From the NCBI GenBank assembly GCA_913057235.1, contig CAJXNI010000024.1, positions 1 through 43,276 of the forward strand: a DNA stretch of 43,276 bases. The letters are read 5' to 3'. This DNA comes from an uncultured Bacteroidota bacterium. Its GTDB lineage: Bacteria; Bacteroidota; Bacteroidia; Flavobacteriales; Schleiferiaceae. The first letter of the stretch is position 1. Each line of letters begins with the position of its first letter. Under the pieces are notes generated by a model that made no database searches, was not told the DNA's origin, and saw nothing but the letters and a program-made list of their open reading frames with translations. Of the stretch, positions 1 to 43,276 are shown piece by piece. The position numbers were made by a program, and so were the translations under genes.

Positions 1-339
1 GGACAGGATAAAATATATCAACGATTGCGACTGGAAGGCTACTCATGGAATAAAAAGCGTGTCAGGCGCATCTATTTGATTTGGGACTCAACCCATGCCA
101 AATGGCTACATCGAGCGTTTTAATCGAACCATTAGACAAGATGTTCTCGATGCACATTTGTTCTCAGGCGTTGATCAAGTAAGGGTAATCGCTGAAAAGT
201 GGTTGGATGACTACAAATTGCCAGAACTCATAAAGCACTTAGCGGTAGAACGCCCTATCAAGCAGAAGCAAAATTTTCATCAAAGCAAGCTCACTCTGAT
301 GAAAATCGAAAAGGATTTAAACAAAAGAAAGTATATTGA
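1..339 (+). pseudogene. IS3-family transposase (OrfB) remnant with internal deletion and frameshift
   Basis: This is a decayed transposase, cut by the window start. Bases 1 to about 75 in frame 1 encode a stretch ending WNKKRVRRIY, typical of the N-terminal HTH_21 region of IS3 OrfB. From about 80, frame 2 encodes PMPNGYIERFNRTIRQDVLDA, the last part of the DDE integrase core including its final Glu region. The roughly 200 residues that normally lie between these, including the first two catalytic Asp residues, are missing, so an internal deletion is inferred. Near base 228 the frame changes again: bases 229-336 in frame 1 read HKALSGRTPYQAEAKF, the conserved IS3 C-terminal tail, and end at TGA 337-339. 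The copy cannot make active transposase. The subgroup is not determined and no terminal inverted repeats were recognised. Confidence 0.85.
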
Positions 340-482
340 AACCCAGTCTAATTAAAGGGGAGGTTACATACCCAGCCGCAATGGTAGGCTGGAGCCAAGC
401 GGTAGAGATTCCACTGTTTCCATTAGCACAAAGGGCAAAGACCTCGTCAAGAGCGACTAACTGCTCCGCGCTTATGGCTGTT
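340..482. other. Intergenic stretch after the IS remnant
   Basis: No gene is supported here. A short inverted repeat CCAGCC/GGCTGG (372-377 and 387-392) is present, with no adjoining T-run. It may be leftover insertion-sequence flank or a weak hairpin beyond the end of the minus-strand TonB-like gene. Confidence 0.4.
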
Positions 483-1238
483 TTAGTTCAATACCAGTTT
501 AATAGGTACTATAAAACTAATCCGTACCGGGCGACCGCGCTGCCGGGCCGGTATCATTTGAGGCATACTTTTTACCACCCGCTCAGCCTCTTGGTCTAGC
601 TCAGGGTCTAAACCGCGCACCACCTGCACTTGAGCGGTACGGCCATCTTTTTCTATAATAAACTGAACAAAAATACGGCCGCTAATATTGGCATCACGTG
701 CACTTTGGTGGTACTCAAAATTTTCTAATACATAGCGCACTACATTTTCTTTGAAGCATTCGCGTTGGGCAGCATTCCCTACTTTGCTTTCACAACCAGG
801 AAAAACCGGAGCGCTTTCTACCACGGCAAAGGCTAAGGGCTCTTCTACCTCTTCATACTCTTGCCCAATACTTTCCACTACACCCAGCTCATCGCTTTGC
901 TGATAGACCTTATCGGTAATGGCCTCGTCTTCATCCGTTTCGGTAGTGGCAAACTCAAATTCATCCTCTACCTCCTGAGCGTCCTCAATAATCTCAATCT
1001 GTTCAGGCATTACTTTGGGTGCGCTAATTTTTTTAGGCGGTTCGCGCAGGGTAATGGGAATTACATCATCAGTGGCCTGCAATTGGTAGGTTTCCGTTTC
1101 AATGGGTACCACGGGGTCATCATAAAACTTAAAGTTGATGAGCCCTATAATAATCAGTAAGGTTACAATAAGGCCAATTAAGAAGAAATGCACGCGGTAG
1201 CGCTCCAAATCAATTATGGGATTCTTCTTACGTTTCAT
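483..1238 (-). CDS. TonB family energy transducer protein
   Basis: A 251-residue TonB-like protein, expected to pass proton-motive energy from an inner-membrane ExbB/ExbD complex to outer-membrane TonB-dependent transporters. It has a basic start, one membrane anchor at about residues 16-35 (HFFLIGLIVTLLIIIGLI), and a long acidic Glu/Asp-rich periplasmic linker at about 60-140 where Proteobacterial TonB has a Pro-rich one. The C-terminal TonB domain (about 145-251) includes the Bacteroidota-type FPGCE motif and the pattern ISGRIFVQFIIEKDGR. No exbB or exbD lies nearby. The gene is 81 bases downstream of the alkaline phosphatase gene on the same strand. Its transporter partner cannot be told from this window. 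Confidence 0.9.
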   Translation of the reverse strand: MKRKKNPIIDLERYRVHFFLIGLIVTLLIIIGLINFKFYDDPVVPIETETYQLQATDDVIPITLREPPKKISAPKVMPEQIEIIEDAQEVEDEFEFATTETDEDEAITDKVYQQSDELGVVESIGQEYEEVEEPLAFAVVESAPVFPGCESKVGNAAQRECFKENVVRYVLENFEYHQSARDANISGRIFVQFIIEKDGRTAQVQVVRGLDPELDQEAERVVKSMPQMIPARQRGRPVRISFIVPIKLVLN

Positions 1239-1258
1239 GCGGTAAATTTTCTACTAAG

Positions 1259-1297
1259 ATAGCGCCTATGCGCATTAGGTGCTATGACAATTGTCAT
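1259..1297. repeat. Inverted repeat and adjacent 14-bp perfect palindrome between two genes
   Basis: ATAGCGCCTA (1259-1268) faces TAGGTGCTAT (1276-1285), a 10-bp arm pair with one G-T wobble and a 7-base loop. It runs into a perfect palindrome ATGACAATTGTCAT (1284-1297). The element sits between the alkaline phosphatase stop and the tonB-like start on the minus strand. There is no T-run, so a rho-independent terminator is not supported. An operator or an RNA-processing hairpin is possible. Confidence 0.5.
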
Positions 1298-1319
1298 TCT
1301 CATGAGAAATAACAGCTGC

Positions 1320-2447
1320 TTAGTGTTCCGCTAGAATGGCCTTAATTTTAGCATAGATGGCCGTATTCTCATAAATACCACTGAATTTTTCGGCCCCCGG
1401 GCCATAGGCTAACACCGGCACCATGGTAGCCGAGTGCCCGCCAGAGGTGAAGCTAAAGCGCAAAGAATCATAATCTCTGCGGCTGCCCTGAAAAGGCACG
1501 TCAATTTCTTCACTCACCAAGGCAAAGCCTCCACACTCGTGATCTGCAGTAACTATTACCAAGGTGTTGCCGTCTTTTTCCGCATAATCTAAAGCCGCTC
1601 CAATGGCTTGGTCAAAATCCAGCATCTCAGTGGTTAGGTATTCGCCATCATTGGCGTGGCCGCCCCAGTCTACCTGAGAACCTTCTACCATTAAGAAAAA
1701 TGGATCTTGCCCAAAGTTGTCAAAATAGGAGAAAGCCATTTGGGTGGCTGCGGTTAAAAAATCACCCCGGCCGTCTAGCATTCTGGGCATGCCTCCTTTG
1801 GCCAACAAATACCCGTACCGGTCTTTGCTGTTCCACTTCCGTGGATGTAAGGCGTTGGTGTCTATGCGCAAACGATAGGCCTCCGCTTCCTGCAAAAGGT
1901 TGCGTTCATCTAAGCGGTTGCTAAAGTAGCGGATGCCACCGCCTGCAAAAAAATGAACGGGAGCTGTTAAGAGTTGCTCCGCAATCTCAAACTCTTGTTT
2001 GCGCAGCTTTACGTGGGCATAAAAAGAAGCCGGGGTGGCGTGGGTAATACTTGAAGTAGCAATTAGGCCAGTGCGCCAATTTTGTTGGGCCAAATCTTCC
2101 AGTAAAGTAGGAACAGCCGTAGAATCAGCGCCCATGCCAATAGCACCGTTGTAGGTTTTTGTGCCGGCCGAAAAAGCCGTAGCCCCGGCTGCACTATCGG
2201 TAATTTTATGACTGCTGGACGAAGTCTTGGAAAGACCCACCACGGGAAAACGCTCATAATTGGGCGACTGCTCACCGTAAAAAAGGGCAGAACTCATTTG
2301 ACTTAATCCCATACCATCACCAATAAGCAGAATAATATTGGGGGGCTTAACTTCTGAGTAATTACGCTTCGTAGGGCTTGTTTGGGTAGGCTCTTGGGCC
2401 GAAAGACTCACCTGTAAAAGTATAGCTAAGAAACTGCTGATCCACAT
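1320..2447 (-). CDS. Alkaline phosphatase (PhoA family)
   Basis: A 375-residue secreted phosphomonoesterase. The first 18 residues (MWISSFLAILLQVSLSAQ) look like a signal peptide, so it should act in the periplasm or outside the cell. Family motifs are present: metal-binding IGDGMG with Asp44, the nucleophile motif TDSAAGATA with Ser85, VTADHECGG and SGGHSA, which supply the other metal ligands. The length is shorter than E. coli PhoA (about 470) but common for Bacteroidota members. It would release phosphate from organic esters. A -7-like box lies just upstream at 2464-2471. No phosphate-regulon site was recognised. Exact substrate range is unknown. Confidence 0.93.
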   Translation of the reverse strand: MWISSFLAILLQVSLSAQEPTQTSPTKRNYSEVKPPNIILLIGDGMGLSQMSSALFYGEQSPNYERFPVVGLSKTSSSSHKITDSAAGATAFSAGTKTYNGAIGMGADSTAVPTLLEDLAQQNWRTGLIATSSITHATPASFYAHVKLRKQEFEIAEQLLTAPVHFFAGGGIRYFSNRLDERNLLQEAEAYRLRIDTNALHPRKWNSKDRYGYLLAKGGMPRMLDGRGDFLTAATQMAFSYFDNFGQDPFFLMVEGSQVDWGGHANDGEYLTTEMLDFDQAIGAALDYAEKDGNTLVIVTADHECGGFALVSEEIDVPFQGSRRDYDSLRFSFTSGGHSATMVPVLAYGPGAEKFSGIYENTAIYAKIKAILAEH

Positions 2448-2463
2448 ACCTTAATTTTAAAGA

Positions 2464-2471
2464 CAAAGGTA
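2464..2471 (-). promoter_or_regulatory. Putative -7 promoter box for the alkaline phosphatase gene
   Basis: On the minus strand this reads TACCTTTG, matching the Bacteroidota -7 consensus TAnnTTTG. It ends 16 bases before the start codon at 2447, giving a very short leader. No clear -33 TTTG was found at the usual distance. Confidence 0.5.
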
Positions 2472-2520
2472 GCTAAGCTTTAGCGGCAGGCCTATGGTAG
2501 GGTTTTAAAATAATGCAAAT

Positions 2521-3462
2521 TTAACCGCGCATGCGCTGGCGTTTCAATAAATATTTTTGCAGAATTTGATGGTAGCCTTCCGCCACATCAACCGGTACCC
2601 AGTCAATTTTGTATTGCAGTAAACGGGTCTTCATTTCCTGCTCAAACTCGCGGGTTTTTTGGCGGTAGGCCTCGGCCAACTCATGCGGATTTAAACGAAT
2701 CTTAGCGCCTGTTTCCATGTCTACAAAACGGTAGGGTCTGGCCTCAAAGTCAAAGTCTAACTCGGTGGCTTTATCCGTAGTCCAAAACAAGACTACCTCA
2801 TGCTTTTGATGCTTTAGGTGTTGCAGTGCATCAAATAATTCATGGGGGTTTTCCAGCGCTTCAAATAAATCGGTGAAAACCAAAACCAACGAGCGCTTGT
2901 GAATTTTTTGAGCCATAAGGTGTAGCTGTTGAGATAAGCTAACCTTGGGAGCCTCTGGTGCTTGATATTGGTGTAGCACTTTAAACAGCTCGGTATTCAT
3001 CATTTTTAAATGCTGGTAGGTGCTTTTGGCCTCGGTAATTAAATCTTGATTCCCAAAAAGGCTCAGGCCGATGGCATCGCGCTGCTTTCTAAAAAGATTG
3101 CTGAGAGCCAAAATGGCGATGCTGCTAAAGAGAATTTTGTTGGGTTTTTCAATCGAAGCCAAGCGCTCTTTAGGGTAAAACATGCTACCGGAAGTGTCTA
3201 GCACTAAATGGCAACGTAGGTTGGTTTCTTCTTCGTAGCGTTTGGTGTACAATCTGTCGGTACGGCCGTAGAGTTTCCAGTCAATGTTTCGCGTGCTTTC
3301 CCCAGGGTTGTAACTGCGGTGCTCAGCAAATTCAACTGAAAAACCGTGAAAGGGGCTTTTGTGCAAGCCGGTGATAAAACCTTCTACCACCTGCCGCGCG
3401 TAAAACTCCAGGCTTTCAAAATCGCGGTACTCTTGAACATCAAATTTAGGTGCTTGCGCCAT
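2521..3462 (-). CDS. DUF58 domain-containing protein
   Basis: A 313-residue DUF58 protein with a VWA-like fold, a family usually encoded beside MoxR ATPases and aerotolerance-type membrane proteins in Bacteroidota. Visible motifs are HKSPFHGFSVEFAEHRSYNPGE, RNIDWKLYGRTD with the conserved W and R, and the metal-site-like DTSGSM. The start at 3462 (MAQAPKFDVQEY) is preferred over the longer ORF start at 3504, because family similarity begins at KFDVQEYRDFESLE and the extra 14 residues look non-coding. No moxR or batA-like gene is adjacent, so this copy stands alone here. Molecular function is not established for the family. Confidence 0.85.
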   Translation of the reverse strand: MAQAPKFDVQEYRDFESLEFYARQVVEGFITGLHKSPFHGFSVEFAEHRSYNPGESTRNIDWKLYGRTDRLYTKRYEEETNLRCHLVLDTSGSMFYPKERLASIEKPNKILFSSIAILALSNLFRKQRDAIGLSLFGNQDLITEAKSTYQHLKMMNTELFKVLHQYQAPEAPKVSLSQQLHLMAQKIHKRSLVLVFTDLFEALENPHELFDALQHLKHQKHEVVLFWTTDKATELDFDFEARPYRFVDMETGAKIRLNPHELAEAYRQKTREFEQEMKTRLLQYKIDWVPVDVAEGYHQILQKYLLKRQRMRG

Positions 3463-3565
3463 AATTGCTAAGTAACAACATGCAGCCCTAGTCTGCAACC
3501 GCAAAGAACGCTATTTAAACGCCAATGATTTTCAGTTGACAAACTATGATTTTTTTAAGGTGTCG

Positions 3566-4408
3566 CTATTGCCAAGCCAGCGTCAGCTCTCCTGAATGAT
3601 CTAATTGAAAGCCATAGTCGCGTAAAAGGCCCTCTATGTGGTCTCGGCAATTAAATTCATCATGAATTTCAATGGCCAGCATGCGCGTTTTGGTTAGCCA
3701 ATTAAGATTCGCTTTTGGCCCAAACACGGCTGTTTCTCCGCCCTCAATATCTATTTTAAGAAAATCTATTTGCGGCCAAGCCTGCTCTTTCATTATAGCT
3801 GCAATGTCTTTTGTTTCCAGAGTTCCTTTTTCACCAGACTGAGCCTCACGAAGACGAAAGGAAGCATCTTGCCCCCCTCTAAAAGTATCATCTGCGCACA
3901 ATTGGGTTGCGTGAGACCAAAGTCCCACAGGTTTCACTTTTACATTAGTTAGCTTATTACGAGTCAAATGGTGTTTTAGTAAACTTCTATTGCGCGCATT
4001 AGGCTCCAGGGCAACTACCTCCATATTGGGAAAAAATGCAGTTAAATAAATGCTTACCAAACCTATATTGGCTCCGGCATCAATCATACGCTCAGGCGAG
4101 AACCCTGCATTCTGGCACAACTTTACTAAAGCATGATATTCGGCTTCTAGAAATACTTGTTTAAAGATACCTGGGTCTGAAGAGTAAAGATCCAATTCAA
4201 AAGTGCGGTCTTGCCCATTAATTTCAGAAGTGAACTGAATTTGGCCATCCTTTATAGAAACGCCACAATTCTGACGCTGTAGGTCGCGCACTAAATCATA
4301 ACTTCTACGCAGTGCTTTAGGTACCTTTTGTTGTAAGCGCTGGAGGTAATGGTAGTAGCTTAGTAATAACCTCTCTTTTAATGGAAATTTACTTAACAAC
4401 GCTGCCAT
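3566..4408 (-). CDS. FkbM family methyltransferase
   Basis: A 280-residue SAM-dependent methyltransferase of the FkbM type. The SAM-binding motif I is visible as MIDAGANIGLVSIYLT and is followed by EVVALEPNARN, where the acidic residue would bind the ribose of SAM. The later family hallmark is IDFLKIDIEGGE. About 80 residues precede the domain and look like a helical basic region. FkbM enzymes typically O-methylate sugars, lipids or secondary metabolites. No glycosyltransferase or polysaccharide cluster is next to it, so the substrate is unknown. Confidence 0.85.
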   Translation of the reverse strand: MAALLSKFPLKERLLLSYYHYLQRLQQKVPKALRRSYDLVRDLQRQNCGVSIKDGQIQFTSEINGQDRTFELDLYSSDPGIFKQVFLEAEYHALVKLCQNAGFSPERMIDAGANIGLVSIYLTAFFPNMEVVALEPNARNRSLLKHHLTRNKLTNVKVKPVGLWSHATQLCADDTFRGGQDASFRLREAQSGEKGTLETKDIAAIMKEQAWPQIDFLKIDIEGGETAVFGPKANLNWLTKTRMLAIEIHDEFNCRDHIEGLLRDYGFQLDHSGELTLAWQ

Positions 4409-4716
4409 TAATCAGATTTGCAGAATTTGAAATAAAGGTTGAAACGCATACATACAATTCCAGTGCTTGTTAATCCAGGGGCAAGCTAATCATAAAGAAC
4501 AATAGTCTGACCTTTACGGCAAATATGAGATAATTCCTTTGCTTTTTAACACTTATGCAAACACGAACAAGTCCCTTAACCTAAGTTCACCCAGAGCAAA
4601 AAATATAATAAATCAATTAGGCCCCTTTAAGAAGGCCAAGCGTTGCGCCTAGCTGCTCTGGAAGTATAGGCTTGGCGAAGGCATTCAGGTTTAGTGACCA
4701 AGACCAATAAGGGGCA
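4409..4716. other. Long intergenic region upstream of the FkbM gene and downstream of trxA
   Basis: No convincing ORF, tRNA or known RNA was recognised. GCCAAG (4635-4640) can pair with CTTGGC (4671-4676), with an inner CCTA/TAGG pair, giving a bulged hairpin of unknown meaning. TTTTTAACACTTA near 4543-4556 resembles one half of the 21-bp palindrome found before glgE and pckA, but the other half is missing. The FkbM promoter should lie in this region but has no clear TAnnTTTG box. Confidence 0.4.
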
Positions 4717-4718
4717 AT

Positions 4719-4750
4719 AAAAAAGGTCGCCCACGCGGGACAACCTTTTT
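4719..4750 (-). terminator. Rho-independent terminator of trxA
   Basis: Read on the minus strand, AAAAAGGTTGTCCC can fold with GGGCGACCTTTTTT around a GCGT loop, with one bulged T and a G-T pair, followed by a run of T. It begins 23 bases after the trxA stop and isolates that gene from the FkbM gene. Confidence 0.85.
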
Positions 4751-4772
4751 AAATCTTATCTGAAATTGTTGC

Positions 4773-5090
4773 TTACAGTTGCGCGTCAATTTTTCCGGCT
4801 AAAGCCGCTTTAGCAGCTACACCTACCTGCTTATCTACTACTTCTCCGTTTTTGAAGACCAATAAAGTAGGGATGTTTCGGATGCCAAATTTGCCGCTGA
4901 TTTCTGAGTTTTCATCAACGTTTACTTTGCCAATAACGGCCTTGCCGTCATACTCTGCAGCCAACTCTTCTACAATAGGGCCTACCATGCGACAAGGGCC
5001 GCACCATTCTGCCCAAAAGTCTACCAGCACGGGCTTGTCTGATTTTAAAACCAGTTCATCAAAATTAGCATCGGTTAATTCAAGTGCCAT
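4773..5090 (-). CDS. trxA: Thioredoxin
   Basis: A 105-residue cytoplasmic thioredoxin, the standard family length. It reduces disulfides in ribonucleotide reductase, methionine sulfoxide reductase and other partners, and is itself recharged by thioredoxin reductase. The active site is WCGPC with Cys30 and Cys33, preceded by VLVDFWAE. The cis-proline loop appears as [10 protein letters not shown]. The gene is 67 bases downstream of dnaE, but has its own -7-like box between the two genes and its own terminator, so it may be expressed separately. Confidence 0.97.
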
Positions 5091-5118
5091 TGTTGTTGTT
5101 TTTATTTAAATGTATGTG

Positions 5119-5126
5119 CAAAATTA
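5119..5126 (-). promoter_or_regulatory. Putative -7 promoter box for trxA
   Basis: The minus strand reads TAATTTTG, matching TAnnTTTG, and ends 28 bases before the trxA start codon. It sits in the short gap after the dnaE stop, which supports independent trxA transcription. Confidence 0.5.
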
Positions 5127-5156
5127 CAATTAATAATGCTAGTAATCAGCCTAGCT

Positions 5157-8100
5157 CTAGGCTTTTGCCACCAGCTCCATCTTAGCAAAGGTTAATGCTT
5201 TAAAATCGTCCAGGGCCTCTTTACTAACGTTGATTCCCTGCCCCCCTTTCAGAGGCATTCCTACAGAAACCCGCTTTTTTTCAGGGTCAAAGATGCGAAG
5301 TTCCAGTCTCTTTTTACCCGTGTGCTTGGCAATGAGGGCATCAATGGTATCAATGTGATTGGGCAGTACCTCCGTTAAGGGAACTGTTAATTTTAGGCCT
5401 TTGCTCTGGGCTTCCAATACATCTGGCAAAAGACTGATGCTTCTAATTTTTGCATCAATGCGTTCCTGAGCGCCCTCCCAGCGGGGCGTGTAGCGATTTA
5501 CAAAGCCCTTAATAAACAAGAGCATGTTATTTTCTAAAAAGGGTTTGAACTTCAGATAATCCTCACCAAAAAGTCTAAACTCAAAACTATCACTGTAGTC
5601 CTCCAAGGTAAAAATGCCAAAGGGCTTGCCTTGGCGGGATGTGAGATGTTTGGCTTCGATTATAATTCCGGCAATGGTAAACTCCGATACTTTAGTTAGG
5701 TCTTCTAGCGCCCGCAGCTCATGCGTACAGAGGTAATCTATTTCATATTTAAAATCATCCAGTGGGTGGCTGCTGATGTACATGCCATTCACTTCTTTTT
5801 CTTTACCCAGTTGCAGCATGCGTGGCCAGGTTTCTACCTTGGGTAAGTCCGGTTCGGGCAGAGTGGTTTCGGCACTACCCCCAAAGAGCGATTGTTGCGA
5901 TGATTCTTTTTGTGCTTTAAGCTGCTGGGCGTATTTTATGGCTTGCTCTAGAAAAGTGCGCTCGTCACCACTCTGGTAGAAATACATGGCGCGATGTTCG
6001 TTTTCAAAGCCATCAAAAGCACCACCCAGGGCCAGGTTTTCTAAAGTTTTACGATTGGCAGAACGCAGGTCTATCCGCGAAAGCAGGTCAAAAATACTTT
6101 TGTAAGGACCATTCTCCTTGCGCTCTTCTACAATGTTGGCCACGGCATTATCACCTACCCCTTTCATCCCGCTAAGGCCAAAGCGAATTTCACCGTTCTG
6201 ATTTACGGTAAAGGTGCGATCACTTTCATTCACATCTGGCCCCAGTACCGGAATGCCCATGCGCCTGCACTCTTCCATGTACTTGGTGAGTTCCTTGATG
6301 TCACTCATCTTATGGGTAAGCATGCTGGCCATATATTCGGCCGGGTAGTGCGCCTTAAGGTAGCCGGTATGAAAAGCTACCACGCTGTAGCAGGTACTGT
6401 GCGACTTGTTAAAAGCATAAGCTGCAAAGGCTTCCCAGTCTTTCCAAATTTTCTCCAGTTTCTCAGGGTCGTGACCGCGCTCTTTGCCCTGGTCAATAAA
6501 CTGGGGCTTCATTTTATCCAGTACATCCCGCTTCTTTTTTCCCATGGCCTTTCGCAGGACATCGGCCTCCCCTTTGGTAAAGCCGGCCAGCTTTTGCGAG
6601 AGTAGCATCACCTGCTCTTGGTACACGGTAATTCCGTAGGTCTCCGCCAGATACTCCTCCATATCCGGGAGGTCATAGGAGATTTCTTCCATGCCGTGTT
6701 TCCGCGCCACAAAATTGGGAATGTACTCCATGGGGCCCGGGCGGTACAAAGCATTCATGGCAATCAGGTCGGCAAATTTATCAGGCTTCAAAGCCTTGAG
6801 GTGTTTTTGCATGCCGGGGCTTTCAAACTGAAAGGTGGCCAAGGTTTCACCACGGGCAAAAAGCTCCAGGGTTTTGGTATCGTCTAGCGGTATTTCATCT
6901 GGGTCTATTTCTACCCCATGGCGCTCCTTAATGAGGGTAATGGCATCTTTAATGATACTGAGGTTACGCAGGCCTAAAAAGTCCATTTTCAGCATGCCGG
7001 CATCTTCCACCACCGAGTTATCAAACTGGGTAACCAGCAGGTCGGCATCTTTGGCGGTGGCCACCGGAATGAATTTGGTGATGTCATCGGGCGTGATGAT
7101 CACCCCACAAGCGTGAATACCGGTGTTACGCACCGACCCTTCCAGCACGCGGGCCTGAGTCACTACATCAGCTTCCTTGCCGGGTCTTTCGGCTAGTTCC
7201 AGCAGCTGCTTGCCCATTTGAAAAGAATCTCCTTTTAGCTGTTGGGCCAGCTCTTTTTCGCTCCAGCTAAAGAGTTTAGCCAGCTTGGTATCAGGCACCA
7301 GCTTGGCAACGCGGTCGGTATCACTTAGGGGTAACTGCAACACCCGGCCGGCATCACGTATGGCTGATTTGGCCGCCATAGTGCCATAGGTAATAATTTG
7401 CGCCACCTGATTTTTGCCATATTTCTGCACCACCCAGTCAATGATTTTTCCGCGGCCTTCATCGTCAAAGTCAATGTCAATATCCGGTAAGGAAACCCGC
7501 TCTGGGTTTAGGAATCTCTCAAAAAGTAAGTCGTACTTAATAGGGTCTACGTTGGTGATACCAATGCAGTAAGCCACCGCTGAGCCGGCCGCAGAACCCC
7601 TTCCGGGCCCCACCGAAACGCCCATTTTGCGCGCCTCACTGGTAAAATCCTGGACAATCAAAAAGTATCCGGGATACCCGGTATTGGCGATGGTTTCCAG
7701 CTCAAAATCCAGGCGCTGCTTAAGTTCTTCGGTAATTTCTCCGTAGCGCTTCTTGGCGCCTTCGTAAGTTAAATGCCGCAGGTAATTATTTTCGCCTCGC
7801 TTTTTGTTATCTACCTCATCTTGGGGGTCTTTAAACTGCTCGGGGATTTCAAAAGCCGGTAAAAGCACATCGCGTTTAAGCTCATAGCTTTCAATTTTTT
7901 CTACAATTTCATTTACGGTGGTAATGGCCTCGGGTAAGTCTTTAAAGAGGTCTTTCATTTCCTCGCCCGACTTGAAATAGTATTCGTCATTGGCAAAGCC
8001 AAAGCGGAAACCACGGCCCCGGCCTATGGGAGTCTCTTTGTATTCGTTCTCCTTAACGCAGAGTAAAATATCGTGGGCCTCAGCATTTTCCTGTTCCAGA

Positions 8101-9464
8101 TAGTACACATCATTACTGGCAAAGTATTTCACCTGATGTTTTTGCGCAAACCGTAAAAGTGTTTCATTCACTACCCGTTCTTCTTCCAAGCCATGGCGCA
8201 CCAGCTCTACGTAAAAGTCTTCCCCAAAATGCTCTTTGTACCACAAAAAAGCGGCTTCGGCCTGCTTTTCGCCTACGTTTAAAATTAAGCGCGGAATTTC
8301 ACCGTAGAGGTTACCTGTAGTAATAATCAGGTTTTCTTTGTACTGCAGCAACAGCTCCTTATCAATGCGTGGAACGTAGTAAAAACCATCTACAAAAGCC
8401 AGGGAGCTGAGCTTGGCCAGGTTGTGATACCCTTCTTTATTTTTGGCCAGAGCCACAATTTGGTAGCCGTTGTCTTTAGCCGACCGGTCCGCATGATCAC
8501 GGCACACATAAAACTCACAGCCTACAATGGGCTTTACCCCTTCGCGCAAAGCGGTTTGCACAAAGCTAAAGGCACCGTACAAGTTGGCGTGGTCGGTCAT
8601 GGCTACGGCCGGCATGTTGTTTTTTTTTGCTTTCGCGATGAGTCCGGGAATATCGCAGGTGGCCTGTAAAATGGAAAACTGGGTGTGCACATGCAGATGG
8701 GCAAAAGCCGTTTCCTGGGCTTCTTCCAGCGCCTCTTCATCTATGGTAATCTTGGCTTCATCGGCCTCAGCCAATTGCCGGGCCAGCTCTTTAAAGCTTT
8801 GCACTTTAAGGCCAATGGGGGCTACCTGAGAAGGGTTGGCTTGCTCAAAAGCCTGGCGCTCCTGCGCTGACCAGTTTAGCTGTTCATTGGTGAAAATATT
8901 TTTCCGGACCGCCTCAAAAAAGCAACGTGCGGTAGCTTCTACATCCGCGGCAGCGTTATGCGCTTCGGCAAACTTTGCCCCAAAGAGAATTTCATGCAAT
9001 TCTTCCAGTTTGGGCATTTTAAAGCCCGCCCCACGGCCTCCGGTAAGCTGGCAAAAATCACGGGTACCTTCTCCGGTGTCCAGCACAGGCTTGTCTTCCA
9101 GAATGTTTCCCTGCTCCAAACGAAGGTACTCACAGCCCAGAATATTATTGTCAAAAGCCAGATTATGCCCCACCAGAAATTGGGCTTTCTGCACCGCCTG
9201 ACTGAAATCAGCAATGGCTTCGGCCAGGGGTACGCCATATTTTTGAGCTACTGCTGTGGTAATGCCATGAACCTGCGCAGCATTAAAAGGAATATCAAAT
9301 CCTTCGGGTTGGATTACATGATTTTTGGCCTCTATTAATTGGCCTTTATCATCATGCAGTTGCCAAGCAATTTGCACTGCGCGAGGCCAATTGTCAAAAT
9401 CCGTTAAAGGGGCATTATCACGTAAAGGAAGGCCGGTAGTCTCGGTATCAAATATTAAAAACAC
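5157..9464 (-). CDS. dnaE: DNA polymerase III subunit alpha with N-terminal 3'-5' exonuclease
   Basis: A 1435-residue replicative polymerase. Residues 1-190 form a DnaQ-like DEDDh exonuclease: ExoI FDTETTG (Asp6, Glu8), ExoII VGHNLAFDNN (about 98-107) and ExoIII HNAAADVEAT (about 169-178). A linker leads to the PHP domain starting at HLHVHTQFS (about 256). The polymerase core has GPGRGSAAGS (about 619-628) and PDIDIDFDD (catalytic Asp661 and Asp663 region). An OB-fold region begins near FTIAGIIIEAKH in the last 200 residues. Proofreading is thus fused to synthesis, as is usual for Bacteroidota DnaE, whereas E. coli uses separate DnaQ. No intein is present. The start at 9464 puts MFLIFDTETTG right at the exonuclease start. 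Confidence 0.97.
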   Translation of the reverse strand: MFLIFDTETTGLPLRDNAPLTDFDNWPRAVQIAWQLHDDKGQLIEAKNHVIQPEGFDIPFNAAQVHGITTAVAQKYGVPLAEAIADFSQAVQKAQFLVGHNLAFDNNILGCEYLRLEQGNILEDKPVLDTGEGTRDFCQLTGGRGAGFKMPKLEELHEILFGAKFAEAHNAAADVEATARCFFEAVRKNIFTNEQLNWSAQERQAFEQANPSQVAPIGLKVQSFKELARQLAEADEAKITIDEEALEEAQETAFAHLHVHTQFSILQATCDIPGLIAKAKKNNMPAVAMTDHANLYGAFSFVQTALREGVKPIVGCEFYVCRDHADRSAKDNGYQIVALAKNKEGYHNLAKLSSLAFVDGFYYVPRIDKELLLQYKENLIITTGNLYGEIPRLILNVGEKQAEAAFLWYKEHFGEDFYVELVRHGLEEERVVNETLLRFAQKHQVKYFASNDVYYLEQENAEAHDILLCVKENEYKETPIGRGRGFRFGFANDEYYFKSGEEMKDLFKDLPEAITTVNEIVEKIESYELKRDVLLPAFEIPEQFKDPQDEVDNKKRGENNYLRHLTYEGAKKRYGEITEELKQRLDFELETIANTGYPGYFLIVQDFTSEARKMGVSVGPGRGSAAGSAVAYCIGITNVDPIKYDLLFERFLNPERVSLPDIDIDFDDEGRGKIIDWVVQKYGKNQVAQIITYGTMAAKSAIRDAGRVLQLPLSDTDRVAKLVPDTKLAKLFSWSEKELAQQLKGDSFQMGKQLLELAERPGKEADVVTQARVLEGSVRNTGIHACGVIITPDDITKFIPVATAKDADLLVTQFDNSVVEDAGMLKMDFLGLRNLSIIKDAITLIKERHGVEIDPDEIPLDDTKTLELFARGETLATFQFESPGMQKHLKALKPDKFADLIAMNALYRPGPMEYIPNFVARKHGMEEISYDLPDMEEYLAETYGITVYQEQVMLLSQKLAGFTKGEADVLRKAMGKKKRDVLDKMKPQFIDQGKERGHDPEKLEKIWKDWEAFAAYAFNKSHSTCYSVVAFHTGYLKAHYPAEYMASMLTHKMSDIKELTKYMEECRRMGIPVLGPDVNESDRTFTVNQNGEIRFGLSGMKGVGDNAVANIVEERKENGPYKSIFDLLSRIDLRSANRKTLENLALGGAFDGFENEHRAMYFYQSGDERTFLEQAIKYAQQLKAQKESSQQSLFGGSAETTLPEPDLPKVETWPRMLQLGKEKEVNGMYISSHPLDDFKYEIDYLCTHELRALEDLTKVSEFTIAGIIIEAKHLTSRQGKPFGIFTLEDYSDSFEFRLFGEDYLKFKPFLENNMLLFIKGFVNRYTPRWEGAQERIDAKIRSISLLPDVLEAQSKGLKLTVPLTEVLPNHIDTIDALIAKHTGKKRLELRIFDPEKKRVSVGMPLKGGQGINVSKEALDDFKALTFAKMELVAKA

Positions 9465-9730
9465 TGGTGCTGAGGGCTTTAAAAATTGCTGAATTCTTGG
9501 TGAAAATTAACCAATAAGACGGACGAAATGGGTCGGTGTTGATAAAAACTAGGACCTCAGCAGACCGCCTTACACAAAAGCCCTTTCAGTTAATGGTAAA
9601 ACAATTGGTAATGAAAGTATAACAGCCGCATTTCGAAATCTAAACCAAATTCCGCTATAACTCATCCACCCCTGAAAAGCAGTGACTTATGTGGTAGCTT
9701 AGTTCTCCTATAACAAGGAAAAACTACGCC

Positions 9731-11218
9731 ATGAAAAGATTTCTACTACTGTGTTTACTTTTTGCTGCCATTTCAATTAAAGCCAGCCACTTTACGGCCG
9801 GCTTTGTTACCTACCGCTATATTGGGGATTCTACCAATACTCCGGGTGAATATTTGGTAGAAGCCTACATCTACCGACATCAGTCTGATGTGGCTGTGGG
9901 AGGTAGCGCCTTTCCTGTACAAATAACCGGTTGTTCACTAAATACTTCATTGGCGCTACCAATAGTCCTTCCACCCGCAGCCCGTCAGCATCCAGTCTAC
10001 AGTAATCTGTGGACAATAAACAGTGATTTGGCTTGTACCGACACCACTACATTAAACAGCATGGCTATTTACCGCGGAACCATCATTTTATCGCCCTGTG
10101 CCAATTATACCTTTACACTTTCGGCTCCTTGTTGCCGCAACCTAGTGGATAATTATCAGCATGTCTCCAGTAACAGTAATTTACTGGTCAGAGCTACCCT
10201 CAATAACAGCAGGCGCGAAAACAGCCTGCCCAAACCCATTCATTCCCGCTATTTCCCAGAGTTGTGTGTGAATCAAAATGTTTTTATTGGTGGGTTTCAA
10301 CCCGATGAGGATCAAGACCCTAACTACGTTTTGCCAGATGTATTTACTACCGAAAATGGCCCAATGGCTTTTGACTCCGGATTTAGTCGGTACCAACCAC
10401 TACCCACCAATCCTTCTGCACCATTTGGTTATTATGTAGATTCTACCACTGGAGTAACCCAAGTGAGGCCTTCCGCCACAGGAATCTACGGCCTGGCATT
10501 TAAGTATACCGAAAGGCCTTTTGATACCGCTCGGGGCATCTTTTACACTGTGGGTTCCTACGAGATTGATATCGTAGCTGAAGTATATAACTTCTGCAGC
10601 CCCCAAGATACCTTGGGCCTGGAACTACGTTTTGCAAACCAACAAAAGCAGCAAACCGATAGCTGTGGAATAACCAGCTCTATTCTAAAAACCAGTCAAG
10701 CCATGCAGCCAGGTAGCATAGAGCCCGGTGCCACTGATTTCTCCGTTTTCAGCTTGCGCAGGCAAGCGCCTGAACCGGTAAGAAATGCAGAAATGCTGGA
10801 TGCCCACACCGTAAAAATCAATTACTTCTTTCCGCTTACCGCGAATGACACCATCCGCATTATTTCTAAAGTAGGTGCCGATGGCAACCGTGTGTTGAAT
10901 GCCTGTGGCTTTGACCAAAGTGAAGGAGATACCCTCTATCAGATTGTGGATGGCTGTGCTAGCGTGGCTTTGCCAGAACATCAAGCTTTAAATATTAGCG
11001 TGTACCCTAACCCAAGCAGAGGATTTTTACAATTAGCTAATAACAGCAAACAGAGCATCATGCAGATTAAGGTTTACAACCTACAAGGAATACCGCTTCT
11101 GGAAATAAACAATCCCAAAAACAGGGTAGACCTTAGTGCACTAGCTTCTGGAAGCTATATTCTAAGCTTAACATTGGAGAATGGACGAAGGGTGCAGAAA
11201 AAAATTAGCCTGCTTTAG
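9731..11218 (+). CDS. Secreted T9SS type A sorting domain-containing protein (paralog 1)
   Basis: A 495-residue secreted protein of unknown role. A signal peptide covers about residues 1-18, ending KAS. The mature start SHFTAGFVTYRYIGDS resembles the N-termini of large Bacteroidota surface proteins that begin ASH-x-GG-x-TYR. Many Cys residues suggest an extracellular fold. The last 75 or so residues, starting VYPNPSRGFLQL and ending VQKKISLL, are a type A C-terminal sorting domain, so it should cross the outer membrane by the type IX system and be anchored or released. It is followed 89 bases later by a paralog with the same architecture. A surface or adhesion role is possible but not shown. 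Confidence 0.88.
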   Translation: MKRFLLLCLLFAAISIKASHFTAGFVTYRYIGDSTNTPGEYLVEAYIYRHQSDVAVGGSAFPVQITGCSLNTSLALPIVLPPAARQHPVYSNLWTINSDLACTDTTTLNSMAIYRGTIILSPCANYTFTLSAPCCRNLVDNYQHVSSNSNLLVRATLNNSRRENSLPKPIHSRYFPELCVNQNVFIGGFQPDEDQDPNYVLPDVFTTENGPMAFDSGFSRYQPLPTNPSAPFGYYVDSTTGVTQVRPSATGIYGLAFKYTERPFDTARGIFYTVGSYEIDIVAEVYNFCSPQDTLGLELRFANQQKQQTDSCGITSSILKTSQAMQPGSIEPGATDFSVFSLRRQAPEPVRNAEMLDAHTVKINYFFPLTANDTIRIISKVGADGNRVLNACGFDQSEGDTLYQIVDGCASVALPEHQALNISVYPNPSRGFLQLANNSKQSIMQIKVYNLQGIPLLEINNPKNRVDLSALASGSYILSLTLENGRRVQKKISLL

Positions 11219-11307
11219 GCCCAGACAGATCAAAGTTAAGCGCGTCAGAAATTAGCCTTAAGGCACATAACTAAAGACGATCACTACAAACTTAAAAACC
11301 AGTATTT

Positions 11308-12789
11308 ATGAGATCTATTTTCACCCTTTGTTTTTTAGTGGCCCTTAGCACTAGTCAGTTAGTGGCCAGTCACTGGGCTGGGGGCCATATCACCTACCGC
11401 TACATCGGTGATTCTACCAACGTTTCTGGAGAGTATTTGGTAGAGGTTACAATTTATCAGAGTGCTTGGGGCATTGGGCCAGTTTCCCTCAATAGCATTC
11501 CACTTACTATTGAGGGCTGCAATGAGAGCGTTCAGTTAAACCCCAACCTATCAATGCTTTTACCTCCAGCTAATCGGCAGTATTTCTTAGATTCAACTGC
11601 TTGGCAAGTAGACTCAAGTCTGCATTGTATCAATGGCATTTATGAATATGTCATGCACCGGTATAGAGGCACGGTTATTTTAAATACCAATTGCTCCGAT
11701 TATCTTTTCTCCTTGGATTTTAGTTGCTGCGGTGACCGATTTGTAAATGGGGAAATTAGGAACCTGTACCTAGAAGCCCGTTTAGATAATCTACAGCGTG
11801 AAAATAGCTTACCTAAACCAAAGGATGAATTGTTTCTAGTTAGTAGGTGTACCAATAAGCTCACCAGCATAGGAGGGTTCCATGATGATGAAGATGGCGA
11901 TTATAATTTGGTAACGGCAAAGCCTAACCCTAATATCTTCGCAGCACCATTTACTGCTTACAATCCTTTTGATAGTAATGCTATTCAGCCGTTTACTATT
12001 GACAGTATTACCGGTAGAACGGAGTTTGTTGCCACTGAGGCTGGAGAATATGCTTTATCCATAAGCTATACAGATTTCGAAAGAAATCCAAATACTAATT
12101 CGTTAGTAGAACAAGGGTCTTACTTGTTTCTTGTGCCGGTTAAAATTGGTGATACGTGCAAGAATAGCGTTAGTTATGGACCTGAACTCACTATGACCAA
12201 CGGAAATAAAATGCAAACGGATAGCTGCGGTTTGAACTACACACTACTCCGGAGTAATTTAGGTATAGCCCAAGGGTCGGTAGACACCAATGCTACAGAT
12301 TTCTCCGTATTCAGCTTTCGCAGGCAAGCCCCAGAGCCCGTGCGCAGCGTGGAGGTAGTAGACCCCTACACGCTTAAAATCAACTACTTCTTTCCGCTTA
12401 CCGCGAATGACACCATCCGCATTATCTCCAAAATTGGTGCCGATGGCAACCGTGTGTTGAATGCCTGTGGTTTTGACCAAAGTGAAGGAGATACCCTTTA
12501 TCAGATTGTGGCTGGCTGTGCTAACGTGGCTTTGCCAGAGCAGGACCCTTATATTCTAACACTCTACCCCAATCCCAGTAATGGCTGGGTGCAAGTGGAG
12601 GCCGGGGCGCAGCCTAATACCTTTGCCTTGGAAATCAGAAATAGCCAAGGGCAAAAGGTGCTGGTGCGCAATAACTATAAAGGTGAAAAACTGGATTTAA
12701 GCACGTTAAGCAGCGGGCTTTACTGGATTAGCGCCTACGGAACCAAAGGCCTGATGGGCACCCAAAAACTACTCCTACAGTCTAAATAA
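11308..12789 (+). CDS. Secreted T9SS type A sorting domain-containing protein (paralog 2)
   Basis: A 493-residue paralog of the preceding gene. A signal peptide is followed by SHWAGGHITYRYIGDS, then Cys-rich regions matching paralog 1 in order (RENSLPKP, GGFxxDED, SVFSxRRQAPEPVR). The sorting domain starts LYPNPSNGWVQVEA and ends with KLLLQSK. Overall similarity is moderate. However, a block of about 45 residues, from NYFFPLTANDTIRIISK to the VALPE before the sorting domain, is nearly identical even at silent bases. Function is unknown. Tandem duplication followed by local sequence exchange is inferred. Confidence 0.88.
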   Translation: MRSIFTLCFLVALSTSQLVASHWAGGHITYRYIGDSTNVSGEYLVEVTIYQSAWGIGPVSLNSIPLTIEGCNESVQLNPNLSMLLPPANRQYFLDSTAWQVDSSLHCINGIYEYVMHRYRGTVILNTNCSDYLFSLDFSCCGDRFVNGEIRNLYLEARLDNLQRENSLPKPKDELFLVSRCTNKLTSIGGFHDDEDGDYNLVTAKPNPNIFAAPFTAYNPFDSNAIQPFTIDSITGRTEFVATEAGEYALSISYTDFERNPNTNSLVEQGSYLFLVPVKIGDTCKNSVSYGPELTMTNGNKMQTDSCGLNYTLLRSNLGIAQGSVDTNATDFSVFSFRRQAPEPVRSVEVVDPYTLKINYFFPLTANDTIRIISKIGADGNRVLNACGFDQSEGDTLYQIVAGCANVALPEQDPYILTLYPNPSNGWVQVEAGAQPNTFALEIRNSQGQKVLVRNNYKGEKLDLSTLSSGLYWISAYGTKGLMGTQKLLLQSK

Positions 12790-12851
12790 AGACCAAAGGC
12801 TTTACTCAGGCTTTTGAAAAAATTGTGGCCCCGGAAATGGTGATTTAATAC

Positions 12852-12872
12852 TTTGTGTATTTTTAACACTTA
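12852..12872. promoter_or_regulatory. 21-bp palindrome upstream of glgE (putative operator)
   Basis: TTTGTGTA-TTTTT-AACACTTA is centred 28 bases before the glgE start. It matches the palindromes at 18651-18671 and 26815-26835 in length, 5-base centre and GTGT...ACAC core. The left outer bases and one core base differ. No separate TAnnTTTG box is visible, so the site may overlap the promoter or the transcribed leader. Confidence 0.5.
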
Positions 12873-12889
12873 TTAAATCAACTATCCGC

Positions 12890-14809
12890 ATGCCCAATTT
12901 CCCCAAGAACGGCCGCAGCCGAGTATTACTCTCTGAAATAAGCCCCCTTATAGACCATGGCCGCTATCCTGTAAAAAGGTTGGTGCAAGAACCTTTAGTG
13001 GTAAAAGCTTGCCTGGTGGCCGATGGTCACGATGTAATTCAAGGCGCCTTGGCCTATCGCCTTAAAGGCCAAAAAAAATGGAACTACACCCCCTTGAAAG
13101 CTATAGGAAACGACCGTTACCAAGCTCAATTTACCCCTAAAAAGGCAGGCGCTTACGAGTATAAAATTGAAGCTTGGATGGATTATGCGCTAACCTGGCA
13201 CCACGGCTTGGTTAAAAAACAAGAAGACGGGCAAAATGTAGAAGTACAGCTGCAGGATGGCGCTCCTTTTTTTGAATACCTTCTAAAACAAAAAGTAAGC
13301 TGGGCCCAGGATTTCCTCAAGGCTTTGGAAAAAAAGAATTTTGATAAAGCACTGGCACTAGCCCTAAAGCCTGAAACCACCGAAGCCTTTAAAATACACC
13401 CCGCCAAAACCTTTAAAACGGAAAGCGCCATTTTCCCACTTTGGTGCGATGGCGCCAAGGCAGGTTTTAGCAGTTGGTACGAGTTTTTTCCGCGCTCAGC
13501 GGGCCGCAACGGCCAACACGGTACATTTAAGGATGTGGAGGCGCTTCTGCCCAGAGTGGCCCAATTGGGCTTTGATGTGCTCTACCTGCCGCCCGTGCAT
13601 CCCATTGGCGAGGTAAATCGTAAGGGCAAAAATAACAGCACCACGGCTGCAGCTGATGACGTGGGCTCGCCCTGGGGCATTGGCTCTAAAAAAGGGGGGC
13701 ACAAAAGCATTCATCCGCAGTTAGGCTCGCTGGCCGATTATAAAAAACTAATAAAAACCGCCCGAAAAGACTATTGTATTGAGCTGGCGTTGGATCTGGC
13801 CTTTCAATGCGCGCCTGACCACCCCTGGGTAAAAAAACACCCGCAATGGTTTAAATGGCGCAGTGATGGTACCGTGCAGTATGCCGAAAACCCACCCAAA
13901 AAATATCAGGATATTTTACCCATCTACTTTGAAACCGATGACTGGCAAAATCTGTGGAGTGAACTCTTAGCGGTGATTCAACACTGGGTAGATTGCGGCA
14001 TTCAAATTTTTCGGGTAGACAACCCCCACACCAAGTCCATTAATTTTTGGGAGTGGGCTATTGCCGAAATTCATAAAAACCACCCGGAAGTAATCTTTTT
14101 GGCCGAGGCCTTTACCAAACCCGCTTTAATGCATCAATTGGCCAAAGCCGGTTTTAATCAAAGTTACACCTATTTCACCTGGCGCAATTTCCGCCACGAG
14201 CTGATGGAATACATGGAGGAACTTACAAACGGACCGGGAGCCGAATATTTCCGCCCTAATTTTTGGCCCAACACCCCTGATATCAATCCCTATGCTTTGC
14301 AAAGTGGCAACGAAAGCCTCTACCTCATCCGTTTATTTTTAGCCGCTACCCTAAGCAGCAATTACGGGGTGTATGGCCCGGTGTATGAGCTGCGCGATCA
14401 CGCAGCCCTTCCTGGTAAGGAAGAATACGCTAATTCTGAAAAGTATGAGCTACGGCAATGGGATTGGGAAGCAGAGAACAAAATCACCTGGCTCATGAAG
14501 ATTCTCAATCAAGCGCGGAAAGAAAATGCAGCCTTACAACAAACCAAAAACTACCAAAGCCTGGGCTTAGAAAACCAGGCCCTGTTTGCCTATCACAAGT
14601 GGCAGGGAGATAATCAGGTGTTGATGGTTTGCAGTCTGGATCCTTACCAAGAGCAAGAAGGTTGGGTGCAGCTACCCGAAAACTTACGTAGGCAAGCGCT
14701 CACCCTGCACGACTTGGTGAGCGGGGCCACCTACCACTGGCAGGAAGAATGGAATTACGTAAAATTGAATCCGGCTCTGCCTTTTCACCTTCTAAAAATT
14801 GAAGCTTAA
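12890..14809 (+). CDS. glgE: Alpha-1,4-glucan:maltose-1-phosphate maltosyltransferase
   Basis: A 639-residue GH13 enzyme that transfers maltosyl units from alpha-maltose-1-phosphate to the end of a growing alpha-1,4-glucan. The N-terminal beta-sandwich domain (about 8-120) starts RSRVLLSEISPLIDHGRYPVKR, typical of GlgE. The barrel has WYEFFPRSAG, LPPVHPIG and the nucleophile motif FRVDNPHTK with Asp377. The acid/base Glu406 is in FLAEAFT, and the 29-residue spacing matches characterised GlgE enzymes. The maltokinase gene begins one base after its stop, and glgB follows that, so product formation and branching are co-expressed. The 21-bp palindrome just upstream is a likely control site. Confidence 0.95.
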   Translation: MPNFPKNGRSRVLLSEISPLIDHGRYPVKRLVQEPLVVKACLVADGHDVIQGALAYRLKGQKKWNYTPLKAIGNDRYQAQFTPKKAGAYEYKIEAWMDYALTWHHGLVKKQEDGQNVEVQLQDGAPFFEYLLKQKVSWAQDFLKALEKKNFDKALALALKPETTEAFKIHPAKTFKTESAIFPLWCDGAKAGFSSWYEFFPRSAGRNGQHGTFKDVEALLPRVAQLGFDVLYLPPVHPIGEVNRKGKNNSTTAAADDVGSPWGIGSKKGGHKSIHPQLGSLADYKKLIKTARKDYCIELALDLAFQCAPDHPWVKKHPQWFKWRSDGTVQYAENPPKKYQDILPIYFETDDWQNLWSELLAVIQHWVDCGIQIFRVDNPHTKSINFWEWAIAEIHKNHPEVIFLAEAFTKPALMHQLAKAGFNQSYTYFTWRNFRHELMEYMEELTNGPGAEYFRPNFWPNTPDINPYALQSGNESLYLIRLFLAATLSSNYGVYGPVYELRDHAALPGKEEYANSEKYELRQWDWEAENKITWLMKILNQARKENAALQQTKNYQSLGLENQALFAYHKWQGDNQVLMVCSLDPYQEQEGWVQLPENLRRQALTLHDLVSGATYHWQEEWNYVKLNPALPFHLLKIEA

Positions 14810-14810
14810 G

Positions 14811-16430
14811 ATGCCGGCCTTTCAAACCCACGAGAGCTGGACAGAGCTGGCTGAGCACAGTTCACTCTTTAAACATCTATGCGAAGAAGTACTGCCCGAG
14901 TATTTATTTCAATGCCGTTGGTTTGGCGGTAAGGCCGGACACATTTTGCAAGTAAGTATTGAAGATGTGGTACACCTGCAAGATGATTTCAGGCATTACT
15001 ACCTTTTGGTGGTAGAGGTCTTTTTCAAAGAAAGTTTTGCGCACCACTACCTTCTACCCCTGGCCCTAAAGCCGGCTAAAGAGCCCGTGCCAGAGCACGC
15101 CCTACTGGTAAACCTTCAACTTCCTAATGGCCATTTCCAACTTATAGACGCGGTGTACGACCAAGGCTTTCACCGGGCGCTTTACCATCAATTTCACAGC
15201 AACAATCAGGTGAAAACAGGTGCCAATTGTCTGTATTTTAAAGCCCAGGAACCACTCTTACCTCAGGAAGAATTTCACTCTCAATTGCTGAACGCTGAGC
15301 AAAGCAACAGCACGCTTATTTTACAAGAAGCCTATTTTTTAAAGCTATTTCGTAGACTTTTCAGAGATAAGAACCCTGATTTTGAAATCAATGAGTTTTT
15401 AGCACAACAGTCAATTTTTAAAAACTACCCCACTTTGGCTGGCCTCATTTGGCTTCGTACCAGCAGTGGTTTTGAAATTTCGCTGGGGCTCATGCAAAAA
15501 AAGGTGCCCAACCAAGGCGATGCCTGGAATTGGATGCTAGGCGAGTTAAAAAGTTATTTTACCACTGCAGGCCATGAGGCTACTCAAGATTTTAACCCCG
15601 AAGATAGTTTTATTAAACCACTAAAGTTTGAGGCTTTACCCGCAGGCTTGCAACAGAATCCCGGGCAACGCTTTTTCAAACAAATCCAGAAACTAGCTCA
15701 ACGCACAGCCGAAATGCATTTGGCCTTAGCCGCAGAAAGGCGTGATCGCAATTTTAATCCCATTGCCTACAACAGTGATTTTACGGTATGGCTTAAGAAC
15801 CGTTTGATTTACCAATTTGAAGCGCGCTACAACCTCTTGGCTAAAAAGAAAGCCAGCCTGCCCCAGCAGGCTCAGGCTATGGCCGATGAAGTGATAGCGC
15901 AAAAAGATTTCATTATCAATTTCATCTTAGGCTTTGATGAGGAAACCCTTCAGAGCTCGCGCATTCGTATTCATGGCGATTACCACCTGGGCCAGATCTT
16001 AATACAGAATGATGACTTTTACATCCTGGATTTTGAAGGGGAGCCTGAAAGTACCATCCGCGATAGAAAGGTGAAACAAAGTCCTTTGAAAGACGTGGCC
16101 GGTCTTTTCCGGTCTTTCCATTATGCGCTGTTTGCCACCTTATTTAATGAACAAGAAGACTACCCAAATACCCAACAACTTAGTGAGGCTAAGGCCCTCT
16201 ACCGCAGCATGGTGGGCGTGTTTATGCGACAGTACCGCCAAATTGCCTTTAACCACAATTTAGACATTGGCTACCACAAAGAAATCAATTATCTGCTGCA
16301 TTACTTTTTATTGGAAAAGGCCATTTATGAATTGGGCTATGAGTTAAACGGCCGCCCCGGTTGGGCTATCATTCCCTTGCGGGGAATTATTGAAATCATC
16401 AAGGAAATAAAGGAACATGAGCAAGCATAA
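14811..16430 (+). CDS. mak: Maltokinase (Pep2/Mak-like)
   Basis: A 539-residue kinase that should use ATP to make maltose-1-phosphate, the GlgE substrate. The N-terminal cap contains EYLFQCRWFGGKAG, a hallmark of maltokinases and of the TreS-linked kinase domain. The kinase core carries IRIHGDYHLGQIL (catalytic loop) and FYILDFEGEPE (metal-binding DFEGEP). RKVKQSPLKDVAGLFRSF follows, as in Mak proteins. ATG 14811, one base after the glgE stop, is preferred over the in-frame TTG at 14799, which lies inside glgE. In many Bacteroidota this domain is fused to TreS; here it is free-standing. No trehalose synthase is encoded in the window. Confidence 0.92.
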   Translation: MPAFQTHESWTELAEHSSLFKHLCEEVLPEYLFQCRWFGGKAGHILQVSIEDVVHLQDDFRHYYLLVVEVFFKESFAHHYLLPLALKPAKEPVPEHALLVNLQLPNGHFQLIDAVYDQGFHRALYHQFHSNNQVKTGANCLYFKAQEPLLPQEEFHSQLLNAEQSNSTLILQEAYFLKLFRRLFRDKNPDFEINEFLAQQSIFKNYPTLAGLIWLRTSSGFEISLGLMQKKVPNQGDAWNWMLGELKSYFTTAGHEATQDFNPEDSFIKPLKFEALPAGLQQNPGQRFFKQIQKLAQRTAEMHLALAAERRDRNFNPIAYNSDFTVWLKNRLIYQFEARYNLLAKKKASLPQQAQAMADEVIAQKDFIINFILGFDEETLQSSRIRIHGDYHLGQILIQNDDFYILDFEGEPESTIRDRKVKQSPLKDVAGLFRSFHYALFATLFNEQEDYPNTQQLSEAKALYRSMVGVFMRQYRQIAFNHNLDIGYHKEINYLLHYFLLEKAIYELGYELNGRPGWAIIPLRGIIEIIKEIKEHEQA

Positions 16431-18318
16431 GGTACTAGCGCACAGCCTGCTAAGCAAAGAAGATATTTACCTTTTTAATGAAGGCAAGCACTACCAAATT
16501 CACCAAAAATTAGGCAGCCACCCCCTAAGCCTTAAGGGTGAAAGTGGGGTGTATTTTGCCGTGTATGCTCCGGCTGCCCAAAAGGTAGAACTGATTGGCA
16601 ATTTTAATCACTGGCAAGGGGAAAACCATCCCTTAAACGTGCGTTGGGATGGCTCAGGCATTTGGGAAGGTTTTATTGCCGGGCTGGCTGTAGGCGATTT
16701 ATACAAATACCGTATCACCAGCGCCCATCAAGAGCAAGTGTTGGAAAAAGCAGATCCCTACGCCCGGCAGGCGGAACATCCGCCAAAAACAGCCTCAGTG
16801 GTGAGTGAAGCAGCCTATCAATGGCAGGATGCGGCCTGGGAAAAGCATCGCCTTAAGGCTAATTCTTTGCAGGCGCCTTTAAGCGTGTATGAAATGCACC
16901 TTGGCTCCTGGCGTAAAAAAGATGGAGAATTTTTGAGCTACCGCCAACTCGCTAAAGAGCTAGTGCCGTATTTGCAAAAACTGGGCTTTACCCACGTAGA
17001 GTTTATGCCCATTATGGAATTCCCCTATGACCCCAGCTGGGGCTACCAAATTGTTAGTTACTTCGCACCAACCAGTCGTTTTGGCTCTCCGGCCGATTTC
17101 AAATATTTGGTTGATCAGCTACACCAAGCGGGCATTGGCGTTATTCTGGATTGGGTGCCTTCTCACTTTCCGGAAGATGCGCACGGTTTGGGCAATTTTG
17201 ATGGCTCTTGTGTGTATGAGCACCCAGATAAACGGAGAGGCTACCACCCCGACTGGAAGAGCTTGATTTTCAATTACGGACGGCCCCAGGTCAAAAGCTT
17301 TTTAATTAGCAACGCCCTGTATTGGCTGGAAGAATTTCACATTGATGGTTTGCGCGTAGATGCCGTAGCCTCCATGCTGTACTTAGATTATTCACGCAAT
17401 GAGGGAGAGTGGGAACCCAATCAATACGGAGGTAACGAAAACCTGGAGGCCATTGCGTTTATTAAAGATTTTAACGCGGCCGTGCACCAGTACCACCCGC
17501 ATGTGCTCACCATAGCCGAAGAGTCTACTAGCTTTAATGGCGTTACCCGGCCGGTACAAGAAGGTGGCCTGGGTTTTCACTTAAAGTGGATGATGGGTTG
17601 GATGAACGATAATCTGGAGTATTTCAAGAGAAACCCCATTTACCGTCAGCACCACCACAATGAAATTACCTTTAGCCTGGCCTACGCCTTTACCGAGCGG
17701 TTTATGCTGCCGCTTTCGCACGATGAAGTGGTGTACGGCAAAAAATCGCTTTTAGAGAGAATGCCCGGTGACGACTGGCAGACCTTTGCCAATTTACGGC
17801 TTCTCTACAGTTGGATGTTCCTGCACCCGGGCGCTAAGCTCATTTTTATGGGCGGAGAATTTGGGCAGCGGGCCGAATGGGATTTTGCCGGCCAACTAAA
17901 CTGGGAAGAGTCTGGCTATGAGGCCCACCAGGGCATTGCAAAAACCTTAACGCAGCTCAACGCGCTGTATCGGCAGGAGCCCGCGCTGCATGCGCGCAAT
18001 TATGAAAATGAGGGTTTTGAATGGATTGAGTTGAACGATGCTCAAAACTCCGTGATTTCTTTCATCCGCCAAAGCGAAAAAGAAGAATTGGTGTGTGTGC
18101 TTAATTTAACGCCCGTGCCACATGAAAAATTTGCAGTAGGGGTTAATCAGCCCGGGAGCTATCAAGAGATTTTTAATTCAGACCACACCGAGTTTTGGGG
18201 CAGCGGTCTTATAAACACCCAGAACCTAAAAACGGAGACTCAAACTTTACATGGCCGAATGCAAACTTTAAGTATTTCGGTTCCGCCTTTAGGTGCTGTA
18301 GTGTTTAAAAAGTTATAG
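16417..18318 (+). CDS. glgB: 1,4-alpha-glucan branching enzyme
   Basis: A 633-residue GH13 enzyme that cuts alpha-1,4 chains and reattaches them as alpha-1,6 branches. A CBM48 domain (about 40-110) includes VELIGNFNHW and YKYRI. The catalytic barrel has LGSWR, EFMPIMEFPYDPSWGYQ, GLRVDAVASMLYLDYSR with nucleophile Asp315, TIAEES with Glu368 and PLSHDEVV with Asp436. ATG 16417 overlaps the maltokinase stop by 14 bases, implying translational coupling. It completes a GlgE-Mak-GlgB set. The gene ends convergently with a small opposite-strand gene, overlapping by 6 bases. Confidence 0.96.
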   Translation: MSKHKVLAHSLLSKEDIYLFNEGKHYQIHQKLGSHPLSLKGESGVYFAVYAPAAQKVELIGNFNHWQGENHPLNVRWDGSGIWEGFIAGLAVGDLYKYRITSAHQEQVLEKADPYARQAEHPPKTASVVSEAAYQWQDAAWEKHRLKANSLQAPLSVYEMHLGSWRKKDGEFLSYRQLAKELVPYLQKLGFTHVEFMPIMEFPYDPSWGYQIVSYFAPTSRFGSPADFKYLVDQLHQAGIGVILDWVPSHFPEDAHGLGNFDGSCVYEHPDKRRGYHPDWKSLIFNYGRPQVKSFLISNALYWLEEFHIDGLRVDAVASMLYLDYSRNEGEWEPNQYGGNENLEAIAFIKDFNAAVHQYHPHVLTIAEESTSFNGVTRPVQEGGLGFHLKWMMGWMNDNLEYFKRNPIYRQHHHNEITFSLAYAFTERFMLPLSHDEVVYGKKSLLERMPGDDWQTFANLRLLYSWMFLHPGAKLIFMGGEFGQRAEWDFAGQLNWEESGYEAHQGIAKTLTQLNALYRQEPALHARNYENEGFEWIELNDAQNSVISFIRQSEKEELVCVLNLTPVPHEKFAVGVNQPGSYQEIFNSDHTEFWGSGLINTQNLKTETQTLHGRMQTLSISVPPLGAVVFKKL

Positions 18319-18609
18319 CTGTACTACGCTGTTTTCGGTGCTAAAACTGTTGGGAACATAGGCATCGGCTTCTGTGTCATTAAGCCACTCTTGCCCATTT
18401 ACGCAATATCTGAACTCATGCGCGGCACCGGTTTCTAAATCTACCGTGCGGGTAAAACCGTCTTTTACTTTGCGCATAGCAATGGGCTCCCAATTGTTAA
18501 AACTGCCCACTAGCTCTACCTTCTTGGCTTTAGCCGCCATGGGGCCAGGCACTTGAAAGCTTACTTTACAAATGGGCTTAGACTTTAGGAACTTCTTTTT
18601 TAAGGCCAT
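18313..18609 (-). CDS. Small isoamylase early set / glycogen-binding domain protein
   Basis: A 98-residue protein that is almost entirely one E-set/AMPK-type carbohydrate-binding module: KAKKVELVGSFNNWEPIAMRKVKDG, then HEFRYCVNGQEWLNDTEADAY. Start 18609 (MALKKKFLKSKPICKV) is chosen over the ORF start at 18705. Family members begin this way, and the upstream 32 codons encode a hydrophobic stretch that overlaps the promoter region. There is no catalytic domain, so a glycogen-binding or scaffolding role is inferred. It overlaps glgB convergently by 6 bases and is divergent from the GH31 gene, with a shared palindrome between them. Confidence 0.85.
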   Translation of the reverse strand: MALKKKFLKSKPICKVSFQVPGPMAAKAKKVELVGSFNNWEPIAMRKVKDGFTRTVDLETGAAHEFRYCVNGQEWLNDTEADAYVPNSFSTENSVVQL

Positions 18610-18630
18610 TATTTTTTGAATGATTTGGGT

Positions 18631-18638
18631 CAAAACTA
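18631..18638 (-). promoter_or_regulatory. Putative -7 box for the glycogen-binding-domain gene
   Basis: The minus strand reads TAGTTTTG, matching TAnnTTTG, 21 bases before the start codon at 18609. The palindrome at 18651-18671 covers the expected -33 region, so a protein bound there would contact or block polymerase. Confidence 0.5.
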
Positions 18639-18650
18639 CAATAAAAATAC

Positions 18651-18671
18651 TAAGTGTAAAAATTACACGAA
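18651..18671. promoter_or_regulatory. 21-bp palindrome in the divergent glycogen-binding protein / GH31 promoter region
   Basis: TAAGTGTA-AAAAT-TACACGAA has perfect GTGTA/TACAC arms. It lies between two divergent genes and overlaps the expected -33 regions of both. A near-consensus + strand -7 box, TAATTTCG, is at 18687-18694. The palindrome matches sites before glgE and pckA. Confidence 0.6.
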
Positions 18672-18729
18672 GTGCAAATAAAATGGTAATTTCGGACCCT
18701 ATCAATAGTCAGGCAATCAATTAACCTAT

Positions 18730-21120
18730 ATGCAACAATTACTTAACGAGCACTACCCTAACAACATCGTAAAATACCAAACCGGTAGTGATTTTGCGCT
18801 CTTTACCACCCGCAATGAAACCATGCTACGGGTAGAAGTGATTACCGACCACGTTATGCGTTTACGCTATACCGCCAAAGGCTATTTTGAAAATGATTTC
18901 TCCTATGCTTTGGCCGCCAATCACCGCAGCGGTTTCAGCAAATTTTCAATAGCCGAAAATGAAAAAGATTTTACGGTAAGTACGCCCAAGTTAAAAGCAG
19001 TGGTTCAGAAGCATAATTTAAGCGTGGCCCTTTTTGATGAACATGGTCAACTGCTGAATGAGGACGAAAAAGGGTTTCATTGGGAAGAAAACACCCAGCA
19101 AGGCGGCAACATTGTAAAAATGAGCAAGCGCTCTTTAAACGGAGAGAATTACTACGGCCTGGGCGATAAACCCACCAATCTGAACCTTCGCGATAAGCGC
19201 TTTCAGAACTGGGGTACGGATGAATACGGCTTTGCTAAAGACACCGACCCACTCTACCGTAACATTCCTTTCTATTACGGTTTACACAAAAATGGGGTCT
19301 ACGGAATTTTCTTTGACAATAGCTTCCGCACCTTTTTTGACTTTGCCAGTGAGCGTAAAAACGTCACCAGCTTTTGGGCCGAAGGAGGTGAAATGAACTA
19401 CTATTTTATTGCCGGTTCCAGCCTCATGAATATTGCCCAGCGCTATGCACGCCTTACCGGAAAACCTGAGCTGCCGCCACTTTGGACCCTGGGCTACCAT
19501 CAATGTAAATGGAGCTACCCCACGGAGCAAGAGGTAACCAGCATTACCGCCAAAATGCGCGAGCTTAAAATCCCCTGTGACGCCATTTATTTAGACATTG
19601 ATTATATGGATGGCTTTCGTTGTTTTACCTGGAACACCGAGAGTTTCCCAGACCCCAAGGGCATGGTAGACCGGCTCAAGGCCGATGGCTTTAAAACCGT
19701 GGCCATTATTGATCCCGGCATTAAGGTAGACATGGACTACGAGGTGTGCAAAGAAGGTTTTGAAAAAGGCTATTTCTGCACCTATGCCGATGGACCTTTG
19801 TACAAAGGCAAGGTTTGGCCAGGCGATTGTTATTTCCCGGATTTCACCAACCCGGAGGTGCGCGAATGGTGGAGCGGTCTTTTTAAAGGCTTAATAGCCG
19901 ATGTGGGCTTAGCCGGCATTTGGAATGACATGAATGAACCCGCCATTATGGAAGTGCCTACCAAAACCTTTCCGCTGGAAATTAGGCATGACTATGACGG
20001 CAACCCCTGCAGCCACCGCAAAGGGCACAATGTGTACGGTATGCAAATGAGCCGCGCCAGCTATGAGGGCGTAAAAAAGTTTGCTTTTCCCAACCGCCCC
20101 TTTTTAATTACCCGTTCTACTTTTTCAGGCGGGCAGCGCTACAGCTCGGTTTGGACGGGCGATAACGTAGCCACCTGGGAACACCTTTGGGTGGCCAATG
20201 TACAGTGCCAAAGGCTTAGCGTAAGCGGCTTTTCTTTTGTTGGTACTGATATTGGAGGCTTCACGGAGCATCCTGATATGGAGTTGTACGTGCGCTGGCT
20301 GCAATTAGCCGTTTATCATCCGCTTATGCGTACCCACTCCAGCGGAGATCACGGTGATCAAGAGCCCTGGAGTTTTGGTGAGGAAGCTACCGACCTGGCC
20401 CGCAAGGCCATAGAACTGCGTTACCAACTGCTCCCTTACCACTACAGCACTTTCCAGCAATTGGTAGAAAATGGTACGCCTGTTATACGTCCTCTGGCCT
20501 TTGTCTACCATCAAGATGTAAACACCTGGTACCGCCAGGATGAATTCCTTTTTGGCGACCACCTTTTGGTGTGCCCTGTATTAGAGCCTAACCGCAACGG
20601 CCGTAGAATGTATTTCCCCGAAGGCACCTGGTACCACTACTATACCGATGCCGAGGTAGAAGGCGGCAAAGAAGAGTTTGTAGAAACACCCTTGGATCAA
20701 ATCCCCACTTTTGTGCGGGCCGGAGCCATTATTCCGCACTACCCCATTCAGCAGTACGTAGGTGAAAAAGCACTGGAAAGCATTGACTTACACGTGTACA
20801 AAGGCACTGAAAACACTGAAAGTTATTTGTATGAAGATGCCGGAGATGGCTATGGTTACCAACAAGATATGTATGCGGCCAAAAGCTTTGTAGCCATGGC
20901 CAATGGCGGCAAGAAATACCGTATCACCCAGCATCGCAAAGGGCGCTTTGGTCCAGAATACAGTGAGTACCGTCTGGTTTTTCATGGCTTTGAAACCCTG
21001 CCTGATACTTTGGAATTGAATGGTGAGGCGCTGGAACCATCGGCTTTAAGCCAAACTGGCAATACCTTTAGCTGTAGGGTACCTGAAGATTTTTACCAGC
21101 TTACCTTACGGTGGAAGTGA
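18730..21120 (+). CDS. GH31 family alpha-glucosidase
   Basis: A 796-residue glycoside hydrolase of family 31, releasing glucose from the non-reducing ends of alpha-glucans or oligosaccharides. The nucleophile motif is GIWNDMNEPA with Asp400, and the acid/base Asp478 lies in WTGDNVATWEHL. FVGTDIGGF and HPLMRTHS are other conserved GH31 segments. The N-terminal galactose-mutarotase-like domain (about 1-240) contains YYGLGDKP. No signal peptide is visible, so a cytoplasmic role on stored or imported glucan is inferred. It follows the glg operon and shares a divergent palindrome-containing control region with the small glycogen-binding protein. Confidence 0.94.
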   Translation: MQQLLNEHYPNNIVKYQTGSDFALFTTRNETMLRVEVITDHVMRLRYTAKGYFENDFSYALAANHRSGFSKFSIAENEKDFTVSTPKLKAVVQKHNLSVALFDEHGQLLNEDEKGFHWEENTQQGGNIVKMSKRSLNGENYYGLGDKPTNLNLRDKRFQNWGTDEYGFAKDTDPLYRNIPFYYGLHKNGVYGIFFDNSFRTFFDFASERKNVTSFWAEGGEMNYYFIAGSSLMNIAQRYARLTGKPELPPLWTLGYHQCKWSYPTEQEVTSITAKMRELKIPCDAIYLDIDYMDGFRCFTWNTESFPDPKGMVDRLKADGFKTVAIIDPGIKVDMDYEVCKEGFEKGYFCTYADGPLYKGKVWPGDCYFPDFTNPEVREWWSGLFKGLIADVGLAGIWNDMNEPAIMEVPTKTFPLEIRHDYDGNPCSHRKGHNVYGMQMSRASYEGVKKFAFPNRPFLITRSTFSGGQRYSSVWTGDNVATWEHLWVANVQCQRLSVSGFSFVGTDIGGFTEHPDMELYVRWLQLAVYHPLMRTHSSGDHGDQEPWSFGEEATDLARKAIELRYQLLPYHYSTFQQLVENGTPVIRPLAFVYHQDVNTWYRQDEFLFGDHLLVCPVLEPNRNGRRMYFPEGTWYHYYTDAEVEGGKEEFVETPLDQIPTFVRAGAIIPHYPIQQYVGEKALESIDLHVYKGTENTESYLYEDAGDGYGYQQDMYAAKSFVAMANGGKKYRITQHRKGRFGPEYSEYRLVFHGFETLPDTLELNGEALEPSALSQTGNTFSCRVPEDFYQLTLRWK

Positions 21121-21153
21121 CACAGCTTTTTACCTTAGCTGAAAATTGATGCG

Positions 21154-22032
21154 ATGAATACAAGCTCCAAACCAAAAGTAAAACTGGTGTTGGCCAGTGG
21201 TGGAGCACGCGGCATGGCGCATATTGGCGTAATTGAACGCCTGGAGCAAGAAGGTTTTGAAATTGTGGAAGTAGTGGGCTGCTCTATGGGTGCGGTAGTG
21301 GGTGGCCTGTACGCCAGCGGTGAGCTCAAGGCCTATAAAGATTGGCTGCTCACCTTAAAACGAGCGGATATTTTTAAGCTCATGGATTTTACCTTGGCCA
21401 AGCACGGTTTTGTAAAAGGTGAAAAAGTTTTTAGCACCATTTTACAAATGATTGGGCCCCGTAAAATTGAGGATTTGCCTATAAATTTTACCGCAGTGGC
21501 CACCGATATGCACACGGGTAAAGAAATTGTGTTTAAAGAAGGAGACCTTTTTCAGGCCTTGCGTGCCTCTATTTCCATACCCGGTATTTTCACCCCAGTG
21601 AAGTATGCCCAAACTCATTTAATTGATGGCGGTGTAATTAACCCGCTCCCCTTAAACTTAGTGAAGCCTGAGGGCGATGAAATTGTAGTGGCTGTAGACA
21701 TTAACGCGCCCAATCCGGTGGAAGCAATTCAGGAAACGCCCGCTGAGGAAACCACGAAAGACCGCAAAAACTGGCTCTCTTTAAACTGGCCCTTTTTACA
21801 CAAAGATGAGAAAGCAGGCCCCATTGATCCCAATCTGGTAGATGTCTTACAAACCAGTTACGACCACATGCAAAATCGACTCATTCAACTGATGGTTAAG
21901 GCCTACCCGCCAAATGTGCTGGTTAAAATACCCCGCAACACCTGCGGCATGTTTGATTTTCATAAGGCCCGGGAAGTCATAGAGTTAGGGGCCAGGGAGT
22001 ATGATAGAGCGGTTGAAAAGTCGGTGGTGTAA
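21154..22032 (+). CDS. Patatin-like phospholipase family protein
   Basis: A 292-residue lipid acyl hydrolase of the patatin/RssA group. The oxyanion-hole motif is SGGARG (15-20), the nucleophile elbow is GCSMG with Ser44, and the catalytic Asp is in LIDGG (Asp158), giving the Ser-Asp dyad. No signal peptide is present, so it is probably cytoplasmic or loosely membrane-bound. It begins 33 bases after the GH31 stop and could be read from the same transcript. Substrate and physiological role are not known. Confidence 0.92.
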   Translation: MNTSSKPKVKLVLASGGARGMAHIGVIERLEQEGFEIVEVVGCSMGAVVGGLYASGELKAYKDWLLTLKRADIFKLMDFTLAKHGFVKGEKVFSTILQMIGPRKIEDLPINFTAVATDMHTGKEIVFKEGDLFQALRASISIPGIFTPVKYAQTHLIDGGVINPLPLNLVKPEGDEIVVAVDINAPNPVEAIQETPAEETTKDRKNWLSLNWPFLHKDEKAGPIDPNLVDVLQTSYDHMQNRLIQLMVKAYPPNVLVKIPRNTCGMFDFHKAREVIELGAREYDRAVEKSVV

Positions 22033-22082
22033 GGGGCTATTAAATTCTTTAACCTAATTCCGATTATACCAAAAATAAAAAG

Positions 22083-22090
22083 TAATTTTG
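22083..22090 (+). promoter_or_regulatory. Putative -7 promoter box for rpsP-rimM
   Basis: TAATTTTG matches TAnnTTTG and lies 55 bases before the rpsP start. A short hairpin GAGAC-AGAG-GTCTC followed by TTTT (22114-22131) lies in the resulting leader. Confidence 0.5.
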
Positions 22091-22145
22091 CGCTCCTTTT
22101 AAATTAATTAACCGAGACAGAGGTCTCTTTTAAAATTATTAATGC

Positions 22146-22700
22146 ATGGCAACTCGTATTAGATTGCAACGTCACGGCCGCAAAGGTCACCCCATCTTTC
22201 AAATTGTAGTAGCAGACTCTCGCGTTAAGCGTGACGGTAAAGTTATTGAGCGTTTAGGGCAATACAATCCCAACGTAAATCCTGCGGTGATTGACATCAA
22301 CTTTGACCGCGCCCTTGATTGGGTTATGAAAGGCGCCCAGCCCAGTGATACCGCCCGTGCTATCCTTAAGTACAAAGGCGTAATGATGAAGAAACACCTT
22401 TTAGAAGGCGTGAAAAAGGGTGCATTTGATGAGGCAGAAGCTGAAAAGCGCTTTGACAAATGGATGGAAGAGAAAATCCAAAAAATTGAAGGCAAACGGG
22501 AAGGCTTAACCAAGGCACAAGAAGAGGCCCGCGCCAAAGCCTTAGAGGCCGAGCGTAAGAAAAATGAAGAGCGCGCAGCTGCTATTGCGGAAGCTAATAA
22601 GCCTGAAGAAGCAGAGGCTCCAGCAGAAGAAGCTGAGGAAACTGAAGCTAGCGCTGAAAGCGAAGCTCCTGCCGAAGAAGAAACTAAAAAAGAAGATTAA
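22146..22700 (+). CDS. rpsP: 30S ribosomal protein S16 with acidic C-terminal extension
   Basis: S16 is a small-subunit assembly protein that binds 16S rRNA. Residues 1-80 are canonical, starting [26 protein letters not shown] and including RLGQYNP. The total of 184 residues is about twice the bacterial norm. The extra C-terminal half is Lys/Glu-rich (predicted helix, about 100-150), then Ala/Glu low-complexity. Such tails are common in Bacteroidota S16. It forms an operon with rimM, which starts 10 bases downstream. Confidence 0.96.
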
Positions 22701-22710
22701 TTACGCTTAG

Positions 22711-23235
22711 GTGCAAAAGGCCGATTGCTTTCAATTAGGCTTCATTAGCCGGCTGCACGGAGTTAAAGGAGAGTTGGTAGCGGTATTTGATACCGATCAA
22801 CCCCAACGTTATAAAAATTTGGAATCAGTTTTCGTGGACATCCGCGGGGAACTGGTTCCTTTTTTTATTGAAGAAATTGCTCAAAATAGTAAAGGCCACT
22901 TTATTGTAAGGCTGGAAGATGTAGACAGTGAAGAGGCGCAAACCTTAGTAGATCGAGAGCTTTTTCTCCCTTTAGAGTTGCTTCCGCCTTTGAGCGGTAA
23001 AAGTTTTTATTACCATGAGGTAGTAGGCTTTGCCATGGAAGATCTTGAAAATGGAGCCTTAGGCCATTGCACCAAAATACTGGAAAATGGTGCCCAGCCT
23101 GTCTTTTTTATTGAAGGCCTTAAAGGCGAAGAAATACTGGTTCCGGCAGTAGATGCCTTTATCGAAAAAATTGACCGGGAACAGAGACAAATAATCCTGA
23201 GCCTGCCCCCCGGCCTTTTAGATCTTTACCAGTAA
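22711..23235 (+). CDS. rimM: Ribosome maturation factor RimM
   Basis: A 174-residue 16S rRNA processing factor that assists late 30S assembly and binds S19. The N-terminal RimM domain shows FQLGFISRLHGVKGELVA, and the C-terminal PRC-barrel starts near YYHEVVGFAMED and includes ILVPAVDAFIEKID. The start codon is GTG at 22711, supported by the alignment-like N-terminus just before the conserved LGFI motif. It sits directly after rpsP, the usual gene pair. The next gene is convergent after 3 bases. Confidence 0.95.
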   Translation: MQKADCFQLGFISRLHGVKGELVAVFDTDQPQRYKNLESVFVDIRGELVPFFIEEIAQNSKGHFIVRLEDVDSEEAQTLVDRELFLPLELLPPLSGKSFYYHEVVGFAMEDLENGALGHCTKILENGAQPVFFIEGLKGEEILVPAVDAFIEKIDREQRQIILSLPPGLLDLYQ

Positions 23236-23238
23236 ACG

Positions 23239-23433
23239 CTAAGCGCCCAAGCTTTTTAGTAATTCATATACTAAAAAAGCGGGCCAAACTAGTGCTTTTA
23301 AAAAGCCTACCACACCCGGCCAAAAACCCGATGCCGAACTGATGTAATAAACAGCCGCACCGATGAATCCTAAACCGTAAACGGTTCCTCCGGCTGCACC
23401 AGAACCTTTTACTGATTTCTTTTTGTCTTGCAT
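23239..23433 (-). CDS. Small membrane protein, conserved hypothetical
   Basis: A 64-residue protein with two likely membrane helices (about 15-34 and 40-60). The sequence GSGAAGGTVYGLGFIGAAVYY followed by FLKALVWPAFLVYELLKSLG resembles small conserved Bacteroidota membrane proteins. A basic N-terminus (QDKKKSVKGS) predicts an inside orientation. It is a lone gene, convergent with rimM and divergent from trmN6. No function is known. An overlapping ORF in another frame has no family-like features. Confidence 0.75.
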   Translation of the reverse strand: MQDKKKSVKGSGAAGGTVYGLGFIGAAVYYISSASGFWPGVVGFLKALVWPAFLVYELLKSLGA

Positions 23434-23506
23434 TTTCTGTTAAATTGATGAGAGAAATTAAATCCAATTAAAGTTACCACAAAGACCTTAAATCCTTATT
23501 GCCAGC

Positions 23507-24226
23507 TTGAGAAAAAACACCAGAGATAACCCGAAGCCTTTCCGCTTTAAGCAGTTTCACGTACACCACCACCTTTGCGCCCATAAGGTAGGCACTGATG
23601 GGGTGCTGCTGGGCGCTTGGGCCAGCCATCCTCAACCACAGCGAATATTAGACGTGGGCTGTGGGAGCGGCCTCATTGGCTTCATGTTAGCACAGCGCTA
23701 TCCGCAAGCCACTTTTGTGGGAGTGGACCAGCATGCGCCTTCCATTAAGCAAGCCCGCCAAAGCCTGGAAGAAGGCCCTTTTAAAGAAAGAGGCGAATTT
23801 GTACATGCCAATTTTCTAAAATGGGAACCCAGAGAAAAATTCGACCTGATTGTTTCCAATCCGCCTTTTTTTGAGAAAGCACAGCAAACGAGCCGAGCGG
23901 AACGCGATGCCGCCCGCAGGCAGTTCAGTTTGCCACATGAAAAAATGCTGGAGAAAATGGCCTCATTGCTAAAAGCAGGTGGGACCATAGCCTTGGTTTT
24001 ACCAACTAATCAAGCGCAAATATTAATGCCTGTGGCTCATGAATTGAACCTTAAAGTAAATGCTCAAATAGAAGTGAGCTCCTTTCCGGGTACCAAGGTT
24101 ATACGGCTTTTAGTGGCTTTTAGTCCTGCTGCTCAAGATCCAGTTAGCCAGAAACTGGCCATTAGAGACCACTCCAGTGTTTGGAGTCCAGCCTATCAAG
24201 CGTTGACCCAAGAATTTTACCTTTAA
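23507..24226 (+). CDS. trmN6: tRNA1(Val) (adenine(37)-N6)-methyltransferase
   Basis: A 239-residue methyltransferase (YfiC family) that uses SAM to make m6A37 in valine tRNA. The N-terminus FRFKQFHVHHHLCAHKVGTDGVLLGAW is the family hallmark. SAM motif I is ILDVGCGSGLIG, and the N6-adenine motif is VSNPPFF. There is no ATG before the conserved start, so TTG at 23507 is used; the nearest upstream in-frame stop is at 23489-23491. The stop overlaps the convergent saccharopine-dehydrogenase-like gene by 4 bases. Confidence 0.9.
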   Translation: MRKNTRDNPKPFRFKQFHVHHHLCAHKVGTDGVLLGAWASHPQPQRILDVGCGSGLIGFMLAQRYPQATFVGVDQHAPSIKQARQSLEEGPFKERGEFVHANFLKWEPREKFDLIVSNPPFFEKAQQTSRAERDAARRQFSLPHEKMLEKMASLLKAGGTIALVLPTNQAQILMPVAHELNLKVNAQIEVSSFPGTKVIRLLVAFSPAAQDPVSQKLAIRDHSSVWSPAYQALTQEFYL

Positions 24227-25569
24227 TACCCCCTATACTCCACTTCCTTCTCCGTAAAGGTGATGTCATTTTCGGCCAACTCAGCTAGCATGGGTTGGTA
24301 TATTTCTGGGGTGATGGGGATTTGCACGCCTGGGGTGGTGATGTTGCCATTCAAGATGTTTTTGGTGGCTATCCCTACCGGCAAACCTACGGTGCGCGCC
24401 ATGGCGGTCTCATTTTTATCGCGACCTTTAGTTACCATGCTGCTCTCCAGCATTTTCAATTCACCGTTTAACTCGTAGCCAAATTTGTGGTACATCACAA
24501 TCATGTCTTTTTCATCTTCGCCTAAGGCCCACTTTTTTTCCAAAATTCTTTGCAGCACTTGAGCGGGCGTGGCATTTTTCAAGCCAATGGGCGTATTCTC
24601 AAAAAGGCCCAACCAGCTCAATTTGTCCATCAACTCACTGTCTTGAGGGATATTTAAATAATGCATCAGCTTAAGCTCAACCGAGTCATGCGGATTGTAG
24701 GCCAAAAACAGATTGGTAAACTCCCGAAAGGTCATGGTTTCGCTTTCTTCCAGGGTATAGCTGTCATCGGTCATGCCCAGCTTTACAAATACATCCCAGG
24801 CTCGGCAAAAGCCTGGCCTGCGCAAGGTTCCTCGGTAAATGGTAGGGATTTTTTCCAGACCGTACACGCTGCGGTATTTTAAAGAATCGCGGTTGGCATA
24901 ACCTTCAAATCGGCCGTAGCCATCAATACTTATTAATTCAGTGCGTCTAAAAAGCTGATGGTAGGGGATAAACTTGTACTGCCCTTCTTGAATAAACTTT
25001 ACGGCTCCTCCGGCTCCGGCCAAAACCACGTTTCTGGGGTTCCAGGTAAACTTGTAATTCCAGGGGTTGTCGTCATTTTCGGGGGCCACCAGCCCACCGG
25101 TAAAACTCTCAAACAACTTAATTTTCCCACCTGCGCTTTTAATTTCATCCAATACTTTCATGGCACTGAGGTGGTCAATGCCTGGGTCTACCCCGATTTC
25201 ATTAATGAGAATCACTCCCGCTTGCTTAGCGCGATCATCAAGCGCCTTCATCTCTTCACTGATGTAGGAAGCCGTAACCATGTGTTTACCCAGGGCAATG
25301 CAATCGGTAGCTACCGGTACGTGCATATGGGCAGGCAGCATACTAATTACCAAATCGGCATTGGAAATGGCTGAACCCCGGTTAATCTCATCTTTCACGT
25401 TGAGGGTAATGGCACTACAGCGTTCATTATCAGTGGCTCTGCGTTGGGCCAACTCTAAATCGAGGTCTCCAATGGTTAGGTGCCAATCTTCCTGAACGGC
25501 ATGCTTTTTCAAATATTCAATTAAGCTGTAAGTAGAGCGTCCGGCCCCTATGATGAGTATTTTTTTCAT
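24223..25569 (-). CDS. Saccharopine dehydrogenase family protein
   Basis: A 448-residue NAD(P)-dependent oxidoreductase of the Lys9/saccharopine reductase type. The dinucleotide-binding start is MKKILIIGAGRSTYSLIEYL, followed by ADLVISMLPAHMHVPVA and INEIGVDPGIDHLSA. A C-terminal catalytic part includes ESFTGGLVAPENDDNPWNYKFTWNPRNVVLAG. In Bacteroidota such genes are proposed to act in lysine degradation through saccharopine, but no lysine-pathway partner is adjacent. A -7-like box lies 21 bases upstream, divergent from the DUF4476 gene. It could act on a related imino acid. Confidence 0.88.
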   Translation of the reverse strand: MKKILIIGAGRSTYSLIEYLKKHAVQEDWHLTIGDLDLELAQRRATDNERCSAITLNVKDEINRGSAISNADLVISMLPAHMHVPVATDCIALGKHMVTASYISEEMKALDDRAKQAGVILINEIGVDPGIDHLSAMKVLDEIKSAGGKIKLFESFTGGLVAPENDDNPWNYKFTWNPRNVVLAGAGGAVKFIQEGQYKFIPYHQLFRRTELISIDGYGRFEGYANRDSLKYRSVYGLEKIPTIYRGTLRRPGFCRAWDVFVKLGMTDDSYTLEESETMTFREFTNLFLAYNPHDSVELKLMHYLNIPQDSELMDKLSWLGLFENTPIGLKNATPAQVLQRILEKKWALGEDEKDMIVMYHKFGYELNGELKMLESSMVTKGRDKNETAMARTVGLPVGIATKNILNGNITTPGVQIPITPEIYQPMLAELAENDITFTEKEVEYRGY

Positions 25570-25589
25570 GAAATATTTTGGCTTTGCGG

Positions 25590-25597
25590 CAAATTTA
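25590..25597 (-). promoter_or_regulatory. Putative -7 box for the saccharopine-dehydrogenase-like gene
   Basis: The minus strand reads TAAATTTG, matching TAnnTTTG, and ends 20 bases before the start codon at 25569. It forms a compact divergent promoter pair with the + strand box at 25616-25623. Confidence 0.5.
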
Positions 25598-25615
25598 AAA
25601 TTAAAGCAATGCCCT

Positions 25616-25623
25616 TACCTTTG
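25616..25623 (+). promoter_or_regulatory. Putative -7 box for the DUF4476 gene
   Basis: TACCTTTG matches TAnnTTTG and ends 17 bases before ATG 25641. The leader would be very short. Confidence 0.5.
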
Positions 25624-25640
25624 AAACCTAATTTTTAATC

Positions 25641-26417
25641 ATGCAGCAACTTTTTTGGGCCCTAATCTTTAGCCTCGGATGGTTAGGCACTTCTGCACAA
25701 ATTTCCATTTACATAGAAGATAAAACCCAAAACGGCTTTAAATTGGTGGCTAACGGCTATTTACAAAACGCAGTAAGCAGCCCCAACCTTTACTTAAAAA
25801 ATCTGCCTACTGAATCAGAGGTCTTTCTGCATTTTATAATGAATACCCGGCCAGAAAAAGAATTTGGTCGCCCTCTTACGCTCAAGGCCGATGGCATTTA
25901 CCATTACGTAATAATGACCAATTTTAAAGGGAAAACGCAGCTGCGCTACCGCGGAAGAATCAATCAAGTACCCGAAGGGTTGGAGTCTACCAACTTCAAA
26001 AAGCTGATAGCCTACGCACCGGCCTTACAAAAGCTCAATCAAAAACCGGCAAAAGAACCTCATGCTACCGCTCAGGCACCCGTGAATCCTACCGCAACAA
26101 CCCCATCGGAAAAACAACCGGCAGAAGCTACGCCCCAAGCAAAACCTGCGTCTTTTGAGCAAAGCTTCACACAGTTTAAGCAAATAGAATTTGAGTTTGA
26201 GAAATTGCGCTTTGCCAAAGAATCACTCTTAAACTTTAAGCTAAACATAGAGCAGGCCGTACAAGTCATGAAAGGCTTTAAATACGATCAAACCCGCATG
26301 CAGTTTTTAGAGGCACTGTTAAAAAAACAGCCTGGACTGCGCTTTTCAGGCGATTTATTGAAGGCCACTTTTGAATATGAACTTTCCAGGCAACAGGCCA
26401 GTAACCTTTTAAAATAA
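25641..26417 (+). CDS. DUF4476 domain-containing secreted protein
   Basis: A 258-residue protein with a signal peptide (about 1-19, ending TSAQ). A beta-rich N-terminal region (20-125) is followed by a Pro/Ala/Thr-rich linker (about 130-170). The helical C-terminal domain (about 175-258) shows FEFEKLRFAKESLLNFKLNIEQAVQVMKGFKYDQTRMQFLE, matching the DUF4476 pattern in which helices count off F and R residues. The function of DUF4476 is unknown. The downstream DUF423 gene starts 5 bases after its stop, so they form an operon. Confidence 0.8.
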   Translation: MQQLFWALIFSLGWLGTSAQISIYIEDKTQNGFKLVANGYLQNAVSSPNLYLKNLPTESEVFLHFIMNTRPEKEFGRPLTLKADGIYHYVIMTNFKGKTQLRYRGRINQVPEGLESTNFKKLIAYAPALQKLNQKPAKEPHATAQAPVNPTATTPSEKQPAEATPQAKPASFEQSFTQFKQIEFEFEKLRFAKESLLNFKLNIEQAVQVMKGFKYDQTRMQFLEALLKKQPGLRFSGDLLKATFEYELSRQQASNLLK

Positions 26418-26421
26418 GCAG

Positions 26422-26817
26422 ATGAATAGCAAAAGCATTTTAGGCATTGCCGCATTTATGGCCTTTACAGCCGTAATTTTAGGCGCCTTAGGCGCCCATG
26501 CCCTAAAAGATAGTTTAAGTGCAGATGCCTTGGACTCCTTTAAAACGGGCGTGCGCTACCAGGCATGGCATGCGTTGGCCCTACTCTTTTTAGGCCTTTT
26601 GGCGCACCTAAAGCTGGTTAAAGGAGCATCGGCTGTAGCTTGGTTATTTACCCTGGGGGTGGTCCTTTTTTCTTTAAGTATTTACGGCTTAAGTACCCAA
26701 AGCCTCACGCACTTATCACTGGGTTGGTTAGGCCCCGTTACTCCCTTAGGAGGGTTATTTTTAATTGCCGGTTGGGCTTTGCTTTTTATTAAGATACTGC
26801 GCTCTAACCGGCTCTAA
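26422..26817 (+). CDS. DUF423 family membrane protein
   Basis: A 131-residue inner-membrane protein of the YgdD/DUF423 family with four predicted helices. The family signature GALGAHALKDSLSADALDSFKTGVRYQAWHALALL is visible near residues 21-55. The function is not known. It is coupled to the DUF4476 gene by a 4-base gap. The palindrome that begins at its stop codon may belong to the next gene, pckA. Confidence 0.92.
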   Translation: MNSKSILGIAAFMAFTAVILGALGAHALKDSLSADALDSFKTGVRYQAWHALALLFLGLLAHLKLVKGASAVAWLFTLGVVLFSLSIYGLSTQSLTHLSLGWLGPVTPLGGLFLIAGWALLFIKILRSNRL

Positions 26818-26835
26818 GTGTACATTTTACACTTA
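26815..26835. promoter_or_regulatory. 21-bp perfect palindrome upstream of pckA (putative operator)
   Basis: TAAGTGTA-CATTT-TACACTTA is a perfect palindrome outside the 5-base centre, extending by one more C/G pair (26814-26836). It overlaps the DUF423 stop codon and lies about 65 bases before the pckA -7 box. There is no T-run, so it does not look like a terminator. It is the best copy of the motif shared with the glg region. Confidence 0.6.
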
Positions 26836-26888
26836 GTTAAAAGGTGAATTTATCCATCATTTTTCAATGGGGGTGCAGGGATAAAAAC

Positions 26889-26896
26889 TATTTTTG
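26889..26896 (+). promoter_or_regulatory. Putative -7 promoter box for pckA
   Basis: TATTTTTG matches TAnnTTTG and lies 32 bases before ATG 26929. The palindrome centred at 26825 would be about 75-80 bases upstream of transcription start, a position typical of activators. Confidence 0.5.
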
Positions 26897-26928
26897 TGGC
26901 CTCTAAAAGTGAATAAAATAAGAGAATT

Positions 26929-28542
26929 ATGACTTTCACCCAGATTAAACCTAGCGATGCCTCTTTAGACAAATATGGAATTAAAGATGCGCACGCAAAC
27001 TGGAACCTGGCCCCCGCAGCACTTGAAGAAATTGCCATTGAAAAAGGAATGGCTGAACGCTCTGCTTCTGGCGCCATAGCCATTGACACTGGCGAATTTA
27101 CCGGGCGGTCTCCCAAGGACCGCTTTATTGTTAAAGATGACATCACCAAAGATGCGGTGTGGTGGAGCGACATAAACATACCCTTTGAGCCCAAGCATTT
27201 TGACAACCTCAACCAAAAAATTACCGATTACCTTTCTGGTAAAGAACTTTACGTAAGAGATGTTTACGCTTGCGCGGATGAGCGTTACCGCTTGAAAATA
27301 CGCGTGATTACCGAATTACCTTGGAGTAATATGTTTGCCTACAACATGTTTCTGCGTCCGTCAGAAGAAGAACTTAAAGATTTTGAACCCGACTGGGTGG
27401 TAATTAACGCGCCCGGCTTTACAGCCGACCCTGCGGTAGACCACACCCGCCAGCACAACTTTGCCATTTTAAGCTTTACCAAACAAATGGCCATTGTGGG
27501 TGGCACTGGTTACACCGGAGAAATTAAAAAAGGCATCTTCTCGGCCTTAAACTTCATTTTACCCCACCAAAAGAATGTGCTGAGCATGCACTGCTCAGCC
27601 AACGTTGGCGAAGAAGGAGACACGGCCTTATTCTTTGGCCTCTCCGGCACCGGAAAAACTACCTTAAGTGCTGACCCTAATCGTAAGCTTATTGGCGATG
27701 ATGAGCATGGCTGGACTCAAGACAATGTAATTTTCAACTTTGAGGGCGGCTGCTACGCCAAAGCCATAGACCTTAGTGAAGATAAAGAACCCGATATTTT
27801 TCACGCCATTAAGCAAGGCGCACTTTTGGAAAACATTGAGTTCAAAGAAGGAACCAAGGAGGTAGATTACCACAGCAGTGCCAAAACTGAAAATACTCGG
27901 GTAAGCTACCCTATTCATCACATAAATAACATTCAGTTACCCAGTAAGGCTGAGAATCCTAAAAATGTATTCTTTCTTACCTGTGATGCCTATGGCGTGC
28001 TACCTCCCATTTCTAAGCTTACGCCCGGACAGGCGGCCTTCCATTTTATCAGCGGTTACACGGCCAAGGTTGCTGGTACAGAGGCCGGCATTACCGAGCC
28101 CGTAGTGGCCTTTTCGGCTTGCTTTGGCGCTCCTTTTATGCCCTTGCACCCTACCGTGTATGCCGATATGCTGAGCCAGAAAATGCACGATTCACATGTA
28201 AATGTTTGGTTGGTGAACACCGGTTGGTCTGGTGGCGCCTATGGCACTGGTAAGCGTATGAAACTAAAGCTGACCCGCGCCATGATTACCGCGGCCCTTA
28301 ATGGGGATTTAAATGATGTGGAGTACCAAGAGCATGAGGTTTTTGGCCTCAACATGCCTACTACCTGCCCCAACGTACCCGATGAAGTTTTAAGCCCTCG
28401 CAATACCTGGGCAGATAAAGTAGCTTATGACAAAGCGGCTAATGAGCTAGCCGTGAAATTTAACAGCAACTTTAAGAAGTTCGCCAGCAACGCCAGTGAA
28501 GAAATTCTGGCGGGCGCACCCAAAGTTTCGCAGAAGGTATAA
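26929..28542 (+). CDS. pckA: Phosphoenolpyruvate carboxykinase (ATP)
   Basis: A 537-residue enzyme converting oxaloacetate and ATP to phosphoenolpyruvate, CO2 and ADP, the entry step of gluconeogenesis. It has the kinase-1a (P-loop) motif GLSGTGKTTLS (237-247), the metal-binding kinase-2 region LIGDDEHGW (about 254-262) and the PEPCK-specific GEFTGRSPKDRF near residue 55. The length is normal for the ATP-dependent class. A strong terminator follows its stop. The palindrome upstream links its control to the alpha-glucan genes, which would consume the hexose phosphate it helps to produce. Confidence 0.97.
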   Translation: MTFTQIKPSDASLDKYGIKDAHANWNLAPAALEEIAIEKGMAERSASGAIAIDTGEFTGRSPKDRFIVKDDITKDAVWWSDINIPFEPKHFDNLNQKITDYLSGKELYVRDVYACADERYRLKIRVITELPWSNMFAYNMFLRPSEEELKDFEPDWVVINAPGFTADPAVDHTRQHNFAILSFTKQMAIVGGTGYTGEIKKGIFSALNFILPHQKNVLSMHCSANVGEEGDTALFFGLSGTGKTTLSADPNRKLIGDDEHGWTQDNVIFNFEGGCYAKAIDLSEDKEPDIFHAIKQGALLENIEFKEGTKEVDYHSSAKTENTRVSYPIHHINNIQLPSKAENPKNVFFLTCDAYGVLPPISKLTPGQAAFHFISGYTAKVAGTEAGITEPVVAFSACFGAPFMPLHPTVYADMLSQKMHDSHVNVWLVNTGWSGGAYGTGKRMKLKLTRAMITAALNGDLNDVEYQEHEVFGLNMPTTCPNVPDEVLSPRNTWADKVAYDKAANELAVKFNSNFKKFASNASEEILAGAPKVSQKV

Positions 28543-28568
28543 GCTTCAATAGCTATTTTACTTTTAAG

Positions 28569-28597
28569 CCGGCTCCACAAATGGAGCCGGTTTTTTT
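28569..28597 (+). terminator. Rho-independent terminator of pckA
   Basis: A perfect 9-bp stem CCGGCTCCA/TGGAGCCGG with loop CAAA is followed by seven T. It begins 27 bases after the pckA stop. Confidence 0.95.
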
Positions 28598-28626
28598 GTG
28601 GTCCATTCTAGCGGGCAATTGCTATT

Positions 28627-29004
28627 TTGGGCCATCTAGTTATTAGCAGGTCAAAAACAGCCAAAAGCATTCGGTTTGCAGGATGGGTAATTGCCCTAGA
28701 CGGATTGATCTTCATAGCTTTTCCTGAACAAACCACACTGATTTTCTGGAAAGACAACGCCCCCTCATTTTGGCTGCGTAGCTTAGGTTTCTTTATGGTT
28801 TTTGAAGGCCTTATTAATTACAAATGTGCCGAGTATGAAGTGATGAGCCTCTACCGGTGGATCATGAATTTCAGGCTATTCCAACCCATATTTTTCACGG
28901 TTCTCCTGCTGGTAGATTTTGCCAATCCCGGCCTCATGCTGTACTCTACCTTAGAACTTCTGCTGGGCGTGGCAACTTTCTTCGCCTACAAGGCCGAGAA
29001 TTAA
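28627..29004 (+). CDS. Conserved hypothetical membrane protein
   Basis: A protein of up to 125 residues with about four predicted membrane helices: near 18-35 (GWVIALDGLIFIAF), 47-62, 83-98 and 103-120. The family was not recognised. The start is uncertain: TTG 28627 is the start used here, no ATG occurs before the second helix, and the pckA terminator ends just upstream. The stop overlaps the convergent phoH-like gene by 4 bases. The codon pattern and even helix spacing support a real gene. Confidence 0.65.
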   Translation: MGHLVISRSKTAKSIRFAGWVIALDGLIFIAFPEQTTLIFWKDNAPSFWLRSLGFFMVFEGLINYKCAEYEVMSLYRWIMNFRLFQPIFFTVLLLVDFANPGLMLYSTLELLLGVATFFAYKAEN

Positions 29005-30392
29005 AGTAATTCATTGGCCAAATTGGCCAACTCAGAGCGCTCTCCTTTCTCCAGAGTTATGTGGGCAAATAAGTTGTTTCCCTTGATTTTGTCAATCAAA
29101 TAGCTTAAGCCATTGGATTGCTCATCCAGGTAAGGGGTGTCAATTTGGTGCACATCACCGGTAAAAATAAACTTGGCGTTTTCACCGGCCCGGGTAATTA
29201 TGGTTTTCACCTCGTGAGGCGTAAGGTTCTGCGCCTCATCAACAATAAAAATTACATTGCTTAAGCTACGCCCCCTAATGTAGGCCAGCGGTGTTACCAG
29301 GAGTTTCTCAGAATTCACCATTTCATCAATCTGCTTGTACTCCTTATCCTGCTCTCTAAATTGATTTTTTATGTACTTGAGATTGTCCCAAAGCGGCTGC
29401 ATGTAAGGATTAATCTTGGCTTTCATATCGCCTGGTAAAAAGCCAATGTCTTTGTTACTCAGGGGCACAATGGGCCTGGAAAGGTAAATCTGCTTGACGT
29501 CTCTGCGCTGCTCTAGGCTTCCCGCCAAGGCCAAAAGAGTTTTACCGGTACCGGCTACCCCACTGAGGGTAACCAGTTTAATGTTGGGATTAGCCACCGC
29601 ATGCAGGGCAAAAGCCTGCTCGGCATTGCGCGGTTTAATGCCGTAATAGCTCTTTTTTTCAATTTGCTCCAACACGTCTAAATGCGCGTTGTAGCAACTA
29701 AGCGTGCTGCTTTTGGTACCCTTTAAAATGTAAAAGTGATTAATGAGCGGGGCAAAATCCTTTTGCTTTTTTTGTACGCTTTCCAGCGGAAGCTGCTTCT
29801 TTTTATACAACTGGTCAATTACGCCTTGGTCAAAGGCCTCCAGAGTTGATTTCCCGGAATAAAGCGCATCTACATCTTTCACCTTGCCGGTTTCATAGTC
29901 TTCACTGGCCAGGCCTAAGGCTTTGGCTTTAAGCCGAAGGTTGATGTCTTTAGTCACCAAAATGACCTTGCGCCTGGCCTCTTCCCTGGCAATTCTCAAA
30001 GCGGCATTAATGATGCGGTGGTCATTTTTAGGACCAAAAATTTTCAGCGCGTCATCTTCAGCGTTGGCCTCCTCCATAATAACTTTAAAATGACCCTTGC
30101 TGCCTCCGTTCAAAGAAATCCAGTCGTTTAAATTGGCTTCGCCCGCTTTGCGGTCTAAATAGCGGATGAACTGCCGGGCCTCGTAATTTTTGGTATCGGA
30201 GCCTTTTTTAAACTCGTCTAACTCTTCCAATACCGTAATGGGTATAGCCACATCATGCTCATCAAAATTGATGATGGCATTGTGGTCATACAAAATCACC
30301 GAAGTGTCCAGGACAAAAATTTTACGTTTAGAAGAGGCGGTTTTGGCTTTGGAAGTCTTTTTGGTTTTAGAGGCTGAAGCAGCTGCCGGCAT
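29001..30392 (-). CDS. PhoH family protein with N-terminal PIN domain
   Basis: A 463-residue fusion of a PIN ribonuclease domain and a PhoH-type ATPase (PhoH2/YlaK architecture), a family associated with RNA unwinding and cleavage. The PIN part (about 24-170) shows FVLDTSVIL with Asp29, then VLEELDEFK and later VTKDINLRLKA. The ATPase has Walker A GVAGTGKT (278-285), SRPIVPLSNKDIGFLPGD and the Walker B-like VIFIVDEAQN. The N-terminus is a Lys/Ser/Ala-rich tail. It is monocistronic here with no antitoxin-like neighbour. Its cellular RNA targets are unknown. Confidence 0.93.
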   Translation of the reverse strand: MPAAASASKTKKTSKAKTASSKRKIFVLDTSVILYDHNAIINFDEHDVAIPITVLEELDEFKKGSDTKNYEARQFIRYLDRKAGEANLNDWISLNGGSKGHFKVIMEEANAEDDALKIFGPKNDHRIINAALRIAREEARRKVILVTKDINLRLKAKALGLASEDYETGKVKDVDALYSGKSTLEAFDQGVIDQLYKKKQLPLESVQKKQKDFAPLINHFYILKGTKSSTLSCYNAHLDVLEQIEKKSYYGIKPRNAEQAFALHAVANPNIKLVTLSGVAGTGKTLLALAGSLEQRRDVKQIYLSRPIVPLSNKDIGFLPGDMKAKINPYMQPLWDNLKYIKNQFREQDKEYKQIDEMVNSEKLLVTPLAYIRGRSLSNVIFIVDEAQNLTPHEVKTIITRAGENAKFIFTGDVHQIDTPYLDEQSNGLSYLIDKIKGNNLFAHITLEKGERSELANLANELL

Positions 30393-30660
30393 AAAATGAA
30401 GTTTTTGTCTAGTCTAAAATAGCATTTACCCTCTGCGCTAAGCGACTGAGAAAGCTCAAGATTTGCACAAAATTGGTTTTGGCTGTTAATAAAAATTAGC
30501 CTTTACCAAAAGGTTATGCTTGGGTTAGGTTTGGGCTAACGATGGTAAATTGAGTCCAACATCTTTCCCCACTCTTTTAGGCAAGCGATACAAAGCAGGT
30601 GTTTCGCTTCCCTGAGAACAACCAAAAACAGGCAGGTACATAATGTCTGATGTCTGAAAA

Positions 30661-31614
30661 CTAAAAAACCGCCTCCGCAATCTTTTGCACATTGTCCACT
30701 TTACCCATGCTGTAAAAGTGAATGGCCGGCACCCCGGCTTCTTTCAATTCTCTGCATTGCTGAATGCCCCATTCTATGCCCACCTGCCGTACGGCCTTAT
30801 TGTCTTTGCAGGCAGCTATGGCCGAGATCAACTCATCAGGCATGTCTACGTGAAAAAAGTGCGGCAATACCGAAAGATGCCTCTTGGTAGCCACCGGCTT
30901 TATCCCGGGAATAATAGGCACCGTTATACCGGCCGCCCGCGCCCGATCTACAAAATCAAAGTATTTCTGATTGTCAAAAAACAATTGGGTGGTTACGTAA
31001 TCCGCTCCTGCTTCTACTTTCTCCTTGAGCCGTTGCATGTCGTTGTTTAAGCTAGGCGCCTCAAAATGCTTTTCAGGGTAACCCGCTACGCCAATGGAAA
31101 AATTAGTGGGGGTTTTATTCTGCAATTCTTCATCCAGGTAAATGCCCTCATTCATGTCTTTGATTTGCTTTACCAAATCCTTAGCATAAGTGTGGCCCTG
31201 CTTTTCAGGCACAAAATAGGTCTCTCCCTTGAGGCTGTCTCCGCGTAAGGCCAATACGTTTTCAATACCCAAAAAAGCCAGGTCAATTAAGGCATTCTCG
31301 GTGTCTTCTTTGCTAAATCCCCCGCACAAAATATGGGGCACCGCATCTATTTTATACTTGTTTTGAATGGCCGCGCAAATACCCACCGTGCCCGGCCGCT
31401 TCTTCACTACCTTTTGCTCTAAAAGGCCGTTGTCCAGCCTTTTGTACACCACCTCTTCACGGTGGTAGGTTACGTTTACAAAGGGCGGATTAAAATCCAG
31501 CAGGGGGTCTATGGAATTAAAAATATGCTCAATATTCTGCCCTTTTAAAGGCGGTAAAATCTCAAAAGAGAAGATGGTTTCTTTCGCATTCGTGAGGTGG
31601 TCTATCACTTTCAT
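30661..31614 (-). CDS. metF: Methylenetetrahydrofolate reductase
   Basis: A 317-residue flavoenzyme reducing 5,10-methylene-THF to 5-methyl-THF, the methyl donor for MetH. The barrel shows [11 protein letters not shown] (catalytic Glu), VNVTYH, LALRGD and [16 protein letters not shown]. The start at 31614 (MKVIDHL) is preferred over the longer frame start at 31644, because it gives an ATGA overlap with the metH stop, implying translational coupling. It is the last gene of the SAM-I-controlled methionine operon. Confidence 0.95.
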
Positions 31615-34325
31615 AGTTCGTAATTTAAGTTGGGGTTTAACCATTTTTCGGCTTGAGCCAATTCTTGCCCCTTGCGCTGGGCGTAATCTTGCACCTGGTC
31701 TTTGGCAATTTTGCCCAGGCCAAAGTATTTGCTTTGCGGGTGCGCAAAATAATAGCCGCTTACCGCTGCCGCGGGATACATGGCCAGGCTTTCGGTGAGT
31801 TTCAGACCAATGCGCTCTGCCTGGAGGATCTCAAAAATGGTAGGCTTTTCCTGATGATCGGGGCAGGCGGGATAGCCCGGTGCGGGACGTATACCGCGGT
31901 ATTTCTCTTTAATGAGCTCATCATTGCTCAGGTTTTCTTCTTTTTCATAGCCCCAGTATTTTTTGCGCACTTGCTCATGGAGCCATTCCGCACAAGCTTC
32001 GGCCAGGCGGTCGGCCAGGGCCTTGGCTAAAATGGAGTTGTAGTCATCATGGGCCGCCTCGTAGGCTTCGGTGATTTTTTCTAAACCGATGCCGGCCGTA
32101 ACGGCAAAGCACCCCACGTAATCTTGCACGCCACTTTCAGCGGGCGCAATAAAATCGGCCAAAGCCAAATTGGGCGCCTGCTTGGCCTTTTTGCCTTGCT
32201 GGCGCAGGGTTCTAAAGGTAAACTCCTGTCCATCTGGGGTTTCCCCGATAATGTCATCCGCCCCCGAGCGCTGGGCCTTAAAAAGCCCGAATACGGCTTT
32301 GGCAGTTAGCTTACGGTTTACCACGATGTCTTCCAGCATGGCCTGGGCATCTTCAAAAAGCTTGGTGGCTTCCTCGCCAACCACCTTATCTTCCAAAATG
32401 CGGGGGAATTTGCCGTGCAACTGCCAGGTTTGGAAGAAGGGCGTCCAGTCAATGTAGTTGCGCAATTCGGCCAGATCAACCTCCTCTATAATTTGCACCC
32501 CTAACTGATCAGGCGCTTGTACCGTTGCCGGGCTGAACTCCAGTTTCAGAGCGTTGGCCCTGGCCTGTTCCAGGCTTAGGTATTCCTTTTTAGAACCTTT
32601 ATTCAAATAGCCCTCACGTAGCTTGGTGTACTCTTCCTTCACTTTTTCAGCCAAGGCGGCCCGGGCATTTTTGGAAGCCAAAGTTTGGGCTACGGGCACA
32701 CTGCGGCTGGCATCATTTACGTGCACCACCAGCCCACTGTACTCGGGGAAAATTTTTACTGCAGTATGGGCGCGAGAAGTGGTGGCTCCGCCAATCATTA
32801 GTGGCAGACGAATGTTCTGGCGCTCCATTTCCTGTGCTACAAAAATCATTTCGTCCAAAGAGGGTGTAATCAAACCGCTCAGGCCAATCACGTCTACCTC
32901 TTCTTTTACCGCTGTTTCCAGAATTTTTTCAGAAGGCACCATTACACCCAGGTCAACAATGTCAAAATTGTTGCAGGCCAACACTACGCCCACAATGTTT
33001 TTCCCAATGTCGTGCACGTCACCTTTTACAGTGGCCAGTAATATTTTGCCTTTCTTGCTGTGGTCCTGGGCGGCTGCTTTTTCGGCTTCCAGGTAGGGCT
33101 CCAGGTAGGCTACGGCCTTTTTCATTACCCGGGCCGATTTCACCACTTGAGGCAGAAACATTTTACCGCTGCCAAAGAGGTCGCCCACCACGTTCATGCC
33201 ATCCATTAAAGGACCTTCTATCACTTCTAAAGTTTGGGTGAAGTCTTTGCGCGCCTCCTCTACATCGTCTTCAATGTGGTCTACAATACCTTTAACCAAG
33301 GCATGCTCAATGCGTTTGGTCACGGGCTCTTCGCGCCAGGCAGTGTCTTTCACCTGGGTTTTGGTAGTGCCTTTAAAACTCTCCGCAAAATCCAGCAGCC
33401 TTTCGGTGGCGTCTTCCCTGCGGTCTAGCAGTACATCTTCAACCCGCTCCAGTAAATCCTTGGGAATTTCTTCGTACACCTCTAAAAGGGTGGGGTTTAC
33501 AATGCCCATGTCCATGCCCTTTTGAATGGCGTGGTACAAGAAGGCCGCGTGCATGGCTTCGCGTACGGGCTGGTTTCCGCGGAAGCTGAAACTTACGTTA
33601 CTAACGCCCCCGCTCACCTTGGCGCCCGGCAGGTTTTTTTTAATCCAGGCGGTGGCCTCAAAAAAGTCTACCGCATTTCTGCGATGCTCTTCAATGCCGG
33701 TGCCCACTGGAAAAATATTGGGGTCAAAAATGATGTCTTCTTGCGGGAAATGCACTTGCTCAGTGAGTATCTTGTAACTGCGGGCGCAAATTTCAATTCT
33801 GCGCTCCAGGGTATCGGCCTGACCGTCTTCATCAAAGGCCATGACAATCACGGCTGCACCGTAACGCTTTACCAAAGTAGCCTGACGGATGAACTCTTCT
33901 TCTCCGCCTTTCAGGCTAATGGAGTTTACCACCGCCTTGCCCTGCACGCATTTGAGCCCGGCTTCAATGATTTCAAACTTAGAGGAGTCAATCATGACCG
34001 GAACGCGCGAGATATCGGGTTCTGCGGCCATTAGGTTAAGGAACTTCACCATGGCGGCCTGGCCATCCAGCATGCCCTCATCCATATTCACATCAATAAT
34101 TTGCGCACCTCCTTCTACCTGCTCGCGCGCTACTTCCAGGGCCTCGTTGTACTGGTCGTTTTTTATAAGCCGCAAAAACTTGCGCGAACCCGTGACATTG
34201 GTGCGCTCCCCAACGTTCACAAAATTGCTAGCGGGGGTTAATTTTAGAGATTCTAGACCGGAAAGTCGCATTGGTTTATGGCCGCTGGACGATAGTCCAT
34301 GGTCGTGAGTAGTGGTTTTAGTCAT
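31611..34325 (-). CDS. metH: Methionine synthase, folate/cobalamin/activation part
   Basis: A 904-residue protein corresponding to the last three modules of cobalamin-dependent methionine synthase. It begins with a methyl-THF binding (pterin) domain ([16 protein letters not shown] near 36, [22 protein letters not shown]). A helical cap and Rossmann cobalamin domain follow, with GDVHDIGKN, the Asp-x-His-x-x-Gly that ligates cobalt. The AdoMet activation domain has [19 protein letters not shown]. The homocysteine-binding module is a separate gene (34728-35786). The start overlaps the four-helix-bundle stop by 8 bases and its stop overlaps metF. Split MetH is common in Bacteroidota. Confidence 0.95.
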
Positions 34326-34677
34326 TTCCTAGAGTATTTCGAAGAGCTTGAATCATTTTGATCAACTTTTCCAGATTGTCATAATGGTATTTGAAATCAG
34401 GCTCACTTATCATCTCCTTTGATTTAGCAATGAATAGGCAGCTTACGACCTCAATGCCAGATCGAATAGCAATCCCTAAAAACTGTGAAAACTGTTTGTT
34501 TGTAGCCCCTTGCGAACCTTCGGCAATATTCAAACAAACTGAATCTGCCGCCCTATTTATTTGAGAAACTAGACCAAATCGCTCGTCTGCAGGAAATTGC
34601 TTGGACAACTCATAAATAGCCACAGAATTGTCAAGTGCTTGGTGCCAGACTCTCAGATTTTCAAATTTAAATGCCAT
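34318..34677 (-). CDS. Four helix bundle protein (23S rRNA-IVP family) inside the metH operon
   Basis: A 119-residue all-helical protein of the four-helix-bundle family first seen in 23S rRNA intervening sequences. Visible family motifs are [43 protein letters not shown] and [16 protein letters not shown]. Such proteins are widespread in Bacteroidota and form pentamers in solved structures, but their function is unknown. It lies between the two halves of metH, 50 bases after the first and overlapping the second by 8 bases (ATGACTAA). The local sequence looks more AT-rich than the flanking met genes, suggesting insertion, though base composition was judged by eye only. Confidence 0.9.
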
Positions 34678-34727
34678 TTTTCTAGATACTACGATTAGGG
34701 TTTTCTTTAGACCAGGGTGGCTATGGT

Positions 34728-35786
34728 CTATAAACTATCAACCAGTGGCTCATCATTTGAAAGGTTACCTAGTGCTCTTGGCGTATAATCCTTCGCCATC
34801 TCCGCAATCTCTCGGATATGCTCTGGGGTAGTACCGCAGCAGCCACCAATAATGTTGACGAGATTGAGGTCCAGGTATTCTTTAATTTGGGCGGCCATTT
34901 CCTGCGGACTTTGGTCGTAGTCGCCAAAGGCATTGGGTAAGCCAGCATTGGGGTGGGCGCTAATCAAAAACTCGCTTTCGCGCGACAGCGTTTGTAGATA
35001 GGGTCTGAGTTGGGCGGCTCCCAAAGCACAGTTCAGGCCAATGGAAAATAAGGGGGCATGGCTTAGGCTGATCAAAAAAGCCTCTGCGGTTTGCCCGGAT
35101 AGGGTTCGACCGCTGGCATCGGTAATGGTGCCGGATACTAAGATAGGAAGCGGGTAGCCCAGTTCATCAAAAAGCTCCATGCAGGCAAAAAGGGCTGCCT
35201 TGGCATTGAGGGTATCAAAAACGGTTTCAATTAAAAGGCCGTCTACTCCACCCTTCACCAAGGCCTGGGCCTGCTCCAGGTAATTGGCTTTGAGCGTGTC
35301 AAAATCAATGGCGCGGTAGCCTGGGTTATTCACATCGGGTGAAAGGCTGGCGGTTTTATTGGTGGGCCCCATGGAGCCAATCACAAAGCGTGGTTTCTCA
35401 GGTTCCCGGGTGGTAAATTCATCCGCCACTGAGCGGGCTAAACGGGCCGCCTCTTCATTCAGCTCAGGCACCAGGTCTTCCATGTGGTAATCGGCCATGG
35501 AAATGCGGGTACTGTTAAAGGTGTTGGTTTCCAGAATATCGGCCCCAGCCTCTAAATAAGCAGCATGAATCTCCTTAATCTTCTCGCCTTGGGTAAGGCT
35601 CAAGAGGTCATTATTACCTTTTAGGTCATGGGGGAAGTCGCGGAAACGCTTCCCGCGGTAATCCGCTTCCGTAAACTTATAGGCCTGAATCATGGTGCCC
35701 ATGGCACCGTCTAAAACCAGGATGCGTTTTCGGGCGGCTTCGGCAAAAACCTGCCCACGGGCATTAAAATGTTCTTTTTGCGTCAT
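34728..35786 (-). CDS. metH: Methionine synthase, homocysteine-binding module
   Basis: A 352-residue homocysteine S-methyltransferase domain, the first module of MetH. It begins its fold at [16 protein letters not shown], and the zinc ligands are in GLNCALG and GGCCGTTP, the three Cys that activate homocysteine thiolate. It must work with the folate/cobalamin protein encoded downstream in the same operon. The stop comes soon after the family's end, so this is a natural split rather than a truncation. The ATG at 35786 lies inside a predicted start-hiding hairpin below a SAM-I riboswitch. Confidence 0.95.
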
Positions 35787-35814
35787 AGTTTAACTCTTTA
35801 AGCTATGACTTACC
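35782..35814 (-). promoter_or_regulatory. Start-codon hairpin of metH (predicted riboswitch expression platform)
   Basis: On the minus strand GTCATAG (35809-35803) pairs exactly with CTATGAC (35788-35782), which contains the metH ATG. A further TTAA/TTAA pair closes a 4-base loop. Just before it, GGTAAGTC (35814-35807) can instead pair with the 5' arm of the aptamer P1 helix, GACTTATCC (35958-35950), with one bulge. SAM binding would favour P1 and so leave GTC free to complete the start-hiding hairpin. Confidence 0.55.
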
Positions 35815-35856
35815 AGAATGTCTTTTTTGCAAGGATTTGGTTCTAAGGAACTTCAC

Positions 35857-35958
35857 CTTATCTTCCTCCGAATTGCTTCGAAGTGGGAGGTAGCACCCGG
35901 CTAGCCCGGGTTGCTAAGACGTCAAAGGGCCCATTCCCTCGGTCTTTCTGGATAAGTC
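35857..35958 (-). ncRNA. SAM-I (S-box) riboswitch upstream of the metH operon
   Basis: The minus-strand leader shows the S-box core in order. P1 is CTTATC (35956-35951) with GATAAG (35862-35857). The conserved CCAGAAAGACCGAGGGA, GGCCC, TGACG and GCAACC segments follow. P3 is CCCGGG-CTAG-CCGGGT, then GTGCTA, and P4 is built on CCTCC/GGAGG. This class binds S-adenosylmethionine and normally lowers expression when SAM is plentiful. It sits just after a -7 box and 71 bases before the metH start. No T-run terminator follows, so control is more likely at translation. Confidence 0.93.
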
Positions 35959-35964
35959 TTGGCG

Positions 35965-35972
35965 CAAATGTA
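35965..35972 (-). promoter_or_regulatory. Putative promoter of the metH operon
   Basis: The minus strand reads TACATTTG, a full TAnnTTTG match, followed by CGCC. Transcription would start about 7 bases later, at the first base of the SAM-I aptamer. A TTG lies about 20 bases upstream, near the usual -33 position. The 12 bases TACATTTGCGCC are identical at the metK promoter. Confidence 0.65.
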
Positions 35973-35983
35973 ATGGCTGAAAA

Positions 35984-36883
35984 TTAGTCTTGCAAGTGCT
36001 TAGGGCTAACTAATTTAAAAGCACTGAACTCGTCTAAGGGCGTATAGGTGTACGAGTAAATAATTTGTTGATTGTACTGTGGCCTGCGCCAGATTTGTTG
36101 CACCAGGCGCTGGTCTTCAAAAATGCTCTCTACCGTATCTTGATTACCATTGTAAATTACTTCAGCCAAAACCCACTGCTCGTGAAGCTTTACCATTTTA
36201 AGACGCCAGGTTTTAAGGTTTTGAGACCAATAGCGGTATTGCAAGGTGTCAGCCTGTTCTAAAAAAAACCACTCCCGCTCTTCCCCAAAACTAATTTTCT
36301 CAATTACTCGAGGCCAAAGGTTATTACCGAAGTGGGAAAAGCGCGGAGCTTGCTGATTTAGAAAGTACCAGGGCTGAATAGCTGTGGCCAAGAGGTATAA
36401 GCCTGGGTCACCTGTGGTATCGGTAATTTGGCCGGCAAAATCAAGGTTTATTCGGGTTTTAAAAAGTACTTGGTCAGCGGCTTTCATTTCAATGTCAATT
36501 TGCTCCAACCAAACCGAGCCTTTCAGGTGGTCTGCGTAAATAATGCCCAGGTAGGTAAGTTTGCTGTAGTAACCGCCACCTCGTTCAAAATCCCATGCTT
36601 CATTTTCCCTTTCTAAAATTATGGCGCCATCCAGGCCCTTCTGTTTTAGCTCTTTGGTGAGGTAATTATCAGCGTTTCCCTGGCCTTGCGGCACTGCAAA
36701 GGTGAAAACCCCAATTTCATAATAAGGCCTTTGCGGTAAGCGGTAGTTGAGGTAGAAAATATCAGGTGAAGCATTAGGGTTTACCCAATTGGAGGGAAGG
36801 TATAATCTTTCTTGAAAATCCTGCGAGCCACAGCCCCCTATGAGCATGGCTAAAAGTGCCAGCAATACTGCATTTCTAGGCAT
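35984..36883 (-). CDS. Putative lipoprotein, hypothetical (paralog A)
   Basis: A 299-residue exported protein with a lipoprotein signal: residues 1-18 with lipobox LIGGC, cysteine 18 being the predicted lipidation site. No known domain was recognised. It shares an ordered set of motifs with the neighbouring paralog: YRLPQRPYYEIGVFTFA, LDGAIIL, an IQPWYFL region and VESIF with the YSYTYT tail. It is 64 bases downstream of paralog B on the same strand and probably cotranscribed. The next promoter downstream is that of the metH operon. Confidence 0.8.
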   Translation of the reverse strand: MPRNAVLLALLAMLIGGCGSQDFQERLYLPSNWVNPNASPDIFYLNYRLPQRPYYEIGVFTFAVPQGQGNADNYLTKELKQKGLDGAIILERENEAWDFERGGGYYSKLTYLGIIYADHLKGSVWLEQIDIEMKAADQVLFKTRINLDFAGQITDTTGDPGLYLLATAIQPWYFLNQQAPRFSHFGNNLWPRVIEKISFGEEREWFFLEQADTLQYRYWSQNLKTWRLKMVKLHEQWVLAEVIYNGNQDTVESIFEDQRLVQQIWRRPQYNQQIIYSYTYTPLDEFSAFKLVSPKHLQD

Positions 36884-36947
36884 AATTAAATAGATTTTAG
36901 AGGGCTCAATTTAAAGAATTAAACCATTGCGTAAGCCTGTCCATGCC

Positions 36948-37829
36948 CTAAGGTTCAATCAAGACAAGTTCATCTTGCTCATGCATGGAAGTGTAGCTAT
37001 AGGTAAACACAATTTTCTCATTGAGCGCTGGCCGCTGCCAAACCTGCTTCTTAAGCTGGTCTACCAAAAAAAGGCTTTCTACCGTTTCAGTACGGTCAGA
37101 ATACAATATTGCTTTAGTCACCAGGTTTTCACCGATGGGCTCCATAACTATATTAAAGCGTTGCCAATCTATAGTGCTATGTCTGTAGACCACTAGGGGC
37201 TCTAGCTCTTTTACCTCCCAAAAACGATAGCGGTCCAGGCCCATATACTGCCGCACGTTAGGTTTTAGGTTCGCGTTTTTGTGCTGCCAAAGTGGGCCGG
37301 CTTGCTTGAGAAAATACCAAGGCTGCACCCTGAGGGCCAAATGCAATAGTTCCGCACTGCCTGAAATCTTAGTTTGCTGCCCTAACATATCCAGTTCAAT
37401 TTCACTACTTAGAAAGAGCTCCTCGTTTAGGTAGCGGTCAATACGCACCTTACTCAACCATTCGCTTTCGCGGACACGCTCTTCAAAGACAATGGCTACG
37501 TAGGTCAGGTGCTCATACTCTACATACCGGTCTGTAAACTCATGCCATACCCTTTGCCGGTCTATAATGATGGCGCCATCTAAATTGTGCTTTTTGAGGT
37601 AGTCGGTCAAGAAATTATCGGGCTTACCGTCTCTTACAGGCTTGGCAAAATCAAAGGTTCCTATTTCATAGTAGGGCTTTTGGGGTAAGCGGTAGTTGGG
37701 GTAGTACAGCCTGCCAGCCGGGGTGCCCACTTGCAAGGCATCTGAGAATTCAGGGATAGAGGTACTTTGGTAGGTGCTGGCACAGGCCATTAAAAATGGC
37801 ACAATCAGTAACATACAGAACTTTCTCAT
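36948..37829 (-). CDS. Putative lipoprotein, hypothetical (paralog B)
   Basis: A 293-residue paralog of the preceding protein. The signal peptide ends in lipobox LMAC (Cys16). Shared motifs are YRLPQKPYYEIGTFDFA, LDGAIII, VQPWYFLKQAGP and VESLF with a YSYTS tail. Function is unknown; the pairing suggests an ancient tandem duplication. A -7-like box lies 26 bases upstream and is divergent from the metK promoter about 50 bases away. No SAM-related role can be shown. Confidence 0.8.
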   Translation of the reverse strand: MRKFCMLLIVPFLMACASTYQSTSIPEFSDALQVGTPAGRLYYPNYRLPQKPYYEIGTFDFAKPVRDGKPDNFLTDYLKKHNLDGAIIIDRQRVWHEFTDRYVEYEHLTYVAIVFEERVRESEWLSKVRIDRYLNEELFLSSEIELDMLGQQTKISGSAELLHLALRVQPWYFLKQAGPLWQHKNANLKPNVRQYMGLDRYRFWEVKELEPLVVYRHSTIDWQRFNIVMEPIGENLVTKAILYSDRTETVESLFLVDQLKKQVWQRPALNEKIVFTYSYTSMHEQDELVLIEP

Positions 37830-37854
37830 GGGGCGTGTTTAACCCAGCTGAAAA

Positions 37855-37862
37855 CAAAAATA
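37855..37862 (-). promoter_or_regulatory. Putative -7 box for the lipoprotein pair
   Basis: The minus strand reads TATTTTTG, matching TAnnTTTG, and ends 25 bases before the start codon at 37829. Confidence 0.45.
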
Positions 37863-37913
37863 CTGCCAGAGCTATGGGTGGTAACTATTCGTATTTTCTT
37901 CCAATACTTTTTC

Positions 37914-37921
37914 TACATTTG
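37914..37921 (+). promoter_or_regulatory. Putative promoter of metK
   Basis: TACATTTG matches TAnnTTTG and is followed by CGCC, exactly as at the metH promoter. Transcription would begin near 37928, right at the start of the SAM-II-like aptamer. No clear -33 TTTG is visible. Confidence 0.6.
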
Positions 37922-37928
37922 CGCCCAT

Positions 37929-37977
37929 TGTGGAAAGATTTGGCTGATTGCAACCACTTAAAAAAAATGCTAAAGCA
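37929..37977 (+). ncRNA. SAM-II-like riboswitch aptamer upstream of metK
   Basis: The layout matches SAM-II. P1 is GTGG (37930-37933) with CCAC (37954-37957). The loop holds GATTTGGC (37937-37944) and then ATTGCAA, next comes an A-rich strand (37958-37967), then GCTAAAGC (37969-37976). GATTTGGC pairs with GCTAAAGC as an H-type pseudoknot, with one A-G mismatch and one G-T pair, including the three U-A pairs of the SAM pocket region. The order GTGG, GATTTG, TTGCA, CCAC, AAA, GCTAAAG agrees with what is known of alphaproteobacterial metA leaders. Its place before a SAM synthetase gene adds strong support. P1 is only 4 bp. Confidence 0.8.
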
Positions 37978-38042
37978 GTGTCTTTAGCATTCGTAAGCCA
38001 GCCTTCTTTTCGGTTTTTACTAGAAAATATCTTAAACGAATG
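37966..38042 (+). promoter_or_regulatory. metK expression platform: competing hairpin and anti-start pairing
   Basis: A perfect 10-bp hairpin AATGCTAAAG-CAGTGT-CTTTAGCATT (37966-37991) uses the same GCTAAAG that forms the SAM-II pseudoknot, so the two cannot coexist. Its 3' arm overlaps CATTCGT (37988-37994), the exact complement of ACGAATG (38036-38042), which contains the metK start codon. With SAM bound the hairpin opens and CATTCGT can hide the start; without SAM the hairpin holds it. The pairings are seen in the sequence; the switching is inferred. Confidence 0.6.
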
Positions 38043-39296
38043 TCATACTTATTTACTTCTGAATCGGTTTCTGAAGGGCACCCTGATAAAATTGCCGACC
38101 AAATTTCAGACGCCATTATTGATCACTTTTTAGCTTTTGACCCTAACTCTAAGGTGGCTTGTGAAACTTTGGTAACTACGGGCCAGGTGGTTTTGGCCGG
38201 TGAAATAAAATCCAAAGCCTACGTGGACGTGCAAAAGGTGGCACGGGAGGTAATCCGTAAAATTGGCTACACCAAAAGTGAATACATGTTTGATGCCGAT
38301 AGCTGCGGCATACTTTCGGCCTTGCATGAGCAAAGCCAGGATATTAATCAAGGGGTAGATCGCGGTGGTCTGGAAGAACAAGGTGCAGGCGACCAGGGAA
38401 TGATGTTTGGCTACGCCACCAATGAAACCGAAAATTACATGCCCTTGGCTCTGGCGCTCAGCCACACCATTTTGCAGGAATTGGCCGCACTGCGCAGAGA
38501 GGGTACTTTAATCAACTACCTGCGCCCGGATGCCAAATCGCAGGTGACCATTGAGTACAGTGATGACAACGTACCGCAAAAAATTAAAACCATTGTAATT
38601 AGCACCCAGCATGACGACTTTGATAGCGAAGCGGCCATGCAGGAAAAAATACGGGAAGACCTCATTAAGGTCTTAATGCCCCGGGTAAAAGCACGCTTAA
38701 AGCCCGAGTTGCAGAAGCTTTTTGAAGGCGAGATTGAATACCACATTAACCCAACGGGCAAATTTGTAATTGGGGGGCCACACGGTGATGCCGGCCTAAC
38801 CGGCCGTAAAATTATTGTAGATACCTACGGAGGCAAGGGCGCCCACGGGGGCGGTGCTTTTAGCGGAAAAGACCCCAGTAAGGTGGACCGTTCCGGTGCT
38901 TACGCTACCCGCCATATTGCCAAAAATATGGTGGCAGCTGGCATTGCTGATCAAATGCTGGTGCAAGTAAGCTACGCCATAGGTGTGGTGCAGCCTACGG
39001 GAGTTTTTGTAGACACCTACGGTTCCGCTAAGGTGAACATGAGTGATGGGGAAATTGCCGAACGCATTCAAAAGATTTTTGACCTACGCCCGGGCATAAT
39101 TGAGCGCGATTTGAAGCTGCGCAGCCCCATTTATTCTGAAGCAGCCGCTTACGGCCACATGGGTCGCCAGTATCTGCCTAAGCAAAAACGCACTTTTACC
39201 GAAGCCGATGGCTCTGAAAAAACCATGGAGGTAGACTTGTTTACCTGGGAGGCTTTGGATCGCGTAGACGATATAAAAAAGGAGTTTGGCCTTTAA
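38040..39296 (+). CDS. metK: S-adenosylmethionine synthetase
   Basis: A 418-residue enzyme making SAM from methionine and ATP. The three family signatures are present: the N-terminal [20 protein letters not shown], the [15 protein letters not shown] hexapeptide region, and [15 protein letters not shown] with its phosphate loop. The length is slightly over the usual 390, as in other Bacteroidota. The ATG at 38040 is directly at the SESVSEGHP motif. It is expressed from a SAM-II-like leader and ends in a strong hairpin terminator. Confidence 0.98.
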
Positions 39297-39330
39297 TTAA
39301 AAACTAAAGGAGAAACCCTCCCCCCCAAAA

Positions 39331-39362
39331 AAAACGCCTCGTAGATCATTACGGGGCGTTTT
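39331..39362. terminator. Bidirectional terminator between metK and the ABC transporter gene
   Basis: AAAACGCC-T-CGTA pairs with TACG-G-GGCGTTTT through a 13-bp stem (one G-T pair) around GATCAT. A and T runs flank both sides, so it can serve the metK transcript on the + strand and the ABC transporter transcript on the minus strand. A run of eight C followed by eight A comes just before it. Confidence 0.9.
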
Positions 39363-39392
39363 AATTTTAGGTTGGTGTTAAGAGCCAATGCC

Positions 39393-41123
39393 TTAAACCG
39401 TATCTGCCGCACCCCTTAGCACTTTAATTTGCTTATCGCGAAGCTCCAGAACTCGATCGGCATGACCAATCACTTCTTTGTTGTGGGAAATCAGCAAAAC
39501 CGAGGTTTCCTGAAACTCCCGCACTACCCGGTCCATAATCACTTCTACTGATTCTGCATCCAGGTGATTGGTAGGTTCGTCTAAAATGAGAAGCTTAGGT
39601 TCTCTTAAAATGGCGCGGGCAATGGCTATACGCTGGCGTTCCCCACCTGATAGAAATACCCCGTCTTCACCGGTGGCCGAATCGTAGCCATCTTCCAATT
39701 TGGAAATAAAATCGTGGGCCATGGCCATTTTAGAAGCGGCTATCATTTTCGCTTCATCCACCTTAGTGAGGCCATAACAGATGTTTTCACGAATGGTACC
39801 CGGCACCAAATAAGCGTGTTGGAAAACCATCCCAACCGATTGGCGTAAATGCTCCATGTTCAGGTCTTCGTAGGGGTGGTCATCGGCTAAAAGCCGGCCT
39901 TTACTGGGCTTGTAAATACCCAAAAGTAAATTGATCAAAGTAGATTTGCCCGCCCCATTGGGACCCACCAAAGCCAGTATTTCATGGCGGTTAATGCTGA
40001 AATTGATGTGTTCAAAAACATAGGGTTCCTGCCCATAGGCAAAGGCTACCTCTTCAAAAGTGAAGGAGCCTTGTAGTTTGGGCCTGGCCGTGCCTTGGTA
40101 GTCTCCCAGCGTAGTCTCGCCCACAATCTCATGCAAAGTTATTACCGATTCATTGCCATTTAAGATGACATTGAAAGAGCCGGTGATGGTGGCCAGCTGT
40201 TGGTTTAGAAAGTTAGCGGCCATGTAAAAAGCAAGAAAAGAACCCAGCGTAATAGTGCCCTTGGCTACCGCTATACCGCCTATGGCTAAAACCACGCTAC
40301 CCAGCAGACCCGAAACCAGCAACAGCAATTGATTGTAAAGGGTGTTGGTAATAGCCCTTTTATGGGTGCGCTTTTTAAGCTTGGTTAAAATCTGTTTTTG
40401 ATTATTCACCTCCAGACGTTCTGCGGCAGATACTCTGATCAAATCCATAAAGCGCAGTAAGAATAAGTTTCCTTTACTAAAATCTTCAAAAGCACGCTGG
40501 TAGGTAAAAACGCGGTCTTTCAGTCGTTTTTTCATGACCCGGTTGATCAAATAGATCAGGGGCCCGCCCAGGGTAATTATGAGGGTAAGCTGCCAATGGA
40601 TGGTGAGAAGCAAAATAAAGATGACCAATGCGCCCACCACGGCCGGCAAAAAAGCCGATATAAGCGAAATCATAGCCTGGCTGATGCGCTCTGTATCTTG
40701 CACCAGGCGTGTTTGCAATACGCGGTAGTCTTGGCTTTGGTGGTATTTGCGCGAAAGCTCGGTGACCTTATGGAGCAGGGCCATGCGCAAATTGTAAATG
40801 CTGGAGGTCACCACCTTTACATTTACATTTTTTAAAAATAAGCTCAGTAAATTGGTACAAATCCTAATGCCTATTAAGGCCAGGGCCACCCAAATAATAG
40901 CCTGATAATTATCTTGAGGAATGGCCGTATCAAAAATGTAACGCACCAACCAGAGGGTAGGCAAAACGGCCAGATAAGTGGCTGCGGTAAAGAGAGACGT
41001 AAAAATGAGCGTTACGGTGCTGCCCTTGAAATGTCCTAGTAAAAACTTCCAGGCGTCTACCGAAATGAACTTAGTGCTGCGCGGATAAGGCGAGGCCTTT
41101 TCTTTCATAAATCCTTTCATCAA
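39393..41123 (-). CDS. ABC transporter, fused permease and ATP-binding protein
   Basis: A 576-residue half-exporter that would dimerise. The membrane domain (about 30-330) has around six helices. The nucleotide-binding domain has Walker A GPNGAGKST, the Q-loop VFQHAYL, signature LSGGERQ, Walker B LLILDEPTNHLD and the H-loop His in LLISHN. All catalytic residues appear intact. The start could be any of the Met residues 1, 2 or 6. The substrate is unknown; lipids, peptides and drugs are all carried by relatives. It is a single gene, convergent with metK. Confidence 0.92.
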   Translation of the reverse strand: MMKGFMKEKASPYPRSTKFISVDAWKFLLGHFKGSTVTLIFTSLFTAATYLAVLPTLWLVRYIFDTAIPQDNYQAIIWVALALIGIRICTNLLSLFLKNVNVKVVTSSIYNLRMALLHKVTELSRKYHQSQDYRVLQTRLVQDTERISQAMISLISAFLPAVVGALVIFILLLTIHWQLTLIITLGGPLIYLINRVMKKRLKDRVFTYQRAFEDFSKGNLFLLRFMDLIRVSAAERLEVNNQKQILTKLKKRTHKRAITNTLYNQLLLLVSGLLGSVVLAIGGIAVAKGTITLGSFLAFYMAANFLNQQLATITGSFNVILNGNESVITLHEIVGETTLGDYQGTARPKLQGSFTFEEVAFAYGQEPYVFEHINFSINRHEILALVGPNGAGKSTLINLLLGIYKPSKGRLLADDHPYEDLNMEHLRQSVGMVFQHAYLVPGTIRENICYGLTKVDEAKMIAASKMAMAHDFISKLEDGYDSATGEDGVFLSGGERQRIAIARAILREPKLLILDEPTNHLDAESVEVIMDRVVREFQETSVLLISHNKEVIGHADRVLELRDKQIKVLRGAADTV

Positions 41124-41166
41124 AAAACAAAAGTAAGACTCTTGCTAATAGGGTTTACCTCAGATC

Positions 41167-41361
41167 TCATTCTTCCAGCCAAAAGAGCTGCTCCACCGTG
41201 CAGTTCAGCTCCCGCGCCAATTTTAAAGCCAGTTCAGTAGAAGGTACGTATTTACCAGATTCTATAGCGTGAATGGTTTGGCGACTCACTTGAATGGCTG
41301 CGGCCAGATCTTTTTGGGTGAACTGAGCGAGTTGCCGCTGCTGCTTTAGCTTATTCTTCAT
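41167..41361 (-). CDS. XRE-family transcriptional regulator
   Basis: A 64-residue HTH protein, nearly all DNA-binding domain: LAQFTQKDLAAAIQVSRQTIHAIESGKYVPSTELALKLAREL. It resembles small YozG-type regulators often paired with membrane proteins. It overlaps the upstream membrane-protein gene by 11 bases, so the two are cotranscribed and probably translationally coupled. Two identical palindromes at the operon promoter are likely binding sites for this protein (autoregulation, inferred). Confidence 0.93.
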   Translation of the reverse strand: MKNKLKQQRQLAQFTQKDLAAAIQVSRQTIHAIESGKYVPSTELALKLARELNCTVEQLFWLEE

Positions 41362-41842
41362 GACTCAGGTGATTAAAGCGCCAAAGCACCCAGTTGAACC
41401 GGATGACGAACAAGAGGTAAAACAAGAACATGGCTATTTCCATGACCATGAAATAGGCCATATCATACACCAGCCAGGTACTGGCAAAAACCAATAGAGC
41501 ATTCACTATTGCTGCCCAGAGTATCGATTCCAACCTCAGCCGCATAATCAGCTCGTCTTCCTGCTTTTCGCGCGCCAGCATTAAGAGCATCACCCCAACC
41601 AGAATAAAACTAAGAGTGAGTTCATCGCTAAGATTATTCTCAATCCACTTGAGGCCCTTTGCTTGTTCTGCAGGGGTACTACTTCCCAAGGTGTTTTGGT
41701 TAAAAATATCAGGTACTATGGCTTGCAAAAACTGCGGCTCATCCCAACCGGCTACAAAGGCTATTCCCATAGCCAAACCTAGGGTGAAGAAGAGCCAACC
41801 CACGTATTTAAAGGTAGGAGGCAATAAAAACTTGGTTTTCAT
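41351..41842 (-). CDS. Hypothetical membrane protein paired with an XRE regulator
   Basis: A 163-residue integral membrane protein with about four helices (near 13-32, 74-90, 108-125, 128-150). A soluble loop of about 40 residues lies between the first two. No domain was named with confidence. Gene pairs of a four-helix membrane protein followed by a 60-70 residue XRE protein are common in Bacteria and Archaea, and their function is mostly unknown. It is the first gene of the operon and begins 13 bases after the predicted transcription start. Confidence 0.8.
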   Translation of the reverse strand: MKTKFLLPPTFKYVGWLFFTLGLAMGIAFVAGWDEPQFLQAIVPDIFNQNTLGSSTPAEQAKGLKWIENNLSDELTLSFILVGVMLLMLAREKQEDELIMRLRLESILWAAIVNALLVFASTWLVYDMAYFMVMEIAMFLFYLLFVIRFNWVLWRFNHLSHEE

Positions 41843-41845
41843 AAT

Positions 41846-41882
41846 GTAAAGTTTGCTTTACCAAATGTAAAGTATTCTTTAC
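41846..41882. promoter_or_regulatory. Twin palindromic operators bracketing the -7 box of the XRE operon
   Basis: GTAAAG-TTTG-CTTTAC (41846-41861) and GTAAAG-TATT-CTTTAC (41867-41882) are two identical 6-bp-arm palindromes exactly 21 bp apart, two helical turns. Between and overlapping them on the minus strand is TACATTTG (41869-41862), a full -7 match, with TTTG at 41894-41891 as a possible -33. Bound repressor would cover the promoter. Confidence 0.75.
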
Positions 41883-41992
41883 TTTATATCCAAATGCTTT
41901 TTGCTTTGATCAGCGAAGTTTGGGCTTTTAACTGCCCAACAAAGCTTGAAATTCAGCAGCCTTTTGGCCTCAGCTATCAGTTGATTGGTATA

Positions 41993-43276
41993 CTAATCCA
42001 CCTTCTGAAACACCCCGCTCCAGCTTTGGCGGGCATTGGTAACTTGGGTGAGGTTTAAAAAATAGTGGCCGGCTGGCAAATGGTCTACCTCCAGGCTGCT
42101 TTCTCCCTCACTCAAGGTGCCCCTTTGCACTACTTGCCCCGCTCTGTTTAGCAGTTGATACCGATACGCTGATTCTTGTTCTGGCAAGCGAAAGTGTACT
42201 TGCGCTGCAGCCGGGTTGGGGTACACTTCTAGTACTTGAGGGGCATTAGGTAAGGCGTACTCTTTTTCACTAATAATATCTCCGTTGCCTTGTATTTTTA
42301 TCACGCTTAGGCGCCAGTGGACCTCTGTTTTGTAGGACCAATCGTATTTGGCACTGAAAATTAGGGCTCCCCCGTCACTGGTGGCGATGATTCTTTGAAC
42401 AGAGTAAGCAGCAGTACTATCATAAATTACTCGCTGCCAATGTAGAGTGCCTGAAGTATCAGTTAAGAAAACTTTCATGGGCCAAACAACTTTATCATTG
42501 TCAGTGAGGCGAACTATTGCGAGAGTATCACTGGCTAAAACTGCGAAAACGGAATCCGGTGACCGGTAATCAATCCATTGCTCTAAGGGACTGTTTATAC
42601 TTTCATTGGTATCCAAGGCGTTTGCAGGAACTCTAAGTAATGTCTTGATATTAAGGTTTGTGTCAATTTCATAAACGCTAAAGTATGTTGTCCCACCAAG
42701 ACCAAATGCGATTACCTTGTTTTGGCTGGTCTGTTCTAATTCATAGAAATTATACCCCGGTAAGCTTGAATTGAATCTTTGTAAAATAGTATCTACTGTT
42801 AAATCTTGGTTTAGAATTATCAACTTAGGATTATTATTGATACTGCCAATTACATATTTATCTTGAAGTTTGACAATTGAGTAGGGAGGCTCATTAAAAC
42901 CAATATTATTATTAATGTAGAGGGAATCTGTAATAACATTATTTACAAATTGATAGGCAAAGAAGCCCCCAATAGGTCTTGTAGAACCCGTAATTAATGT
43001 TGTATCCCCTGAACTATAAATATTTGAGGCACTTGCTACACTACTATCTGGGCTTGTGATGGTTTTAGTACTTAAAAGATTAAAATATTTATCTCTTACC
43101 TCAAAATGAAATTGGTAGTAATTGCTTAAAACGCCACCTCCTAAATCTGTAACTTTCAAAAGTTTAAGTTTACCTGAACTTGGATCATAATGTGCGTCCG
43201 AGTAAAAATGAAAAATAGGATTTCCGTTAACGGTTTGTAATAGTTGTATAGTATCAACCAAGTTTCCGTTTAAATC
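41993..43276 (-). CDS. T9SS type A sorting domain-containing protein, 5' end outside window
   Basis: The C-terminal 427 or so residues of a secreted protein; the frame stays open through the window end, so the true start is beyond it and the TTG at 43261 should not be read as the start. The sequence has repeated beta-rich strands typical of a propeller-like domain. The last 75 or so residues, from LEVYPNPAAAQVHFRLPE through YQLLNRAGQVVQRG to the C-terminus, are a type IX sorting domain. It would be exported to the cell surface. No catalytic motif is visible. Confidence 0.85.
   Translation of the reverse strand, partial: DLNGNLVDTIQLLQTVNGNPIFHFYSDAHYDPSSGKLKLLKVTDLGGGVLSNYYQFHFEVRDKYFNLLSTKTITSPDSSVASASNIYSSGDTTLITGSTRPIGGFFAYQFVNNVITDSLYINNNIGFNEPPYSIVKLQDKYVIGSINNNPKLIILNQDLTVDTILQRFNSSLPGYNFYELEQTSQNKVIAFGLGGTTYFSVYEIDTNLNIKTLLRVPANALDTNESINSPLEQWIDYRSPDSVFAVLASDTLAIVRLTDNDKVVWPMKVFLTDTSGTLHWQRVIYDSTAAYSVQRIIATSDGGALIFSAKYDWSYKTEVHWRLSVIKIQGNGDIISEKEYALPNAPQVLEVYPNPAAAQVHFRLPEQESAYRYQLLNRAGQVVQRGTLSEGESSLEVDHLPAGHYFLNLTQVTNARQSWSGVFQKVD

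Follow-up and report, generated by a model that had tools for sequence, protein, structure and literature searches.

Several regulators described in other bacteria resemble the system analyzed here, in protein family or in control logic. BtAraR (BT0354) is the NrtR-family L-arabinose repressor of Bacteroides thetaiotaomicron, and its operators examined by EMSA, e.g. AAAGTGTAAAAAAGACACTTA, have a GTGT core and a 21-bp layout (PMC4666351). BtXylR (BT0791) is an NrtR-family xylose regulator (PMC3878776; PMC4666351). Two further systems are known by their logic: FruR/Cra of enterobacteria represses glycolytic and activates gluconeogenic genes, and PckR of Rhizobiales is predicted to be a glycolytic repressor and a pckA activator, its mode having been read from upstream regions (PMC4052901).

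The choice between glycolysis and gluconeogenesis in Bacteroidota seems to be little described. These bacteria are not known to possess Cra or CcpA. In a search of the open literature, the matches listed for NrtR in Bacteroidota were the AraR and XylR work and a RegPrecise paper, and none of those listed for gluconeogenesis regulators of Bacteroides was relevant. The three palindromes examined below are very probably landing sites of one sugar-sensing regulator, positioned so as to restrain starch use and glycolysis and perhaps to promote glucose synthesis once sugar is exhausted.

Palindromic sites and the genes they face

The 43,276 bases of DNA analyzed (the window) contain three palindromes with 8-5-8 architecture, found by a pattern search at 12852–12872, 18651–18671 and 26815–26835 (all given on the + strand), exactly where the original prediction had placed three sites with small variations. 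The site upstream of pckA (TAAGTGTA-CATTT-TACACTTA) has no mismatch and a matrix score of 31.6, that common to the divergent glycogen-binding and GH31 genes has two mismatches and scores 28.1, and that at glgE has three and scores 19.2. The centre, described as the same, is constant in length (5 bases) and variable in its letters. Only 0.14 palindromes would be expected in the window, and none of 100 dinucleotide shuffles gave three. Pattern and matrix agree that these are the only strong matches, with the next-best place scoring 1.0 (a gap of 18 bits); the matrix was built from 38 sites, including two of the three but not that at 12852.

The first candidate target, the maltosyltransferase gene glgE (12890–14809, +; Pfam GlgE_dom_N_S, 1.4e-45), is in line with a maltokinase-like gene (14799–16430, +; Mak_N_cap, 5.5e-08) and is followed by a gene for a glgB-type branching enzyme (16417–18318, +; CBM_48, Alpha-amylase, GlgB_N). 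The left arm of its operator, TTTGTGTA, overlaps an imperfect -7 box (TACTTTG, 12849–12855). Promoter boxes were predicted with an assumed -7/-33 consensus. The central operator is shared by two candidate targets, lying 12 bp from the predicted -7 box (TAGTTTTG, 18631–18638, -) of a small glycogen-recognition protein gene (18313–18609, -; AMPK1_CBM, 1.2e-08; start by homology) and 15 bp from a -7-like box, not an exact consensus (TAATTTCG, 18687–18694, +), of a GH31 gene (18730–21120, +; Glyco_hydro_31, 3.8e-124). The fourth target, pckA (26929–28542, +; PEPCK_ATP, 6.1e-219), encodes an ATP-type PEP carboxykinase, and its operator lies 53 bp upstream of a predicted -7 box (TATTTTTG, 26889–26896, +).

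The expectation that the sites are intergenic or at gene edges held overall, with corrections in two places. The pckA operator begins within the preceding DUF423 reading frame (26422–26817), whose TAA stop codon supplies its first three bases. The glycogen-binding reading frame as listed from TTG (18313–18705) would cover the 18651 site; its homology to G028 and G014 spans 297 nt only, so the gene starts at the ATG at 18609 and the site is intergenic.

Across the genome, a matrix model search found at least ten places at E<1, mostly at promoters of α-glucan, glycolysis and gluconeogenesis genes. Since 150 of 2158 first-look candidates were scored, the list may be incomplete. Seven of the ten lie before genes of glucan metabolism, glycolysis or gluconeogenesis; at one of these seven, the motif sits in the gap between pfkA and a divergent regulator gene of the NrtR/AraR type (NrtR1) and faces both. 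An eighth place is in front of another NrtR gene. The genes at the last two, for a response-regulator receiver (C13) and for a protein lacking any Pfam match (C48), show no clear connection with this theme. Two pattern matches, at C1:227626 (menE/menC by eye, two mismatches) and at C31:23821 before a secreted GH13 gene (three mismatches), are not among the model hits from those 150 candidates. The motif is thus neither scattered at random nor mainly intragenic, and a candidate regulator is encoded beside it. The glucan/gluconeogenesis regulon originally proposed is supported and becomes wider, being centred on pfkA-gapA and on maltose/starch genes outside the window.

The candidate regulator NrtR1

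NrtR1 is encoded outside the window (G000:C21:26096), divergent from pfkA-gapA-(BadF-type kinase)-pgmB-GH65-GH13-GH13-symporter and directly upstream of susC/susD. It comprises an N-terminal Nudix-like sensor domain and a C-terminal winged helix (Pfam NUDIX, 4e-7; NrtR_WHD, 3.6e-25; AraR_C, 8e-11). The Nudix signature, which holds REUXEEXGU (PMC4666351), reads RVLKEISGL in NrtR1, two glutamates missing by eye. The protein shows three features of its family: the two domains, an impaired signature and a palindrome near its own gene. It matches AraR at 5e-37 (phmmer) and the more distant Shewanella NrtR at 2.2e-14, and its AlphaFold model (pLDDT 87) has AraR as the best PDB match (5bs6, E 2.9e-21) and also matches Shewanella NrtR (3gz6, E 7.4e-15).

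BtAraR and NrtR1 are alike in domain layout, fold, recognition helix, a 21-bp GTGT-type palindrome and a link to sugar genes and SusCD, whereas the predicted targets of NrtR1 are glycolysis, α-glucan genes and pckA. The recognition helix DKRNFRK, invariant across 21 aligned NrtR1 proteins, equals AraR at D178, K179, R180, N181, R183 and K184; the DNA contacts K179, R180, N181 and K184 are thus identical, whereas the wing residues K204 and R205 are replaced by H219 and K220. Of the arabinose contacts R34, R86 and H131, the last two are kept (R85, H146) and R34 is Q32. Further differences are G48 to D, F49 to L and about 15 residues inserted after R85. Orthology to AraR was rejected on these pocket and wing differences; in place of the linkage to arabinose catabolic genes expected of AraR orthologues, NrtR1 has one to pfkA-gapA-pgmB-GH65-GH13 and SusCD. 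BtXylR, compared by description, is likewise an NrtR-family sugar regulator of Bacteroidota, acting on xylose genes. Shewanella NrtR (3gz5/3gz6) is a characterized ADP-ribose-responsive protein with the fold of NrtR1; it differs in its NAD genes, its effector and its distant sequence. A Crp-type site was also considered for the palindromes and rejected, since their GTGT arms correspond to those of AraR operators.

Conservation and promoter geometry

In 29 genomes of the same family with NrtR1, the motif was found 158 times compared with 52 matches of a reversed-pattern control, and in eight genomes without NrtR1 seven times compared with 18 (Fisher test of the contrast, 4.7e-6). With at most four mismatches allowed, 25 of 30 genomes have a site no more than 260 bp ahead of NrtR1; by the same limits none was found in G001, G009, G013, G019 and G031. 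The pfkA-motif-NrtR1 arrangement recurs in Flavobacteriales, Marivirga, Pedobacter and Flavihumibacter. Held-out relatives were examined for loss of the pfkA/NrtR1 site, and the opposite was found: among 80 named loci, 32 of 33 divergent pairs have an intergenic site scoring at least 8, and the 33rd scores 7.8. In the class-wide sample, eight of 13 strong NrtR1 loci had no site at a score of 12. A tree of 39 of the 80 loci, the four NrtR proteins of the source genome, AraR and Shewanella NrtR left 20 of 42 inner branches open, so we do not claim a single origin of the pfkA linkage.

Two relatives show the conservation at the window's own glucan genes that the regulon idea presupposed. The syntenic locus of G028 has sites at glgE, where the site comes after a perfect TAACTTTG, and between the glycogen-binding and GH31 genes; G014, which has no glgE match, keeps sites at glgB, GH31 and the glycogen-binding gene. 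glgE is present in five of 60 genomes (source genome included); of these five, the source genome and G028 have a site where the gene starts, and G001 has one 1.6 kb away. No susC site with up to three mismatches was found in G005, G006 and G032. The pckA site is patchy, occurring in eight of 30 relatives (at -115 to -139 in seven, at -87 in G039). All eight are among the 23 that carry NrtR1, the site being absent from the other 15 of these and from the seven without NrtR1, an association not significant on its own (p = 0.14). The pattern of the family did not generalize to strong NrtR1 genomes of the class-wide sample (2/13 score at least 8 at pckA), in which five of 22 genomes with any NrtR reach that score compared with none of 38 lacking one (p = 0.005). 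No pckA site was found at the usual place in Pedobacter psychrodurus and P. suwonensis.

The gap between operator and predicted -7 box is conserved for each target and agrees with the positions originally described (close to where glgE begins, across -33 for the divergent genes, and a long way upstream for pckA). The operator is fused to the box at pfkA (gap of -3 in 10/15 genomes), lies over -33 at GH31 and at susC (12–15 at all eight susC sites measured), is separated by 4 at GH13a (3/4), and stands upstream at pckA, where the gap is 52–54 bp in seven of the nine genomes with a site (source genome included; 61 in G018, no box found in G043). This spacing holds within the family as well as in two genomes from other families, G049 and G039, and is 52 in Marivirga and 46–47 in four Pedobacter. 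At far pfkA sites, an exact TAnnTTTG was absent from the range searched in 20 of 32. Distance-dependent action on the pckA promoter would be the simplest cause of the fixed distance.

A putative glycolysis/gluconeogenesis switch

With a probability of about 0.78, we infer that NrtR1 is a sugar-responsive, operator-binding regulator which represses glucan use and glycolysis and probably activates pckA, i.e. a Cra-like switch built on an unrelated protein family. Without a sugar effector, an NrtR1 dimer would bind the 21-bp palindrome. It would cover the core promoters of pfkA, glgE and the first GH13 gene and repress them; in front of susC, GH31 and the glycogen-binding gene, it would occupy the -33 region, most likely repressing too; and at pckA it would sit a fixed 52–54 bp ahead of the -7 box, leaving RNA polymerase unblocked, so activation is most likely. 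On the arrival of α-glucan sugar, the effector would turn the winged helices away from their operator, in the manner demonstrated for AraR, after which glycolysis, starch uptake and glucan storage could proceed and pckA expression would fall. The conserved positions fit the earlier suggestion that one regulator represses some targets and activates others, and agree with Cra-like logic (pfkA repressed, pckA activated), the sign being predicted from position. The likeness to FruR/Cra and PckR is in this predicted logic; those proteins belong to the unrelated LacI family, whereas NrtR1 is of the NrtR type.

Chances seem even that, in much of Bacteroidota, such an NrtR-family Nudix-fold sugar sensor acts as a central-carbon switch, with an operator fused to the -7 box shutting off pfkA-gapA and glucan use and the same operator at a fixed upstream distance activating pckA, a Cra counterpart grown from a local α-glucan regulon into glycolysis and gluconeogenesis. 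If the switch proposed here is real, it offers a predicted regulon, complete with candidate regulator, defined operators and an expected sign of control at every promoter, that is testable in culturable hosts such as Pedobacter or Marivirga; the range of the NrtR family, so far NAD and pentoses, would then widen to central metabolism.

The activating step could be contested by regarding NrtR1 as a repressor of local α-glucan and glycolysis genes only, with the pckA site repressing or affecting DUF423 read-through; we consider this unlikely, though its odds and those of the switch are not exclusive. In its favour, all remaining sites are at repressor-type positions, most NrtR1-bearing relatives examined lack the pckA site, and this site shares its first bases with the DUF423 stop codon; moreover, in several class-sample genomes the neighbours of NrtR1 are a BadF-type kinase gene and GH31, GH13 or GH65, and the stretch analyzed there contains no pfkA. 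The fixed pckA distance, from which G018 and G043 depart, argues against it. Similarly doubtful, and compatible with the switch, is a role for paralogues, either as owners of the sites or in a network of NrtR proteins with near-identical helices. The source genome encodes NrtR1 and three others, and NrtR2 (C11) has the helix DKRNFHK, which keeps K, R, N and K, and a strong site overlapping its own start codon. Where NrtR1 is the only NrtR match, the evidence divides: G018 and G027 keep the pfkA and susC sites (G018 also that at pckA), whereas G009 has none before NrtR1. Against the paralogues, it is NrtR1 that is linked to pfkA and susCD, and the NrtR3 and NrtR4 loci show only a weak site at the NrtR3 start (E 5.3).

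Sensing of ADP-ribose or NAD status, as in the founding NrtR, would suit the family and the fold match to 3gz6, and appears improbable given that NrtR1 resembles the sugar-binding AraR more closely, both in sequence and in fold, that two of three arabinose contacts are kept, and that none of the sites detected stands before a gene annotated for NAD. Chance palindromes are hardly credible. At three mismatches the search is too loose (17 matches in the whole genome, 17 for the reversed control); at two, the source genome has eight compared with two, and both the score gap in the window and the conserved geometry in relatives speak against chance.

A further point in favour of the switch is that three GAPDH copies would leave room for the gapA of the pfkA operon to be dedicated to glycolysis.

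Palindromes in the window and across the genome

Three 21-bp palindromes of 8-5-8 layout, located at 12852-12872 (glgE), 18651-18671 (glycogen-binding gene/GH31) and 26815-26835 (pckA), had been proposed to mark a glucan/gluconeogenesis regulon. Their presence was confirmed and exceeds chance (3 found versus 0.14 expected), the next-best place in the window scoring 18 bits below the weakest of them with a matrix whose training set included two of the three. The accompanying genes are glgE, a maltokinase-like gene, glgB, a gene encoding a small AMPK1_CBM protein (the glycogen-binding gene, CBM), GH31 and ATP-type pckA. The glgE palindrome begins within the predicted -7 box (TACTTTGTGTA in this genome, TAACTTTGTGTA in the relative G028), which explains its off-consensus left arm.

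In the whole assembly (2.83 Mb, 49 contigs, the window being contig C24), 8 sites with at most two mismatches were found versus 2 for the reversed motif used as a control; at up to three mismatches there was no excess (17 sites versus 17). A 21-column sequence model, trained on 38 sites drawn from this genome and related ones (26 entered in reverse as well, giving 64 rows), was used to score 150 of the 2158 first-look candidates. It matched nine places with E-values no higher than 0.06 and the glgE site at 0.85, these E-values being rough and 7 of the 10 places being training-set members. The nine comprise, in the window, pckA and glycogen-binding/GH31, and elsewhere the first GH13 gene (GH13a), a GH13/starch-binding pair (C8), susC (C21:26857), the gap between pfkA and the regulator gene NrtR1 (C21), its paralogue NrtR2 (C11), a response-regulator receiver gene (C13) and a gene of no assigned identity (C48). 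The model search reached other glucan genes and a candidate regulator, NrtR1, the kinds of neighbour that the original prediction proposed to look for. The C13 site (G000:C13:40295-40315; L017:4001) has one mismatch, and some 55 bp after it comes the gene for a single-domain response-regulator receiver that has no evident connection with sugars; the strong C48 site (G000:C48:4366-4384; L292) lies upstream of a possibly secreted protein without any Pfam match.

The candidate regulator NrtR1

The C21 site separates pfkA from a divergent gene with NUDIX, NrtR_WHD and AraR_C domains, NrtR1, whose nearest solved relative is AraR of Bacteroides thetaiotaomicron (phmmer 5e-37; Foldseek 2.9e-21, using an NrtR1 structure model with pLDDT 87). 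According to the published crystal of AraR bound to DNA, the GTGT motif is read by helix residues K179, R180, N181 and K184 together with wing residues K204 and R205, and the EMSA oligonucleotides contain AAAGTGTAAAAAAGACACTTA and AAAGTGTTACTTTTACACCCA (PMC4666351), with an operator layout identical to that of the palindromes reported here. NrtR1 shares all four of these helix residues and has H and K in place of the wing pair; the DKRNFRK segment is invariant among 21 aligned NrtR1 relatives. NrtR1 retains the arabinose contacts R86 and H131 but lacks R34, and next to the pocket residue R85 it has an insertion of about 15 residues, with D91 and R99 invariant. Owing to the lost R34 contact and this insertion, the effector is probably not arabinose but another sugar or a sugar phosphate, an assignment of effector identity made with low confidence.

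The motif follows the regulator. At up to two mismatches, 29 same-family genomes with an NrtR1 match contained 158 sites versus 52 for the control pattern, and 8 without NrtR1, including G003 and G017 with weak Nudix-only matches, contained 7 versus 18 (Fisher 4.7e-6; 37 same-family genomes, own included, with 23 other-family genomes outside the count). In 25 of 30 genomes a site with at most four mismatches stands no more than 260 bp in front of NrtR1; by the same limits none was found in G009, which has NrtR1 alone. In G018 and G027, NrtR1 is the sole NrtR match and the pfkA and susC sites are kept. We regard the palindrome, with high confidence, as the operator of an NrtR-family regulator.

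Linkage to pfkA, operator position and predicted control

The linkage of pfkA and NrtR1 is wide. The order NrtR1, site, pfkA, gapA, BadF-type kinase, pgmB, GH65, GH13 occurs in much of the same family, and some loci (e.g., L106, L107, L118) carry NrtR1 without the pfkA order. Among the best 80 named loci (76 with at least 250 bp upstream), 33 have divergent pfkA within 3 kb; the inter-gene site scores 8 or more in 32 of these and 7.8 in the other, the pairs not being independent cases since many are from close Pedobacter kin. Their hosts are Flavobacteriales, Marivirga, Pedobacter with its kin, Flavihumibacter and a MAG named Sphingobacterium, the families being those of the tree sample. No pfkA was seen beside NrtR1 in loci named Bacteroidales or Saprospir-, some of which are short contigs.

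Operator position was expressed as the distance from the operator end to the -7 box predicted with the Bacteroidota promoter consensus TAnnTTTG. At pfkA the gap is -3 in 10 of 15 genomes, so that the box opens with the final three bases of the operator (mostly TAAGTTTG), and 5, 5, 6, 11 and 12 in the others. It is 4 at GH13a (3/4), 12-15 at susC in all 8 sites measured (the site being absent in G005, G006 and G032, and weaker in this genome, with a score of 22.4), and 12-15 at GH31 (3/3), to a variant box, TAnTTTCG or TAATTTCG. The glycogen-binding gene has a gap of 12 in this genome and of -3, 51 or none in relatives. At pckA the gap is 52-54 in this genome and in G014, G012, G028, G007, G049 and G039, and 61 in G018; no -7 box was found in G043.

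For operators within core promoters, repression would be an ordinary consequence of position, and the conserved distance to the -7 box suggests activation at pckA. Such dual control by NrtR1, proposed with moderate confidence from sequence, would likely keep glycolysis off and pckA on without sugar, a logic similar to that of Cra. HexR and CceR, named as regulators in proteobacteria (PMC5507952), offer further, non-homologous parallels. A precedent for reading the mode of action from upstream regions is PckR (PMC4052901). The same study describes the growth of local regulators into global ones, in keeping with those NrtR1 loci whose neighbours are just a BadF-type kinase and glucan hydrolases. 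The NrtR1 system is ordinary in kind, a sugar repressor with its operators, and unusual in scope; no NrtR-family central-carbon regulator was among the literature matches listed.

Conservation in relatives was seen for the glg/GH31 sites in two genomes and in part for pckA. G028 shares the window's order (glgE-malK-glgB-CBM/GH31) and carries a site at glgE plus two in the gap separating CBM from GH31; no glgE match was found in G014, where sites precede glgB, GH31 and CBM. In both, a site stands at whichever gene comes first in the glg operon. The pckA gene is present in 54 of 60 relatives, and upstream DNA was examined in 30 besides this genome: it scores 16.8 or more in 8 of 23 NrtR1-bearing relatives (7 of the 8 sites outside the training set) and 2.5 or less in the remaining 22, including all 7 without NrtR1. 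In the Marivirga/Pedobacter/Flavihumibacter check (pckA found in 8 of 10 genomes), the site lies 52 bp from the -7 box in Marivirga and 46-47 bp in four Pedobacter species (3-4 mismatches); in Flavihumibacter there is a site with 2 mismatches and no exact box, and two Pedobacter have none at the usual place. Under a first-order Markov null, 0.2% of 600-bp regions contain a site with at most three mismatches and 2% one with at most four. Class-wide (80 genomes, pckA in 74, upstream DNA examined for 60), pckA scores 8 or more in 2 of 13 genomes whose NrtR1 match is strong (E below 1e-80), and in 5 of the 22 that have any NrtR match at 1e-30 versus 0 of 38 without (p = 0.005). Control of pckA seems genuine but unevenly distributed, in a way that would fit several gains or losses.

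Paralogues and neighbouring genes

The second NrtR gene (G000:C11:55195-55901; L016:3315-4021) has a strong copy of the palindrome that takes in the start codon's first base, and is probably under its own control or that of NrtR1; nearby are otsA (identified by eye) and a DUF6909 gene. Two further paralogues, 44-45% identical to NrtR1 (G000:C28:3123-3881, L096; G000:C14:6430-7182, L097), lie beside two sets of genes, one with a sodium symporter, a sugar transporter and GH30 and the other with a GH17-like gene, and are perhaps beta-glucan counterparts. The BadF-type kinase between gapA and pgmB (C21; L018:9105-9971) stays beside NrtR1 in many distant relatives; adjoining GH65 and beta-phosphoglucomutase, a presumed maltose phosphorylase route, it may be the glucokinase of the pathway. 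Among three GAPDH homologues (G000:C21:24006-24995, C1:141119-142096 and C7:60960-61961), only the pfkA-operon copy (C21) was seen behind the operator, as might be expected if glycolysis and gluconeogenesis used separate enzymes.
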